64,000 bases of DNA, taken from Comamonadaceae bacterium ALPHA2B. GTDB taxonomy: Bacteria; Pseudomonadota; Gammaproteobacteria; Burkholderiales; Burkholderiaceae_C. Under the pieces are notes generated by a model. That model saw nothing but the letters and a program-made list of their open reading frames with translations, was not told where the DNA came from and ran no database searches. Position numbers and translations under genes: made by a program. The stretch spans positions 1-64,000 of the forward strand of contig SCOE01000023.1 of assembly GCA_005503065.1 (NCBI GenBank), given 5' to 3'. Shown here one piece after another: positions 1 through 64,000 of the stretch (positions are counted from its first letter, which is position 1; the number at the start of each line of letters is the position of its first letter).

Positions 1-1037
1 CCTCTGCCCCGGCCCCCCGCCGCATCGCCATCGTCGGTGCCGGCCTGGCCGGACTCACGGCCGCACGCACCCTGGTGCAGGCCGGCCACGAGGTCACGGT
101 CTTCGAACGGGCGGCGCAGGTCGGCGGCCGCATGGCCAGCGAGGACACGCCCTTCGGCAGCTTCGACTCTGGCGCGCAGTACTTCACCGTGCGCGACCCG
201 CGCTTCCAGCAGGCGCTCGACGCCACCCGCGCCCCCTGCAAGCGCTGGAGCGCCAACGCCGTGCGGGTGCTCGACGCCCACGGCCGCGTGGCCGAAGCGG
301 CGCTGCCCGGGCGCGAATCGCACTGGGTCGCGACGCCCCGCATGGATGCGCTGGCCACGCACTGGGCCGCCCCGCTGGGCACGCGCGTGCGCACCGGCTG
401 CGGCGTGACCGCGATCGAACGCGATCCGCTGACCGAGCGCGGCTGGCAGCTGCGCATCGCGCAGGCGGAGGGCGCACAGTCGGTGCAGCCCGGCTTCGAC
501 GCGGTGCTGCTGGCCGTCACGCCCGGCGCCGCGCGCGTGCTGCTGCGCGGCGCGGCGCCGGCCCTCTTCGAAGCGCTCGGCGGCGTGACCATCGCGCCGT
601 GCTGGTCGCTGAACCTGGCCTACCCGCAGGCCAACCAACCGGCGCTGTGGTCGCTGGGCCCGCAATGGAACGCGGCGCTTTCCACCCACCACCGCGTGGC
701 CTGGGTGGCGCGCGAGTCGTCCAAGCCGGGCCGCACCCAGGTCGAGCGCTGGACGGTGCAGGCCAGCCCCGCGTGGTCGCAGGAGCATTTGCGCGACGAC
801 GCGCCCCGCATCGAGGCCAAGCTGCAGCGCGCCTTCGCCGAGATCACCGGCATCCTCGCCACGCCCTCCTTCGCCCAGGCGCGCCTGTGGACCGAGGCCA
901 AGACGCTGACGCCGCTGGGCAAGTCGCACCTGTGGGACGCCGCGACCGGCCTCGGCGTCGCGGGCGACTGGTGCATCGGCCACCGCGTCGAGGACGCCTT
1001 CGTCTCGGGCCTGTCGCTCGCGCTCGACGTCGCCTGA
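1..1037 (+). CDS. Renalase-like FAD/NAD(P)-binding amine oxidoreductase, 5' end missing
   Basis: The reading frame is open from base 3 and has no start in the window, so the first residues are lost. It opens with [19 protein letters not shown], the GxGxxG dinucleotide-binding turn, followed by the acidic strand end VTVFER and GGRMAS, the usual N-terminus of renalase-like and amine-oxidase-like flavoproteins. The C-terminus has [23 protein letters not shown], the second FAD-contact motif. About 345 residues are visible, close to the usual 320-350 for the family. It is probably a soluble flavoprotein oxidase; the substrate cannot be told. The first ATG (base 75) lies after the glycine motif and cannot be the true start. 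Confidence 0.85.
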
Positions 1038-1041
1038 ACGC

Positions 1042-1140
1042 GTGCACCAGGGCCCCGAGCCGCCGCCGGGCCGCCCCAAGGCGGCGAGCGCCCCCTCGGG
1101 GGGCAGCGAACCTCGCGCAGCGGGGAGCGTGGGGGTCACC
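1042..1140 (+). repeat. GC-rich palindromic repeat at the gluQ start (family C)
   Basis: About 75 bases (1061-1136) form two nested hairpins: GCCGCC-CCAA-GGCGGC and GCGCCCCC-TC-GGGGGGC. From memory this matches a dispersed intergenic repeat of Comamonadaceae genomes; only one copy is in this window. It fills the gap between the flavoprotein stop and gluQ and supplies the likely GTG start of gluQ in its final bases. If translated from the ATG at 1042 it would add an alanine- and proline-rich 29-residue leader to GluQ. Confidence 0.6.
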
Positions 1141-2085
1141 TACATCGGCCGATTTGCGCCCTCCCCGACCGGGCCGCTGCATGCGGGCTCGCTCGTCGCC
1201 GCGCTGGCCAGCTGGCTCGATGCGCGCGCCGCGGGCGGGCGCTGGCTGGTGCGCATCGAGGACGCCGACACCGAGCGCTGCCTGCCCGGCCTGGGCGAGC
1301 ACATCCTCGGCCAGCTCGCGGCCTGCGGGCTGATCCCCGACGAGGCGCCCGTGTGGCAGAGCGACCGCAGCGCGCTGTACGAGGCCGGACTGAAGCGCCT
1401 GGTGGCGGCCGGCCTGGCCTACCCCTGCGGCTGCACGCGCCGCGAGATCGATGCCGCCCTGGCCGCACGGGGCGTGGCCCACGAGCGCCATGGCGAGCGC
1501 GTCTACCCTGGCACCTGCCGCGACGGGCTGCACGGCAAGCCCGCGCGGGCCTGGCGCTTCGGCACCTGGAAATTCGAACGAAAAGTGGCTCCAGTGCCCG
1601 CCCCGCTTGCGCAAGCAGCTATCAAAACCATAGCAGACGAAGTGCACTGGACGGACCGCCGGATCGGCCCGCAGCGGCAGTCCGTGGCGAGCGAGGTCGG
1701 CGACTTCGTGCTGCGCCGTGCCGACGGTCCCTGGGCGTATCAGTTGGCAGTGGTCGTCGACGACGCAGTGCAGGGCATCACCGATGTCGTGCGCGGCCAG
1801 GATCTGGCCGACAACACGCCACGCCAGATCCTGCTGCAGCGGGCGCTGGGCTTTCGCGCACCGCGCTACCTGCACACGCCGCTGGTGATGGGCGCCGACG
1901 GCCAGAAGCTGTCGAAGCAGAACGGCGCGGCCGCGCTGGCCACCGACACGCCAGGGGAGGCCCTGGCCGCGCTGCAGGCGGCGGCGTCCGCGCTCGAGCT
2001 GCCGCCTTCGACCGCAAGCACACCGCACGAAGCACTGGCGCAGTGGGTGGCGCCATGGGCCGCTCTCTACAATCCGCGCCCGTGA
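1129..2085 (+). CDS. gluQ: Glutamyl-Q tRNA(Asp) synthetase
   Basis: This truncated GluRS paralogue activates glutamate without tRNA and attaches it to queuosine at the wobble base of tRNA-Asp. The start [18 protein letters not shown] contains the class I HIGH-type signature, the zinc site CGCTRREI...YPGTCR follows, and KLSKQNG is the KMSKS-like loop. There is no anticodon-binding domain. GTG 1129 gives a family-like N-terminus; ATG 1042 would add 29 residues encoded by a repeat. Residues [17 protein letters not shown] in the middle are encoded by a 54-bp dispersed repeat (1581-1634) and look like an in-frame insertion. It overlaps trmB by about 30 bases. Confidence 0.9.
1581..1634 (+). repeat. 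54-bp dispersed repeat, family A copy 1, inside gluQ
   Basis: The unit starts AAAAGTGGCTCCAG and ends with the small hairpin GCTATCAAAACCATAGC. Equal-length copies occur at 20101-20154 (reverse), 57696-57749 (reverse) and 58799-58852 (forward). This copy lies entirely within the gluQ coding frame and is read through as protein; 54 is a multiple of three, so the frame is kept. Confidence 0.8.
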
Positions 2086-2834
2086 TCGACACCCCTGCCT
2101 CGCCCCCGGCCGCCGACGGCGCCGACAACGACGACGACGCCAGCACCCCGCAAGGCTTCCCGCACCGGCGCCTGAAGAGCTTCGTGCGCCGCGCCGGCCG
2201 CACCACCGGCGGCCAGGCCAGGGCCTTCGAGACCTGGGGCCCCGAGTTCCTGCTGCCCTACCGCGAGGAGCGGCTCGACCTCGACGCCGCCTTCGGCCGC
2301 CATGCGCCCACCATCCTGGAGATCGGCTTCGGCATGGGCGAGGCCACGGCCCACATCGCCCGCGTGCGGCCCGAGGACAACTTCCTGTGCTGCGAGGTGC
2401 ACGAGCCCGGCGTTGGCGCGCTTCTCAAGCGCATCGGCGAGCAGCAGATCGGCAACATCCGCATCTGCGCGCACGATGCGGTCGAAGTGCTGGAGCACAT
2501 GATTGCGCCCGGCTCGCTGGCCGGCATCCACGTGTTCTTCCCCGACCCCTGGCACAAGAAGCGCCACAACAAGCGCCGCCTCATCCAGCCGCCCTTCGTG
2601 CGCCAGCTCGCCGAGCACCTGCAGCCCGGCGGCTACCTGCACTGCGCCACCGACTGGCAGCCCTACGCCGAGCAGATGCTGGAGGTGCTGGGCGCCGAGC
2701 CGCTGCTGGCCAACACCGCCACCGCAGCCGACGGCTGGGCGGCCAAGCCCGACTACCGGCCGCTGACCAAGTTCGAGAACCGCGGCCTCAAGCTGGGCCA
2801 CGGCGTCTGGGACGTGGTGTTCCGACGCGTTTGA
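2055..2834 (+). CDS. trmB: tRNA (guanine-46-N7)-methyltransferase
   Basis: SAM-dependent class I methyltransferase that makes m7G46 in the variable loop of t[19 protein letters not shown] is the SAM-binding loop, and [13 protein letters not shown] is the signature of the TrmB family. The product is about 259 residues, with an acidic low-complexity leader (ADNDDDAS) before the [10 protein letters not shown] tRNA-facing segment, which is usual for beta-proteobacterial members. ATG 2055 has a purine-rich GGTGG upstream; GTG 2082, which overlaps the gluQ stop, is the alternative start. Overlap with gluQ suggests translational coupling of two tRNA-modifying enzymes. Confidence 0.93.
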
Positions 2835-2973
2835 GCCTGGCGCACCGGCCGGCGCGCGACTCCTCGACCGGAAAGCAACAAGGCTGGTGCGCCACCGGCG
2901 CGCCGCCGCCTGCCCGGCTCGCGTCGCGCACCGGGTCGAGGCACGCGCACGCCAGGGTCGGCTTGTCGCATCG

Positions 2974-2993
2974 CGTGCATGCCGGCATGCACG
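2974..2993. repeat. Perfect 20-bp palindrome upstream of the solute receptor
   Basis: Bases 2974-2993 read the same on both strands (core GTGCATGCCGGCATGCAC). It lies 67 bases before the start of the receptor gene at 3060, in the 225-base gap after trmB, where an operator could sit. No regulator gene adjoins it, so which protein would bind is unknown. Confidence 0.45.
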
Positions 2994-3059
2994 ACGGTCA
3001 TACCGCGAAGGCACAAATGTTGCTAACATGAATGAATTGTTACTAAACGTCATGCCATC

Positions 3060-4184
3060 ATGAAATTGCGTCGACGCGCGTTGCTCCAGTGGGCCGGTGT
3101 CGCGGCCATTTCACCCGCTGTCCGGGCAGCACCGCCCGCTGGCGGCCGGCCCGTCTTCGTGCTTGGCCAATCGGCACCACTGACGGGGGCGGCCAGCGAG
3201 ATCGGCCTGGCCTTCGCCGCCGGTGCCAAGCTGTACGTGGACGGCTTCAATCAGAGGCCCGACGCGCCGGTGCGCGTGGAACTGCGCCAGCTCGACGACG
3301 GTTACGTGGCCGACAAGGCTGCGGCCAATGCCCGCCAGTTGCTGGCGGGCGGCGCGGACGCCCTGTTCGGCTTCGTGGGCACCGCCAGCTCGCTCGCGGC
3401 GGCGGCAGTGGCCAAGCCGCAGGGTGCCGTCTTCTTCGCGCCCTTCGCGGCGCCGGATTCGCTGCGCGACGCCTCGCATCCCAACGTCTTCCTCGTCCGC
3501 CCCAGCATGGCCGACGAGGCGTTCAAGATGGTGCAGCACTGCGCCACGCTCGGGCTCACCCGCATCGCCGTGGTGGGCGAGGACGACGCCATGGGCCACG
3601 CCGGCGTGGAGGCGGTGAACCGGGCGATCCAGGAGCTCAAGCTTCCCCCGCCGGTGGCGACCGCCTTCATGCCCAGCCAGTCGAAGCAGGTCGATGCGGC
3701 GGTGGCCACGGTGCATGCGGCCCAGCCGCAGGCGGTGATCCAGGCCGCGCTGTTCCAGAGCACGGCGGCCTTCATCCAGAAGATGCGCAAGACCGGCTAT
3801 GCGGGCGCCTTCCTCAATTTCTCGGCGGTGGGCATCGACCCGCTCTACATCGCGCTGGACAAGGACATCGGCGGCGTGGTGGTGTCGCAGGTCGTGCCCT
3901 CGCCGCGCAGCCGGGCCACGCCCATCGTGCGCGAGTACCTGGCCGCGATCGAGCAGTCCGACCTCAGCCCGGGCTACGAGGGCCTGGAGGGCTTCATCGC
4001 CGCCAAGGCGATCTGCGAGGCCGCGCGCCGCGGTGGCCGCGGGCCGACGCTCGCGCGCACGCTGTCGGGCATGACGACCTACGACGTGGGCGGCTTCCGC
4101 CTGAACCTGCGCGCCGGCATGCGCGAGACGATGTCCGCCATCGACCTGGTGTCGATCACGGCCGATGGCCGCGTGATCCGCTGA
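3060..4184 (+). CDS. Branched-chain amino acid-type ABC transporter substrate-binding protein
   Basis: Periplasmic binding protein type 1 (Leu/Ile/Val-binding fold) of 374 residues. The N-terminus MKLRRRALLQWAGVAAISPAVRA has a basic region and hydrophobic core ending in a typical signal-peptidase site; the twin arginines allow Tat or Sec export. The mature protein begins VFVLGQSAPLTGAASEIGLAFAAGAKLYVDGFN, the usual start of this family, and ends with the GGFRLNLRAG type segment. No permease or ATPase gene is adjacent, so it is an orphan receptor that must borrow a transporter or serve as a sensor partner. The ligand cannot be predicted. Confidence 0.85.
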   Translation: MKLRRRALLQWAGVAAISPAVRAAPPAGGRPVFVLGQSAPLTGAASEIGLAFAAGAKLYVDGFNQRPDAPVRVELRQLDDGYVADKAAANARQLLAGGADALFGFVGTASSLAAAAVAKPQGAVFFAPFAAPDSLRDASHPNVFLVRPSMADEAFKMVQHCATLGLTRIAVVGEDDAMGHAGVEAVNRAIQELKLPPPVATAFMPSQSKQVDAAVATVHAAQPQAVIQAALFQSTAAFIQKMRKTGYAGAFLNFSAVGIDPLYIALDKDIGGVVVSQVVPSPRSRATPIVREYLAAIEQSDLSPGYEGLEGFIAAKAICEAARRGGRGPTLARTLSGMTTYDVGGFRLNLRAGMRETMSAIDLVSITADGRVIR

Positions 4185-4202
4185 TCAGGCCTCGACGCCG
4201 AT

Positions 4203-4218
4203 CCCGCCGCGCGGCGGG
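4203..4218. terminator. Possible hairpin terminator between convergent genes
   Basis: CCCGCC-GCGC-GGCGGG is a perfect 6-bp stem sitting in the 34 bases between the convergent stops at 4184 and 4219. It has no T-run on either side, so termination is only a suggestion. Confidence 0.35.
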
Positions 4219-4929
4219 TCAACGCGCACGCAGCGCGAGTGCCTCGGCGTCGAGGATGTCCACGCGCCGGTAGCCCAGGCGGATCACTCCGTCGCCGGCC
4301 AGCGCATTGAGTTGCAGCGACAGGGTCTGCCGCGTCACGCCGAGCATCATGGCCAGTGCCTCCTGCGGCAGCGCCACATGCGCCCGCGCCCGCGGCGACT
4401 GGGTGGCGTCGCCCCGTGCCAGGGTCAGCAGCCTGCGGGCGACACGCGAGCGCAGGTCGCGCAGCGTGTTGTCCTCGGCCAGCCCGTAGAGCATGCGCAC
4501 GCGACCTGCCAGAAGGCGCGCCATCGCGTTGGCGAAGCCGGCATCGCGCATGAGCTGGGTGAAGGCGGCCGGCGGCACGACCAGGACATCGACCGGCGAC
4601 AGCGCCGTGGCGTCGTGCGTGCGCGGCTCGCCGTCGATGAGCGTGATTTCGCCGAACCAGTTGCCGGGCTCCAGCACGGCCAGGATGGCCTCGCGTCCAT
4701 CGCCGCGCAGCGTCGAAGCCTTGAGCCAGCCCGCCGCCAGGCCGTAGAAACCGCCGCCGGCCGCGCCCACCGGATCGCCCTGGCGGAACAGCATCTCGCC
4801 GCGGCGCAGGTGCAGCAGTTCGGCAGCGCCCACCAGCGCCTCGCGCTGGCCGCGCGCGAGCGATGCGAACCACGGGTTGGCGAGGAAGGCGCTGCGCTGG
4901 GCAGCCGCAAGGTGGAAGGCAGAAGCCAT
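4219..4929 (-). CDS. Crp/Fnr-family transcriptional regulator
   Basis: A protein of 236 residues with an N-terminal cyclic-nucleotide-type beta-roll (RRGEMLFRQGDP, LEPGNWFGEITLIDGEPRTHDATAL), a dimerisation helix, and a C-terminal winged helix-turn-helix (LPQEALAMMLGVTRQTLSLQLNALAGDGVIRLGYRRVDILD). No cysteine cluster for an Fe-S centre is present, so it is not a canonical Fnr; the effector is unknown. The start at 4929 gives the usual family length. It is divergent from the HD protein and aldolase genes, and a perfect palindrome in the shared intergenic space (4980-4995) is a plausible binding site. Confidence 0.88.
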   Translation of the reverse strand: MASAFHLAAAQRSAFLANPWFASLARGQREALVGAAELLHLRRGEMLFRQGDPVGAAGGGFYGLAAGWLKASTLRGDGREAILAVLEPGNWFGEITLIDGEPRTHDATALSPVDVLVVPPAAFTQLMRDAGFANAMARLLAGRVRMLYGLAEDNTLRDLRSRVARRLLTLARGDATQSPRARAHVALPQEALAMMLGVTRQTLSLQLNALAGDGVIRLGYRRVDILDAEALALRAR

Positions 4930-4979
4930 GCGGAAAACAGGAGTTGCGTCACCAGGCCGGGTAAACGCGAGCGCTGGAA

Positions 4980-4995
4980 TGTCCGATTCCGGACA
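4980..4995. promoter_or_regulatory. Candidate Crp/Fnr-type operator TGTCCG-N4-CGGACA
   Basis: A perfect inverted repeat with 6-base arms and a 4-base centre lies 61 bases before the HD-protein start and 51 bases before the regulator start. The arm-N4-arm geometry fits Crp/Fnr-family sites, although the half-site differs from TTGAT or TGTGA. Assignment to the neighbouring regulator is inference. Confidence 0.5.
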
Positions 4996-5055
4996 GTTTG
5001 CCACCCCGGACCGGCCTACAGTGGGCTGTTCCACCCCCACGACCCGGAGACAACA

Positions 5056-5646
5056 ATGAACGCAAGGGCGAATTTCGTGCGCATGCAGGACAGCACGCGC
5101 GAGGACTGGCAGGCCATCGGCGGCGAGTTCATGCACTTCACGCGCGGCCTGCCCGACCGCGTGATCGCGCACCTGAGGATCCTCGAGGGCGATTACGGCG
5201 GCTTCCCGGTCGACCGGTACACCCATTCGCTGCAGACGGCCACGCGTGCGCTGCGCGACGGTCGCGACGAGGAGTACGTGGTGTGCGCCCTGCTGCACGA
5301 CATCGGCGACACGCTGGGCAGCTTCAATCACCCCGACATCGCCGCCGCCATCCTCAAGCCCTTCGTGAGCGAGGCCAACCACTGGATGGTGCAGAACCAC
5401 GGCATCTTCCAGGGCCATTACTTCTTCCACCACATCGGGCTGGACCGCGACATGCGCGAGCAGTTCAGGGCCCATCCGCACTACGAGCGCACCGCCGAGT
5501 TCTGCGAGCTCTACGACAACCCCGCCTTCGACCCCAGGGGCGAGACCTTGCCGATGCGCGAGTTCGAGCCCATGCTGCGCCGTCTGATGGCCCAGCCGAA
5601 GCAGAGCATCTACAAGGCCGCGCTGCAGGAGCCGGCGGCGGCCTGA
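5056..5646 (+). CDS. HD-domain metalloprotein, possible HD-type diiron oxygenase
   Basis: A 196-residue protein with an HD-type metal site: H57 in RYTHSLQTA, H81-D82 in CALLHDIGD, and further histidines at 92, 109, 115, 121, 125 and 126. The 24-residue spacing from HSLQ to HD matches what I recall for PhnZ, a mixed-valence diiron oxygenase of phosphonate breakdown. The lack of nucleotidase or GYP signatures is compatible with this, but plain phosphohydrolase activity cannot be excluded. ATG 5056 follows CGGAGACAACA, a good ribosome-binding site. It is co-directional with the class II aldolase 56 bases downstream and divergent from the Crp/Fnr regulator, suggesting a small regulated catabolic unit. 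Confidence 0.72.
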   Translation: MNARANFVRMQDSTREDWQAIGGEFMHFTRGLPDRVIAHLRILEGDYGGFPVDRYTHSLQTATRALRDGRDEEYVVCALLHDIGDTLGSFNHPDIAAAILKPFVSEANHWMVQNHGIFQGHYFFHHIGLDRDMREQFRAHPHYERTAEFCELYDNPAFDPRGETLPMREFEPMLRRLMAQPKQSIYKAALQEPAAA

Positions 5647-5702
5647 ACTTCGAAGTCGGACTTCCGGTCCGCATTCAACACCCTCAACAGGAGACACCGC
5701 CC

Positions 5703-6467
5703 ATGAACGCCACCACCGCCTCCGAAATCCAGAAACTCGTCTCGGCCGAGGAATGGCAACTGCGCGTCGACCTCGCCGCCTGCTACCGCCTCGTGGCCCT
5801 CTACGGCTGGAGCGACCTCGTGTTCACGCACATCACGGCGCGCATCCCCGGGCCGGAGCACCACTTCCTCATCAACCCCTACGGGCTGATGTTCGACGAG
5901 ATCACGGCCTCGAGCCTGGTCAAGGTCGACATGCAGTGCAACAAGCTGATCGACTCGCCCTACCCAGTCAACCCGGCGGGCTTCGTCATCCACAGCTGCA
6001 TCCATGCCGCGCGCGACGACGTGCAGTGCGTGCTGCACACCCACAGCCGCGCCGGCGTGGGCGTGAGCGCGCAGAAGTGCGGCGTGCTGCCCATCAGCCA
6101 GCAGAGCACCTTCGTGCTGTCCTCGCTGGCCTACCACGACTACGAGGGCGTGGCGCTGCGCGACGACGAGAAGCCGCGCCTGCAGCGCGACCTGGGCAGC
6201 AAGAACTTCCTCATGCTGCGCAACCACGGCCTGCTCACGGTGGGCAAGACGGTGGCCGATGCCTTCCTCAACATGTACACCTTCGAGAACACCTGCCGCA
6301 TCCAGGTCGACGCCCAGGCCGGCGGCGAACTGGTGCAGGTCGACCCGCGCATCCTCGACGGCATGGCTCAGGTGATGAAGACCGTGACCAGCGGCCAGGG
6401 CGCGAACATCGCCTGGCCGGCCCTGCTGCGCAAGCTGGACCGCGAGAACCCGGGCTACAAGGACTGA
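5703..6467 (+). CDS. Class II aldolase/adducin-domain protein
   Basis: The 254-residue product belongs to the zinc-dependent class II aldolase family (fuculose-1-phosphate aldolase, RhaD, sugar-phosphate epimerase fold). LYGWSDLVFTHITARIP, HSCIHAARDDVQCVLHTHSRAGVGVSA (His-x-His zinc ligands) and LRNHGLLTVGKTVADAF (third histidine) are the family signatures. An ATG 9 bases after CAGGAGAC sets the start. It probably cleaves or decarboxylates a hydroxy acid or sugar acid; many members of this subgroup have no known substrate. It follows the HD protein gene and likely shares its transcript. Confidence 0.87.
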   Translation: MNATTASEIQKLVSAEEWQLRVDLAACYRLVALYGWSDLVFTHITARIPGPEHHFLINPYGLMFDEITASSLVKVDMQCNKLIDSPYPVNPAGFVIHSCIHAARDDVQCVLHTHSRAGVGVSAQKCGVLPISQQSTFVLSSLAYHDYEGVALRDDEKPRLQRDLGSKNFLMLRNHGLLTVGKTVADAFLNMYTFENTCRIQVDAQAGGELVQVDPRILDGMAQVMKTVTSGQGANIAWPALLRKLDRENPGYKD

Positions 6468-6477
6468 GTCCGGCAGG

Positions 6478-6544
6478 TCGTCACGTTCGTGACGAATTCG
6501 CCGCCAACGCGCGCCAGCCGGGCGCTGGCGGCCGATCGCGCTTT
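6478..6544 (+). repeat. Dispersed intergenic repeat, family D copy 1
   Basis: About 66 bases starting TCGTCACGTTCGTGACGAAT, with a GTCACG-TT-CGTGAC hairpin, followed by CGGGCGCTGGCGGCCGAT. A second copy lies at 49175-49240 in the same orientation. Both start 10-20 bases after the stop codon of a plus-strand gene and before a convergent gene, as expected of a 3' repeat element or terminator-like unit. Confidence 0.7.
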
Positions 6545-6579
6545 GGGCCCGGCCGCCCGCCGCGGCAGCGCCTGCGCTG

Positions 6580-7467
6580 TCAGGTGCCGTCCTGTGCCCC
6601 GGTGTACGCCTGCTCGATCAGGCGCACCAGATCCAGCGCAGCGGGGCTCGTGGTGCGGGTGCTGCGCGCCACCAGGCCGATGTCGCGGAAGAAGGCCTGT
6701 TCGCCCAGTGGCAGCGCGACCACGCCGTCGGGCCATCCCTCGCGCCCGAAGGCCTGCGGGACCAGCGCCACACCCATGCCGCAGGCCACCATGCGCACCA
6801 TCGCCTCCAGATCGTCGATCTCCACGCAGTCCTGCACGTCGATGCGCGAGTCGCGAAGGAAGCGCTCCACCAGCCGCCCGCCGAAGGAGGTTCGGTCGTA
6901 ACGGATGAAGGGTTGCGTGCCCAGCAGCGCGCGCCAGTCGAGCGGCGCCGGCAGGCTGGCCGGCACCACCAGCCTGAACGGCTCGTGGGAGAGCGTCGTC
7001 CAGTGCAGGTCGGCCTGCAGGTCGAACACCGGCCGGATCATGATGGCCGCGTCCACCTCGCCGGCATCGACCTGGTGAAGCAGCTGGAAGGACACGCCCG
7101 GCGCCACGCGCACGTGCACGCCCGGATGGCGTGCGCGAAAGCGCGCCAGCACACCGGGCAACACGATCGCCTGCGCGGAAGCGATGGCGCCCAGCACCAC
7201 CCGGCCGCCCAGCGGCCGACTGCGCCGCTGGGCGGCCATTTCCTCGAAAAGCCGCACGACTTCGCGCGCCTGGACCAGCGCATCCAGGCCTTGCGGGTTC
7301 AACCGCGCGTTGCGGCCGGCCCGGTCGAACAAGGCGTGGCCCAGTTGCTCTTCCAGCCGCTGGATCTGGGCGCTGACGGCGGCTTGCGTCAGTCCGATCC
7401 GGTGGCCGGCGCCGGCGAAGGTGCCCTCCTCGGAGACGGCAATGAACGTCTTGAGCTCACGAATCAT
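6580..7467 (-). CDS. LysR-family transcriptional regulator
   Basis: A 295-residue LysR regulator. The N-terminal winged helix-turn-helix MIRELKTFIAVSEEGTFAGAGHRIGLTQAAVSAQIQRLEEQLGHALFDR is complete, and the periplasmic-binding-like effector domain starts near residue 90 (GRVVLGAIASAQAIVLPGVLARFRARHPGVHV). It is divergent from the VOC-protein gene with a 100-base AT-rich spacer, the standard LysR arrangement, so that gene is the likely target. The inducer is unknown. Confidence 0.92.
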   Translation of the reverse strand: MIRELKTFIAVSEEGTFAGAGHRIGLTQAAVSAQIQRLEEQLGHALFDRAGRNARLNPQGLDALVQAREVVRLFEEMAAQRRSRPLGGRVVLGAIASAQAIVLPGVLARFRARHPGVHVRVAPGVSFQLLHQVDAGEVDAAIMIRPVFDLQADLHWTTLSHEPFRLVVPASLPAPLDWRALLGTQPFIRYDRTSFGGRLVERFLRDSRIDVQDCVEIDDLEAMVRMVACGMGVALVPQAFGREGWPDGVVALPLGEQAFFRDIGLVARSTRTTSPAALDLVRLIEQAYTGAQDGT

Positions 7468-7567
7468 GATTGATCGATTTTATTGATTATTCATCCAAAA
7501 ATATATTGATTTTATTTTTGCGACTTGCTTCCTAGACTTCATCCCGTTCCCGAACCAAGGCCCATCC
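7468..7567. promoter_or_regulatory. AT-rich divergent promoter region between LysR and VOC genes
   Basis: This spacer is markedly AT-rich against a GC-rich background. ATTGAT occurs three times, at 7470, 7479 and 7505 approximately, twice within ATTTTATTGAT or ATTGATTTTATT contexts. Such repeated half-sites are compatible with binding by the adjacent LysR protein and with the two divergent promoters, but no single box can be assigned. Confidence 0.45.
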
Positions 7568-8011
7568 ATGATCGACGTGACCGCCAACCCCACCCTGATG
7601 TCCCCCTTCCACCTCGCATTCCCCGTGGACGACCTGGCCAAGGCGCGCAGCTTCTATGGCGACCTGCTGGGCTGCCCCGAGGGCCGCAGCGCCGAAGACT
7701 GGGTGGACTTCAACTTCTACGGCCATCAGATCGTGGCGCACCTGGCACCCGCCGAGTGCGGCGCGGCCCAGCGCAATGCGGTGGACGGCCACGGCGTGCC
7801 GGTGCGCCACTTCGGCATCGTGCTGCCCATGGCCCAGTGGGAAGACATGGCGGGCCGGCTGCGCGCCGCGGGCGTCGAATTCGTCATCGAACCCTATGTC
7901 CGGTTCAAGGGCGAAGTGGGCGAACAGGCCACCATGTTTTTCATGGATCCGGCAGGCAATGCCATGGAAATCAAGGCCTTCAAGGACATCACGCGGCTGT
8001 TCGCGAAATAA
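7568..8011 (+). CDS. VOC (glyoxalase/bleomycin-resistance fold) family protein
   Basis: A 147-residue protein made of the paired beta-alpha-beta-beta-beta units of the vicinal oxygen chelate fold. H15 (PFHLAF), the histidine in VRHFGIVLP and the glutamate in NAMEIKAF are placed as metal ligands, and the sequence [12 protein letters not shown] is the usual C-terminal strand. Members include lyases, dioxygenases and isomerases. It stands alone, divergent from a LysR regulator and closed by a strong terminator, so it is a monocistronic LysR-controlled enzyme of unknown substrate. Confidence 0.85.
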
Positions 8012-8041
8012 CCGATTCCGACCCGGCAGTCCGGTGGACTG

Positions 8042-8086
8042 CTGAAATTAAAACACCCGCTGCATGAGCGGGTGTTTTAATTTCAG
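8042..8086. terminator. Bidirectional rho-independent terminator with 20-bp perfect stem
   Basis: Left arm 8042-8061, five-base loop GCATG, right arm 8067-8086; the arms are perfectly complementary. The GC core ACACCCGCT/AGCGGGTGT is followed on both strands by TTTTAATTTC, so it can stop transcription in either direction. It starts 31 bases after the VOC gene stop. Confidence 0.9.
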
Positions 8087-8583
8087 AAATAAATCATTTG
8101 CATCGAAGGCCCTCGGCACTTCATGAGCGAGCAGATTTCCAAAATCTGTCTTGCCGCATTTTTCTGCGCGTAAGTCCCTGACAGGAAACGAGAAATCGCG
8201 ATGACCGCGATATCTTTTCATCGCGCCCGCCAAACTCCATTTTCTACTTCCGGATGGTGCATCCGTAAAAATCGTACGCACTCAAGGACACAGGTCAGGC
8301 ACTTTCTGGTGCACGACCCCCTAAATAGACGGCTCCATAATTGGCATGGATCATGCGTAATTGAAGCCGTCTTTGATTCCGATCAATTCTTGATTCAATT
8401 CCCATGAAGCGCCGCTCTTGCATCGCTGCGGCAAAAGGTCCGGCATGGCCCCGCGGGCGCGCTGCCTGCGCCGCCCGAGATGCGGGCGCACGGCCCGGAC
8501 CCGCGCGAGGCACCGTTGACCTTCGCGGCTTGCGATCCGCGGCCGCGCGCGCGTCATGCGACGCTCGCCCACGGGGCGCGAGA
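8087..8583. other. AT-richer non-coding gap, no supported gene
   Basis: Roughly 500 bases between the terminator and the GntR gene have clearly lower GC than the surroundings up to about 8410. Short reading frames exist on both strands, but none has a ribosome-binding site, family motif or codon bias that I can support. It may be the remains of a degraded gene or a spacer acquired with the VOC/LysR unit. Confidence 0.5.
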
Positions 8584-9273
8584 CTACTTGCCCGCGCCCA
8601 GGGTCCCGTCGCCCAGTTGCCGTGCGTAGACGGCCAGCACGATGCGCTCCGAATGCACCAGGTAGTCGTTCAGCGCCGACGAGGCCTTGGCGAAATCGCC
8701 GGCTTCGGTCAGTTCCAGGATGCTCCGGTTCATGTCCACATAGGGCGCGTGCAGAAACTCCGGGTCGCGCAGCAGTCCGAAGGCCAGCCGCAACTCGGCC
8801 AGCACCTGCGCGAACAGCAGGTTCAACCGCTCGCTGTCCGCCAACTGGACGATGCCCATGTGGAAGCCCATGTTGGCCGTGCCCACGCCCAGCCAGTCGC
8901 CGGCCTCCCGGGCGCGCAGCGCCGCGTCGACCGCTTCGCGCATGCGCTTCTTCGCCGGGTGCCGTGGGTAGGCCTGGGCCAGCGCCTGGCACTCGATCAG
9001 GCGGCGCACCCGGTAGATGTCGATGATGGCCGCGATGCTCGGCACCGACACGAAGACGCCGCGGTTGGGTTCGTGGCGCAGCAGGCCGTCCTTGGTCAGC
9101 ACGCGGAAGACCTCGCGCAGCGTGTTGCGCGAGATGCCCAGGTGATCGCTCAGCGTCTGCTCGGACAGCCGCTGCCCGGGCTGGAACTCGCCCGCGGTGA
9201 TCTTCTGGCGCAGTTGTTCGGCCACGCGTTCGCTCAGCGGCGGGGCAGGCAGGTCGGCAGTGGAGGCAGTCAT
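8584..9273 (-). CDS. GntR-family (FadR/FCD subgroup) transcriptional regulator
   Basis: A 229-residue regulator. The winged helix-turn-helix lies at about residues 12-75 (LSERVAEQLRQKITAGEFQPGQRLSEQTLSDHLGISRNTLREVFRVLTKDGLLRHEPNRGVFV), followed by an all-helical FCD ligand domain with metal-type histidines (FHMGIV, HSERIV). ATG 9273 is chosen because it directly precedes the domain and follows a GGAA box. It is divergent from the transporter/5-oxoprolinase-type operon, whose repressor it probably is; FCD domains usually bind small organic acids, which fits an acidic substrate. Confidence 0.9.
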   Translation of the reverse strand: MTASTADLPAPPLSERVAEQLRQKITAGEFQPGQRLSEQTLSDHLGISRNTLREVFRVLTKDGLLRHEPNRGVFVSVPSIAAIIDIYRVRRLIECQALAQAYPRHPAKKRMREAVDAALRAREAGDWLGVGTANMGFHMGIVQLADSERLNLLFAQVLAELRLAFGLLRDPEFLHAPYVDMNRSILELTEAGDFAKASSALNDYLVHSERIVLAVYARQLGDGTLGAGK

Positions 9274-9385
9274 GAAGGTTCCGTGTGGCCGGTTTGTAGC
9301 AGATCGCCTGCCGCCGGCTCCCACGCACCACGGCGACCCGCATGCGCACCGGCACAGGGCAAACCCCAAGGTCTTATGCGCCAAT

Positions 9386-9398
9386 ATTGTTCAACAAT
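9386..9398. promoter_or_regulatory. Candidate GntR operator ATTGTT-C-AACAAT
   Basis: A perfect 6+1+6 inverted repeat in the AT-rich 260-base spacer between the GntR gene and the transporter operon. FadR-subgroup sites are commonly short palindromes of this size. ATTGTTGATTC at 9430 repeats the half-site close to the receptor gene. Confidence 0.5.
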
Positions 9399-9533
9399 TT
9401 ATTGATCTTTGTTGATTTGAAGAAGTTCTATTGTTGATTCATGGCATGCGTTTTGCATGATCAACGCCACCAAGCTGTAGTCGCCGGCACACGCCGGCAC
9501 CCCGATGCCGATCAACCTTTTTTGGAGTTGCTG

Positions 9534-10781
9534 ATGAACCGCAGAGAAATCCTGATGCAGATGGCTGGCCTGAGCGCCCTGGCGATGGGCGCATCGCCCA
9601 GTTGGGCGGCCGACGAGGACATCGTGGTGGGCGCCATCTATCCCATGAGCGGGCCGAACGCCCAGGTGGGCGTGGATGCGCGCCATGCCATCGACACGGC
9701 CCTGCAGATCATCAACACGCCCACCCAGGTCGACCTGCCCGGCGCCGCCGGCTCCGGCATCGCCAGCTTGGGCGGCCGCAAGCTGCGCGTGGTCTACGCC
9801 GACCACCAGGCCGACCCGCAGAAGGGCCGCGCCGAGGCCGAGCGCCTGATCACGCAGGAGAAGGCCGTGGCCATCATCGGCTGCTTCCACTCGTCGGTGG
9901 CCGCGACCGTCGGCACCACCTGCGAGCGCTATGGCGTGCCGTTCGTGTGCGCGGACTCCTCCTCGCCCAGCCTGCACCGCCGCAACCTCAAGACCTTCTT
10001 CCGGCCGGCCGCGCACGACGAGATGTTCTCCGAGGCCATGTTCGACTTCATGGACCTGCAGAAGAAGCAGGGCAAGAAGGTCGAGACCGTGGCCCTGTTC
10101 TTCGAGGACACCATCTTCGGCACCGACTCGTCCACCGTGCAGCGCAAGCTGGCGGCCGAGCGCGGCTACAAGGTGGCGGCGGACGTGAAGTTCCGCGCCA
10201 ACTCGCCCTCGCTGTCGGCCGAGGTGCAGCAGCTCAAGTCCGCCAATGCCGACGTGCTGCTGCCTTCCTGCTACACCACCGACGTCATCCTGCTGATGAA
10301 CACCTGCACGCAGCTGGGCTACAAGCCGCGCAACATCGTGGCGCAGGCCGCCGGCTTCGTGGAGAAGGCGGCGCTCGACGTGGTGGGCGACAAGCTGCAG
10401 GGCATGATCACCCGCGCCAGCTTCGCGCTGGACACCGCCGGCAAGCGCCCCTCCATCGCCTTCGTCGACGCCGCCTTCAAGGCCCGCGCGGGACGCGACC
10501 TCAACGACGCCAGCTCGCGCCAGTTCATGGCCGCCATCGTGCTGGGCGACGCGCTGCAGCGCGCCGGCTCCACCGACAGCGAGAAGCTGCGCGCCGCGCT
10601 GGCCGCCACCGACATCCCGGGCGACAAGACCATCATGCCGTGGTCGCGCGTCAAGTTCGACGCCAGCGGCCAGAACACCTTCGCCAGCCCGGTGCTGCAG
10701 CAGTTCAAGGGCACGGGCTTCGTCACCGTCTTCCCGACGGCGGTGGCCATGGGCCAGCCCGTGTGGCCGATGAACGGCTGA
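9534..10781 (+). CDS. ABC transporter substrate-binding protein (LivK-like) of the lactam/5-oxoproline-type operon
   Basis: The 415-residue receptor has signal MNRREILMQMAGLSALAMGASPSWAADED, then VVGAIYPMSGPNAQVGVDARHAIDTALQIIN, typical of periplasmic binding protein type 1. ATG 9534 follows TTGGAGTTGCTG. It is longer than LivJ/LivK, with an inserted loop near PTQVDLPGAAGSGIASLGGRKLRVVYAD, as in receptors for non-amino-acid ligands. It heads an operon with two permeases, two ATPases and the pxpA/pxpBC/biotin carboxylase genes. The context suggests D-glutamate, 5-oxoproline or a related lactam as ligand; this is inference. Confidence 0.88.
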   Translation: MNRREILMQMAGLSALAMGASPSWAADEDIVVGAIYPMSGPNAQVGVDARHAIDTALQIINTPTQVDLPGAAGSGIASLGGRKLRVVYADHQADPQKGRAEAERLITQEKAVAIIGCFHSSVAATVGTTCERYGVPFVCADSSSPSLHRRNLKTFFRPAAHDEMFSEAMFDFMDLQKKQGKKVETVALFFEDTIFGTDSSTVQRKLAAERGYKVAADVKFRANSPSLSAEVQQLKSANADVLLPSCYTTDVILLMNTCTQLGYKPRNIVAQAAGFVEKAALDVVGDKLQGMITRASFALDTAGKRPSIAFVDAAFKARAGRDLNDASSRQFMAAIVLGDALQRAGSTDSEKLRAALAATDIPGDKTIMPWSRVKFDASGQNTFASPVLQQFKGTGFVTVFPTAVAMGQPVWPMNG

Positions 10782-10795
10782 GCCGGGAACCACGA

Positions 10796-11674
10796 ATGAA
10801 CGCGCAAGCAATCGCGCAGGTGCTCGCCAGCGGCGTGCTGATGGGGCTCATGTATGCCCTCATCGCCGTCGGCCTGTCGCTCATCTTCGGGCTGATGGAC
10901 GTCGTGAACTTCGCCCACGGCGAGTTCCTGATGATGGGCATGTACCTCACCTTCGGCCTGGCCGTGGGCCTGCACCTGGACCCGCTGATCGGCATGCCGC
11001 TGGTGGGCGCGGTGCTGTTCATGGCCGGCGTGCTGGTGTACCTGCTGATCGTTCGCCATGCCATGCGGGCCAAGGCCAACGTGGGCATGGTGCAGATCTT
11101 CTCCACCTTCGGCCTGGGCACGCTGATGCAGGGCCTGGCCCAGTACTTCTTCACGCCCGACTACCGCCAGATCAGCGACAGCTGGCTGGCCAACAAGACG
11201 GTGGAGATCGGCGGCGTCTTCCTGCCGCAGCCGCAGATCGCCGGCGCGGTGGTCTCGCTGCTCGCCTTCGGCGGCCTGTACCTGCTGATGTCGCGCACCG
11301 ACTTCGGCCGCGCGCTGGAAGCCACGCGAGAGGACCAGGGCGCCGTGGCGCTGGTGGGCATCGACCGCAACCGCGTCTTCGCCCTGGGCTGGGGCCTGGG
11401 CCTGGCGATGGTGGGCGTGGCCGGCGCCATGCTGGCCAACTTCTATTACATCCATCCGCAGGTGGGCGGCGCCTTCAGTGGCATCGCCTACGTCGTCGTC
11501 GCCCTGGGCGGCTTCGGCAGCGTGTTCGGCGCACTGGTGGGCGGCGTCGTGGTCGGGCTGGTCGAGGCCATGACCACGCTGGTGCTGCCCGCGTCGCTCA
11601 AGACCGTGGGCGTGTATGCCCTGTACCTGCTGGTGGTCCTGCTGCGGCCCAGCGGCCTTTTCGGGAGACTTTGA
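10796..11674 (+). CDS. Branched-chain-type ABC transporter permease, LivH family
   Basis: A 292-residue inner-membrane protein with about eight hydrophobic helices. GLMYALIAVGLSLIFGLMDVVNFAHGEFLMMGMY is the characteristic LivH opening, and DFGRALEATREDQGAVALVGIDRNRVFALGWGLG is the cytoplasmic coupling loop that contacts the ATPase. It ends in the usual LRPSGLFGRL. The stop overlaps the start of the LivM-type permease (TGATG), so the two are translationally coupled partners of one transporter. Confidence 0.92.
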   Translation: MNAQAIAQVLASGVLMGLMYALIAVGLSLIFGLMDVVNFAHGEFLMMGMYLTFGLAVGLHLDPLIGMPLVGAVLFMAGVLVYLLIVRHAMRAKANVGMVQIFSTFGLGTLMQGLAQYFFTPDYRQISDSWLANKTVEIGGVFLPQPQIAGAVVSLLAFGGLYLLMSRTDFGRALEATREDQGAVALVGIDRNRVFALGWGLGLAMVGVAGAMLANFYYIHPQVGGAFSGIAYVVVALGGFGSVFGALVGGVVVGLVEAMTTLVLPASLKTVGVYALYLLVVLLRPSGLFGRL

Positions 11675-12708
11675 TGACCGACGCAGCGATTGCTGTTCCC
11701 GCCGGCCCTGCGCCGGCCGCGGGTGCGCTGCAGGCCCATGCCGCGCAGCGCCGCCGCCAATTGGTGGTGGGCGCCATCGCGCTGGCGCTGATGGCCGCCG
11801 TGCCGCTGGTGGTGGCCGACGCCTACCTGCGCAACATCCTGATCCTCACCCTCATGTACGCCGCGCTGGCGCAGGCCTGGAACATCCTGGGCGGCTACTG
11901 CGGCCAGATCTCGCTGGGCCATGCGCTGTACTTCGGTGCCGGCGCGTACACCACCAGCGTGCTGTTCGTGAACTTCGGCGTGCTGCCCTGGTTCGGCATG
12001 GTGGCCGGCGCGGTGCTGGCGGCCGTGCTGGCGCTGCTGCTGGGCTGGCTGTGCTTCCGCCTCAAGGGCCACTACTTCGCCATCGCCACGCTGGTGATCG
12101 CCGAGATCGGCCTTCTGCTCGTGCACAACTGGGACTACGTCGGCGCCGCCATGGGCATCCAGTGGCCGCTCGGCACCGACAGCTGGGCCACGCTGCAGTT
12201 CGCACGCAACAAGGCGCCGTATTTCTACTTCGTGCTGGGCCTGTTCGCGCTGACATGGCTGATCACCTTCTGGGTGGAGGGCTCGCGCTGGGGCTACTGG
12301 TGGCGCGCCGTCAAGGACAACCCCGAGGCCAGCGAAAGCCTGGGCGTGACCGTGTTCCGCTCCAAGATGGCGGCGGCTGCCCTGTCGGCCAGCCTGACGG
12401 CCATCGGCGGCGGCTTCTATGCGGCCTTCGTCGCCTACATCGACCCGGACAGCGTCATGCACTTCCGCTTCTCGCTGCTGATGGTGCTGCCCGTGGTGCT
12501 CGGCGGCATCGGCACCCTGTGGGGGCCGCTGCTGGGCGCGGTGATCCTGATCCCGCTGACCGAGGCGATCCGCAGCTACATGGGCGGCTCGGGCACCGGC
12601 ACCGACCTCATCGTCTACGGTGCGCTCGTCATGGGCGTGGCCGTGCTCAAGCCCGAAGGCCTGATCGGCCTCTTCAGCGGCTGGCGCCGCAAGGCAGGTG
12701 CCGCATGA
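11674..12708 (+). CDS. Branched-chain-type ABC transporter permease, LivM family
   Basis: A 344-residue inner-membrane permease. Hydrophobic segments run from about residue 30 (LVVGAIALALMAAVPLVV) to 325, and NILGGYCGQISLGHALYFGAGAYTTSVL is the LivM signature. The coupling loop SRWGYWWRAVKDNPEASESLGVTVFRSKMAAAALSA is present. ATG 11674 follows CGGGAGACTT; an in-frame TTG lies one codon earlier. The gene overlaps its neighbours at both ends, which fits a single polycistronic transcript. Confidence 0.92.
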   Translation: MTDAAIAVPAGPAPAAGALQAHAAQRRRQLVVGAIALALMAAVPLVVADAYLRNILILTLMYAALAQAWNILGGYCGQISLGHALYFGAGAYTTSVLFVNFGVLPWFGMVAGAVLAAVLALLLGWLCFRLKGHYFAIATLVIAEIGLLLVHNWDYVGAAMGIQWPLGTDSWATLQFARNKAPYFYFVLGLFALTWLITFWVEGSRWGYWWRAVKDNPEASESLGVTVFRSKMAAAALSASLTAIGGGFYAAFVAYIDPDSVMHFRFSLLMVLPVVLGGIGTLWGPLLGAVILIPLTEAIRSYMGGSGTGTDLIVYGALVMGVAVLKPEGLIGLFSGWRRKAGAA

Positions 12709-13467
12709 AGGCCGCCAACGACGCTCGCCTGGCGACGACGCCGGCCGCCGACAAGCCCATCCTGCAGCTGACCGACATCTGGCAGCGCTTCGGCGGCCTC
12801 GTGGCCAACGCCGAAGTCACCTTCGACGTGCCCCGCGGCCAGATCCTGGGACTCATCGGCCCCAACGGCGCAGGCAAGTCGACACTCTTCGGCATCATCG
12901 CCGGCGCACGTGCGCCGGTGCAGGGCCAGGTGGTGTTCGAGGGCCGCGACGTCACCGCGCTGGATGCGCCCGCGCGCTGCGCGCTGGGCATCGCCCGCAC
13001 CTACCAGGTGCCGCGCTCCTTCGACAGCATGAGCGTGCTGGACAACGTGATGGTGGGCAGCTTCACGCGCCACGCCCGCGCCGCCGCCGCCCGCGAGGCC
13101 GCGCTCGAGGTGCTGGAGTTCACCGGCATCATCGGCCGCGCCGCGGCCCCGGCCGGCGACCTCACGCCGCCCGAGAAGCGCCGGCTCGAGGTGGCGCGCG
13201 CGCTGGCCACCGAGCCGCGCCTGCTGCTGCTCGACGAGGTGATGACCGGCCTGACGCCCAGCGAGGCGCGCAAGGGCGTCGAGCTCATCCGCCGCATCCG
13301 CGACCGCGGCATCACCGTCATCATGGTCGAGCACGTGATGGAGATCGTCATGCCCCTGGTGGACCGGGCCATCGTGCTCAACCTCGGGCGCGTGCTCAGC
13401 CAGGGCACGCCGCAGGAGGTGGTGCGTGATCCGGCCGTCGTGGCCGCCTACCTTGGAGACCGCCATC

Positions 13468-13478
<11 letters not shown>
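12705..13478 (+). CDS. ABC transporter ATP-binding protein, LivG family
   Basis: A 257-residue ATPase with Walker A GPNGAGKST, Q-loop YQVPRSF, Walker B LLLLDEV and switch histidine in MVEHVME. The signature loop is LTPPEKRRLEVARAL rather than the LSGGQ or YGQQRR forms; a proline-rich variant like this is known in some LivG proteins but is divergent. The N-terminal extension of about 20 residues (MKAANDARLATTPAADK) precedes the first strand. The start ATG overlaps the LivM-type stop (ATGA). Confidence 0.92.
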
Positions 13479-14175
<697 letters not shown>

Positions 14176-14183
14176 GGCCAGCC

Positions 14184-14978
14184 ATGTCGCTTCCCCATAT
14201 CTGGCAACAGCCCGGCGACCTGCGCCAGGCCATACGCCGCAAAGAATTCCGCGCCCACACCGCCGGGCAGGCGCCCGGCTACGCGCAGGGCAACCTGGCC
14301 ATCCTGCCGCGCGCCTACGCCGACGAGTTCCTGCGCTTCTGCCGACTCAATCCCAAGGCCTGCCCCGTGATCGGCATGACCGAGCCGGGCGATCCGCGCG
14401 TGCCCGAACTGGGCGCCGACATCGACCTGCGCCACGACGTGCCCGCCTACTGCGTCTTCCGCGACGGCGAACTGGTGGAGGAAGTCGCCGATCTGGGCGG
14501 CCTCTGGCAGGACGACCTGGTCGGCTTCGTGCTGGGCTGCTCGCTGTCCTTCGAGGCGGCACTGCTCGACGCCCGCGTGCCGGTGCGCCACATCGAGGAC
14601 GACCATCCGGTGCCCATGTACGACACGAGCCTGCCCAACGGCAGCGCCGGCCGCTTCGGCGGCACCATGGTCGTCAGCATGCGGCCGATGACGCCGGCGC
14701 AGGCCATCCGCGCCATCCAGGTCACCTCGCGCTTCCCGGCGGTGCACGGCGCGCCGGTGCACTTCGGCGACCCGGCCGCCATCGGCATCGCCGATCTGGC
14801 GCGACCCGACTACGGCGCGCCGTCCGAGATGCGCGAGGGCGAGATCCCCGTCTTCTGGGCCTGCGGCGTGACGCCGCAGCAGGCGATCCGCGTGGCCCGG
14901 CCGCCGCTGGCGATCACGCACAAGCCGGGCTACATGCTCGTGGCCGACGTTCGCAACAGCGAACTCGCGGCCTTCTGA
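14184..14978 (+). CDS. D-glutamate cyclase family (DUF1445) protein, copy 1
   Basis: A 264-residue member of the family formerly called putative hydro-lyase/UPF0317 (PF07286). In the mammalian enzyme DGLUCY this family is associated with cyclisation of D-glutamate to 5-oxo-D-proline. Family blocks seen are [75 protein letters not shown] and [14 protein letters not shown] 14184 has GAGG six bases upstream; GTG 14172 is an alternative. Its product would feed directly into the 5-oxoprolinase encoded next. A paralogue lies 820 bases downstream. Confidence 0.85.
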
Positions 14979-14990
14979 GCCCGCCCTGCC

Positions 14991-15746
14991 ATGAACATCG
15001 ACCTCAACAGCGACCTCGGCGAAAGCCTGGGCGCCTGGCGCATGGGCGACGACGCCGCCATGCTCGACATCGTGACCAGCGCCAACGTGGCCTGCGGCTT
15101 CCACGCGGGCGACCCGGCCGGCATCCTCGCCACGCTGAAGGCGGCCGCTGCGCGCGGCGTGGCCGTGGGCGCCCACGTGGCCTACCCCGACCTCGTCGGC
15201 TTCGGACGGCGCGCGATGGACATCGCCAGCGCCGACCTCGTGGCCGGCGTGATCTACCAGATCGGCGCCCTGGGCGGCCTGGCCGCCGCCGCCGGCACGC
15301 GGGTGCGCTACGTCAAGCCGCACGGCGCGCTCTACAACACCATCGCGCACGACGCGCGGCAAGCGCGCGACGTGATCGCCGCGATCCGCGCCGCCGACCC
15401 CGGCCTGGCGCTGGTCGCGCTGGCCGGCTCGCCGCTGGTCGGCTGGGCCCGCGAGGCGGGCCTGCGCGTGGTGTCCGAAGCCTTTGCCGACCGCGCGTAC
15501 ACGGCCCAGGGCACGCTGGTGCCGCGCGGCCAGAGCGGCGCGGTGCTGCACGACCCGGCGCAGGTGGCGGCGCGCATGCTGCGCCTGGTGCGCGAGGGCG
15601 TGGTCGAGACGATCGACGGCACCCTCGCGCGCGTCGAGGCCGATTCGATCTGCGTGCACGGCGACAGCGCCGGCGCCGTCGCGATGGCGGCCGAACTGCG
15701 GCGCGTGCTGCGCGGCGCGGGGGTCGAGCTGCGTGCCTTCGCCTGA
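14991..15746 (+). CDS. pxpA: 5-oxoprolinase subunit A (LamB/YcsF family)
   Basis: A 251-residue protein beginning [42 protein letters not shown], the hallmark N-terminus of PxpA, and containing [23 protein letters not shown] and [10 protein letters not shown]. In bacteria PxpA with PxpB and PxpC forms an ATP-dependent 5-oxoprolinase that opens the lactam ring of 5-oxoproline to glutamate. It sits between the two D-glutamate-cyclase paralogues and upstream of a pxpB-pxpC fusion, so all three activities are present here. Confidence 0.93.
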
Positions 15747-15795
15747 ACCGGCGGACGTTCGCCGGGCAGAGTCCGTTTTCCGAGGAACCCGTTCC

Positions 15796-16611
15796 ATGAA
15801 TTTCCCGCTCTCCACCTCCGCGGCCCGTGCGCAGGCGGTTCAGGCTGCCCGCGCCGCGCGCGAGGCCTACCGCGCCGGCCGCGCCGAACCCACCGCCGGC
15901 GTGGCGCCGGGCATGACGCAGGCCAACATGATCGCGCTGCCACGCGACTGGGCCTGGGACTTCCTGCTCTATGCACAGCGCAACCCCAAGCCCTGCCCCG
16001 TGCTCGACGTGATCGAGGCCGGCGAGCACCGCACCGTCCTGGCCGAGGGCGCGGACGTGCGCACCGACATCCCGCGCTACCGCGTCTGGCGCGACGGCCG
16101 GCTGGCCGAGGAAGTGGCCGATGCCACCGCGCTGTGGGACGAGCATCCCGACCTCGTCACCTTCCTCATCGGCTGCAGCTTCACCTTCGAGACGCCGCTG
16201 CAGGAAGCCGGCATCGAGGTGCGCCACATCACCCAGGGCTGCAACGTGCCCATGTACCGCACGGCGCGCGCCTGCCGGCCGGCGGGCCGCCTGCACGGCG
16301 AGCTGGTGGTGTCGATGCGGCCGATCCCCGCCCACCGCGTGGCCGACGCGGTCGCCATCTCGGCGCGCTTTCCCTCGGTGCACGGCGCGCCGGTGCACGT
16401 GGGCGACCCGCAGGCGCTGGGCATCGCCGACCTGGGCCGGCCCGACTTCGGCGACCCGGTGCGCATCGAGCCCGGCGAAGTGCCGGTGTTCTGGGCCTGC
16501 GGCGTCACGCCGCAGGCCGCCGTGATGGCTTCGGGCGTGCCCTTCGCGGTGACGCACGCACCGGGCTACATGTTCATCACCGACGTGCCGGACAGCACGT
16601 ACCACGTATGA
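15796..16611 (+). CDS. D-glutamate cyclase family (DUF1445) protein, copy 2
   Basis: A 271-residue paralogue of the gene at 14184, sharing the blocks [88 protein letters not shown] and [12 protein letters not shown]. The copies differ clearly at the N-terminus (this one has an Ala/Arg-rich helix [28 protein letters not shown]) and in side chains near the central NVPMYRT motif, so they are old duplicates or separate acquisitions. ATG 15796 follows GAGGAACCC. The two proteins may act on different substrates or stereoisomers. Confidence 0.85.
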
Positions 16612-18332
16612 GCCCCCGCCCGGCCGTTCCGAAGAGGGCTCGCACCGCAGGCAAAGCCGAAGGGACTTCAAGAAGCTCCAGCCCTGGCTCTCCGCAGGCG
16701 GCTCCCGCCGATGACGCACCGCAGCGCGCAGCCGGCTCCATGCGCGTTCTGCCCGCCAGCCGGTCCACGGTGCTTGTTGAACTGGAAGACCTGCCCCAGA
16801 CGCTGGGCCTGCTGGCCTCGCTGCAGGAGCGTCCGATCCCGGGCGTGGTCGAGATCGTGCCCGGTGCGCGCACCCTGCTGATCGATTTCGACCCGCTGCG
16901 CACCGACCGCGCAGCGCTGGCCGCCGAGCTGGCCACCCGCCCGCTCACGCTGCGCGAGTCGGAAGCCGGTACCCGCGTGGAGCTGCCGGTGTACTACGAC
17001 GGCGAGGACCTCGCCGAGGTGGCGGCGCTGCTCGGCATGACGCCCGAGGAGGTGGTGCGCCGCCACACGGGCACCGACTGGTTCGTGGCCTTCTCCGGCT
17101 TCGCGCCCGGCTTCGCCTACCTGACGGGCGGCGACGAGGGGCTGCACCGGGTGCCGCGCCGCACCTCGCCGCGCACCCGCATCCCGCCCGGCGCGGTGGC
17201 GGTGGCCGGCGGCTTCAGCGGCGTCTACCCCAAGGCCAGCCCGGGCGGCTGGCAGCTCCTGGGCCAGACGCCCGTGGCCATGTGGGACCTCGACCGGGAC
17301 CCGCCGGCCCTGCTGCAGCCCGGCCAGCGCGTGCGCTTCGTCGACGCCGGCCCGCGCCCCGCCACGGCCTTGGCTGCCGCCGCGCCCGCCGCCCGGCCCG
17401 TGCCGCCCGAAGTGCAGGGCCCGGCCCTGGCGGTCAGAAGCCCCGGCCTGCAGGCCCTGCTGCAGGACATGGGCCGCCCCGGCCAGGCCGGCCAGGGCGT
17501 GTCGGTGTCCGGCGCCATGGTGCGCGGTGCGCTGCGCGCCGCCAACCGGCTGGTGGGCAACCCCGCCGATGCCGCCTGCATCGAGGTGGCCCAGGGCGGC
17601 TTCGAACTGCAGAGCCAGGGCGACACGGTGGTGGCCGTGACCGGCGCTGCCGGCCCCCTGACCCTCACCGCACCCGACGGGCGCAGCTGGCCGGTGCCCC
17701 GCCACGCGCCCCTGGCGCTGGGCGACGGCGACCGCCTGCACCTGGGCGAACCCGACGCCGGCGTGCGCAGCTACATCGCCCTGCGCGGTGGCATCGACCG
17801 CGCGCCCGTGATGGGCAGCCTGGCCTTCGACACGCTGGCCCAGGTCGGCCCCACGCCGCTGGCGGCGGGCGACCTGCTGCCCGTGCGCACCACCCGGGAG
17901 CTGAGTGCCGTGGCCGAGCCCGATGCGCCGCAGCCCGATCTGCCGCGGCCGGGCGAGCTCGTCGTGCTCGACGTGCTCCTCGGCCCGCGCACCGACTGGT
18001 TCACGCCCGAAGCGGTGGCGCTGCTCGCCGCGCAGGAATGGACCGTGACGCCCCAGTCCAACCGCGTCGGCCTGCGCGTGCAGGGTGCCGAGCCGCTCAC
18101 CCGGGCCGTCACGCGCGAGCTGCCCAGCGAAGGCACGGCCCTGGGCGCGATCCAGGTGCCCGCCAGCGGCCAGCCGGTGCTCTTCCTGGCCGACCACCCG
18201 CTCACCGGCGGCTACCCCGTCATCGGCTGCATCGCGCCCTGGCACCTGGACCTGGCGGGGCAGATGCCCGTCGGCGCCCGCATCCGCTTCCACATCGTCG
18301 CGGGCTTCGAGCCCATCGATCTCTCACGCTGA
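16608..18332 (+). CDS. 5-oxoprolinase subunits B and C, fused (KipI-KipA type)
   Basis: A 574-residue fusion. Residues about 45-260 are PxpB/KipI-like ([61 protein letters not shown]), and about 275-574 are PxpC/KipA-like ([45 protein letters not shown], then [15 protein letters not shown] and [18 protein letters not shown]). Such fusions are often mislabelled urea amidolyase or allophanate hydrolase. The start ATG overlaps the preceding stop (ATGA); an internal ATG at 16740 would remove a 44-residue low-complexity leader. The biotin carboxylase follows 7 bases later. Confidence 0.9.
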
Positions 18333-18339
18333 ACACACC

Positions 18340-20067
18340 ATGAAGAAAGTCCTGATCGCCAACCGCGGGGAGATCGCCGTGCGCATCGCCCGCGCCTGCG
18401 CCGACTACGGCGTGCAGTCGGTCGCCGTGTATGCCGACCCCGACATCGATGCCCTGCACACGCGCGTGGCCGACGAGGCCTGGGGCCTGGACGGCCACCG
18501 GCCGGCCGACACCTACCTCGCGATCGACAAGCTGCTGGCCGTGGCAGGCAAAAGCGGTGCCGATGCGGTGCATCCGGGCTACGGCTTCCTGTCGGAGAAC
18601 GCGGGCTTCGCCCAGGCCGTGATCGACGCCGGGCTGACCTGGATCGGCCCGCCGCCCTCGGCCATCGCGCGGCTGGGCGACAAGGTCGAGGCGCGGCGCA
18701 TCGCGCTGAAGGTCGGCGCACCGCTGGTCGAAGGCACCGCCGGCCCGGTGAAGGACGCGGCCGAGGTCGAGGCCTTCGCGCGCGAGCACGGCCTTCCCAT
18801 CATCATCAAGGCGGCCTTCGGCGGTGGCGGGCGCGGCATGAAGATCGCGTGGCGCCTCGATGAGGTGGCCGAGCTCTACGAATCGGCGGTGCGCGAGGCC
18901 GTCACAGCCTTCGGCCGTGGGGAATGCTTCGTCGAGCAGTTCCTCGACAAGCCGCGCCACATCGAGGCCCAGGTGATCGCCGACACGCACGGCCACGTGC
19001 TGGTGCTCGGCACGCGCGACTGCTCGCTGCAGCGACGCAACCAGAAGCTGGTGGAGGAAGCGCCCGCGCCCTTCCTCGACGACGGCCAGCGCGAGCGCAT
19101 CCACGCCGCGGCGCGCGCCATCTGTTCCGAAGCCGGCTACGTCGGCGCCGGCACGGTCGAGTTCCTGCTCAGCGCCTCGGGCGCGATCTCGTTCCTGGAA
19201 GTGAACACGCGGCTGCAGGTCGAACACCCGGTGACGGAGGAAACCTGCGGCCTGGACCTGGTCGTCGAGCAGTTGCGCGTCGCCGACGGCCTGCCGTTGA
19301 CGCTGAACGAGACGCCGGCGCCGCGCGGCCACGCGATCGAGTTCCGCATCAACGCCGAGGACGTGGGTCGCGGCTTCCTGCCCGCGCCGGGCCCGGTCGA
19401 CGTCTTCGAGCCGCCGGGCGGACCCGGCGTGCGCGTGGACAGCGGCGTCCACGCCGGCGCGGTGGTGCCAGGCAGTTTCGATTCGATGATGGCCAAGCTG
19501 ATCGTGACCGGGGCCACGCGCGAACAGGCGCTGGCCCGTGCGCGCCGCGCGCTGGCGGAGTTCCGCATCGAGGGCCTGCCGACGGTGCTGCCCTTCCATC
19601 GCGCCGTGCTCCAGCAGCCGGACTTCGTCGGTGCCGAGGGCTTCAAGGTCCACACCCGCTGGATCGAGACCGATTTCGCCGAGCCGCTGGCCGCCGCCGT
19701 GCGCGCCGAACCTCAAGCCGTCGAGCCTTTGCAGCGCACCGCCATCGAGATCGACGGCCGGCGCGTCGCGCTGGGCCTGCCGGCCTTGCTGCTGCGCGGG
19801 CTGGCCGCCGGTGCCCCGGGCGCTGCCGCGCCGGTGCCGGAGGCGACGACCGCCAACCCCGCGGCCGTGGCGGCGCCGATCGCCGGCACCCTTCAGGCCT
19901 GGAAGGTCGAGGACGGCGCCGAGGTTGCCGAGGGCGAGACCATCGCCGTCATGGAAGCGATGAAGATGGAAATGCAGGTGATCGCGCACCGCAGCGGGCG
20001 CCTCACGCGCCAGGCCGAGGCCGGCAAGCACGCGGCCGCGGGCAGCGTCATCGCGCGCATCGGCTGA
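18340..20067 (+). CDS. Biotin carboxylase-biotin carboxyl carrier fusion
   Basis: A 575-residue protein. Residues 1-450 are a complete biotin carboxylase: [22 protein letters not shown]-grasp glycine loop [40 protein letters not shown]. After a Pro/Ala-rich linker the C-terminus is a biotinyl carrier domain with MEAMKM; K542 is the biotinylation site. No carboxyltransferase subunit is encoded nearby. Genes like this cluster with pxpABC and are usually called acetyl-CoA carboxylase subunits, but position as the last gene of the lactam operon suggests a role with the preceding PxpBC-like protein instead. Confidence 0.9.
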
Positions 20068-20100
20068 AGACGGCCGCGCCGCATCGTGCGGGGCCCGGAC

Positions 20101-20154
20101 GCTATATTTTTCATAGCATCATGCGCGCGCCCCGCGGGCGCCGCAGCCCGATCG
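20101..20154 (-). repeat. 54-bp dispersed repeat, family A copy 2
   Basis: Reverse-strand copy with terminal hairpin GCTAT-ATTTTTC-ATAGC at its plus-strand left end. It is the most diverged of the four copies but keeps the length and the GGCTGC-GCGCCCG block. It lies 33 bases after the biotin carboxylase stop; the rest of the 266-base gap to the isocitrate dehydrogenase gene holds GC-rich sequence without a gene. Confidence 0.65.
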
Positions 20155-20333
20155 GGCTTCGAAATCCGACCGGCGCCCTCCGGCGCGCGGCGGGGCGGGC
20201 GCGGTAGCGGCAACGGCGCGGCATACTTCGCGGTTGCCGCCGCCGGCCGCTGAGCGCCGGGCCGCGCCGCATTCGGCGCGACAATGCCCGGCGGCACGTT
20301 CCGTTCACTTTCTTCCCAAGGACATCCAGCGCC

Positions 20334-22571
<2,238 letters not shown>

Positions 22572-22600
22572 GTCCACGACGCGCGCCGGGCGCGATCGCA

Positions 22601-22628
22601 AGGCCGTCCTTCGGGGCGGCTTTTTTTT
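22601..22628 (+). terminator. Intrinsic terminator after isocitrate dehydrogenase
   Basis: A 7-bp stem GCCGTCC/GGGCGGC (one T-G pair) with a TTCG tetraloop at 22610-22613 is followed immediately by eight T residues (22621-22628), a textbook rho-independent terminator 32 bases after the stop codon. Confidence 0.95.
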
Positions 22629-22705
22629 GCCATGCCGCCAGCACCGAGCTCAGCCGGACCGCGCGAAGCCTGATACAGCAGCATCGGCCGTCGGCCAGCC
22701 TGAGC

Positions 22706-23617
22706 CTAGGCCCGATCGAAGGGCTTCCGATCCAACAGACAGTCGATGAACGCGCCCAGGAGCGCCGGCCGGTGCTGCCTGTTCGGGTAGTAAAGGAACA
22801 GCCCCGGGCGCGAAATCGACCAGTCCGCCAGCACCCGGATCAGCCGCCCCTGCGCCAGGAGCTCCCCCACGCCGTCCTGCTCGAAGTGATAGGCGATTCC
22901 GAGCCCGTTCAGCGCGGCAGCAATGCCGATGTCGGCATGATTGGTGACGACGGGGCCGTCCACCGCCACTTCGAGCCGCTGACCTCGCTTCTTGAATTCC
23001 CATCGATAGGGCCTGCCGTCCATCTGCAGCCGCCAGTTGATGCATGCATGGTCATGCAGCTCCGCCGGTGATCTGGGTGATCCCCGGCGCGCCAGGTAGT
23101 CCGGAGACGCCACGGCAACCATGTTCATGTCCGGCGTGAGGCGTACGGCGACCATGTCCTTCTCGAGCCGCCCGCCCACGCGGATGCCGGCGTCGAAGCG
23201 GCCCACGACGATATCCGCCAGAGCGTCGTCGACCACGATGTCGAGCACCACATCGGGGTGCGCTCGATGGAAGCGTGAAAGCCGGGGCGCGATGATGGTT
23301 CTGGCTGCGATTCCCAGCGTGTTGATGCGCAGCGTGCCGCTCATCCGTCCTGTGGACTCACTCGCTTCGGCGACTGCGACGGCCATCTCCCGAAACAGCG
23401 GAGCGATGCGCGCGTAGAGCAGCTCGCCACTGGCCGACGGCGCGACGCTGCGGGTCGTGCGATTCAGAAGGCGCGTGCCGATGCGGCCTTCGAGCTGCCG
23501 GATGGTCTGGCTGAGCGCCGAAGGCGACAGTCCCAGATGCTCCGCCGCGCGGGCAAAGCTCTGGCGCTCCACAACCGCTATGAAGGCCTTCAACTCCGCA
23601 AATTCCGACCCGCGCAT
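22706..23617 (-). CDS. LysR-family transcriptional regulator
   Basis: A 303-residue LysR protein of the CrgA/AaeR-like subgroup. [71 protein letters not shown] is the DNA-binding domain, followed by [38 protein letters not shown]. It is divergent from the NTF2-like/SDR gene pair with 104 bases between, and an inverted repeat (23618-23637) abuts its own start codon, suggesting autorepression and control of the pair. Confidence 0.93.
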
Positions 23618-23637
23618 TATGTATTTTTCTCTACATA
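23618..23637. promoter_or_regulatory. Candidate LysR site TATGTA-N8-TACATA
   Basis: A perfect 6-base inverted repeat with an 8-base spacer lies directly upstream of the LysR start codon in the divergent spacer. It contains the T-N11-A core typical of LysR sites. Position over the regulator's own start suggests autoregulation. Confidence 0.5.
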
Positions 23638-23721
23638 GCTCATGCCGATTCTAGGATATTCACTAAATTCTCCCTGGCGTGCATCCTGAGGACCTCCACC
23701 GATTCCCAAGGAACCCACATC

Positions 23722-24048
23722 TTGAACACCCTGACCCTCCCCGAGCCGATCGCCGCGTACTTCGCCGCCGAACACAACCCTGGGGCCCTGGCGCATTGCT
23801 TCACGGCGCAAGCGGTCATGAAGGACGACGGCCACACCTATGCCGGCATCGACGCCATCAAGGCCTTCATGGCCGAGGCATCGGCCAAGTACGGCGCCAC
23901 GAGCGTGCCGTTCGCCATCGAGCGACAGGACGGCTTCCAACTCGTGCGCGCCAAGGTCACCGGCAATTTCCCCGGCAGCCCCATCGCTCTTTCCTACCGC
24001 TTTCGCCTCGAACGCGGCCTGATCGCATCGCTGGAGATCACGGCATGA
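23722..24048 (+). CDS. NTF2-like/SnoaL-like small protein
   Basis: A 108-residue protein of the cone-shaped alpha+beta barrel fold (IAAYFAAEHNPGALAHCFTAQAVMKDDGHTYAGIDAIKAFMAEASAKYGATS...FRLERGLIASLEI). The start is probably TTG 23722, with AAGGAA nine bases upstream; no ATG or GTG fits. NTF2-like proteins of this size are isomerases, cyclases or ligand carriers. The stop overlaps the start of the SDR gene by four bases, so the pair is translationally coupled and likely works on one substrate. Confidence 0.8.
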   Translation: MNTLTLPEPIAAYFAAEHNPGALAHCFTAQAVMKDDGHTYAGIDAIKAFMAEASAKYGATSVPFAIERQDGFQLVRAKVTGNFPGSPIALSYRFRLERGLIASLEITA

Positions 24049-24827
24049 GCTTCGACCTGCACCTGAATGGCCTGCGGGCCGTGGTCACCGGCGGCACGCT
24101 GGGTCTTGGCGCCGCAGTCGTGAGAACCCTTGCGGAGGCGGGCGCGAGGGTGGCGACATCCGCGCGCAGCGCACCGGCGCAGCCGGTGGAGGGGGTCACC
24201 TACGTCCATGCCGACCTGACGACGGCGGAAGGGACGGGCCTCCTGGCCCAGACCATCCTTCAGGACTGGGGCGGCGCCGACATCCTGGTCAACGTGCTCG
24301 GCGGCTCCTCAACGCCCGTCGGCGGGTTCGCCGCAATCAGTGACGAGCACTGGTTCGCCGAGCTGAATCTGAACCTGATGCCCGCCGTCCGTCTGGATCG
24401 CGCGCTGCTGCCGGCGATGCTGGCTCAGGGCTCGGGGGTCATCATCCACGTCAGCTCCATCCAGCGCGTGCTGCCCCTGCCCGAATCCACCACCGCCTAC
24501 GCCGCGGCCAAGGGGGCCCTCACGACCTACAGCAAGGCTTTGGCAAGGGAGGTGATGCCGAAGGGCGTTCGCGTGCTCAGCGTTGCGCCGGGCTGGATCG
24601 AGACCGAGGCTTCGGTGGCGTTTGCACAGCGGATGGCCGCACAGGCGGGGACGGACTACGAAGGCGGCAAGAAGATCGTCATGGACTGGCTGGGAGGCAT
24701 TCCGCTGGGCCGACCCGCCAAGCCGCAGGAGGTGGCCGATCTGATCGCCTTCCTGGCGTCCTCGCGGTCCGCTTCGATCTCGGGATCCGAATATCGGATC
24801 GACGGCGGCACCGTTCCCACCGTCTAG
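24045..24827 (+). CDS. SDR-family oxidoreductase
   Basis: A 260-residue classical short-chain dehydrogenase. TGGTLGLGAA is the cofactor glycine loop; the catalytic residues are S in HVSSIQRV and YAAAK. NVLGGSS replaces the more common NNAG motif, as in a known subgroup of SDRs annotated as reductases of unknown substrate. The C-terminus IPLGRPAKPQEVADLIAFLASSRSASISGSEYRIDGG is fully family-like. It is coupled to the NTF2-like gene and faces a convergent LysR gene 18 bases away. Confidence 0.9.
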   Translation: MSFDLHLNGLRAVVTGGTLGLGAAVVRTLAEAGARVATSARSAPAQPVEGVTYVHADLTTAEGTGLLAQTILQDWGGADILVNVLGGSSTPVGGFAAISDEHWFAELNLNLMPAVRLDRALLPAMLAQGSGVIIHVSSIQRVLPLPESTTAYAAAKGALTTYSKALAREVMPKGVRVLSVAPGWIETEASVAFAQRMAAQAGTDYEGGKKIVMDWLGGIPLGRPAKPQEVADLIAFLASSRSASISGSEYRIDGGTVPTV

Positions 24828-24845
24828 CCGACAGCCTGGCCGCCT

Positions 24846-25748
24846 CTAAGCGTGTTTTTCCGCTGCCGAAGATTTGGCGAAGTCGACGAAGGCTCGCAAG
24901 GCCGCGGAAAGAAAGCGCTGTCGAGGGTAGTAGAGATAAGGTGCGCCAATGCCGGGCGACCACGCCTGAAGCACGCGAACCAAGTCCCCGGCAGCCAGTT
25001 CGCGTTCAACATACTTCTCGTGCACGTAGGCAAGTCCCCCACCGGCAGCGGCAGCGTTGACTGCGATCTGGGCATCGTTGACGACCAGCCGCGCGGTGGG
25101 TAGCTCCGGCGCGCCGTTGCGGCGCTGGAATGTCCACTCCTGCATGCCTCCCCCAGGGAACCGACGACGGATGCAATCGTGCCCCGCGAGGTCACGGGGC
25201 GACTGCGGGACAGGTCGCCGCTTGAAGTAGGCGGGGGCACCCACGACTGCATAGCGTTGCGGCGGTCCGATCCGGACTGCGATCATGTCCTGCTGCAGAT
25301 CCTTGGTGATACGAACGCCCGCGTCGTAGCCGTCCCGGACGATGTCGGTCATCGCCGCATCTGCCGTGATCTCCACGGACACGCCGGGGTGCAGCGCGGT
25401 GAACCGTGCTGCCAGGCCAGCCAGCAGGAACTGCGCGACCGGTGCGGGCGCGTTGATCTTCAGCGTGCCACGGGGAGATCCACGGTGTTGGTTCAGCCGT
25501 TCGAGTGCGCGCTTGATGGTCGCCAGGCTCGGCTCGAGCTGGGCGAGCAGGTCGTTCCCGGCGGCTGTGGGTTTCACACTGCGAGTCGTTCTCGTGAGCA
25601 ACGTGACGCCCAGCTCCTCCTCCAGACGTCGAATGGTCTTGCTGACGAGCGAGACCGATACCTCCTTCTCGGCTGCAGCAGCACGAAAGCTCTGATGCCG
25701 TGCCACGGCAGCGAATACGTCGAGGTCCGGAAGAACTGATCTGTCCAT
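24846..25748 (-). CDS. LysR-family transcriptional regulator
   Basis: A 300-residue LysR regulator. The N-terminus MDRSVLPDLDVFAAVARHQSFRAAAAEKEVSVSLVSKTIRRLEEELGVTLLTRTTRSVKPTAAG is the winged helix-turn-helix; the effector domain starts GTLKINAPAPVAQFLLAGLAARFTALHPGVSVEI. It is divergent from the Tat-exported aldo/keto reductase gene (137-base spacer), its likely target, and resembles the regulator at 22706 in subgroup features. Confidence 0.93.
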   Translation of the reverse strand: MDRSVLPDLDVFAAVARHQSFRAAAAEKEVSVSLVSKTIRRLEEELGVTLLTRTTRSVKPTAAGNDLLAQLEPSLATIKRALERLNQHRGSPRGTLKINAPAPVAQFLLAGLAARFTALHPGVSVEITADAAMTDIVRDGYDAGVRITKDLQQDMIAVRIGPPQRYAVVGAPAYFKRRPVPQSPRDLAGHDCIRRRFPGGGMQEWTFQRRNGAPELPTARLVVNDAQIAVNAAAAGGGLAYVHEKYVERELAAGDLVRVLQAWSPGIGAPYLYYPRQRFLSAALRAFVDFAKSSAAEKHA

Positions 25749-25885
25749 TGTTGAATGCCAGTAAACAACCTATGCCTGATTGTCCATCTAGTCCGGATCG
25801 AAGCGAGCCCCTAGCATTCAACCGTCGTTCAAGGAGCCGACTTCATGCACCACCCATTCCTCTCCCGCTCGCACAAGGACAGAAG

Positions 25886-26989
25886 ATGATCACTCCCGGC
25901 GGTTCTCCCACTCGGCGCAAGCTCCTGCAGGCTGGCGTCGGCATCGCGGCGGGCGTGCCTCTCGCGCTGCCCAGTTTCTCGGCGCGCGGTCAATCGGCAA
26001 CTCCGTCGCCCGCAAGGTCCACCCTTGCTCCTCCCCCCGCCGGCGTGTTGACGAAGACGATCGCGCGCACCGGTGAATCGGTATCGGCTCTTGGGCTCGG
26101 TACCTTTCTGACTTTCGACGCCTTGCCCGGGCAGCCCCGCGGGAATCTGCGTGAGGTGGTCAAGCGGTACTGGGATGGCGGCGTGCGCCTGCTCGACACG
26201 TCACCCCTCTACGGAAGCGGCGAGACCAATGTCGGCGACTTCATCACGGGCCTGGGCATCAACGCCGAGCTGTTCATGGCCAACAAGCTATGGACCACCG
26301 GCGACTACCTGACCGATGAGAGTCATGCCAATCGGAGCCTCGAGCAATCGCAGCTGCGCCTCTGGCGGCAGCACTTCGACCTCATGCAGTGCCACAGCAT
26401 CGTCAACGCCGAGTCGGTGCTCCCCTTGCTGAATGCATGGAAAAGGGAGGGACGGATACGACTCGTCGGCGTCACCCACCACGAGAGCGACTACCACGAC
26501 CTGCTGGCGCAATTGATCGACCGCGGCAGCGTCGACTTCGTCCAGGTGAATTACTCGATCTTCAACCGCAGTGCCGAAAAGCGCGTGTTTCCGGCGGCCC
26601 AGCAGCACGGGGTCGGCGTTCTGGTCAACATGGCGATGGAGAAGGGGCGACTGCACAAGGTCGTCGAGGGGCAGCAGTTGCCGGCGTTTGCGCGAGAGTA
26701 CGGCGTCGAGAACTGGGCCCAGTACTTCCTGAAATTCGTGATGTCGCATCCCGCCGTGACCTGCTGCCTGAGCTCCACGGCCAATCCCGAGCATGCTGCA
26801 GAGAATGTGGGTGCATTGAAAGGCCCGCTGCCCGACGCGGCCATGCGCGCGCGGATGCTGCAGCACCTCGAGCGTCTCCCTGGATTCACTCGGATTGCGT
26901 CGATGCCTTGGTATCCCGGCAAGGACAATCAGTACCAGGGCTTCATTCGACGGGGGCAAGCCTCGCTGAGGGCACGCAACTCGCTGTAG
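25886..26989 (+). CDS. Aldo/keto reductase with Tat signal
   Basis: A 367-residue protein. TRRKLLQAGVGIAAGVPLALPSFSARGQS is a twin-arginine export signal, so the enzyme is probably periplasmic. The barrel begins at about residue 55. The AKR tetrad is visible as D and Y in LLDTSPLYGSGE, K in FMANKLWT and H in DLMQCHSI. ATG 25886 follows AAGGACAGAAG. Tat export of an AKR implies cofactor is bound before secretion. A divergent LysR probably regulates it. The natural substrate cannot be deduced. Confidence 0.88.
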   Translation: MITPGGSPTRRKLLQAGVGIAAGVPLALPSFSARGQSATPSPARSTLAPPPAGVLTKTIARTGESVSALGLGTFLTFDALPGQPRGNLREVVKRYWDGGVRLLDTSPLYGSGETNVGDFITGLGINAELFMANKLWTTGDYLTDESHANRSLEQSQLRLWRQHFDLMQCHSIVNAESVLPLLNAWKREGRIRLVGVTHHESDYHDLLAQLIDRGSVDFVQVNYSIFNRSAEKRVFPAAQQHGVGVLVNMAMEKGRLHKVVEGQQLPAFAREYGVENWAQYFLKFVMSHPAVTCCLSSTANPEHAAENVGALKGPLPDAAMRARMLQHLERLPGFTRIASMPWYPGKDNQYQGFIRRGQASLRARNSL

Positions 26990-27029
26990 CTCACAAGAGT
27001 CCTGCTCTTGCCTCGTGCCGCGAGCGCAG

Positions 27030-27641
27030 TCAAAGCCCTGTTCGAAGACTGTCGAACGCGTCGCGCAAGAACTGGGCCGCCGGCTTTCGCTTGCCGGACT
27101 GCTCCCGCCAGGCTTGCAGCGCCAGCCTCATGGCGCCGACGGACGCCATGGCCACCATCCGAAGCGCCGTCTGCCGTTCCGGCTGCCGCCAGACCTCACG
27201 CAGCGCGAGAAACAGCGCCTGCTCCTGCTTCGCGTAGAACGCCTGCTTGCGTGCGAGCAGCGATTCGCTTGAGAGCATGAGGTTGTCGATGGCCGTCATC
27301 TCCTCGGTCGTGTAGCGTGCGATGCGCTTGACCATCACATCCCGGACGGCGTCCAGTGGCGGCATGTCGGGCGATGTCTTGAGCAGCTCGGCGATCAACT
27401 CGGCCGAATCGGCTTCCATCCCGAACAGGATGATGTCGTCCTTTGACTTGAAGTACGAGAAGAAGGTGCGGCGGGAGATCCCTGCTGCGCTGGCAATCGC
27501 ATCCAGCGTCGTGCCGTCGTAGCCGTGGTCAAGAAACAGGCGCAGCGCGAGCTCCGCGATGCGCTGGCGGGTTTCACGTTGCTTTCGCTCCCGCAGGCCT
27601 TCCGAGGCCGGAGCGTCCGTGGCATTCAAATTTCCTGGCAT
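27030..27641 (-). CDS. TetR-family transcriptional regulator
   Basis: A 203-residue TetR protein. The helix-turn-helix is RERKQRETRQRIAELALRLFLDHGYDGTTLDAIASAAGISRRTFFSYFKSKDDIILFG. ATG 27641 is chosen because longer starts would place the operator palindromes inside the coding region. It is divergent from the SDR/hydrolase pair, and twin palindromes at 27664-27697 lie just upstream of its start, so it most likely represses both itself and the SDR gene. Confidence 0.92.
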   Translation of the reverse strand: MPGNLNATDAPASEGLRERKQRETRQRIAELALRLFLDHGYDGTTLDAIASAAGISRRTFFSYFKSKDDIILFGMEADSAELIAELLKTSPDMPPLDAVRDVMVKRIARYTTEEMTAIDNLMLSSESLLARKQAFYAKQEQALFLALREVWRQPERQTALRMVAMASVGAMRLALQAWREQSGKRKPAAQFLRDAFDSLRTGL

Positions 27642-27663
27642 TTCCCGAGGCCTTTGCCAAACA

Positions 27664-27697
27664 TGCACCGAGTGCAATAATATTTGCATCGAGTGCA
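27664..27697. promoter_or_regulatory. Twin TetR operators TGCAC-CGA-GTGCA and TGCAT-CGA-GTGCA
   Basis: Two 13-bp palindromes at 27664-27676 and 27685-27697 have centres 21 bases apart, two helical turns, and are separated by AATAATAT resembling a -10 box. The arrangement suits cooperative binding of two TetR dimers on one DNA face. Confidence 0.7.
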
Positions 27698-27748
27698 CTA
27701 ATTTACGCACCCAGTTTAGCCTCACACCCACCTTTTCAGGCCGGACCC

Positions 27749-28717
27749 ATGACCCATTGGACAGCTTCCGACATTCCCTCCCAACGCGGCCTCACGGCGG
27801 TCGTCACGGGCACCGGCGGCTTGGGATTGCAGGATGCGCTGGCACTGGCCCGTGCGGGTGCAAGCGTGATCGTCGCAGGGCGAGACCCGTCCAAAGGGGC
27901 GGCGGCCGTCCACCAGATTCGCACGCAAGTCTCAGGAGCGGACGTGGCATTCGGCTTGCTGGACCTCGCCAAGCTCGATTCCGTCCAGTCCTTCGCGGAT
28001 GGCCTGTGCGCTTCGCGAGATCGCGTGGATCTGTTGATCAACAACGCGGCAGTGATGGCGCCGCCCCGGCGTCAATCGACCTCCGATGACTTCGAACTCC
28101 AGCTCGGCACGAACTACCTGGGGCACTTCGCCTTGACAGCACGGCTCCTGCCCCTGCTGCGCAAGGGCCGCCAGGCGCGCGTCGTCACCCTGTCGAGCGT
28201 TGCAGCCCGCAGCGGAACGATCGCCTTTGACGATCTGCAGGCCCGGAGGGACTACAAGCCGATGCAGGCTTACAGCCAGTCGAAACTCGCCTGCCTGATG
28301 TTCGCCCTCGAGCTGCAGCGCCGCAGCGATGCTGGCGGCTGGGGGGTCCAAAGCATCGCGGCCCATCCCGGCATTTCGCGCACGGACCTGCTGCCCAACG
28401 GCGCCGGAGCATCGAGCGTTGCAGGCATGCTTCGTCGCTTCATGTGGTTCCTGTTCCAGCCCGCAGAGCAGGGCGCGTTGCCGACACTGTTCGCGGCAAC
28501 TTCGCCGCAGGCGCGCGGCGGAGCCTACTACGGCCCGGACCGGCTCGGCGAGACCCGCGGGCACCCGACCTCTGCCGCGATCCCCCCGCAGGCATTGGAT
28601 GCAACGGCAGCCGCGCGACTCTGGTCGGCCTCCGAGGAGCTGACTGGCACGGTGTTCCCTGGGACCCCGGTGCCTTCCGACGCCCATCAGGGTGTTCGCC
28701 ACCTGCACGCGCCATGA
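27749..28717 (+). CDS. SDR-family oxidoreductase (retinol-dehydrogenase-like)
   Basis: A 322-residue SDR. TGTGGLGLQDALALARAGASVIVAGRD is the cofactor site with an arginine typical for NADP; NNAAV, LSSVAARSG and YSQSKLACLMFALEL carry the conserved structural and catalytic residues. It is longer than classical SDRs and resembles the WWOX/retinol dehydrogenase/protochlorophyllide reductase-like subgroup. The stop overlaps the hydrolase start (ATGA). TetR control with operators in the promoter suggests induction by a lipophilic or aromatic compound. Confidence 0.88.
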   Translation: MTHWTASDIPSQRGLTAVVTGTGGLGLQDALALARAGASVIVAGRDPSKGAAAVHQIRTQVSGADVAFGLLDLAKLDSVQSFADGLCASRDRVDLLINNAAVMAPPRRQSTSDDFELQLGTNYLGHFALTARLLPLLRKGRQARVVTLSSVAARSGTIAFDDLQARRDYKPMQAYSQSKLACLMFALELQRRSDAGGWGVQSIAAHPGISRTDLLPNGAGASSVAGMLRRFMWFLFQPAEQGALPTLFAATSPQARGGAYYGPDRLGETRGHPTSAAIPPQALDATAAARLWSASEELTGTVFPGTPVPSDAHQGVRHLHAP

Positions 28718-29772
28718 AAGGCTGGACTTCCACGTTGGGCCCTCGCGGACCGAAGGACGCGCACGTCGACATGCGACGGCGGAAAGTGAGCGCCGCCCTG
28801 CTGGGGGCTCCCCTGTCCCTGGGGTGGGCGCAGACGAGGGCACAGACCGCCGGGCAGCCCTACCACGTGATCGACTACGACTGGGTCGACCCCACCCGTT
28901 CCCGGCCGGTGCCGGCGCGCCTCTACTGGCCGGCGGGTCCAACGCCCGAGGGCACGGTGCCGTTGGTCGTGTTCTCGCATGGCATCGGCGGCTCGCGACA
29001 GGGCTACAGTTATCTCGGAAAGCACTGGTCGAGTCATGGCATCGCCAGCCTGCATGTCCAGCATGTGGGCAGTGATGCGAAGCTCTGGTCGGGCAACCCG
29101 TTCGCCGTGGTCGGCCGCCTGCAGGCAGCGGCGCAGGAGCGCGAGGCCATTGCGCGTGCTGCCGACGTGCGATTTGCGCTCGATCGAATGCTCTCGGACG
29201 AGATCGGCGAACGGGGTGCCGCAGTGAACCGGCAGCGACTGATCGCGGCGGGCCACTCGTACGGCGCGAACACCACCTTGCTGACGATCGGCGCAGAGGT
29301 CGTCAGAGATGGCCAGACGATCAGTTGCCACGACCCGCGCTTTGCCGCCGCAGTCATCATTTCGGCGCCGCCGTTCTACAACGAGCCCGATCTGGCGGCC
29401 GTGCTGAGCAAGATCGCTGTGCCGACCATCCACGTGACAGCGACCGAGGATGTCATCGAGATTCCGGGCTATCGCTCCGGCATGGCGGATCGGCTCGCCG
29501 TGTTCAACGCCATTCCCCACCCGCACAAGCTGCTGGCCGTGTTCCATGGCGGCTCTCACAGCATGTTCACCGACCGTCGACTGACCGGCGGGCTGGCACT
29601 GAACGTCAAGGTCAAGGCCGCCACGGCGGATCTGGCCCTGGCGTTCCTCGATCTGGCTTTTGGACGTGATGCCGCCTCGCTCGCGCGGTGGCAGGCGAAC
29701 TGGATGCCCATCCTCGCGCGAACACCCATGCCCCACGAATTGCCGGCCGCACTTCGTCCGCTACCGGTGTGA
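28714..29772 (+). CDS. Alpha/beta-hydrolase-fold protein, probably exported
   Basis: A 352-residue protein of the chlorophyllase/platelet-activating-factor-acetylhydrolase-like group. VPLVVFSHGIGGSRQGYSYLGKHWSSHGIASLHVQHVGSD forms the first half of the fold with an oxyanion segment, and the nucleophile is S in AAGHSYGANTT; HGGSHSMF supplies the histidine. ATG 28714 overlaps the SDR stop; ATG 28771 would start a clean signal peptide (MRRRKVSAALLGAPLSLGWAQTRAQT), so export is likely from either. It probably hydrolyses an ester linked to the SDR's substrate. Confidence 0.82.
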   Translation: MKGWTSTLGPRGPKDAHVDMRRRKVSAALLGAPLSLGWAQTRAQTAGQPYHVIDYDWVDPTRSRPVPARLYWPAGPTPEGTVPLVVFSHGIGGSRQGYSYLGKHWSSHGIASLHVQHVGSDAKLWSGNPFAVVGRLQAAAQEREAIARAADVRFALDRMLSDEIGERGAAVNRQRLIAAGHSYGANTTLLTIGAEVVRDGQTISCHDPRFAAAVIISAPPFYNEPDLAAVLSKIAVPTIHVTATEDVIEIPGYRSGMADRLAVFNAIPHPHKLLAVFHGGSHSMFTDRRLTGGLALNVKVKAATADLALAFLDLAFGRDAASLARWQANWMPILARTPMPHELPAALRPLPV

Positions 29773-29833
29773 CGGGCCTGGCGCACGGAATGCCTGATCG
29801 GCACTTGGCAGAACCCAGGCAGTCGGGGTCATC

Positions 29834-31432
29834 TCAGCCCGGTCCGCCCAGCGCCTGCGGCAGTTCCTGAAGGCTGCGCACCCGTGCCGAGCCGCCGGGG
29901 CCGAAGATGCGCGCTGCAGCGCTGCCGTCGTCGTCGGCGCAGACCAGCGCACGCATACCGATGCCCTGCTGACGAGCCGCCTGCACCGCATGGCGCGCAT
30001 CCGCCGCGAGGTAGCCCGGCTCGTGGATGTCGATGTCGTGCGCATCGGCGTCGCCCAGCAGCCACAGCATGCGTCGCGATGCCGGGCAGGCCGCCAATGA
30101 GCGCGTGGCATGGCGCAGGGCCGTGCCCAGCCGAGTCGAATGCGCCGCGCGCAGCGCATGCAGGCGGCCGCGCGCCGGTGCATCCCAGCGCTCGCCGGCG
30201 TCGAGCACCCGCCACAGCGTCACGGCACGCCGGCCCTCCGACTCGAAGCCCTGGACCACCACGTCCCAGCCGGCGTCGCTGAGGGTTTGCGCCAGCGCCT
30301 CGGCGGCGGCGAGTGCCAGCGACAGGCTGGCCTCGCTGGAGGCCGATGTGTCGATCAGCAGAAAGGCGGCGCCGCCCGCTGGCGCCGCTGCCGGGCGGCG
30401 GTGCACGCGCGGATCGTAGGGCAGGCGGTGCCGGCGTGCCGCCGCGGCCTCGATGGTGGCGTCGAGGTCGAAAACTTCACCGTCCAGCGCCCGCACCCCG
30501 GCCCGGCGCGACGGCGCGCGGATCAGGCGGCGCAGCGCCGCAACCAGGGAGGCCTGCAGCCCCGCGGGCTGTGCCGCGGCCGCACGCGCAACGACCGGCG
30601 ACGGCAGGCGCTCGCGCACTTCGCACCATGACGCCCTGAGGCGGCCGATGCGCGCGTCCCATTCGGGATAGAGACGCTCGGGGGGCACCGCGGCCGCGTC
30701 CGGCGCGCCTTCGGCCTGCGCCGATGGCGCAAGTCCGGGCGGCCGCGCCGCCTGCTCCTGCTCGGGCGCCAGCCACAGCCAGCGGTTGTCGTCGCGGTAC
30801 GAAGGCGCGATGCGGTGCGTGCGCGGGTCGAAGGCCATGCGCATCTGCCCGAGGTCGTGCCCGAGCGCAGAGGCCATGCGCCGCAGCGCCAGGCCCTGGG
30901 CCGGCGAGACGACGTCACCTGCTGCATCGAGGAAGAACAGCGCCCGCCCCTTGCGCACCCAGGGATGCGGGTCGTCGTAGCTGGGGTCGGCCAGGGCACG
31001 CGCCAGCCGTGCCAGGAGAGCTGCGAAGCCCTGCCCATCGGCGGGCGATGCGGTGTGCCAGCGCGTCCAAAGCGCGCGCAGCCCGGGCAGCGCGCGCCGC
31101 GCCAGGGCCTCGACACGCGCGTCCTCCAGCACGTCGACCAGGGCCTGCGTGACGGGTGCGACGCCAGCGCGTGCGAAGAGGCGCCGGGAGAACACCAGAT
31201 GCGCCGCCGCATGGGCCGCGGCGGCACGCTGCCACGCGGCCGCGTCCGCGCCCTCGAGCCCGGGCGGCGGAGGCGGAAGGTGCAGCCCCTGCTGCGTCAG
31301 GAAAGGCGCCGCATCGGCCTGCGCACCGGGCGTCGCTGGGTGGATCGGCGGCGCGATGTTCCACAGCAGGCGCAGGTAAGGGTCCAGGACCGCATGGCCC
31401 GGCGGCGTCGGTGCCAGTTCAGAAGGAGGCAT
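29834..31432 (-). CDS. NorD/CbbO-type von Willebrand A-domain protein
   Basis: A 532-residue protein. The C-terminal third is a VWA domain with metal-site motif LLIDTSASS (DxSxS) and LLGDADAHDID. The N-terminal part (LAHLV-type helices HLVFSRRLFARAG, LVDVLEDARVEALARRALPG) matches NorD/CbbO proteins. In this family the VWA protein binds a target enzyme while a partner AAA+ ATPase remodels it. It overlaps the AAA+ gene by 14 bases and follows amiE; no nitric-oxide reductase or Rubisco genes are near, so the client is unknown. Confidence 0.85.
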   Translation of the reverse strand: MPPSELAPTPPGHAVLDPYLRLLWNIAPPIHPATPGAQADAAPFLTQQGLHLPPPPPGLEGADAAAWQRAAAAHAAAHLVFSRRLFARAGVAPVTQALVDVLEDARVEALARRALPGLRALWTRWHTASPADGQGFAALLARLARALADPSYDDPHPWVRKGRALFFLDAAGDVVSPAQGLALRRMASALGHDLGQMRMAFDPRTHRIAPSYRDDNRWLWLAPEQEQAARPPGLAPSAQAEGAPDAAAVPPERLYPEWDARIGRLRASWCEVRERLPSPVVARAAAAQPAGLQASLVAALRRLIRAPSRRAGVRALDGEVFDLDATIEAAAARRHRLPYDPRVHRRPAAAPAGGAAFLLIDTSASSEASLSLALAAAEALAQTLSDAGWDVVVQGFESEGRRAVTLWRVLDAGERWDAPARGRLHALRAAHSTRLGTALRHATRSLAACPASRRMLWLLGDADAHDIDIHEPGYLAADARHAVQAARQQGIGMRALVCADDDGSAAARIFGPGGSARVRSLQELPQALGGPG

Positions 31433-32222
31433 CGATGGCCGCGGCCAGGGCGTCGGACAGCGTGGGGTCGTCGGTCAACGGCGCCATCAGCGCCATGCGG
31501 CAGGCTTCGCGCGGCGCCATGCCGGCACGCACCAGCTCCGCCGCACGCACCAGCATGCGTGTCGACGCGCCCTCCTCCAGCCCCTGCCCCGCCAGCCGGC
31601 GCGAACGCCGGCCCAGTGCGACCAGGGCGCTGGCCAGCTCGACGTCGATGCCCACCTCGTGCATCAGGATCTGCGCCTCGTCCTCGGCCTCCGGGTGGTC
31701 GAAGGCCAGGCCGCAGAAGCGCTGGCGCGTCGCGCTGCGCAGCAGGCGGCTGCCGTGGCCGGGATTGAAGGACACCACCAGCATGAAATCGGGATGCGCC
31801 CGCAGCAGTTCGCCGCGCCGTTCCAGCGGCAGCATGCGCCGGGTGTCGGTGAGCGGGTGGATGGCCACGGCCGTCTCCGGCCGCGCCTCGGCCAGTTCGT
31901 CGAGGTAGCAGATGGCACCGTGCCGGGCGGCCAGCGCCAGCGGACCGTCCTGCCAGCGCGTGCCGTCGGCGTCGAGCAGCCAGCGGCCCACCAGGTCGCC
32001 TGCGCCGGTGTCCTCGTGGCAGGCCACGGTGACCAGCGGCCGGCCCAGGCGCCAGGCCATGTGCTCGACGAACCGGGTCTTGCCGCAGCCGGTCGGGCCC
32101 TTCAGCAGCAGCGGCAGGCGCCGCGACCAGATGGCCTCGAACTGCGCGCACTCGTCGCCCACCGGCCGGTAGAACGGCTCCCGGGCGATGCGCCAGGCGT
32201 GCAGCGGGTCATGGGCGTCCAT
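31419..32222 (-). CDS. MoxR-type AAA+ ATPase, CbbQ/NorQ family
   Basis: A 267-residue AAA+ protein with Walker A GPTGCGKT (42-49), Walker B ICYLDELAEA, sensor 1 VVSFNPGHGS and arginine-finger region ATRQRF, all intact. HEDTGAGDLVGRWLLDADGTRWQDGPL is the NorQ/CbbQ pore-loop region. These ATPases activate or repair metalloenzymes together with a VWA partner, encoded next. The gene lies 12 bases downstream of amiE, as the AAA+ protein AmiB does near amiE in Pseudomonas aeruginosa, so a function in amide metabolism is likely although its mechanism is not known. Confidence 0.9.
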   Translation of the reverse strand: MDAHDPLHAWRIAREPFYRPVGDECAQFEAIWSRRLPLLLKGPTGCGKTRFVEHMAWRLGRPLVTVACHEDTGAGDLVGRWLLDADGTRWQDGPLALAARHGAICYLDELAEARPETAVAIHPLTDTRRMLPLERRGELLRAHPDFMLVVSFNPGHGSRLLRSATRQRFCGLAFDHPEAEDEAQILMHEVGIDVELASALVALGRRSRRLAGQGLEEGASTRMLVRAAELVRAGMAPREACRMALMAPLTDDPTLSDALAAAIDASF

Positions 32223-32234
32223 GCCTGCGGTCTG

Positions 32235-33278
32235 TCAGCGGTGCAGGTTCACCGTCTCTTCGTTCGGGATGCCCTCGATCGGCGCCTCGGCGGTGCCGAC
32301 GGTGCTGCGGGTGAAGGACTCCACCATCTCCCGCGTGCCCTCGGGGTCGGACACCCACTTGCCGTAGAAGGAATAGGGGCAGTCCGCCACGCCCTTGTCG
32401 CCCTCGCGCGAGTTGATGACGCCGGTGTAGCCGCGGTGCAGCAGCTTGAAGAGGTGGTTCTCGCTCTGCCCATTCTTGCGGAAGTCCCGGATCAGGCTCT
32501 TGGACAGGGCCGCGTACTGCACGCCCATTTCCTCCTCGCCGCATTCGCCCAGGGTGCGGCCGTCGAAGCCGATCAGCGCCGAATGCCCGAAGTACGAGTA
32601 CACGCCGTCGAAGCCGCTGGCGTTGGCCACCGCCACGTACACGTTGTTGGCGAAGGCCATGGCCTTGCTGATGAGGATCTGCTGTTCCTTGGCCGGGTAC
32701 ATGTAGCCCTGGCAGCGCACGATCAGCTCGGCACCCTTCATGGCGCAGTCGCGCCAGATCTCGGGGTAGTTGCCGTCGTCGCAGATGATGAGGCTGATCT
32801 TCAGGCCCTTGGGGCCCTCGCTGACGTAGGTGCAGTTGCCGGGGTACCAGCCCTCGATGGGCACCCAGGGCATGATCTTGCGGTACTTCTGGACGATCTC
32901 GCCCTGGTCGTTCATGAGGATCAGGGTGTTGTACGGCGCCTTGTCGGGATGCTCCTCGTGGCGCTCGCCGGTGAGCGAGAACACGCCCCACACCTTGGCC
33001 TTGCGGCAGGCCTCGGCAAAGATCTCGGTCTCGAATCCCGGCACGCTGGCTGCGTTCTCGTACATCTCGGCACTGTCGTACATGATCCCGTGCGTGCTGT
33101 ACTCGGGGAAGATCACCAGGTCCAGCCCCGGCAGGCCGGCCTTCATGCCGACCACCATGTCGGCGATCTGCTTCGCGTTCGCGAGCACCTCGGCCCGCGT
33201 ATGCAGGCGCGGCATCTTGTAATTGACGACGGCGACGCCGACGGTGTCCTTGCTGCTGGAAATGTCGCCGTGGATCAT
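32235..33278 (-). CDS. amiE: Aliphatic amidase
   Basis: A 347-residue nitrilase-superfamily enzyme that hydrolyses short aliphatic amides to carboxylic acid and ammonia. It is nearly colinear with Pseudomonas AmiE ([27 protein letters not shown]). The catalytic triad is in the canonical positions: E59 in FPEYS, K134 in YRKI and C166 in [10 protein letters not shown]. It heads an operon with the AAA+ and VWA genes. Upstream, a TACGT-N6-ACGTA palindrome (33340-33355) is shared with the urtA promoter region, indicating co-regulation with urea/amide uptake. Confidence 0.96.
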
Positions 33279-33339
33279 GGCTGCGCTCCGGGGGGAATGT
33301 CGATGCCGGCATTCTGGAAACCGTCGCCCGGCCGGCCCA

Positions 33340-33355
33340 TACGTTGATTGACGTA
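33340..33355. promoter_or_regulatory. Palindrome TACGT-N6-ACGTA upstream of amiE
   Basis: On the minus strand it reads TACGTCAATCAACGTA, 15 of 16 bases identical to the plus-strand site at 43881-43896. It ends 62 bases before the amiE start codon. The most likely binder is the LuxR-type response regulator encoded at 47393; this is inference. Confidence 0.65.
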
Positions 33356-33383
33356 CGGGCCGGCACCAGGCGAATGCAGCCGC

Positions 33384-34295
33384 TCAGGTCTTATGCGCCG
33401 CCAGCGTCGTGCGCAGGGTGCGAATGAAGCTCAGGCTGGCCGCCGACAGCGAGCGCCCGCGCCGTGTGACCACCGACACGTCGCGCGACACGCGCGGCGC
33501 GACGAGCGGGAGGATGGCCAGCGAGGCATCGCCCGCCGCCCGCGCGAAGGCCGAGGGCATGATGGCCGCGCCCATGCCGCTGGCCGTCATCCACAAGGCC
33601 GTGGAGAGGAACGACACCTCGTGCACCACGTCCAGTGCCACCCCGGCACGCGCCGCCGCCGCCTCGATCTGCGGGCGGATTCCGTAGCCCGGCCGCACGG
33701 TGGTCAGCGGCTCGCCGGCCAGGGCGCGCCAGCGCACCGAGCGCTGCGCGGCCAGGGGATGCGTGCGCGGACACACCAGCGCCAGGTGATCGCGCAGCAG
33801 CGTCTGCGCGTCGACCTCGGCGCCGGGCCGCTCCGGCGTGCCGATGCCGAAGTCCACGTGCTCGCCGATGACGCGCGAGACGAACTGGTCGGGTGCGCAG
33901 TCGTCCACGAGCACCCGCACCTGGGGATGGCTTTGCGCGAAGGTGCGAATCGCCTCGGGCAGCAGGAAGGACGCCAGCGTGGGCGTGATGGCGATGCTGA
34001 CGCGCCCGCGCTCGAGCTGGGCCAACTCGCGAAAGCCCGTGGCCAGCGCGTCGACGTCGCGCAGGATGCGCTCGGCCACCGGCAGCATCTCCGACGCCGC
34101 GGCCGTGGGCTGGAGCGACCGCGTGGTGCGGTCGAAGAGGCGTGCGCCCAGCCCCTCCTCGAGTTGCCGGATCAGCATGCTCACGGCCGATTGCGTGACG
34201 AAGAGCTGCTCGGCCGCGGCGCTGAGCTTGCCCAGCCGGTGCACCTGCACGAAGGCGCGGAGCTGTCGGATCGTCGGCGCGAAGGTGGTATTCAT
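33384..34295 (-). CDS. LysR-family transcriptional regulator
   Basis: A 303-residue LysR regulator: IRQLRAFVQVHRLGKLSAAAEQLFVTQSAVSMLIRQLEEGLGARLFDRTTRSLQPTAAA is the DNA-binding domain and GRVSIAITPTLASFLLPEAIRTFAQSHPQVRVLVDD opens the effector domain. It is divergent from the Bug-type receptor gene with a 91-base spacer containing TTCG-N14-CGAA, the likely operator. It is the probable regulator of the receptor and the flavoprotein hydroxylase. Confidence 0.92.
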   Translation of the reverse strand: MNTTFAPTIRQLRAFVQVHRLGKLSAAAEQLFVTQSAVSMLIRQLEEGLGARLFDRTTRSLQPTAAASEMLPVAERILRDVDALATGFRELAQLERGRVSIAITPTLASFLLPEAIRTFAQSHPQVRVLVDDCAPDQFVSRVIGEHVDFGIGTPERPGAEVDAQTLLRDHLALVCPRTHPLAAQRSVRWRALAGEPLTTVRPGYGIRPQIEAAAARAGVALDVVHEVSFLSTALWMTASGMGAAIMPSAFARAAGDASLAILPLVAPRVSRDVSVVTRRGRSLSAASLSFIRTLRTTLAAHKT

Positions 34296-34386
34296 CAGGT
34301 GGGCTTGAGAATGCTTTCGAATTTATTGATTTACGAATGAATGTGCCGCGGTTTCAATGCGGAAAACACCGAAACCGGAGACACGC

Positions 34387-35406
34387 ATGCATTCCTCTTC
34401 AGGCCGCGCAAGCGCGCGGCCCTGCCCGGCCCGCCGCCGCGCCCTGGTCACCCTGGCGGCCGGCGCCGTCGCGCTGGCCGCACCGCTGCATTCGCAGGCC
34501 CAGGCCGACTATCCCAACAAGCCGATCCGCGTGGTGGTCACCTTCCCGCCCGGGGGCAGCTCGGACGCCGTGTTCCGCATGCTGGTGCCGCGGCTGAACG
34601 AGCGCCTGGGCCAGCCGGTGGTGGTCGACAACCGGCCCGGCGCGGGCGGCAACGTCGGGCTCACGGTGGTGGCCCGCGCCGCACCCGACGGCTACACGCT
34701 GGGGCTGGGGGCGGCGGGTGCGCTGTCGGCCAACGCGAGCCTGTATGCCCAGATGCCCTTCGACCCGGCCCGTGACCTGCAGCCGGTGGCGATGGTGGCG
34801 GCCATTCCTTTCGTGCTGGTCGGACACCCCTCCCTGCAGCCGCGCACGCTCAAGGCGCTGATCGACCAGGCGAAGGCCGAACCGCGCAAGCTGTCGATCG
34901 CCCACGGCGGCAACGGCACGGCCATGCACCTGTCGGCCGCCCTGCTCTCGCAGATGGCCGGCGTGCAGCTGGTCGAGGTGGCCTACCGCGGCTCCGGCCC
35001 GGCGGCGCTCGACGTGCTGGGCGGCCAGGTGCCGCTGGGCATCGTCGACCTGCCCTCGGCCCTGCAGCAGATCCGCGCCGGCAAGCTGGTGGCCTACGCC
35101 GTCACCAGCCCGAGCCGCCTGCCGATGCTGCCCGACGTGCCGACGATGTCCGAGGCCGGCGTGCCGGGCTACGACTCCACCGGCTGGTTCGGCATCGTCG
35201 CGCCGGCTGGCACACCCGAGTCCATCGTCACGCGGCTGAACGCCGAGATCAACGCCGGCCTGGCCGACGAAGCGACGCGCGCGGCCATGCGCAACCTGGG
35301 CGTCGAGCCGGCGCCGCAGAGCACGGCAGCCTTCGCGCGCTACATCGGCAGCGAGACCACCAAGTGGGCCCAGGTGATCCAGCGCGCCGGCATCAAGCTC
35401 GACTGA
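34387..35406 (+). CDS. Bug/TctC-family tripartite tricarboxylate transporter receptor
   Basis: A 339-residue periplasmic receptor. The export signal has a basic start (RPCPARRRALVTLAAGAVALAAPLHSQAQA), followed by YPNKPIRVVVTFPPGGSSDAVFRMLVPRLNERLGQPVVVDNRPGAGGNVG, the Bug signature. ATG 34387 follows CCGGAGACACGC. Bug receptors are greatly expanded in Burkholderiales, and most are orphans without TctA/TctB, as here. Its neighbours are a LysR and an aromatic-hydroxylase-like flavoprotein, so the ligand may be an aromatic or dicarboxylic acid. Confidence 0.93.
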   Translation: MHSSSGRASARPCPARRRALVTLAAGAVALAAPLHSQAQADYPNKPIRVVVTFPPGGSSDAVFRMLVPRLNERLGQPVVVDNRPGAGGNVGLTVVARAAPDGYTLGLGAAGALSANASLYAQMPFDPARDLQPVAMVAAIPFVLVGHPSLQPRTLKALIDQAKAEPRKLSIAHGGNGTAMHLSAALLSQMAGVQLVEVAYRGSGPAALDVLGGQVPLGIVDLPSALQQIRAGKLVAYAVTSPSRLPMLPDVPTMSEAGVPGYDSTGWFGIVAPAGTPESIVTRLNAEINAGLADEATRAAMRNLGVEPAPQSTAAFARYIGSETTKWAQVIQRAGIKLD

Positions 35407-35431
35407 ACCTTCTTCTCTCCCCTTTTTCCTC

Positions 35432-37114
35432 ATGAGCCTCGAGACCCTCACCACCGACGTCCTGATCGTCGGCGCCGGCCCGGTCGGCCTGACCCTCGCG
35501 ATGGACCTCGCCTCGCGCGGTGTCCGCGTCACCCTCGCCGAGACGCGCCACCGCGGCGAGCCGCCCAACGTCAAGTGCAACCACGTGTCGGCCCGCACGA
35601 TGGAGCAGTTCCGCCGCCTGGGCGTCGCTGCCCAGGTGCGCGCAGCCGGGCTGCCGGCCGACCATCCCAACGACGTCGTCTTCCGCACCACCTTCACCGG
35701 GCAGGAACTCACGCGCATCCCGATCCCCAGCCGGCGCGAGCGCTACACCGCCACCGGCGGTCCCGACACCTGGTGGCCGACGCCCGAGCCGCCGCACCGC
35801 ATCAACCAGATCTACCTCGAGCCCATCCTGCTGGAACACGCCGCGAGCCGACCGGGCGTGACGTTGCTCAGCCGCACCCAGGTGCTGGGCTTCGAGCAGG
35901 ACGCCGACGGCGTGACGGCGACCGCGCTCGGCCTGGACGACGGCAGCACGCGCACGCTGCGTGCACGCTACCTGGTCGGCTGCGACGGCGGCAGTTCGAT
36001 GGTGCGCAAGGCCATGGGCGCACAGCTGGCCGGCACGCCGGTGATCCAGCGCGTGCAGTCCACCTACATCCGCGCGCCGGGGCTGCGCGAGCGCACGAAG
36101 GGCACCGACGCCTGGTGCTGCTACGCCGTCAACCCGCGGCGTTGCGGCACCGTGTTCACCATCGATGGCGGCGACCGCTGGCTGGTGCACAACCACCTCA
36201 ACCCGCACGAGCCGGAGTTCGACTCGGTGGACCGCGATGCCTCGATCCGCGAGATCCTGGGCGTGGAGGCCGACTTCCACTACGAGGTCATCAGCAAGGA
36301 GGACTGGGTGGGGCGGCGGCTGGTGGCCGATCGCTTCCGCGCCGGCCGCGTGTTCATCGCCGGCGATGCCGCGCACCTGTGGGTGCCCTACGCGGGCTAC
36401 GGCATGAACGCCGGCATCGCCGACGCCGTCAACCTCGGCTGGCTCCTCGGCGCGTGCCTGCAGGGCTGGGCCGATGAGGCCATCCTGGACGCCTACCAGG
36501 CCGAGCGGCAGCCCATCACCGAGCAGGTGTCGCAGTTCGCGATGGAGCACGCGCAGAAGATGATCCGCGCGCGCGGCGCCGTGCCGCCCGATCTGGAAGC
36601 ACCGGGGCCCGAAGGCCAGACGCTGCGCGAGGCCGTGGGCCGCGAAGCCTACGAACTCAACGTGCAGCAGTTCTGCTGCGCGGGCCTGAACTTCGGGTAC
36701 TTCTACGAGGGCTCGCCCATCATCGCCGCCGACGGCGAGGCGCCGCCGCCCTACACCATGGGCGGCTTCACGCCGTCCACGGTGCCGGGCTGCCGGGCAC
36801 CGCACGTCTGGCTGGCCGACGGGCGCTCGCTCTACGACGCCTTCGGCCCCGGCTACACGCTGCTGCGCCGCGACCCGTCGGCCGACGTCGCGCCGCTGCA
36901 GGCGGCCGCGCAGGCCGTCGGCATGCCGCTGGCGCTGGTCGACGCCACGACGGACGAACTGCCGGCCGAGGCCGGCTACCGGCACCGCCTGATCCTGTGC
37001 CGGGCCGACCAGCATGTGGCCTGGCGCGGCGACCGACTGCCCGGCGATGCAGGCGCCCTGGTCGCACGGCTGTGCGGACGGGCCGAGGCCCGCATACCGG
37101 CCCTCAGTGACTGA
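35432..37114 (+). CDS. FAD-dependent aromatic hydroxylase (PheA/TfdB-like)
   Basis: A 560-residue group A flavoprotein monooxygenase. VLIVGAGPVGLTLAMDLASRGVRVTLAE is the Rossmann motif, ARYLVGCDGGSSMVRKAMG is the DG motif and GRVFIAGDAAHLWVPYAGYGMNAGIADAVNLGWLLGA is the GD motif. Residues after about 420 form the thioredoxin-like C-terminal domain of phenol-hydroxylase-type enzymes. It is 25 bases downstream of the receptor gene. It probably hydroxylates a phenolic or heterocyclic compound with NAD(P)H. The gene overlaps the convergent fmdB end by 11 bases. Confidence 0.88.
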   Translation: MSLETLTTDVLIVGAGPVGLTLAMDLASRGVRVTLAETRHRGEPPNVKCNHVSARTMEQFRRLGVAAQVRAAGLPADHPNDVVFRTTFTGQELTRIPIPSRRERYTATGGPDTWWPTPEPPHRINQIYLEPILLEHAASRPGVTLLSRTQVLGFEQDADGVTATALGLDDGSTRTLRARYLVGCDGGSSMVRKAMGAQLAGTPVIQRVQSTYIRAPGLRERTKGTDAWCCYAVNPRRCGTVFTIDGGDRWLVHNHLNPHEPEFDSVDRDASIREILGVEADFHYEVISKEDWVGRRLVADRFRAGRVFIAGDAAHLWVPYAGYGMNAGIADAVNLGWLLGACLQGWADEAILDAYQAERQPITEQVSQFAMEHAQKMIRARGAVPPDLEAPGPEGQTLREAVGREAYELNVQQFCCAGLNFGYFYEGSPIIAADGEAPPPYTMGGFTPSTVPGCRAPHVWLADGRSLYDAFGPGYTLLRRDPSADVAPLQAAAQAVGMPLALVDATTDELPAEAGYRHRLILCRADQHVAWRGDRLPGDAGALVARLCGRAEARIPALSD

Positions 37115-37445
37115 TCATCCAGGGCCGCTTCGAAGGGAAGGCCTTGGCGCCGCTGGGCGCCGTCACCGTCGCCTTGCTGCGGCCCGGGCTGCAGCAGCCG
37201 CATCCGGCCGGGTGGCGCAGCCGCTGGTAGTCGCGTGAGCTCTTGGGCTCGTGCCGCGCGCGCTCGTTGACGTCCATCGCGCGCCGCGTGCCGCCGTCGA
37301 GCAGCGCCAGCCGCGGCGCGCTCGCCAGCACCCGCGGCGAGGGGGTGGCGCACACCGGGCAGGCCGCGGGCTCGTTGCGCTGGCCCATGCTGCGGAAGGC
37401 ATCGAAGCCCCCGCAGTCGGCGCATTCGTACTCGTAGGCCGGCAT
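37104..37445 (-). CDS. fmdB: FmdB-family zinc-ribbon protein
   Basis: A 113-residue protein with the N-terminal FmdB zinc ribbon MPAYEYECADCGGFDAFRSMGQRNEPAACPVCATPSPRVL (two CxxC pairs). The C-terminal part has an extra cysteine group GCGCCSPGRS that is less conserved. It is the last gene of the urtABCDE-fmdA-fmdB series, one base after fmdA, as in Methylophilus, where FmdB was described as a regulator of formamidase expression. Its molecular role is not established. Confidence 0.9.
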   Translation of the reverse strand: MPAYEYECADCGGFDAFRSMGQRNEPAACPVCATPSPRVLASAPRLALLDGGTRRAMDVNERARHEPKSSRDYQRLRHPAGCGCCSPGRSKATVTAPSGAKAFPSKRPWMISH

Positions 37446-37446
37446 C

Positions 37447-38676
37447 TCAGAGCAGGTCCGGCGAGAGCGGCATGTCGATGCTGCCGTCGAGGAACTTCGT
37501 CGGCCCGGCGGCGCTCGGGTTGATGTCGAAGTCGAAGATCTGCGTCGGCAGCCACAGCGTGGCGCAGGCGTTGGGCACGTCGACCACGCCGCTGATGTGG
37601 CCCTGCACGGGCGCCGTGCCGAGGATCGAGTAGGCCTGCGCGCCCGAATAGCCGAACTTCTTCAGGTACTCGATGGCGTTGAGGCAGGCCTGGCGGTAGG
37701 CCACGTTGACGTCGAGGTAGTACTGCTTGCCGCTCTCGTCGACGCTGATGCCCTCGAAGATCACGTAGTCGTCGTAGACCGGCTTGATCGGGCTGGGTTT
37801 GAAGATCGGGTTCTTGATGCCGTACTTGGCCATGCCGCCCTTGATGATCGACACCTTCATGTGCACCCAGCCGGCCATCTCGATGGCGCCGCAGAAGGTG
37901 ATCTCGCCGTCGCCCTGGCTGAAGTGCAGGTCGCCCACCGACAGGCCCGCGCCCTCGACGTACACCGGGAAGAAGATCTTCGAGCCGCGCGACAGGTCCT
38001 TGATGTCGCAGTTGCCGCCGTGCTCGCGCGGCGGCACGGTGCGCGCGCCGGTGGCCGCCGCCTTGGCCTTGGCCTCGCCCGTGAGCTTGCCCATGTGCGC
38101 CGTGCCGGCGAAGGGCGGGTTGGCCAGGCCGCTGGTGGCCGGGTCGGAATCGATCAGCGCCTGCTCGCGCGTGTTCCACACCTCCAGCATCTTGGGGTCG
38201 GGCAGGCAGCCGATCAGGCCGGGGTGGATCAGGCCCGCGTACTTCACGCCCGGCACATGGCGCGAGGTGGTGAACATGCCGTGGAAGTCCCAGATCGACT
38301 TCTGCGCCTGCGGGAAATGTTCGGTCAGGAAGCCGCCGCCGTTCTTCTTGCTGAAGAAGCCGTTGAAGCCCCAGAGGCTGTCGTCCTTGGCACCGATGTC
38401 CAGCAGGTCGACCACCAGCAGGTCGCCGGGCTCGGCGCCCTTCACGCCCACCGGGCCGCTGAGGTAGTGCACCGTGGTCAGGTCGATGTCGCGCACGTCG
38501 TCGGCGCTGTCGTTGTTCTTGATGAAGCCGCCGGTCCAGTCGTAGGTCTCCAGCACGAAGTCGTCGCCCGGGTTCACCCAGCAGGCCATCGGGATGTCCG
38601 GATGCCAGCGGTTGTGCACCAGCTCGTTGCTGGGCGCGGGCTGAGAAAGATCGACCTTGATCAGGGTGTCGGGCAT
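37447..38676 (-). CDS. fmdA: Formamidase
   Basis: A 409-residue enzyme of the acetamidase/formamidase family that hydrolyses formamide to formate and ammonia. MPDTLIKVDLSQPAPSNELVHNRWHPDIPMACWVNPGDDFVLETYDWTGGFIKNNDSADDVRDIDL is the conserved family N-terminus, and GDLHFSQGDGEITFCGAIEMAGWVHMKVSIIKGG carries the central signature. Start ATG 38676 follows CAGGAGCC. It lies between urtE and fmdB, so formamide imported by the Urt-type transporter is hydrolysed by the same operon's product. Confidence 0.96.
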   Translation of the reverse strand: MPDTLIKVDLSQPAPSNELVHNRWHPDIPMACWVNPGDDFVLETYDWTGGFIKNNDSADDVRDIDLTTVHYLSGPVGVKGAEPGDLLVVDLLDIGAKDDSLWGFNGFFSKKNGGGFLTEHFPQAQKSIWDFHGMFTTSRHVPGVKYAGLIHPGLIGCLPDPKMLEVWNTREQALIDSDPATSGLANPPFAGTAHMGKLTGEAKAKAAATGARTVPPREHGGNCDIKDLSRGSKIFFPVYVEGAGLSVGDLHFSQGDGEITFCGAIEMAGWVHMKVSIIKGGMAKYGIKNPIFKPSPIKPVYDDYVIFEGISVDESGKQYYLDVNVAYRQACLNAIEYLKKFGYSGAQAYSILGTAPVQGHISGVVDVPNACATLWLPTQIFDFDINPSAAGPTKFLDGSIDMPLSPDLL

Positions 38677-38723
38677 TTGGGAAGGCTCCTGGTTGAAATG
38701 GCGGGAGGGAAAAGCGGGGATCG

Positions 38724-39425
38724 TCAGACCGAGAGGTAGGCCTTGATGTGGGCCTCGTCGGTCTTGTCGCGGGCGGTCTCGTGCACCAGGCGGCCGCCCT
38801 CGATGACGAAGAGGCGGTCGGCCACGTCCATCGCGAAGGACAGCACCTGCTCCGACACGACGATGGTGATGCCCTTCATGCGCCGGATCTCGTTGAGGGC
38901 GCGCGCGATGTCCTTGATGATGGAAGGCTGGATGCCCTCGGTCGGCTCGTCCAGCAGCAGCACCTTGGGTTCGGTGACCAGCGCGCGCGCGATGGCCAAC
39001 TGCTGCTGCTGGCCGCCCGAGAGGTTGCCGCCCTTGCGCCGCTTCATGTCGAAGAGCACCGGGAAGAGCGCGTAGATCTCCTCGGGAATGCGGCGGGTCT
39101 TGCTGTTCTCCAGCCCGGTCTGGATGTTCTCTTCCACCGTCAGCGTCGGGAAGATCATGCGGCCCTGCGGCACGTAGGCGATGCCCTTGGCCACGCGGCG
39201 GAAGCTCTCGTCCTTCGTCACGTCCTGGCCGGCCACCTCGATGCGGCCGCTCTTGACCGGCAGCACGCCCATGAGCGACTTGAACAGCGTCGTCTTGCCC
39301 ATGCCGTTGCGGCCCATGATGGCCACCGTCTCGTTGGCCATGCCCTCGAAGGACACGCCGTGCAGCGCCTCGCTCTGGCCATAGGCCACGTGCAGGTCCT
39401 CGACCTTCAGCATCACGTTGCTCAT
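38724..39425 (-). CDS. urtE: Urea/short-amide ABC transporter ATP-binding protein UrtE
   Basis: A 233-residue LivF-type ATPase: Walker A GRNGMGKTT, Q-loop VPQGRMIFP, signature LSGGQQQQLAIARAL, Walker B VLLLDEPTEGIQPSII and VVSEQVLSFA. The segment MLKVEDLHVAYGQSEALHGVSFE is typical of UrtE. It is separated from urtD by a single base, with coupled translation. Together with UrtD it energises import of urea or short amides. Confidence 0.95.
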   Translation of the reverse strand: MSNVMLKVEDLHVAYGQSEALHGVSFEGMANETVAIMGRNGMGKTTLFKSLMGVLPVKSGRIEVAGQDVTKDESFRRVAKGIAYVPQGRMIFPTLTVEENIQTGLENSKTRRIPEEIYALFPVLFDMKRRKGGNLSGGQQQQLAIARALVTEPKVLLLDEPTEGIQPSIIKDIARALNEIRRMKGITIVVSEQVLSFAMDVADRLFVIEGGRLVHETARDKTDEAHIKAYLSV

Positions 39426-39426
39426 G

Positions 39427-40170
<744 letters not shown>

Positions 40171-40190
40171 GGGATTGGCTCTCCAGCGTC

Positions 40191-41396
40191 TCAGGCGCCC
40201 TGCCCGCTCATGCCTTCGGGCAGATCGGCGGCGGGCTTCTTGCCCTCGCGCGGCGGCAGCGCCTCGGGGTAGGCGGCGTGGGCGGCGGCCACGCGCTCGG
40301 CATCGGCCTTGCGCTCCATGCGGCTGCGCTTCCACCAGGGCTTGATCTTCTCGTCCCACAGGCCCGCCAGGCCCATGGGGAAGGCCATGGTCACGCCGAT
40401 GAACAGGCCCGCCATGAGGAAGAGCCACAGGTCCGGAAAGCTCTCCGAGAAGAGCGTCTTCCCGGCGTTGACCAGCAGCGTGCCGTACACCGCGCCCACC
40501 AGGCTCATGCGCCCGCCCACGGCCGCGAAGATGACCATCTCGATCGAGGGCACGATGCCCACGAAGCTGGGCGACATGAAGCCCACCTGCAACGCGAACA
40601 TCGCGCCGCCGATGCCCGACAGGCCGGCCGCCAGGCAGAAGGTGAAGACCTTGAAGTTCGACACGTCGTAGCCCGAGAAGCGCACCCGGTCCTCCTTGTC
40701 GCGCATGGCCAGCAGCAGCGTGCCGAGCTTGCTGGTCTGGATCCACCGGCACAGCACGATCGAGCCGATCAGCAGCGCCACGCAGACGAAGTAGAGGATG
40801 TACTTTGCGCTGTCGGTGCGCGTGTCCCAGCCCAGCAGCGTCTTCAGGTCGGTCATGCCGTTGACGCCGCCGGTGTAGCCCTGCTGGCCGATGATGAGCA
40901 CGGTACAGATCAGCGCCACCGCCTGCGTGATGATGGCGAAGTAGACCCCGCCCACGCGCCGCTTGAACATCGCGAAGCTGATCAGCCAGGCCAGCGCCAT
41001 CGGCACCAGCACCACCGCCAGCAGCGCCAGCGGCAGGCTCTTGAAGGGCACCCAGAAGGCCGGCAGCGAGGTGATCTGGTTCCAGTCCATGAAGTCGGGG
41101 ATGCCCGGCGTGGACTGGATCTTGGTGCTCTCGGGGTCCGAGGCCTCGAGCTTGAGGAACATCGCCATCGCGTAGCCGCCCAGGCCGAAGAACACGCCCT
41201 GCCCGAGGCTCAGCACGCCGCCGTAGCCCCACACCATCACCAGCCCGACGGCGACGAAGGCATAGCACAGGTACTTGCCCACCAGATTGAGGCGGAAGAT
41301 GTCCAGCGTGAGCGGTAGCACCATCACGAGCAGCAGGGTGAGCAGCAGCAGGCTGCCGAGCTGGTAGCGCTTGATCAGGGCCTTGAGGGAGTCCAT
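40191..41396 (-). CDS. urtC: Urea/short-amide ABC transporter permease UrtC
   Basis: A 401-residue LivM-type inner-membrane permease. LCYAFVAVGLVMVWGYGGVLSLGQGVFFGLGGYAMAMFLKLEA is the UrtC hallmark, and the coupling loop is CRWIQTSKLGTLLLAMRDKEDRVRFSGYDVSNFKVF. A cytoplasmic C-terminal tail of about 50 residues rich in charge and alanine (KRSRMERKADAERVAAAHAAYPEALPPREGKKPAADL) is usual for UrtC. It lies between urtB (24 bases) and urtD (20 bases). Confidence 0.95.
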   Translation of the reverse strand: MDSLKALIKRYQLGSLLLLTLLLVMVLPLTLDIFRLNLVGKYLCYAFVAVGLVMVWGYGGVLSLGQGVFFGLGGYAMAMFLKLEASDPESTKIQSTPGIPDFMDWNQITSLPAFWVPFKSLPLALLAVVLVPMALAWLISFAMFKRRVGGVYFAIITQAVALICTVLIIGQQGYTGGVNGMTDLKTLLGWDTRTDSAKYILYFVCVALLIGSIVLCRWIQTSKLGTLLLAMRDKEDRVRFSGYDVSNFKVFTFCLAAGLSGIGGAMFALQVGFMSPSFVGIVPSIEMVIFAAVGGRMSLVGAVYGTLLVNAGKTLFSESFPDLWLFLMAGLFIGVTMAFPMGLAGLWDEKIKPWWKRSRMERKADAERVAAAHAAYPEALPPREGKKPAADLPEGMSGQGA

Positions 41397-41420
41397 GGCG
41401 TCGTTTCGAGGAAAGTGGAA

Positions 41421-42335
41421 TCAGCGGCGGACCTTGGAGGCGAACAGCCCTTGCGGACGCATCATCAGGATGAGCACGATCAGCGAGAGCGTCAGCACCT
41501 TGGCCATCGAGCCGGTCATGAAGAACTCCGAGATCGACTGCGTCTGGGCGATGCCGAAGGCCGAGACCACGGTGCCCAGCAGGCTGGCGGCGCCGCCGAA
41601 GGTCACGACCAGGAACGAATCGACGATGTACAGCTGTCCCGAGGTGGGCCCGGTGGAGCCGATGGTGGTGAAGGCCGCACCCGCCACACCGGCGATGCCG
41701 CAGCCGATGGCGAAGGTCAGGCGGTCGGTCTTCTTGGTGTCGATGCCGGTGGCGTTGGCCATGGTGCGGTTGGCCACGGTGGCGCGCACCCGCAGGCCCC
41801 AGCGGCTCTTGTGCAGGGCGATCAGCACGCCGACGGTCACGACGGCCGTCAGGGCGAGCACGAACAGGCCGTTGATCGGGATGTCGACGCCTTCCGTGGG
41901 CGCCCAGGAGCCCATCAGCCACTCGGGCAGCGTCGGGCTCACCTCCTTCGGGTTGATGAAGGTGCGGAAGCACTGCTGCAGCCCCAGGCTCACGCCCCAG
42001 GTGGCCAGGAGCGTGTCGAGCGGGCGGCTGTACAGGTGGCGGATCAGCGCCCATTCCATGAGCCAGCCGAGCGCGAAGGCCACGCCGAAGCCCAGCACGA
42101 TCGCGACCGGAAAGTAATAGGCCATGGCGCCCGGCGCGGTGCGCTCGGTGAACAGGGCCGACATGTAGACGGTGTACGCCCCGATGGCCATGAACTCGCC
42201 ATGCGCCATGTTGATGACGCCCATCTGGCCGAAGATGATCGCCAGCCCCAGGCCCATGAGCAGCAGCACCGCGAAGAGCGAAAGCCCCGCGAAGCCCTGC
42301 ATGAGGCCAATGTTGAGCATGTCGGAGAGGGTCAT
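41421..42335 (-). CDS. urtB: Urea/short-amide ABC transporter permease UrtB
   Basis: A 304-residue LivH-type permease. GLMQGFAGLSLFAVLLLMGLGLAIIFGQMGVINMAHGEFMAIGAYTVYM is typical UrtB, and HKSRWGLRVRATVANRTMANATGIDTKKTDRLTFAIGCGIAG is the coupling loop. The mature length shows no long periplasmic N-terminal domain of the kind found in some UrtB proteins annotated in other phyla. The 170-base gap to urtA contains a dispersed repeat (family B) but no promoter that I can identify. Confidence 0.95.
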   Translation of the reverse strand: MTLSDMLNIGLMQGFAGLSLFAVLLLMGLGLAIIFGQMGVINMAHGEFMAIGAYTVYMSALFTERTAPGAMAYYFPVAIVLGFGVAFALGWLMEWALIRHLYSRPLDTLLATWGVSLGLQQCFRTFINPKEVSPTLPEWLMGSWAPTEGVDIPINGLFVLALTAVVTVGVLIALHKSRWGLRVRATVANRTMANATGIDTKKTDRLTFAIGCGIAGVAGAAFTTIGSTGPTSGQLYIVDSFLVVTFGGAASLLGTVVSAFGIAQTQSISEFFMTGSMAKVLTLSLIVLILMMRPQGLFASKVRR

Positions 42336-42411
42336 GGATCAGCTTTCAGAACGCGAGCCGGTGGAAGCGGGAGCCAGCGCCTCGACCGCGGCCAGCGCAG
42401 CGAGGCCCGCC

Positions 42412-42512
42412 CGGGGACACCCACGGAACCGGCTTTGCCGGGCCGTAGGGTGTGCCCCCTTGAGGGGGTAAGGGCTCGCCGCAGGCGAGCCAAACGGGGG
42501 TGGGCTTACTGA
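42412..42512 (+). repeat. Dispersed repeat, family B copy 1, between urtB and urtA
   Basis: Shares GGAAC-CGGCTTTGCC-GGCC-GGGTG-GCCCCCTT blocks with the reverse complement of 59500-59592. After the C/G hairpin (CCCCCTTGAGGGGG) it carries a second hairpin GGCTCGCC-GCA-GGCGAGCC. Its last bases overlap the urtA stop codon region. It occupies most of the urtA-urtB gap and could attenuate or process the transcript between receptor and permease genes. Confidence 0.7.
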
Positions 42513-43768
42513 TATCCCTTGGGGAACGGGTCCGGCTTGATCAGGTCCGGCGACTCGGCCACCACCTTGAAGGTGCCGTCCAGCTGCCCTTGGGCGATGC
42601 GCGACTTGCTCCACAGGTGGTGGTTGGCGTCCAGCTTCACGTAGCCCTCGGGCGCCGTCTTGAGCTCGATGCCGGGCGATGCGGCCACCACCTTGTCGAC
42701 GTCGAAGCTGCCGGCCTTCTCCACCGCGGCCTTCCACAGCCAGGGGCCGAGGTAGCCGGCCTGCGTCACGTCGCCGATCACCGCGTCCTTGCCGTACTTG
42801 GCCTTGAAGGCCTCCACGAACTTCTTGTTGTTCGCGTTGTCCAGCGTCTGGAAATACTTCATCGACGAGTAGAAGCCGGCGAAGTTCTCGCCGCCCACGC
42901 CGGTCATCTCGTCCTCGGTGACCGACAGCGTCAGCAGGAACTGCTTGTCGCCGGTGATGCCGGCGGCCTTGAGCTGCTTGTAGAAGGCCACGTTCGAGCC
43001 GCCCACCACCGCCGCGAAGATGCAGTCGGGCTTGGCGACCTTGATCTTGTTGATCAGCGAGTTGAAGTTGGTGTGGCCCAGCGGGTAGTACTCCTCGCCC
43101 TTCACGCTGCCGAGCTTGCCCACGGTCTCGATGTGCTTGCGCGCGATCTTCATCGAGGTGCGCGGCCAGATGTAGTCCGAACCGACCAGGAAGAAGGTCT
43201 TGGCCTTCTTCTCCTTCGCGCCCCAGTCCAGGCCGTAGATGATCTGCTGCGTGGCCTCCTGGCCCGTGTAGATCACGTTCTTGCTCTGCTCCAGGCCTTC
43301 GTAAAAGGTGGGGTAGTACAGCAGGCCGTTCTCCTTCTCGAAGACGGGCAGCACCGCCTTGCGCGAGGCGCTGGTCCAGCAGCCGAAGACGCAGGCCACC
43401 TTGTCGTTGACCAGGAGCTTCTTGCTCTTCTCGGCGAAGGTCGGCCAGTCGGAGGCGCCGTCTTCCTTGATGACCTTGATCTTGCGCCCCAGGATGCCGC
43501 CCATGGCGTTGATCTGGTCGATCGCGAGCTGCTCGGCCTGGATGGAGCCGGTTTCCGAGATGGCCATGGTGCCCGAGGACGAATGCAGCTGGCCCACGGT
43601 GACTTCGGTGTCGGTCACCGCCAGCTTGGTGGTGTTGACCTTGGCGGTCGGCGGGGTCTGGCCGAAGGCCAGGCCGCCCAGGCCCATCACGGGCAGGGCC
43701 GCCGCGCCCTGCAGCAGCCGGCGGCGGCGCAGCGCGAGGAGGTCGGAGGGGTCTTGGGGTCGGGACAT
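42506..43768 (-). CDS. urtA: Urea/short-amide ABC transporter substrate-binding protein UrtA
   Basis: A 420-residue receptor. RRRRLLQGAAALPVMGLGGLAFGQT is a twin-arginine export signal; the mature part VTDTEVTVGQLHSSSGTMAISETGSIQAEQLAIDQINAMGGILGRKIKVI is the UrtA/FmdD signature. ATG 43768 follows CTGGAGCC; an open frame continues upstream but lacks a signal. It leads urtABCDE-fmdA-fmdB and is divergent from the permease-kinase gene. In Methylophilus the equivalent FmdD binds short amides and urea, which fits fmdA downstream. Confidence 0.94.
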   Translation of the reverse strand: MSRPQDPSDLLALRRRRLLQGAAALPVMGLGGLAFGQTPPTAKVNTTKLAVTDTEVTVGQLHSSSGTMAISETGSIQAEQLAIDQINAMGGILGRKIKVIKEDGASDWPTFAEKSKKLLVNDKVACVFGCWTSASRKAVLPVFEKENGLLYYPTFYEGLEQSKNVIYTGQEATQQIIYGLDWGAKEKKAKTFFLVGSDYIWPRTSMKIARKHIETVGKLGSVKGEEYYPLGHTNFNSLINKIKVAKPDCIFAAVVGGSNVAFYKQLKAAGITGDKQFLLTLSVTEDEMTGVGGENFAGFYSSMKYFQTLDNANNKKFVEAFKAKYGKDAVIGDVTQAGYLGPWLWKAAVEKAGSFDVDKVVAASPGIELKTAPEGYVKLDANHHLWSKSRIAQGQLDGTFKVVAESPDLIKPDPFPKGYQ

Positions 43769-43854
43769 CGAAGGCTCCAGGTTGAGTGGCGAAGGGGCCT
43801 CGCCGCACCATCGGGGTGCAGCGGGAGGTGCCGCGAAGCACCATGGCCGCCACT

Positions 43855-43870
43855 GTAGGAACGCCCCTAC
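43855..43870. promoter_or_regulatory. GTAG-N8-CTAC motif near the urtA promoter
   Basis: GTAGGAACGCCCCTAC lies 87 bases upstream of urtA. A similar element, GTAGTGCTGGCCCTAC, is found upstream of the cyanate/nitrate receptor gene (52929-52944). Both share GTAG and CCCTAC with equal spacing. Significance is uncertain. Confidence 0.35.
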
Positions 43871-43880
43871 GCACGGCGAA

Positions 43881-43896
43881 TACGTCATTCAACGTA
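43881..43896. promoter_or_regulatory. Palindrome TACGT-N6-ACGTA between urtA and the kinase gene
   Basis: TACGTCATTCAACGTA lies 113 bases from the urtA start and 127 bases from the kinase start. The amiE promoter has the same palindrome with one base changed (33340-33355). It is a good candidate operator for the response regulator encoded downstream of the kinase. Confidence 0.65.
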
Positions 43897-44022
43897 GCGG
43901 CACACCGCCGCCCGGGCGGCAGACTGCGCGGGCGTGCTGCGGTGCCCTGCGCCAAGAAGACACCGCCCGCGGATCGCTTCTTGCAAGACGGCTCGCCTGC
44001 CCGCCTTTCGCGAGACCCCTCG

Positions 44023-47000
44023 ATGCAACCCCTTTCCGGCCAGAAGATCTTCCGCATCCGGCGCGACTACAACACCTGGGTCGCGAACGAGACGCTGGAG
44101 GACTACGCCCTGCGCTACACGCCGCGCAGCTTTCGCAAGTGGTCGGAGTTCCGCGTGGCCAACGCCGCCTTCGGCGCCACCTCCTTCCTGGCGCTGGAGG
44201 CGATCGGCGGCGCCATCGCCCTGTCGTACGGCTTCTCCAACGCGGTCTGGGCCATCCTGGTGGTGGGCCTCATCACCTTCCTCACCGGGCTGCCGATCTC
44301 GTACTACGCGGCCCGGCACGGCGTGGACATGGACCTGCTCACCCGCGGCGCGGGCTTCGGCTACCTCGGCTCGACCATCACCTCGCTGATCTACGCGAGC
44401 TTCACCTTCATCTTCTTCGCGCTGGAGGCGGCCATCCTCGCGCTGGCGCTGCAGATGTACCTGGACTGGCCGCTGCCGGTGCTGTACCTGGCCTCGTCGC
44501 TGGTCATCATCCCGCTGGTGATGCGCGGCATCACGCTGATCTCGGGCCTGCAGCTGTGGAGCCAGCCGATCTGGATCGTGCTGTTCTTCCTGCCCTTCCT
44601 GGCGGTGCTGGCGAAGAACCCGCAGCTGTATGCCGACTTCACCAGCCTCGTGGGGCGCGTGTCGGGCAGCAGCGGCTTCGACCCGTTGATGTTCGGCGCC
44701 GGCGCCACCGTGGCCTTCGCGCTGGTGGTGCAGATCGGCGAGCAGGTCGACTACCTGCGCTTCCTGCCCGAGAAGACGGCCGCCAACCGCGGGCGCTGGT
44801 GGGCCGCGGTGCTGATCGCCGGCCCGGGCTGGATCGTCCCGGGCATGCTCAAGATGCTGGGCGGCGCCTTCCTGGCCTTCCTCGCGCTGCAGCACGAGAT
44901 CCCGGCGGAGCACGCCGTCGAGCCCACCCGCATGTACCTGGCCGGCTTCGCCTACGTGCTGAAGGACCCGGCCACGGTGATGGCGGTCACCACGCTCTTC
45001 GTGGTCGTCTCGCAGATGAAGATCAACCTGACCAACGCCTACGCCGGCTCGCTGGCCTGGTCGAACTTCTTCGCCCGCCTGACGCACAGCCACCCGGGGC
45101 GCGTGGTGTGGCTGGTCTTCAACGTGCTGATCGCCGTGCTGCTGATGACGCTGGGCGTGTTCGGCGCGCTGGAGAAGGTGCTGGGCCTGTACAGCAACAT
45201 CGCCATCGCCTGGGTCGGCGCGCTGGTGGCCGACCTGGTCATCAACAAGCCGCTGGGCTTCAGCCCAAAGGTGATCGAGTTCAAGCGGGCGCACCTGTAC
45301 GACATCAATCCGGTCGGCCTGGTGGCCACGGTGGTGGCGGCCGGACTGGCGATGGTGGCCTACGCCGGCCTGCTCGGGCACTGGGCCGCCGCGTTCTCGC
45401 CCTTCATTGCGCTGGCGACGGCACTGCTGGTGTCGCCCCTGCTGGCCTGGCGCACGCGCGGGCGCTACTACCTGGCCCGGCAGGACCTGCAGCACTGGAC
45501 GCCGGGCCAGAGCGTGACCTGCCATGTGTGCGACAACCGCTTCGAGGCCGAGGACATGGCCTTCTGCCCGGCCTACAGCGCGCCGATCTGCTCGCTGTGC
45601 TGCACGCTCGAGTCGCGCTGCCACGACCGCTGCAAGACCGACTCGCGCGCCGCCGAACAGATCAGCGGCTGGCTGCAGGCGCTGTTGCCCGCCCGGCTGT
45701 CGGCGCGCCTGAACTTCCGCGTGGCCCATTACCTGGTGGTGGCCTTCTCGCTGGTCGCGCTGCTGGCCACCATCATGGGCATCGTCTACGCGCAGGAGTT
45801 GATCGGCGCCGGCGGCATGCCCAACGAGGCCCTGCGCACGCCCTTCCTCAAGGTCTTCGCGCTGCTGTCGCTGGTGGCGGCGGTGGCCGCGTGGTGGGTG
45901 GTGCTGGGCAGCGAGAGCCGCCACATGGCCCAGGAGGAGTCCAACCGCCACAACCACCTGCTGACGGTGGAGATCGAGGCCCACCAGCGCACCGACGCCG
46001 CGCTGCAGGCCGCCAAGGAGGCGGCCGAGGCGGCCAACCAGGCCAAGACGCGCTACGTGGCCGGCATGACGCACGAGCTGCGCACGCCGCTCAACAGCAT
46101 CCTGGGCTATTCGCAGATCCTGCTCAAGTCGGAACCGGCCGCCGCCACGCCGGCCTCGGTGCACGGCGCCGTGCAAACCATCCACCGCAGCGGCGAGCAC
46201 ATGCTGGGCCTGATCGACGGCCTGCTCGACCTGGCGCGCATCGAGGCCGGCCGCCTGCAGCTGGAGCCGGCGCCGCTGGCGCTGCCGGCCTTCCTGGACG
46301 AACTGGTGCGCATGGTGCGCCCGCAGGCCGAGAACAAGGGCCTCGCCTTCGTCTACACCCACCTGGGCCGGCTGCCGGACTGGGTGCAGGCCGATGCCAA
46401 GCGCCTGCGGCAGATCCTCATCAACCTGCTGGCCAACGCGGTGCGCTTCACCGAGGCCGGCACCGTCACGCTGCAGGTGGATGCGCGGCGCGAGGTGCTG
46501 CGCTTCGACGTCATCGACACCGGGCCTGGCGTCGCGCCGCAGGACCGCCAGCGCATCTTCCTGCCCTTCGAGCGCGGCAGCGTCGGCCGGCGCGCGGGCG
46601 AGCCGGGCACCGGGCTGGGCCTCACGATCACCGGCCTGCTCACCTCGCTGATGGGCGGCGAGCTCGCGCTGGCCGACAGCTCCAGCCGCGGCAGCACCTT
46701 CAGCGTGCGCATCTATCTGCGCGAGGTGGCCGACCCCGGCCCGCAGGCCGAGCCGCAGCGGCCCATCTCGGGCTATTTCGGCCCGCGCCGCACGCTGCTG
46801 GTGGTGGACGACCAGCCCGTGCAGCGCCAGATGCTGGCCGGCCTGCTCATGCCCCTGGGCTTCGACGTGCGCGAGGCCGCCAGCGGCACCGAGTGCCTGG
46901 ACAGCCTGCGCGACCACCAGCCCTCGGCCATCCTGCTGGACCTGAGCATGGACGACATGAACGGCTGGGACACCGCGCGCCACGTGCGCGCCGCCGGCTT

Positions 47001-47418
47001 CGACCGGGTGCCGATCATCATCGTCTCGGCCAACGTGTTCGAGAACCAGGCCGAGCGGCTGCGCGAGGCCGGCTGCCAGGGCTTCGTGGGCAAGCCGGTG
47101 ATCGAATCCGAACTCATCGCCGCGCTCGAGCGGCACCTCGGCCTCGAATGGCTGGTGCACACCCCGGCGCCGCCGGTGCGCATGGACGCACCGCCGACGC
47201 CTGGCACCATCCCCCTGCCCGAAGAGGCGCGCGCAGAACTGCTGCAGCTCGCGCAGATCGGCCATGTGCGGGGCCTGCAGCAGGCGCTGGACCGGATCGC
47301 GGCCGAGCGGCCCGAGCTGGCCTCGGCCTGCACGCAGCTGCGCGGCCTGGTCTCCCGCTTCGAACTCGACCAACTCAGGAAAGTGATCGCCGATGACGCT
47401 GTCGCCCTCGACCTCTGA
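44023..47418 (+). CDS. NCS1 permease-fused hybrid sensor histidine kinase
   Basis: A 1131-residue membrane protein. Residues about 20-470 are a twelve-helix NCS1 (cytosine/purine/allantoin) permease-like domain (YTPRSFRKWSEFRVANAAFGATSFLALEAIGGAIALSYGF). Residues 500-537 form a cysteine/histidine cluster CHVCDNRFEAEDMAFCPAYS...CSLCC...CHDRC that may bind metal. Two more helices lead to a HisKA box THELRTPLNS (H684), an ATPase domain with N805 and DTGPGVA/GTGLGL, a receiver domain (D929-D930, phosphoacceptor D973) and a helical C-terminus. ATG 44023 gives a family-like start. It is divergent from urtA and overlaps the response-regulator gene; it probably senses or carries urea, an amide or a ureide. 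Confidence 0.9.
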   Translation: MQPLSGQKIFRIRRDYNTWVANETLEDYALRYTPRSFRKWSEFRVANAAFGATSFLALEAIGGAIALSYGFSNAVWAILVVGLITFLTGLPISYYAARHGVDMDLLTRGAGFGYLGSTITSLIYASFTFIFFALEAAILALALQMYLDWPLPVLYLASSLVIIPLVMRGITLISGLQLWSQPIWIVLFFLPFLAVLAKNPQLYADFTSLVGRVSGSSGFDPLMFGAGATVAFALVVQIGEQVDYLRFLPEKTAANRGRWWAAVLIAGPGWIVPGMLKMLGGAFLAFLALQHEIPAEHAVEPTRMYLAGFAYVLKDPATVMAVTTLFVVVSQMKINLTNAYAGSLAWSNFFARLTHSHPGRVVWLVFNVLIAVLLMTLGVFGALEKVLGLYSNIAIAWVGALVADLVINKPLGFSPKVIEFKRAHLYDINPVGLVATVVAAGLAMVAYAGLLGHWAAAFSPFIALATALLVSPLLAWRTRGRYYLARQDLQHWTPGQSVTCHVCDNRFEAEDMAFCPAYSAPICSLCCTLESRCHDRCKTDSRAAEQISGWLQALLPARLSARLNFRVAHYLVVAFSLVALLATIMGIVYAQELIGAGGMPNEALRTPFLKVFALLSLVAAVAAWWVVLGSESRHMAQEESNRHNHLLTVEIEAHQRTDAALQAAKEAAEAANQAKTRYVAGMTHELRTPLNSILGYSQILLKSEPAAATPASVHGAVQTIHRSGEHMLGLIDGLLDLARIEAGRLQLEPAPLALPAFLDELVRMVRPQAENKGLAFVYTHLGRLPDWVQADAKRLRQILINLLANAVRFTEAGTVTLQVDARREVLRFDVIDTGPGVAPQDRQRIFLPFERGSVGRRAGEPGTGLGLTITGLLTSLMGGELALADSSSRGSTFSVRIYLREVADPGPQAEPQRPISGYFGPRRTLLVVDDQPVQRQMLAGLLMPLGFDVREAASGTECLDSLRDHQPSAILLDLSMDDMNGWDTARHVRAAGFDRVPIIIVSANVFENQAERLREAGCQGFVGKPVIESELIAALERHLGLEWLVHTPAPPVRMDAPPTPGTIPLPEEARAELLQLAQIGHVRGLQQALDRIAAERPELASACTQLRGLVSRFELDQLRKVIADDAVALDL

Positions 47419-48289
47419 CGCCGAACGTCCCGTCGTCCTCGTGGTGGACGACGCGCCCAGCAGCCTGGGCATGCTGTGCGACACGCTCGAATCCAGCGGC
47501 TACACCGTGCTGGTGGCCGGCGACGGCGAGAGCGCGCTGGAGCGGCTGGAGCTGGTCGTGCCCGATGCCATCCTGCTGGACGGCATGCTGCCGGGCCTCT
47601 CGGGCTTCGACACCTGCCGGCGCATCAAGGCCAATGCGGCGCTGGCCCACATCCCGGTGCTGTTCATGACCGGCCTGTCGGAGACGCCGCACGTGGTGGA
47701 GGGCTTCGAATCGGGCGGCGTGGACTACGTGGTCAAGCCCATCCGCGCGCAGGAGGTGCTGGCCCGGCTGCACACGCACACGCGCAACGCGCGCATCACC
47801 CGCATGGCGCGCGACGCGGTCGACGTGGCGGGCATGGGCGTGGTCTTCGTCGACGCGCAGGGCCGCATCGCCTGGTTGTCGCCGCAGGCCGCCGCCTGGC
47901 TGCAGGGCCTGCCACAGGCCGCGTTGCCCGGCCACCTGCCGCCCGCCCTCGAGCCGGTGCTGCAGGGCGGCACCGAACGGCTGACCACGGCGACCGGCCA
48001 GCGCCTGTCGGCCCGCAACCTGGGCACCGCGACGCTGGGCGAGACGATGCTGCTGTTGGCGCAGGACCGCGGGCCCACCGGCGCCTCGCGCCTGGGCGAG
48101 GCCGCGCTCACCCCGCGCGAGACCGAGGTGCTGTCCTGGCTGGCCAAGGGCAAGACCAACCGCGACATCGCCGAGATCCTGGGCATGAGCCCGCGCACGG
48201 TGAACAAGCACCTGGAGCACATCTTCGAGAAGCTGGGCGTGGAGACGCGCGCTGCGGCGGCTGCACTGGCCAGCGGCCACCTGGACTGA
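47393..48289 (+). CDS. LuxR-type response regulator
   Basis: A 298-residue regulator. Residues 10-130 are a receiver (VVLVVDDAPSSLGMLCDTL, phosphoacceptor D63 in AILLDGMLPG, K in VVKPI). Residues about 135-215 resemble a small PAS-like module (GMGVVFVDAQGRIAWLSPQAAAWL). Residues 230-290 are a LuxR helix-turn-helix (LTPRETEVLSWLAKGKTNRDIAEILGMSPRTVNKHLEHIFEKLGVETR). It overlaps the kinase gene by 26 bases, so it is the cognate partner and the probable activator of urtABCDE-fmdAB and amiE. Its final codons lie in the first unit of a tandem repeat. Confidence 0.93.
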   Translation: MTLSPSTSDAERPVVLVVDDAPSSLGMLCDTLESSGYTVLVAGDGESALERLELVVPDAILLDGMLPGLSGFDTCRRIKANAALAHIPVLFMTGLSETPHVVEGFESGGVDYVVKPIRAQEVLARLHTHTRNARITRMARDAVDVAGMGVVFVDAQGRIAWLSPQAAAWLQGLPQAALPGHLPPALEPVLQGGTERLTTATGQRLSARNLGTATLGETMLLLAQDRGPTGASRLGEAALTPRETEVLSWLAKGKTNRDIAEILGMSPRTVNKHLEHIFEKLGVETRAAAAALASGHLD

Positions 48290-48359
48290 CGCCAGCGGCC
48301 ACCTAGACTGACGCCAGCGGCCACCTGGACAGAAGTCAGCGGGGCCACCTGGACGGACG
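48270..48359 (+). repeat. 22-bp tandem repeat spanning the response-regulator stop codon
   Basis: Four units: 48270-48291, 48292-48313, 48314-48335 and a variant 48336-48359. Each contains CAGCGGCCACCTGGAC or a close variant. The first unit encodes the C-terminal ASGHLD and stop; later units are downstream. Because 22 is not a multiple of three, extra units shift frame, so copy number cannot lengthen the protein simply. Confidence 0.85.
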
Positions 48360-48414
48360 CGGCGTGCGCGAGCCGCGCCGTACACTGGACCGCCGTCGTC
48401 CTTGCTGCCGCGCC

Positions 48415-49158
48415 ATGACCTCACCGTCCCCCGCCCTCCTCCAGGCCTTCGCGCCGACCGGCGTGCTGCGCGCCTCCATCAACCTCGGCAATCCCATCCT
48501 GGCCGGCCGCGACGCGGCCACGGGCGAGCCGGCCGGCGTTTCCGTCGACCTGGCCCGCGCGCTCGGCGCGCGCCTGGGCCTGGCGGTCGAGCTGGTGGTG
48601 TTCGACAAGGCAGCGCAGTCGGTCGAGGCGGTGCGCGGCGAGCAGGCCGACATCGGCTTCTTCGCCATCGATCCGGCGCGCGGCGAGGGCCTGCGCTTCA
48701 CTGCACCCTACGTGCTCATCGAAGGCAGCTACCTCGTGCCGGCCGCCTCGGCCCTGCAGGACAACGCCGAAGTCGACCGCGCCGGCACGCGCGTGGGCGT
48801 CGGAGCGGGCAGCGCCTACGACCTCTTCCTCACGCGCGAGCTCGAGGCCGCCGCCATCGAGCGCCTGCCGAACGCCGGCGCCGTCCGCGAGGCGGTGAAA
48901 GCGGGCGGCATCGAGGTGGCGGCGGGCATCCGCCAGTTGCTCGAAGGCTGGATGCGCGACGACGCTTCGCTGCGCATGCTGCCCGGCCGTTTCATGGTGA
49001 TCCAGCAGGCGATGGGCTTGCCGGCGGGCCGCGGGGCCGAAGCGGCGGCCTTCCTCGCGGCCTTCGTCGAGGACATGAAGGCCAGCGGCTTCGTGGCCCA
49101 AGCGCTGGCGCGCCATGAAATCGAGGGCGCCTCCGTCGCGCCCGCCGCGACGGCCTGA
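48415..49158 (+). CDS. Family 3 extracellular solute-binding-type protein lacking a signal peptide
   Basis: A 247-residue protein with the family 3 (amino-acid receptor) fold: GVLRASINLGNPILAGRDAATGEPAGVSVDLARALGARLGLAVELVVFDKAAQSVEAVRGEQADIGFFAIDPARGEGLRFTAPYVLIEGSYLVPAAS. The N-terminus MTSPSPALLQAFAPTG has no hydrophobic signal. A cytoplasmic form may act as a ligand sensor or an enzyme of the same fold (such as cyclohexadienyl dehydratase-like). It follows the response regulator after a 125-base gap containing tandem repeats. Confidence 0.8.
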   Translation: MTSPSPALLQAFAPTGVLRASINLGNPILAGRDAATGEPAGVSVDLARALGARLGLAVELVVFDKAAQSVEAVRGEQADIGFFAIDPARGEGLRFTAPYVLIEGSYLVPAASALQDNAEVDRAGTRVGVGAGSAYDLFLTRELEAAAIERLPNAGAVREAVKAGGIEVAAGIRQLLEGWMRDDASLRMLPGRFMVIQQAMGLPAGRGAEAAAFLAAFVEDMKASGFVAQALARHEIEGASVAPAATA

Positions 49159-49174
49159 AGTACGCGGGAGGAGA

Positions 49175-49240
49175 TCGTCACGTTCGTGACGAATTCGGCC
49201 GCAACGCCCGGCGGGCGGGCGCTGGCGGCCGATTGCACTT
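49175..49240 (+). repeat. Dispersed intergenic repeat, family D copy 2
   Basis: Starts with the same TCGTCACGTTCGTGACGAAT hairpin block as 6478-6544 and shares the CGGGCGCTGGCGGCCGAT end. It lies 17 bases after a plus-strand stop and 19 bases before the cynS stop, again between convergent genes. Confidence 0.7.
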
Positions 49241-49258
49241 CCGGAATTCGGGGCCGTT

Positions 49259-49702
49259 TCAGTAGGTCTTGTAGGGCAGGAATTTGCCCGAGAGCACCAC
49301 GTTCACGCGGTCGCCCTTGGGATCGGGCTCGCGCACGATGTCCATCTTGAAGTCGATGGCGCTCATGATCCCGTCGCCGAACTCCTCGTGGATCAGCTCC
49401 TTGATGGTGGTGCCATAGACGCTGACGATCTCGTACCAGCGGTAGATCAGCGGATCGGTGGGCACGGCCGTGGGCAGCGAGCCCTTGTACGGCACCACCT
49501 GCAGCCACTTCTGTTCCTCGGCGTCGAGGCCGAAGATCTCGCCGACCACCTGGGCCTGCTCGGCGTCGAGGGTCATCTGGCCCAGGCAGGCGGCCGTGAC
49601 CCATTCCTTGGACAGGCCCACCTTCGTGGCCACGTCGGCCCACTGGATGCCCTTGGCCACCTTGGTGCCAATGATTTTCTCGGTAACGTCGTTGCGGTTC
49701 AT
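49259..49702 (-). CDS. cynS: Cyanase (cyanate hydratase)
   Basis: A 147-residue enzyme that converts cyanate and bicarbonate to carbon dioxide and carbamate, which decays to ammonia. The catalytic residues R88, E91 and S114 have the same spacing as R96/E99/S122 of the E. coli enzyme (in YRWYEIVSVYG and MSAIDFKMD). The N-terminal helix-turn-helix-like domain KGIQWADVATKVGLSKEWVTAACLGQMTL is present. ATG 49702 follows AAGGAGTGCTTTCC. It is the last gene of the nitrate/cyanate-type ABC transporter operon. Confidence 0.97.
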   Translation of the reverse strand: MNRNDVTEKIIGTKVAKGIQWADVATKVGLSKEWVTAACLGQMTLDAEQAQVVGEIFGLDAEEQKWLQVVPYKGSLPTAVPTDPLIYRWYEIVSVYGTTIKELIHEEFGDGIMSAIDFKMDIVREPDPKGDRVNVVLSGKFLPYKTY

Positions 49703-49741
49703 GGAAAGCACTCCTTGTTGTGCGGGGGTCAATGGAAGGCC

Positions 49742-50557
49742 TCAGGCGGCGTGCGCCCGGGTGACGAGGAAATCGACGATGTGGTTGCGCAGCTCGTAGT
49801 AGCCGGGCATGTGGTGCAGCGTGCCGCGGGTGCGCTCGCGCGGCAGCTCGATGCGAAGCGTCTCGGCGATGCCGCCGGGCCGCCAGCCGCCGCCGGGCAG
49901 TGCCACGCCGTTGCGCATCATCAGCACGCGGTCGGCCAGCAGGATGGCCTCGTCCACGTCGTGCGTGATCATGAAGACGGTCTGCTGCGTGCGCCGCACG
50001 ATGGCCACCAGTTCGTCCTGGATGGTGCCGCGGGTGAGCGCATCCAGCGCGCCGAAGGGCTCGTCGAGCAGCAGCATCTTCGGCTCGATGGCGAAGGCGC
50101 GCGCGATGCCCACGCGCTGCTTCATGCCGCCCGAAAGTTCGGAAGGCTTCTTGTCCAGCGCCGCGGACAGGCCGACCATCGCCACGTACTTCTCGACATG
50201 CGCAGCCACCTCGGCGCGGCGCCAGTCGGGCCGGCGCGATTCGACGGCGAAGGCGATGTTGCGCCGCACCGTGAGCCAGGGCAGCAGCGCGTGGCTCTGG
50301 AACACCACGCCCCGCTCCAGGCTGGGGCCGGCGACTTCGCGGCCGTCCATGAACACATGGCCGGCGCTGGCACGGTCGAGGCCGGCGAGCACGTTGAGGA
50401 TGGTCGTCTTGCCGCAGCCGGAGTGCCCGATGATGCAGACGAACTCGCCGCGCGCGACGTCGAAGTCGACGTCCGCGAACACCGGGCGGTCGGCCTGGAA
50501 GGACCGCGCCAGGCCCTGGACGCGAAGGAATTCCGGCGAAGGGGTCGACGCAGTCAT
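49742..50557 (-). CDS. Nitrate/cyanate-type ABC transporter ATP-binding protein
   Basis: A 271-residue ATPase of the NrtD/CynD/TauB group. Walker A GHSGCGKTT, Q-loop FQSHALLPWLTVRRNIAF, signature LSGGMKQRVGIARAF, Walker B MLLLDEPFGALDALTR and switch histidine MITHDVDEAI are intact. A C-terminal segment MPGYYELRNHIVDFLVTRAHA is typical of NrtD. ATG 50557 is preferred; ATG 50596 would overlap the permease gene. With cynS immediately downstream, cyanate is the likely substrate. Confidence 0.92.
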   Translation of the reverse strand: MTASTPSPEFLRVQGLARSFQADRPVFADVDFDVARGEFVCIIGHSGCGKTTILNVLAGLDRASAGHVFMDGREVAGPSLERGVVFQSHALLPWLTVRRNIAFAVESRRPDWRRAEVAAHVEKYVAMVGLSAALDKKPSELSGGMKQRVGIARAFAIEPKMLLLDEPFGALDALTRGTIQDELVAIVRRTQQTVFMITHDVDEAILLADRVLMMRNGVALPGGGWRPGGIAETLRIELPRERTRGTLHHMPGYYELRNHIVDFLVTRAHAA

Positions 50558-50585
50558 CGTGGCCCCGGGCGATGCGTTGCCATGT

Positions 50586-51443
50586 TCACTCCACATAGGT
50601 CACGGCTTTCTGCAGGCGGCCGAACGCGAGGTCCAGCAGCATGCCGACCACGCCGATCAGCAGGATCGCGAAGATCACGTTGGTCAGCGAGAGGTTGTTC
50701 CACTCGTTCCAGACGAAGTAGCCGATGCCCGTGCCGCCGACCAGCATCTCGGCCGCGACGATCACCAGCCAGGCGATGCCCATGCTGATGCGCATGCCCG
50801 TCAGGATGGTGGGCGCGGCCGCCGGCAGGATCACCCGGAAGGCCTTGCGCAAGGGGCTGACCTCCAGCGTGCGTGCCACGTTGAGCCAGTCGCGCCGCAC
50901 CGAGGCGACGCCGAAGGCCGTGTTGACCAGCATCGGCCAGACCGAGCAGATGAAGATCACGAAGATGCCGCTGACGCCGGAATCCTTGATGGTGTAGAGC
51001 GCCAGCGGCATCCACGCCAGCGGGCTGATCGGCTTGAGCACCTGGATGAACGGGTCGAGCGCCCGGTAGGCCAGCGGCGACATGCCGATCAGGAAGCCCA
51101 GCGGGATCGCCACCAGGCAGGCCAGGCCGAAGCCCAGCCCGACGCGCGCGAGCGAGTAGCCCAGCTGGATCGCAATGCCCTTGTCGTTGGGCCCGTTGTC
51201 GTAGAACGGCTGCGACAGATGCTTCCAGGCCGTGCGGCCCAGCTCCAGCGGCGTGGGAAAGCCCCCGGCCTTGGCGGCGCCGGGGTCCTTGCCCATCATG
51301 CGGGCGTACTCGATCTCCTCGGCCGTCATGCCGGCGGCGGCGCCACCGGCCGCGCCCGTGGCGGTGGCCAGGTGCCAGATGCCCAGCACGGCCAGCAGGA
51401 GCAGCACCGACAGCAGTGCGGCCTTGGCGTTGAGCGACTTCAT
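50586..51443 (-). CDS. Nitrate/cyanate-type ABC transporter permease
   Basis: A 285-residue inner-membrane permease of the NrtB/SsuC family. An N-terminal helix (LLSVLLLLAVLGIWHLATA) is followed by a hydrophilic stretch (MTAEEIEYARMMGKDPGAAKAGGFPTPLELGRTAWKHL) characteristic of NrtB, then five to six helices and the EAA-type loop WLNVARTLEVSPLRKAFRVILPAAAPTILTGMRISMGIAW. It overlaps the receptor gene stop by four bases. Confidence 0.93.
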   Translation of the reverse strand: MKSLNAKAALLSVLLLLAVLGIWHLATATGAAGGAAAGMTAEEIEYARMMGKDPGAAKAGGFPTPLELGRTAWKHLSQPFYDNGPNDKGIAIQLGYSLARVGLGFGLACLVAIPLGFLIGMSPLAYRALDPFIQVLKPISPLAWMPLALYTIKDSGVSGIFVIFICSVWPMLVNTAFGVASVRRDWLNVARTLEVSPLRKAFRVILPAAAPTILTGMRISMGIAWLVIVAAEMLVGGTGIGYFVWNEWNNLSLTNVIFAILLIGVVGMLLDLAFGRLQKAVTYVE

Positions 51444-52822
51444 GACTTGGAGATCGCGAAGCTCTTGGCGTAGGCCGCCGCCTTCTCGGGATCGAACTCC
51501 TTGCCCATGACCTTGAACGAGGGGTAGGCGCCCTGCGGCACCGGCTGGCCCAGCTCCTTCATGTACTTCTTGGCGTCGGTCAGCAGGAACACCTTCTCGG
51601 CGATCTGCTTGTAGTTCACCTCGCCCTTGACGTAGCCCCAGCGCTGCATCTGCGTGAGCATCCACACGGCCATGCTCTGCCAGGGGATGGGGTCGAAGTC
51701 GGCGCGGTCGGGCACCGTCTGGATCTTGCCCAGGCCGTCGGCGAAGCGGCCCGTCAGCACCTGGGCGATCACCGTCTCGGGCTGGTTCAGGTACTGCGCG
51801 GGCGAGATCACCTTGGCGATCAGTTCGCGGTTCTTGGCCTCGCGCGCCATCGCCGAGGCCGTGAGCACCGAGCGGTACAGCGCCGCGAAGGTGTTGGGGT
51901 TCTTCTGGATGAACTCCGTGCTGGTGCCGAAGGCGCAGCACGGGTGGCCGTTCCACAGCTCCCTGGTCAGGAGATGGATGAAGCCCACTTCTTCATAGAC
52001 CGCACGCTGGTTGAACGGGTCCGGCCCCAGGTAGCCGTCGATGTTGCCGGCCCGCAGGTTGGCCACCATCTCGGGCGGCGGCACCACGCGGATCTGGATG
52101 TCGGTGTCGGGATTCAGCCCATGCTCGGCCACGTAGTAACGCAGCAGGAAGTTGTGCATGCTGAATTCGAAGGGCACGGCGAACCTGAAGCCCTTCCACA
52201 GCTTCGGGTCGCGCTTGTCCTTGTGCTTCACGGCCAGCGTGATGGCCTGGCCGTTGGTGTTCTGGATGGTGGCCACGTTCATCGGCACCGGGTTGGAACC
52301 CACGCCCATCGACATGGCCAGCGGCATGGGACTGAGGAAGTGCGTGGCGTCGTACTCCCTGTTCATCATCTTGTCGCGGATCAGGGCCCAGCCGGCCGTC
52401 TTGACGACCTCCACGTTCAGGCCCTCGTTGCGGTAGAAGCCCAGCGGGTGCGCCATGATCAGCGGCGTGGCTCAGGTGATCGGGATGAAGCCGATCTTCA
52501 GGTCCTTCTTCTCCGGCGTCTTCTTCTCCTGCGCCATGGCCTGCAGCGATGCGACCGGCAGCAGCGAAGCGATGGCGGCACGCGCCGTGCCTGCACCCAC
52601 CGCCTTCAGGAAGCGCCGGCGCAGCGGCTCGTGCGGGAACAGCGCCTTGACCAGGGCGGCCTCGACGAAGTCGCGCGAGGCCTCCTCCACCGACGCGGCG
52701 GCCACCGCCTGGGCCTCGCCGTGGGCCTGCGGTGCATGGTCCTGCCCGCAGGCGCAGCGCATCATCAGCGGGCGGTCGGCGTCGTAGGGATCGGCGCGGA
52801 GGGTGGTGGGCAGTCGCGGCAT
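51440..52822 (-). pseudogene. Nitrate/cyanate-type ABC transporter receptor with in-frame TGA
   Basis: A CmpA/NrtA-type receptor gene of 461 codons interrupted by TGA at codon 117 (52472-52474). The frame is the same on both sides: ...KKDLKIGFIPIT, stop, ATPLIMAHPLGFYRNEGLNVEVVKTAGWALIRDK. The N-terminus has the usual NrtA leader (MMRCACG...) and a Tat signal RRRFLKAVGAGTARAAIASLLP. In homologues that I remember, the interrupted residue is cysteine (ITCATP), so a single TGC/TGT to TGA change explains it. A sequencing error, a real nonsense mutation, or (less likely) selenocysteine are possible. All other parts are intact, with good ribosome-binding site GAGGAG. Confidence 0.8.
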
Positions 52823-52928
52823 GGAGGCTCCTCGGGCATTGGAAGAGCCCGTGCCATGCAACGTGCGGGCCTGTTCGGCGCCGATGCGACGTTCGCACGA
52901 CAAATCGTGCAGCGCCCGTCGAGGCCGT

Positions 52929-52944
52929 GTAGTGCTGGCCCTAC
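52929..52944. promoter_or_regulatory. GTAG-N8-CTAC motif upstream of the cyanate/nitrate receptor
   Basis: GTAGTGCTGGCCCTAC lies 107 bases upstream of the receptor start, in the 147-base gap behind the response-regulator gene. It is related to GTAGGAACGCCCCTAC near urtA. It could be the site of the adjacent NarL-type regulator. Confidence 0.35.
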
Positions 52945-52969
52945 AAGCCGGGCCGAAACAGGGCCGGAA

Positions 52970-53653
52970 TCAGCCCGCCGGGGGCCGCCGGCCGTGCCGT
53001 TCGGCGTACAGCGCCAGCTCCACGTCGTTCTTGGTGCCCGTCTTTTCGAGGATGCGCGCCCGGTAGGTGCTGACGGTGTTGGGTGCCAGGCCGAGGCTTG
53101 CACCAATCTCGCTCACGCTGTGCCCCGTCGTGAGCAGGCGGAACACCTGGTGCTCGCGGTGCGACAGCGCCTCGGTGGCCGAGCCGCTGCGCCCCACCGC
53201 ACTTGCCAGCGCCTCCGCCGTGGCCGGCGTGACGTACAGGCCGCCGCCGGCCGCCTTGCGCACCGCGGCCACCATCTCTTCGGCATCCGCGCTCTTGTTG
53301 AGGTAGCCGGCCGCGCCCAGTCGGATGCAGCGCACGGCGTACTGCCGCTCGGGATAGGTCGACAGCATCAGCACCGGCAGCGCGGGCCAGCCCGCACGCA
53401 GGTCCTGCAGCACGTCCAGTCCGTCGCGCCCGGGCAGCGCGATGTCCAGCAGCACCACGTCCACGCCCTGCGTGCCGCCGAGCTGCGTCACGCGCTCGAT
53501 CACCTCGGGACCGGTGGCCGCTTCGGCGGCCACCGCGATCTCGGGGCTGCCGTTGGCCGGGTCGCCCAGCATCTGCCGCAGTCCCTCGCGCACGATGCGA
53601 TGGTCGTCCCCCAGCAGGACGCGGATCGGGGCGGGCGCGGTATGGCTATTCAT
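52970..53653 (-). CDS. NarL/FixJ-type response regulator
   Basis: A 227-residue regulator: receiver domain with D16-D17 and phosphoacceptor D70 (VVLLDIALPGRDGLDVLQDL), conserved K in YLNKSADAEE, and a LuxR helix-turn-helix ALSHREHQVFRLLTTGHSVSEIGASLGLAPNTVSTYRARILEKTGTKNDVELALYA. It overlaps the histidine-kinase gene by 8 bases and lies directly upstream of the nitrate/cyanate transporter-cyanase operon on the same strand, so these genes are its most likely targets. Confidence 0.94.
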   Translation of the reverse strand: MNSHTAPAPIRVLLGDDHRIVREGLRQMLGDPANGSPEIAVAAEAATGPEVIERVTQLGGTQGVDVVLLDIALPGRDGLDVLQDLRAGWPALPVLMLSTYPERQYAVRCIRLGAAGYLNKSADAEEMVAAVRKAAGGGLYVTPATAEALASAVGRSGSATEALSHREHQVFRLLTTGHSVSEIGASLGLAPNTVSTYRARILEKTGTKNDVELALYAERHGRRPPAG

Positions 53654-54842
53654 TGGATAGCGGCATCCGCAGGCACAGCAGGCTGCCGTGGCCGATCCGG
53701 CTCGAAATCTCGACGCTGCCGCCGAAGTGCAGCGCACGCTCGCGCATGCCCCGCACGCCGTAGGAAGCCGGTGCGTGGAAGGCCTGCGCCGGCGCGCCGA
53801 CACCATCGTCGCGCACGTGCAGGTAGAGCTCGTCGCCGTCGAGGTGGATATCGACCTCCACCCGCTTCGCGCGCGCGTGGCGGCCAACGTTGCTCAGCAT
53901 CTCCTGGAAGATGCGGAACACGGCCATGGCAGCCGGTCCGGGCAGTTCCAGCGACTCGTCCACCGCCATGCGCCAATCCATCTGCAGCTCGGCCGCGCGT
54001 GCGAACTCCTGCGCCTGCCACTCCAGCGCCGCCCACAGGCCCTGGTGGTCGAGGATGCTCGGCCGCAGGTCGGTGATGATGCGGCCCACGTTGTCCACCG
54101 CGCGCTCGATCAGCCCGCTCATGTTGCTGCACTTGCAGCGCATCTGCTGGCGCATGTCTTCGGCGGCCTCGGGCGTGCGCGCCTGCTGTTCGCCCAGGCG
54201 CTTGCCGATCCAGTTCACGTCCATCTTCAGCGCCACCAGGAGGCTGCCCAGCTCGTCGTGCACCTCGCGGGCGATGCGGGTGCGTTCGTCCTCGCGCACC
54301 GACTCCATCCAGGCCGAGAGTTCGCGCACCTGCTGAAGCGCGGCGCTGAGCTCCGAGGTGCGTTCGGCCACGCGACGCTCCAGTTCGTCCCGGGACTGCT
54401 GCAGCGCATGCGCGGCACGCTTGCGCTCGGTGATGTCGACGAAGGTGATGACGGCGCCCCGCACGGTGTCGCCGTCGAGGATCGGATGGCTCGAATACTC
54501 CACCGCGAAGGCGCTGCCGTCACGGCGCCAGAACACCTCCGTGTCGATGCGGCACGGCAGGCCGCGCCGGAAGGCGTTGAAGATCGGGCAGTCGGTGTCG
54601 GGGTACGGCGAGCCGTCGGCGTGGGAATGGTGGGTCAGCTCGTGCATGTTGCGGCCGATCACGGCCGCCGCATCGTGGCCGAGCAGGCGGGCACCCGCGC
54701 GATTGATGAACGTGCAATGGCCGTCCAGGTCGATGCCGAAGACGCCCTCACCGGTGGACTCCAGCAGCAGGCTGAGCGGATGGCCCCAGAGCGGGTCGAC
54801 GCCGGGATCGGCGTCGCGGGGCAGGTTCAGCGCTTGGGACAT
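53646..54842 (-). CDS. PAS-domain sensor histidine kinase (NarX/DegS-type)
   Basis: A 398-residue kinase without transmembrane helices. Residues 22-140 are a PAS domain (LLLESTGEGVFGIDLDGHCTFINRAGARLLGHDAAAVIGRNMHELTHH...VITFVDITERKRA), 140-180 a coiled coil, then a HisKA_3 box REDERTRIAREVHDELGSLLVALKMD with H195, and a HATPase domain (NVGRHARAKRVEV, VRDDGVG, YGVRGMRERA). ATG 54842 is used; ATG 54866 is possible. It is a soluble kinase, probably sensing a cytoplasmic ligand or redox state. Confidence 0.93.
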   Translation of the reverse strand: MSQALNLPRDADPGVDPLWGHPLSLLLESTGEGVFGIDLDGHCTFINRAGARLLGHDAAAVIGRNMHELTHHSHADGSPYPDTDCPIFNAFRRGLPCRIDTEVFWRRDGSAFAVEYSSHPILDGDTVRGAVITFVDITERKRAAHALQQSRDELERRVAERTSELSAALQQVRELSAWMESVREDERTRIAREVHDELGSLLVALKMDVNWIGKRLGEQQARTPEAAEDMRQQMRCKCSNMSGLIERAVDNVGRIITDLRPSILDHQGLWAALEWQAQEFARAAELQMDWRMAVDESLELPGPAAMAVFRIFQEMLSNVGRHARAKRVEVDIHLDGDELYLHVRDDGVGAPAQAFHAPASYGVRGMRERALHFGGSVEISSRIGHGSLLCLRMPLSNE

Positions 54843-54876
54843 GGGCAGGGAACATGCAACCGACATGCCACGGCGT

Positions 54877-56451
54877 TCACAGCAGGTCTTCCGGCAGGAA
54901 GCGCAGCAGCAGCCAGTCGCGAAAGCTCCCCAGCCAGTGGGCGCCCGGCTCGTCGGTGATGACCTTGCTGGTGCCGTCGGGGTTGTGCTCGATCCACTCC
55001 ACGGCGGTCCCGCCAGCGGTGAGCTGCAGCTGGTACGCACCCAGCGCGCGCAGCGGCATGAAGCGCCCGACCTGCGCCGCCAGCTCCGGGCTGTCGATCA
55101 GCACGCCGATCTCGGTGTTCAGGCGCGCCGAACGGCCGTCCAGGTTCATCGAGCCGATGAACATGCGGCGCCGGTCGACGATGGCCAGCTTGGAATGCAG
55201 GCGCCCGGTCGAGCTCTTGAAATCGCCCAGCTGGTGGTCGCGCGGGGCCAGCTTGGCGCCCAGTTCATAGACGCGGATGCCCGCCTTGAGCATGGCCATG
55301 CGGTAGCGCGCGTAGCCGGCGTACACCAGCGACTCGTCGGTGGCGTCGAGCGAGTTGGTCAGCACGATCATCTCCACGCCGTGCTTGACGCCCTGCTCCA
55401 GCATCTCGAGGCCGCGTTCGCCCGGGATGAAGTACGGCGACACCATCACCACCTGTTCGCGCGCGCCGTAGAGCATGGCTACGGTGCGCTGCGTCACGCT
55501 GTCGGCGTAGCTCGCCTCCGGGTCCTGGATGGTGATCTTCTCGGGGATGTCCGCCACCGCGCGGCCGTCGCCGGGCGTCTGCTCGAGCCGGCCCGCCGCG
55601 AGCTGCGCCGCGATGGTGGGATGGCCGAGCACGTCGGTGTAGCGCTCGGGCAGGGGTTCGCGCTTGCCGACGAGGTTTGCCTGCAGCCACTCGCGCGTGC
55701 CCTCGCCGTCGATCGGCACCCGCATCAGCGAACCGATCGCGCGCACCTGGGCGCTGTTCCAGTAGTCGTCGAAGGAGGCCGACAGCTCCGGCACCACCGG
55801 CCCCGTGGCCAGCACGTCCATGTCGATGAAGTTTGCCACGTCGCTGCGCATGAAGTACTCGTCGGCGATGTTGCGCCCGCCCGTGATGGCCACGCTGTTG
55901 TCGGCCACGAAGAGCTTGTTGTGCATTCGCCGGTTGATGCGCCGCACGTCGCCCAGCGACAGCGCGAGCCGCAGCGTCAGCGGGCCGGTGCGCACCGCCA
56001 GCGGGTTGAAAAGGCGCAGTTCGAAGTTGGGCTGCGAGGCCAGGGCGGCGAAGAGTTCGTCTTTGCCGGCGGTGTAGAGGTCGTCCACCAGCAGCCGCAC
56101 CCGCACGCCGCGGCGCGCGGCCTGCAGCAACTCGTGCAGGAAGAGCAGGCCCGAGCCGTCCGCCTGCAGGATGTAGTACTGCGCGTCGATGCTCTTCTGG
56201 GCCTGGCGCGCCAGCGCGACGCGCGCGTTCAGTGCCGTGGGCCCCTCGGGCATGAGCTGGAAGCCCGAGGGCGCGTCCGGCCCGCTGCCCGGCGGCGTGC
56301 TGGCCCTGGCGATCTGCGCCAGCCGGGTGCCCGCCACATCGGTCGGCGCGGTGGAGCGCGGGGCCGGTTGCGGCGGCGGCAGGCTGGCGCAGCCGGCCAG
56401 CGCCAGTGCGGCCGCGGCAAGCAGGAGGCGGATGAGCGGCTGGGGCGTCAT
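54877..56451 (-). CDS. Phospholipase D-family lipoprotein (cardiolipin synthase-like)
   Basis: A 524-residue lipoprotein: signal MTPQPLIRLLLAAAALALAGCASL with a lipobox LAGC. Two PLD catalytic motifs are present, HNKLFVADNSVAITGGRN and HSKLAIVDRRRMFIGSMN. The arrangement matches the YmdC/ClsC-like group, which transfers phosphatidyl groups between lipids. No partner such as YmdB is adjacent. It sits alone in the minus-strand series and is unrelated in function to the neighbouring two-component genes. Confidence 0.9.
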   Translation of the reverse strand: MTPQPLIRLLLAAAALALAGCASLPPPQPAPRSTAPTDVAGTRLAQIARASTPPGSGPDAPSGFQLMPEGPTALNARVALARQAQKSIDAQYYILQADGSGLLFLHELLQAARRGVRVRLLVDDLYTAGKDELFAALASQPNFELRLFNPLAVRTGPLTLRLALSLGDVRRINRRMHNKLFVADNSVAITGGRNIADEYFMRSDVANFIDMDVLATGPVVPELSASFDDYWNSAQVRAIGSLMRVPIDGEGTREWLQANLVGKREPLPERYTDVLGHPTIAAQLAAGRLEQTPGDGRAVADIPEKITIQDPEASYADSVTQRTVAMLYGAREQVVMVSPYFIPGERGLEMLEQGVKHGVEMIVLTNSLDATDESLVYAGYARYRMAMLKAGIRVYELGAKLAPRDHQLGDFKSSTGRLHSKLAIVDRRRMFIGSMNLDGRSARLNTEIGVLIDSPELAAQVGRFMPLRALGAYQLQLTAGGTAVEWIEHNPDGTSKVITDEPGAHWLGSFRDWLLLRFLPEDLL

Positions 56452-56494
56452 GTCGGCAATGTAGCGCCCCTTTTTCTCGACTGGCGCCGGCGCT

Positions 56495-56977
56495 TCAGAG
56501 GCCCAGTTCTTCCAGCCCGGGGTGGTCATCGGGCCGGCGGCCGAGCGGCCAATGGAACAGCCGGTCACTCGATGCGATGGGCAGGTCGTTGATGCTGGCG
56601 AAGCGCCGCTGCATCAGGCCCTGCAGGTTGAACTCCCAGTTCTCGTTGCCGTAGCTGCGGAACCACTGGCCCGAGTCGTCGCGCCACTCGTAGGCGAAGC
56701 GCACGGCGATGCGGTGCTCTGTGAAGGCCCACAGGCCCTTGATGAGCCGGTAGTCCAATTCGCGTGCCCACTTGCGCTGCAGGAAGGCGCGCACCTCCTC
56801 GCGGCCCTTGGGAAACTCGGCGCGGTTGCGCCAGAGCGTGTCGGGTGTGTAGACCTGGGCCACGCGGTCGGGGTCGCGCGAGTTCCAGGCGTCCTCGGCG
56901 CCGCGCACCTTCTGGGTGGCGGTGGCGAGCGTGAAAGGCGGCACCGGCGGGCGGGCTTCGGCAAGGGTGTCGGGCAT
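56495..56977 (-). CDS. NTF2-like protein of the DUF1348 family
   Basis: A 160-residue protein: [122 protein letters not shown] is the complete conserved family sequence (nuclear transport factor 2 fold). Function is unknown for the family. It is divergent from a TetR gene with twin palindromic operators in the spacer, so its expression is probably induced by a TetR ligand. Confidence 0.92.
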
Positions 56978-57006
56978 GTCGGGCTCCTGCGGTTGGACAT
57001 AGACAT

Positions 57007-57065
57007 GTAGACAGACCTGTCTACATCGGGCCGCGACGATAACCCAGGTAGACGGACCTGTCTAC
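57007..57065. promoter_or_regulatory. Twin TetR operators GTAGACAG-AC-CTGTCTAC
   Basis: A perfect 18-bp palindrome at 57007-57024 and a one-mismatch copy at 57048-57065 (GTAGACGGACCTGTCTAC) have centres 41 bases apart. They lie between the DUF1348 start (56977) and the TetR start (57076), so both divergent genes are probably repressed from them. Confidence 0.85.
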
Positions 57066-57075
57066 AATCCCGTCG

Positions 57076-57675
57076 ATGTCCTCCCCGACACCCCTGGCCG
57101 GCGACCTGTCGGCACGCGAGCGCATCCTGGCGACGGCGCACGACCTCTTCTACCGCGACGGCATCCGCGCCACCGGCGTGGACCGGCTCATCGCCGAGTC
57201 CGGCGTGGCCAAGCTCACCTTCTACCGGCACTTCCCGGGCAAGGACGCGCTGGTGCGCGAGTTCCTGGACTTCCGCCATCGCCGCTGGATGGCATGGTTC
57301 ATCGACGCGCTGGGCCGCTGCGGCGCGGCCTCGCCGGCCGAAGGCAATGCACGCCTGCTGTTGCTGGCCGACGTGCTGCGGGAATGGACCGAACAACCGG
57401 ATTTCCGCGGCTGTGCCTTCATCAACTCGGTGGTGGAGATCGCACAGGCGCTGCCGGAGGCGGTGGACGTCGCGCGGGCGCACAAGGCCGAGATGGCGCA
57501 GGTGATCGCCGAGCTGCTGCCCGAGGGCGCGACGCGCGAGCTGCTGGCCGACGCGGCGGCGATGGTCTTCGACGGTGCGATCGTGCGCGCCCAGATGGCG
57601 GGCGATGTGGCCGGACGCGAGGCGGCGGTGGCCACGCTGCGCACCGTGCTGGGCACGCTCGTGGCGCGGCGCTGA
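57076..57675 (+). CDS. TetR-family transcriptional regulator
   Basis: A 199-residue regulator. The helix-turn-helix is SARERILATAHDLFYRDGIRATGVDRLIAESGVAKLTFYRHFPGKDALVREFLDFRHRRWMAWF; the C-terminal domain (FRGCAFINSVVEIAQALPEAVDVARAHKAEMAQVI) resembles TetR_C-type ligand domains of regulators paired with detoxification genes. Twin palindromes precede its start. It is divergent from the DUF1348 gene, its likely target. Confidence 0.94.
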   Translation: MSSPTPLAGDLSARERILATAHDLFYRDGIRATGVDRLIAESGVAKLTFYRHFPGKDALVREFLDFRHRRWMAWFIDALGRCGAASPAEGNARLLLLADVLREWTEQPDFRGCAFINSVVEIAQALPEAVDVARAHKAEMAQVIAELLPEGATRELLADAAAMVFDGAIVRAQMAGDVAGREAAVATLRTVLGTLVARR

Positions 57676-57695
57676 CGAAGCGCCGATGCCACATC

Positions 57696-57749
57696 GCTAT
57701 CGAATCGATAGCGGGCGGCGCCCGAACCACGGGCGCTGCAGCCGGTTTT
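57696..57749 (-). repeat. 54-bp dispersed repeat, family A copy 3
   Basis: Reverse copy with hairpin GCTATCGAATCGATAGC at its plus-strand left end (perfect palindrome of arms GCTATCGA/TCGATAGC). It lies between the tetR stop and panE stop, 22 bases from the latter. With copy 4 it flanks panE as an inverted pair. Confidence 0.8.
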
Positions 57750-57771
57750 GGCTTGGAAGTCCGGCTGCGCG

Positions 57772-58794
57772 CTAGAGGCCGAGGGCGCGCTGCAGCGCGG
57801 CCGAATCCATGCGCACCGGCGGCTTCGGCCAGCCGCCGTCGAGCAGTTCGACCATCTTCGCGTTGCGCGGCGCGCTGCGTCCGTGCGCTTCGGCCAGTCG
57901 CACCACCTCGCCGCTGAGCGCGTCGACCTCGGTGCGCCGGCCCAGCGCCAGGTCGTCGGCCATGCTGGAGCGCGCCTTGGCGTCCACGCGCAGCATGGGC
58001 GCGGCGATGCGGCGGAACAGCCAGTCGGGCAGGCGCAGCAGCATCGGCAGGCGGCGCGGCGACACGGCGGTCATCTGGGCCGGCTCGACGCCGGCGGCGT
58101 CCAGGGCCGCCAGCGCCTCGTCGATCAGCGCCGCGAAGCAGCGGCGGTAGCCGCGGTCCAGCAGTTGCTCGCGCAGCGGCAGGCCCGACAGCGCGTTGAC
58201 CGGGTTGTTGAGGTTGAGCAGGAGCTTGCCCCACTGGATCGCCTGCAGGTCGGTGCGCAGGTCGATCGGCACGCCCGCGGCCTCGAACACCGGCGCCCAC
58301 GGCAGGAGGGCCGGGTGGGCCACGCTGGCCAGGCGCCCGGCGGTGCCGCGGTGGTAGGCGCCCGGCGCCAGTTCGGCCACGTTGTAGGGCACCATGCCCG
58401 GCAGCGCCTTGAGCGTAGGCGCGGCACGCTGCGCGAGGCCCGCGTTGCCGATGCCGTTCTGCAGCGACACGAGGGGCGTGCCGGCGGGCAGGGCCGCCGC
58501 CAGTTCGGCCGCGGCCGCGGCGGTGGCGCCGCTCTTCACGGACAACAGCACCAATGCCGGCCGCGTGCCCGCTGGCACCGAGGCGGCCAGCCGCAGGTCG
58601 TCGGCTCGCACGCGCCGGCAGGCGCCGTCGCGGTCGGTCAGGGTGAGCCCGTGCTGTGCCACGGCCTCGAGCACGCGCGGCCGGCCCACGAAGGTGACGG
58701 GCACACCGGCCGCAGCCAGGCAGCCGCCGACATAACAGCCGACGGCGCCGGCGCCCATCACCAGCACCTCGCCGGGTGCCTGCAGATCATTCAT
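57772..58794 (-). CDS. panE: Ketopantoate reductase (2-dehydropantoate 2-reductase)
   Basis: A 340-residue NADPH-dependent enzyme that reduces 2-dehydropantoate in pantothenate synthesis. VLVMGAGAVGCYVGGCLAAAGVPVTFVGRP is the cofactor site; LLSVKSGAT, SLQNGIGN, and WGKLLLNLNNPVNALSG carry the conserved active-site region, with the catalytic lysine in the last block. ATG 58794 begins inside the overlap with the phosphatase gene and is the only good start; the upstream TTG would add two residues. Many members of this family are paralogues acting on other substrates, so PanE activity is probable but not certain. Confidence 0.85.
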   Translation of the reverse strand: MNDLQAPGEVLVMGAGAVGCYVGGCLAAAGVPVTFVGRPRVLEAVAQHGLTLTDRDGACRRVRADDLRLAASVPAGTRPALVLLSVKSGATAAAAAELAAALPAGTPLVSLQNGIGNAGLAQRAAPTLKALPGMVPYNVAELAPGAYHRGTAGRLASVAHPALLPWAPVFEAAGVPIDLRTDLQAIQWGKLLLNLNNPVNALSGLPLREQLLDRGYRRCFAALIDEALAALDAAGVEPAQMTAVSPRRLPMLLRLPDWLFRRIAAPMLRVDAKARSSMADDLALGRRTEVDALSGEVVRLAEAHGRSAPRNAKMVELLDGGWPKPPVRMDSAALQRALGL

Positions 58795-59494
58795 GGCCAA
58801 ATCGGCCTCCAGCCCTTGTCAGCTCTGCACGAGCAGCTATCGAATCCATAGCGACCGGCAGTTCCGGTGCGGCCAGCGGGTCTTCGTCCAGCACGCGCCA
58901 GACGCCGGCGGCATGGCCCAGCACCAGCTTCTGGCAGTTGCGCACCGGCGAGCGCTGCTCGAAAGGCCAGAACTGGGCCATCTTGTCGTCGTCGCTTTCG
59001 CCGGCCAGGCCCACGCTCTGGCGCACCGCCTGCATGAACTGCCCGTGGCTGAAGAGCAAGACCTCCGCGTCCTCGGGCAGCGCAGCGAGGCGGGCGAGCG
59101 CCGACTCGGCGCGGCGCAACACCTGCGCGAAGCTCTCGGCGCCCTCCCCGTCCACGTAGGCCGGGTCGCTGCGCTGCCAGTAGGCCTCGACCGTGGGGCG
59201 GCGCTGCGCGCGCGTGGTGTCGGCCCAGTTGGCCGGGCACAGGTAGGTGAATTCGTGGATCGGCCAGATCGCCATCGGGACGCCGGGAAAGCGCACGCAG
59301 GTGGGCTCGGCCGTCTGCCGCGCGCGCAGGAAGGGCGAGCTCACGATGTGCGTCGGCTCGCGCCGCCAGCTGCAGGCCACCTCGCGCGCCTGCGACACGC
59401 CCAGCGGCGTGAGCGGCATCGCCACCAGGTCGCGCGTCGGCTGGCCTGCGTTGCCGGTGCTCTGGCCGTGGCGAACGAACGTCGCACGAATCAA
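58787..59494 (-). CDS. Histidine phosphatase (phosphoglycerate-mutase fold)
   Basis: A 235-residue protein. FVRHGQSTGNAG is the RHG catalytic motif, and VLLFSHGQFMQAV the second histidine motif, so the enzyme should be active. The start is probably TTG 59494; there is no ATG upstream, and this start lies beside repeat B. The last 20 or so residues (AMDSIAARAELTRAGGRFGHE) are encoded by the 54-bp repeat A and are probably not part of the original fold. It overlaps panE by 8 bases. Confidence 0.85.
   Translation of the reverse strand: MIRATFVRHGQSTGNAGQPTRDLVAMPLTPLGVSQAREVACSWRREPTHIVSSPFLRARQTAEPTCVRFPGVPMAIWPIHEFTYLCPANWADTTRAQRRPTVEAYWQRSDPAYVDGEGAESFAQVLRRAESALARLAALPEDAEVLLFSHGQFMQAVRQSVGLAGESDDDKMAQFWPFEQRSPVRNCQKLVLGHAAGVWRVLDEDPLAAPELPVAMDSIAARAELTRAGGRFGHE
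58799..58852 (+). repeat. 54-bp dispersed repeat, family A copy 4
   Basis: Forward copy starting AAATCGGCCTCCAG and ending in GCTATCGAATCCATAGC. It encodes the C-terminus of the histidine phosphatase on the minus strand and ends 5 bases before the panE start, so translation of one gene and initiation of the next both cross it. Confidence 0.8.
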
Positions 59495-59499
59495 GAAAT

Positions 59500-59592
59500 C
59501 AACCCCCAAGCGGCTTCGCCGCTCCCCCTTCTGCTGCGCGAAGGGGGCGCACCCAGCGGCCTGGCAAAGCCAGTTCCGCGGGTGCCCTGGTG
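59500..59592 (-). repeat. Dispersed repeat, family B copy 2
   Basis: Reverse-complement copy of the element at 42412-42512, with hairpins CCCCCTT-CTGCTGCGCG-AAGGGGG and CAAGCGGC-TTC-GCCGCT. It lies between alaS and the phosphatase gene and includes the likely translation-start region of the latter. Confidence 0.7.
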
Positions 59593-59635
59593 AACACCGG
59601 CATGCCCGAGGTGGCGCGAAGCCGCCGAGGCATCG

Positions 59636-62260
<2,625 letters not shown>

Positions 62261-62600
62261 GGGATGTGGAGGCTGGGGCACCGGCGGCCGGCCGGAACTC
62301 CCATCGAAGGGGGTGGCACGGCCGCTAACTGCTTGATTCGATTGAACATTCGATTATAGGTTTGGGCCCTCCTCCCGGCCGCTGGCGCCAGGCCGCCCAT
62401 GCGGGGCCTGCGGACAAGCGATGTGCCCCTGGCGCCGCGGCCCGGCGGCCTTCAAGGGCATGCCGGGAACCCCGGCTTGCGGCCCGTCAGTCCCGCGACT
62501 GCACAATGGGCGTAAGGTGCAGGGCAGCGGCCCGTGGCCGCACCTCTTCCGGCGAGGCCGCGCCCCGGCCGCCCGCGCTTGTGTCACAAGGAGTTTCTGC
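62261..62600. other. 340-base spacer between alaS and the ferritin-like gene
   Basis: The alaS end (62261-62370) is AT-richer and contains a perfect minus-strand TATAAT at 62353-62358. The rest is GC-rich, with short inverted repeats (GCGCCAGG...CCTGGCGC at 62387-62440) and no supported gene. AAGGAG at 62588 is the ribosome-binding site of the next gene. Confidence 0.5.
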
Positions 62601-63422
62601 ATGGCTGGCTACGAAGCCGCGCACTGGACCATCGACGACCTCGACTTCTCGCGCATCGAGCTCGAGCGCATCCGCGACGACGACACCCTGTTCTACCTGG
62701 CCTGCTCGGCGTCCTTCATCGAGAGCGGCTCCGACCTCTACACCCACAACCTGGTCGATTTCTTCGCCGGCGACGACGAGGTCACGGCCTGGCTGCGCGA
62801 CCACTGGGAGCACGAGGAACTGCAGCACGGCCGCGCCCTGCGCGCCTACGTCAACCACGTGTGGCCGGAGTTCGACTGGGAGCCGGCCTTCCAGAGCTTC
62901 CTCACCGAATACGCGACCTACTGCAAGGTGGAGCTGCTCGCGCCCACGCGCGGCCTGGAGATGTCGGCCCGCTGCGTGGTCGAGACCGGCACCGCCACCT
63001 ACTACCGGGCGCTGGCCAAGGCGGCGAGCGAGCCGGTCTTCGTCGACCTGTGCACCCGCATCGCGACCGACGAGGTCAACCACTACAAGCACTTCTACAA
63101 GTTCTTCCGCCGCTACCGGGGCGAGGAGCGGCTGGGCCGGTTGCGCGTGCTGGGCACCGTGGCGCGCCGCACCTGGGAGCTCAAGAGCGAGGATGCCGAC
63201 TGCGCCCTGCGACACATCGCACGCGGCCGCCACCCGGTCGAGGCCGGCGACCGCGCCTGGCAGCGCGGCCTGAGCAGCCGCGTGAGCCGCACCATCAGCC
63301 GCAACCTCAACCCCGGCATGACCCTGAAGATGCTGATGCGCCCGCTGGAGCTGCCGGCACCGGTGCAGACCGCGCTCCAGGTGCCGATCGAACTCTTCAT
63401 GCAGCGCGTGTTCCTGCGCTGA
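62601..63422 (+). CDS. Ferritin-like diiron-carboxylate protein
   Basis: A 273-residue all-helical protein. Two ExxH motifs, E73-L-Q-H76 in HEELQH and E158-V-N-H161 in TDEVNHYKHF, plus E41 and E129 on adjacent helices, give the six-ligand diiron pattern of the ferritin/ribonucleotide-reductase-like superfamily. ATG 62601 has a perfect AAGGAG 7 bases upstream. The C-terminus (RPLELPAPVQTALQVPIELFMQRVFLR) is amphipathic. It may be an oxygenase or desaturase relative; no partner gene gives the substrate. Confidence 0.85.
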   Translation: MAGYEAAHWTIDDLDFSRIELERIRDDDTLFYLACSASFIESGSDLYTHNLVDFFAGDDEVTAWLRDHWEHEELQHGRALRAYVNHVWPEFDWEPAFQSFLTEYATYCKVELLAPTRGLEMSARCVVETGTATYYRALAKAASEPVFVDLCTRIATDEVNHYKHFYKFFRRYRGEERLGRLRVLGTVARRTWELKSEDADCALRHIARGRHPVEAGDRAWQRGLSSRVSRTISRNLNPGMTLKMLMRPLELPAPVQTALQVPIELFMQRVFLR

Positions 63423-63440
63423 ACCCCGGCGAACGGAAAC

Positions 63441-63476
63441 AAAAATGCCGGATCAGGCTGCGGCCTGGTCCGGCAT
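63441..63476 (-). terminator. Intrinsic terminator of nlpD
   Basis: A 14-bp stem with one wobble (63445-63458 with 63463-63476, loop TGCG) is followed on the minus strand by TTTTTG. It lies 33 bases after the nlpD stop and 22 bases after the ferritin-like gene stop and could serve both. Confidence 0.85.
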
Positions 63477-63509
63477 CGGTTGAAAGTCGCCGCGGCGTGG
63501 CGCGACGCT

Positions 63510-64000
63510 TCAGCGCGCCGGCAGATACCGCGACGGATCGACGGGTTTGCCCTGGCGACGGATCTCGAAGTGCAGCTTCACCCGATCGGCATCGCTGCTG
63601 CCCATCTCGGCGATCTTCTGGCCCTTCTGCACCGATTGGTCTTCCTTGACCAGCAGAGTCTGGTTGTGGGCGTAGGCCGTGAGGTACGTGTTGTTGTGCT
63701 TGAGGATGATGAGGTTGCCGTAGCCGCGCAGGCCCGCGCCGGCGTAGACCACCCGGCCGTCGGCCGCGGCGAGCACCGCATCGCCGGCCTTGCCGCCGAT
63801 GTCCAGGCCCTTGTTCTTCAACTCGTCGAAGCCGGCGATCAGGCTGCCGTGGGCGGGCCAGATCCAGCCCACGTCCTCGTCGCCCGACGCGGCGGCGGCC
63901 GGGGCCACCGAAGAGGTGGTGACGGGTGGCGTCGGCTTCACCGCGGGGGCGCTCGCGGCAGCAGCAGGCGCCGTGGTGCCGGCGGCGGCCGGCGCGCCTG
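63510..64000 (-). CDS. nlpD: Murein hydrolase activator NlpD, N-terminus beyond the window
   Basis: The minus-strand frame is open to the window edge, so only the last 162 residues are visible: a Pro/Ala-rich linker and a complete LytM (M23-like) domain [90 protein letters not shown]...[28 protein letters not shown] replaces the HxGxD zinc motif, so it is catalytically dead, as in NlpD, which activates the amidase AmiC at the septum. The lipoprotein signal and LysM domain would be outside. Confidence 0.93.

Follow-up and report, generated by a model that had tools for sequence, protein, structure and literature searches.

Several sensor kinases in which a membrane transporter is joined to a signalling enzyme have been described. 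CbrA of Pseudomonas, the best-studied analogue, combines an SLC5 transporter of the LeuT fold with STAC and PAS domains and a histidine kinase, acts through a regulator of another type, the NtrC-like CbrB, and has a global carbon role. CbrA binds and transports histidine in a proton-driven manner that is not stimulated by sodium, and its kinase works without the SLC5 domain (PMC7096432); it also carries a Lys in its Na2 site (PMC13022988). Ks-Amt5 of Kuenenia is a trimeric ammonium transporter of the Amt fold joined to DHp and CA domains only, which responds to a different ligand and lost transport when it became a kinase sensor (PMC5764959). The NCS1 carriers Mhp1 and CodB are stand-alone, Na+-coupled carriers of hydantoins and cytosine. 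NarL and NarP are response regulators with a receiver and a GerE output domain whose operator is an inverted 7-2-7 repeat beginning TAC. In Ectopseudomonas guguanensis, genes of a LuxR-type two-component regulator are placed with urtABCDE operon III and a hybrid histidine kinase is listed in the legend of Figure 6, without mention of an NCS1 domain, operator or ligand in the text consulted (PMC13296017).

An NCS1-type permease fused to a hybrid histidine kinase

We analysed a window of 64,000 nucleotides (positions 1 to 64,000 of contig SCOE01000023.1 of Comamonadaceae bacterium ALPHA2B, assembly GCA_005503065.1). A sequence-only reading had proposed that one protein joins a full NCS1-type permease, a Cys/His-rich cluster, a histidine kinase, an ATPase, a receiver and a helical C-terminus, is followed by a LuxR-type regulator, and lies opposite urtABCDE-fmdAB. 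This observation was confirmed, and the features of the locus are as follows.

44023..47418 (+), NCS1-permease/hybrid histidine kinase fusion, one ATG-started frame of 1131 aa
44023..45456 (+), NCS1-like permease domain (residues 1-478), with pocket candidates F55, F131, E135, Q237, E240 and N338, and K333 at the aligned Na2 position
44185..44199 (+), TM1 signature F55-x-x-L58-E59 of the fused form (stand-alone permeases mostly read Y-x-x-D-F/Q)
45520..45633 (+), 8-Cys cluster (residues 500-537), probable zinc ribbon, the metal being inferred
45715..45912 (+), two further helices taken as TM (about residues 565-630; boundaries set by eye on the AF2 secondary structure), running into the kinase helix
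46042..46251 (+), HisKA (residues 674-743), phospho-acceptor His684
46393..46719 (+), HATPase_c (residues 791-899)
46798..47127 (+), C-terminal receiver domain (Response_reg, residues 926-1035), Asp973
47140..47415 (+), C-terminus (about residues 1040-1131) without a recognised domain
47393..48289 (+), response regulator of 298 aa, receiver plus LuxR/NarL-type HTH (GerE), predicted to bind the operator and overlapping the fusion gene by 26 bp
43881..43896 (no strand assigned), putative operator TACGTCATTCAACGTA between urtA and the kinase
33340..33355 (no strand assigned), second copy of the putative operator, TACGTCAATCAACGTA on the minus strand, about 60 bp before the amiE start
42506..43768 (-), urtA, amide-type clade (start re-assigned by sequence reading downstream of the long ORF start; the operator lies upstream)
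41421..42335 (-), urtB
40191..41396 (-), urtC (named by position and homology)
39427..40188 (-), urtD (start approximate; named by position and homology)
38724..39425 (-), urtE
37447..38676 (-), fmdA, formamidase
37104..37445 (-), gene for an fmdB-type zinc ribbon protein
32235..33278 (-), amiE, aliphatic amidase, with its own copy of the putative operator

The permease assignment does not come from a direct family match. Pfam found the HisKA, HATPase_c and Response_reg domains that make this protein a hybrid histidine kinase, but no family with E <= 1 in residues 1-640, and PF02133 hit only 1 of 44 aligned family members (8.6e-8). A PDB sequence search with the family profile also gave nothing. 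In contrast, comparison with hhalign against 14 ordinary NCS1 proteins gave a probability of 98.8 and an E-value of 4.9e-17 over 389 columns, and an AF2 model of residues 1-665 (pLDDT 85.5, pTM 0.84) had Mhp1 and CodB as its five best PDB matches in a Foldseek search, at 17-18% identity. We therefore regard residues 1-480 as a divergent NCS1 permease with a predicted LeuT fold, rather than the SLC5 and STAC domains of CbrA and CrbS, although the lack of a Pfam match between residues 1 and 640 speaks to STAC only if Pfam holds such a model. The Na2-site Ser312 and Thr313 of TM8 of Mhp1, which bind Na+, align with Met332 and Lys333, and this Lys was invariant in 175 of 175 sequences. No Pfam family, Hpt included, matched the C-terminus at E <= 1. 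The 8-Cys pattern was present in 159 of 159 fused proteins checked, with C500, C503, C523 and C526 invariant in 44 of 44 sequences of the family alignment.

The possibility that the joint is a chimeric assembly artefact, set beforehand as a test, was excluded: in 77 of the 80 best relatives the N-terminal and kinase halves share one frame, and in the other three the contig ends before the kinase. UrtA, UrtB, UrtE, FmdA and FmdB passed NCBIfam cut-offs, and the divergent urtABCDE-fmdAB operon is as first described. UrtA scored 520.7 against a curated cut-off of 492.75 (TIGR03407), but a second UrtA, 68% to a urease-linked UrtA, is the likelier urea carrier.

Amide and urea genes, the putative operator and stand-alone relatives

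Relatives were sampled within Pseudomonadota apart from hits in a plasmid collection. Of the phylum-sample places with enough flank, 53 of 53 lay near formamidase/amide-type urt or urease/canonical urt genes, as did 12 of 17 fusions in a class sample, while 0 of 20 random 20-kb windows from eleven of the same genomes held FmdA, AmiE, UrtA or urease genes. The five class-sample fusions without such neighbours (loci L107, L108, L115, L116 and L121) also lacked the operator upstream; L107 and L115 carry other kinase types by eye, and L116 shows no match to this kinase. An Acinetobacter pair and an Arthrobacter stand-alone permease beside biotin-type genes likewise showed no amide or urea gene. 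Stand-alone permeases were found in front of fmdA and amiE, in place of urtABCDE, in 6 loci, beside fmdA-fmdB on Moraxella pNP7-1, and in 7 urease operons, where they follow urease genes, so that urea or a short amide is the likeliest ligand. In the ALPHA2B genome a second copy of the kinase, which the sequence-only reading had missed, lies beside the only full urease match; as this match is not at the present locus, we dropped a reading of the operon as serving urea only. Conserved linkage to cyanate genes was rejected, with CynS near 3 of 80 relatives.

A palindrome, TACG-N8-CGTA, also missed in the sequence-only reading together with amiE as a second target, was found between urtA and the kinase in 107 of 117 loci exactly and in 114 of 117 with at most one mismatch, against 0.56 on average in base shuffles. 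A scan of non-redundant loci gave 60 of 78, a count that did not include the window itself, where the long urtA ORF covers the site. In the ALPHA2B genome the palindrome occurs 8 times, 3 of them at the kinase/urtA, amiE and canonical urtA promoters. Only its location is telling, since the strict pattern was not in excess genome-wide (13 forward against 44 for a reversed-pattern control in 13 genomes), 7 of 15 strict sites in 14 genomes lay elsewhere, and 7 of the 13 further genomes had no strict site. With up to 3 mismatches the pattern was not in excess in the window (8 matches, 12 expected), where only the two exact sites count. Beside urease-type kinases the site was mostly missing (2 of 23 exact, 9 of 23 with at most one mismatch), as it was in 6 of 6 stand-alone urease cases and upstream of the second kinase copy. 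The site was present at 8 of 21 amiE genes scored as having their own promoter and at 0 of 38 scored as operonic; the former class is too wide, as 12 of its 13 members without a site have amiE behind urtE or fmdA/B in the same direction.

The variants of the palindrome covary with the recognition helix of the LuxR-type regulator: residue 271 is Asn in 68 of 68 readable regulators with TACGT operators and in 2 of 11 with TACGC operators, although the regulators of the latter type are partly related to each other, so that this does not represent many independent events. We also looked for sigma-54 promoters in the 117 intergenic regions, and found the strict pattern in 0 towards urtA and 2 towards the kinase, and a loose pattern in 7 and 6 against 7.5 in shuffles. 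In contrast, an NtrC-like pattern (GCAC-N4-6-GGTGC) was found in 24 and 15 of 117 against 0.84 in shuffles, and nitrogen control by NtrC in addition remains possible.

Comparison of fused and stand-alone permeases revealed a near-fixed difference in TM1. Residue 58 is Asp in 15 of 16 stand-alone permeases and Leu in 153 of 158 fused ones, with Leu58-Glu59 in place of Asp58-Phe/Gln59, and residue 341 is Ala in 159 of 159 fused against Ser in 16 of 16 stand-alone forms. Pocket residues E135, N338, Q237 and E240 are the same in both forms. The Cys cluster belongs to the permease module, not to the kinase, as 15 of 16 stand-alone permeases end with it, 7 in full and 8 as a 4-Cys form. In a tree of 103 of 180 permease sequences, from which truncated sequences and near-copies were dropped, amide and urea neighbours needed at least 7 changes; these labels were set by the nearest marker gene, with one locus assigned to urea by hand. 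The tree is a single quick search rooted on a sequence with a very long branch, such that the placement of fused forms on one side of a branch holds without the root but the direction of change does not.

A predicted receptor for urea and short amides

We suggest that this protein is a receptor made from a transporter, a reading to which we assign a probability of about 0.7. In this view the NCS1-fold half binds urea or a short-chain amide (formamide, acetamide) in the old substrate pocket, and occupancy would shift the helices, passing through the membrane-proximal Cys module (probably zinc) and the two extra TM helices into the DHp helix to set autophosphorylation of His684. Phosphate would go to the attached receiver and to the adjacent LuxR/NarL-type regulator, which as a dimer would bind TACGTCA-N2-TGACGTA between urtA and the kinase and in front of amiE, and a variant in front of canonical urtA, switching on uptake and hydrolysis of amides and urea. 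The heptamer TACGTCA of the proposed operator and the link to amide and urea genes would set this regulator apart from NarL and NarP, whose operator has the same inverted 7-2-7 arrangement. The architecture, homology, genomic coupling, palindrome and covariation are established by sequence, whereas the ligand, the direction of control, DNA binding by the regulator, the probable loss of coupled transport and the zinc are inferred. The earlier interpretation, that flux or binding of an NCS1 ligand (urea, allantoin or a pyrimidine) is read directly as a nitrogen signal, was partly supported: the fusion, its tie to amide and urea genes and a ligand plausibly read through the permease pocket hold up, but, judging by the recurring neighbours, urea or short amides fit the neighbourhoods whereas allantoin and pyrimidine do not, and the reading of flux is not favoured.

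The alternative that the permease half still imports its ligand and that the kinase reads the transport cycle appears doubtful but is the strongest of the rivals. Transport by CbrA shows that loss of transport is not the rule, and the alignment of invariant K333 with a Na2-site residue of Mhp1, where CbrA also has a Lys, and the shared pocket residues are compatible with such a transceptor. However, the TM1 change and A341 in the fused clade suggest a receptor that no longer couples transport, Ks-Amt5 provides a precedent for such loss, and many fusions already sit beside a dedicated ABC transporter or stand-alone permease, so import by the fusion is not needed. It is unlikely that the permease is only an anchor, with cytoplasmic nitrogen state or the Cys cluster (as a metal or redox sensor) as the real input. 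The independence of the CbrA kinase from its SLC5 domain, the conservation of eight Cys and the nickel requirement of urease are consistent with this view, but the Cys cluster travels with the permease and the pocket residues are invariant in 175 of 175 sequences, more than an anchor needs.

A nucleobase, allantoin or hydantoin ligand, with the urea genes merely serving its breakdown, is very unlikely. The nearest solved structures are the hydantoin and cytosine carriers, public annotation calls a stand-alone relative "allantoin permease", and a distant stand-alone lies among hydrolase/amidase-like genes by eye. However, the recurring neighbours are formamidase, aliphatic amidase, urt and urease, an argument that does not show the absence of allantoin or pyrimidine catabolic genes, and Mhp1 Trp117 and Gln121 align with Phe131 and Glu135. 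We also consider it improbable that the palindrome is the site of another regulator, such as NtrC or a LysR protein, and that the kinase does not control these genes. The absence of the site beside most urease-type kinase copies and the NtrC-like pattern, which indicates that other regulators do act in these regions, favour this view; against it, the palindrome occurs with the kinase-regulator pair from Variovorax-type genomes to a Klebsiella plasmid, its T/C variants follow the recognition helix, and strict sigma-54 patterns are nearly absent.

Implications for urea and amide sensing

A broader hypothesis, which we consider only somewhat more likely than not, is that these proteins form a widespread, undescribed class of urea/short-amide receptors: an NCS1-type carrier lineage specific for urea and amides, fused once to a kinase, that lost its TM1 coupling Asp and thereby became a sensor, while its unfused sisters still serve as the urea or formamide permease. 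We found no paper on this system in the literature searched, and sequence databases do not record such a role; transporter-kinase fusions are already known, and what differs here is the NCS1 permease, the Cys module with two extra helices and the link to amide and urea genes. If true, this would give both a new bacterial urea/amide carrier family and a residue-level record of a transporter turning into a receptor, with its own operator and regulon. How bacteria sense urea and simple amides outside the cell is, in our judgement, poorly known, and the model proposes a receptor, regulator, operator and regulon for many Pseudomonadota at once, some on Klebsiella plasmids; on the one examined, the pair is labelled ArcB and CzcR. 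The stand-alone form is a candidate urea/formamide permease, and the fused and unfused members of one permease family offer a natural comparison for the question of what turns a transporter into a receptor.

Architecture of the fusion protein and its occurrence in other genomes

The two genes at the centre of this analysis are located in the window as follows:
44023-47418 (+), frame starting with ATG and encoding the 1131-residue fusion protein
47393-48289, regulator gene overlapping the preceding frame

Pfam recognises HisKA, HATPase_c and a receiver in the fusion protein but no family with E <= 1 in residues 1-640, thus the NCS1 permease proposed in the sequence-only reading is not a plain database match. 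Of 44 aligned relatives only one hits PF02133, and a profile built from this alignment found no PDB chain by sequence. In contrast, profile-profile comparison with 14 ordinary NCS1 proteins gave a probability of 98.8% and an E value of 4.9e-17 over 389 columns. An AF2 model of residues 1-665 (pLDDT 85.5, pTM 0.84) had Mhp1 (three entries) and CodB (two chains) as its five best PDB matches, followed by other LeuT-fold carriers. The helices of the model, counted by eye, fit a 12-helix carrier, followed by a small strand-rich module over a Cys cluster and two more helices, the last of which runs on into the kinase helix.

The fusion is not an assembly artefact. A scan of named genomes returned at least 559 loci encoding a relative, of which the best 80 were kept. 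In 77 of these 80 the permease and kinase halves are in one frame (two of these, L042 and L048, and L012 are cut late by a contig end), whereas in loci L030, L049 and L072 the contig ends before the kinase. In samples of the window's class, phylum and family, 18 of 369, 52 of 398 and 139 of 250 genomes, respectively, match the N-terminal half; of the 18, one (genome G120) is only a distant 26% match and one (genome G279) is unfused. Among the PLSDB plasmids 531 of 72,556 records match, 342 of them from Klebsiella. In locus L285, on Klebsiella pneumoniae plasmid OW970223.1, the system (a gene annotated formamidase, urtABCDE, kinase, regulator and putative operator) is annotated with ArcB, CzcR and branched-chain amino acid carrier names, although the "formamidase" there matched AmiE (37%) rather than FmdA in our scan.

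Genomic neighbourhood and stand-alone permeases

In the 80 nearest loci UrtA is near in 75, the regulator in 73 and FmdA in 61, but these are close relatives and some contigs end early. The phylum sample is fairer, and from it we retrieved 56 places (L166-L221), leaving out the window's own genome and genome G107. Two of these lie on contigs too short to judge (L191 and L220) and one is an unfused, distant NCS1 protein (L221). All 53 others have, within about 9-10 kb on each side, either the amide cluster (urtA of the window's type and/or fmdA; 37 places) or urease genes and/or urtA of the canonical type (16 places); in one of the 53 (L218) the C-terminal part gave no match to this kinase. In the class sample 12 of 17 fusions with enough flank have such neighbours (two more, L118 and L119, had too little flank), although one of the 12, the second kinase of L110, is 10 kb from urtA with the first kinase between them; the two fusion kinases of this genome (L110, on contig C1 of genome G249) are 9.5 kb apart. 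The remaining five (L107, L108, L115, L116 and L121) do not. In L107, L115 and L116 the same permease-Cys module is joined to other kinase types (by eye NtrB-like in L107 and PAS-PAS in L115) with no amide/urea neighbours, and L116 lies near RuBisCO- and CbbQ-like genes, also labelled by eye. Of 20 random 20-kb windows from eleven of the same genomes, none holds FmdA, AmiE, UrtA or urease genes. On a tree of 103 permease domains the amide/urea label needs at least 7 changes: the kinase has been placed beside one or the other kind of nitrogen operon repeatedly, which is hard to explain by hitch-hiking.

The window's own genome encodes two fusion kinases. The second, on contig C66, lies divergently beside ureA-ureJ-ureB-ureC, the only full urease match in the genome (a weak partial match was seen on contig C5). 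A canonical urtABCDE, with a UrtA 68% to a urease-linked UrtA, is located on contig C48. The window's own "urt" set is thus best read as an amide-type carrier, though it passes the NCBIfam UrtA cut-off. Further genes in the window are:
29834-32222, genes behind amiE labelled by eye as CbbQ- and CbbO-like (AAA+ ATPase and partner); tblastn finds the CbbQ-like one in 10 of 80 relative loci
49259-52903 (-), cyanase and, by eye, a nitrate/cyanate-type ABC transporter; CynS is near the kinase in only 3 of 80 relatives, so linkage looks recent
52970-55040, a further two-component pair outside the conserved cluster, by eye a PAS-type kinase and a LuxR-type regulator

We also identified 17 unfused permeases, of which 16 were compared with the fused form after leaving out the distant L221. 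In six loci (L111, L273, L275, L282, L283 and L284) an unfused permease stands where urtABCDE usually stands, divergent from the fusion kinase and in front of fmdA and amiE. On Moraxella osloensis pNP7-1 one, annotated as allantoin permease, is divergent from fmdA-fmdB. In seven loci (L122 and L276-L281) one follows the urease genes; the one in L281 is only a partial frame and is not among the 16. The exceptions are a more distant permease among genes labelled by eye as hydrolase/amidase-like (L274), one in Arthrobacter beside biotin-type genes (L287), and one in Acinetobacter divergent from a fusion without amide genes (L288). The distant NCS1 protein of L221 (28%; contig C40 of genome G544) sits before genes that by eye are nitrilase-type amidase, AmiC-like and AmiR-like, a further NCS1-amide link. 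The replacement of a whole ABC transporter by this permease is the strongest hint that its ligand is urea or a short amide.

Pocket, TM1 and Cys module of fused and unfused forms

By alignment, Mhp1 Gln121 corresponds to E135, Trp117 to F131, Asn318 to N338 and Thr313 to K333; in Mhp1 these residues bind substrate or Na+. E135, K333, N335, N338, Q237, E240, Q241 and D243 are invariant in 159 fused and 16 unfused sequences. A Lys in the Na2 site is reported for CbrA (PMC13022988). Fused and unfused forms differ at fixed places: residue 58 is Leu in 153 of 158 fused and Asp in 15 of 16 unfused, residue 59 is Glu in 158 of 158 against Phe/Gln, residue 55 is Phe in 158 of 158 against Tyr in 15 of 16, and residue 341 is Ala in 159 of 159 against Ser in 16 of 16. 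Many fused sequences are near-copies, hence these counts are not independent events. We interpret the differences as loss of the coupling residue in the putative receptor lineage. Ks-Amt5 is a precedent for a kinase-fused transporter that lost transport (PMC5764959), and CbrA for one that kept it (PMC7096432).

The 8-Cys pattern is present in 159 of 159 fused proteins; in the same check a narrow H-box pattern matched 132 of 159 and a G2-box pattern 150 of 159, some frames being cut or of other kinase types. The cluster also closes 7 of the 16 unfused permeases in full, and 8 in a 4-Cys CxxC...CxxC form, whereas L287 lacks it, as does L221. It is part of the permease module and not a kinase sensor domain, and is inferred to be probably zinc-binding.

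The putative operator and the regulator's recognition helix

The urtA-kinase intergenic regions of 117 loci share the pattern TACG-N8-CGTA, which is exact in 107 and present with at most one mismatch in 114 (65 of 75 and 72 of 75, respectively, after thinning), whereas base shuffles give 0.56 of 117 on average and 3 at most. Random windows hold 3 sites in 398 kb. The consensus, TACGTCA-N2-TGACGTA, is a 7-2-7 inverted repeat. An NtrC-like pattern in the same regions is also far above shuffles (24 and 15 of 117 against 0.84), so general nitrogen control may be layered on top. Two copies of the putative operator are located in the window:
43881-43896, between urtA and the kinase
33340-33355, before amiE

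The 6.0-Mb genome contains 8 sites, 3 of them at kinase/urtA, amiE and canonical urtA, and the stricter TACGT-N6-ACGTA occurs twice, both in the window. In 13 other genomes the strict form occurs 13 times in 6 genomes: 4 at kinase/urtA, 1 at amiE, 1 at canonical urtA and 7 elsewhere, one of these inside a urtA gene. This total is not above a reversed-pattern control (44 in the same 13 genomes), and it is the location rather than the number of sites that counts. The site precedes canonical urtA in 8 of 14 loci and the stand-alone permease of amide operons in 6 of 7 loci (5 exact, and L283 with one mismatch). In contrast, it is weak beside urease-type kinases (2 of 23 exact, 9 of 23 with at most one mismatch, and none by the second kinase copy of the window's genome) and absent in 6 of 6 stand-alone urease cases.

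Loci with TACGT...ACGTA sites have Asn at recognition-helix position 271 of the regulator in 68 of 68 readable cases (11 were unreadable) and His276 in 64. Loci with TACGC...GCGTA have Asn271 in only 2 of 11 (Asp in 6, Thr in 3) and His276 in 0 of 11, while of three mixed loci two read Asp and one was unreadable. The matching position of NarL touches DNA.

Literature searches returned no paper on an NCS1-kinase fusion, in a library that lacks most subscription journals. One paper places a LuxR-type two-component regulator with a urtABCDE operon in Ectopseudomonas and lists a hybrid kinase in a figure legend (PMC13296017). The observation made in the sequence-only reading, that an NCS1-type permease and a hybrid kinase are joined in one protein, stands. 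The best reading is that the protein is a urea/short-amide receptor derived from an NCS1 carrier, with its own NarL-type regulator and operator, in which the ligand and the direction of control are inferred.
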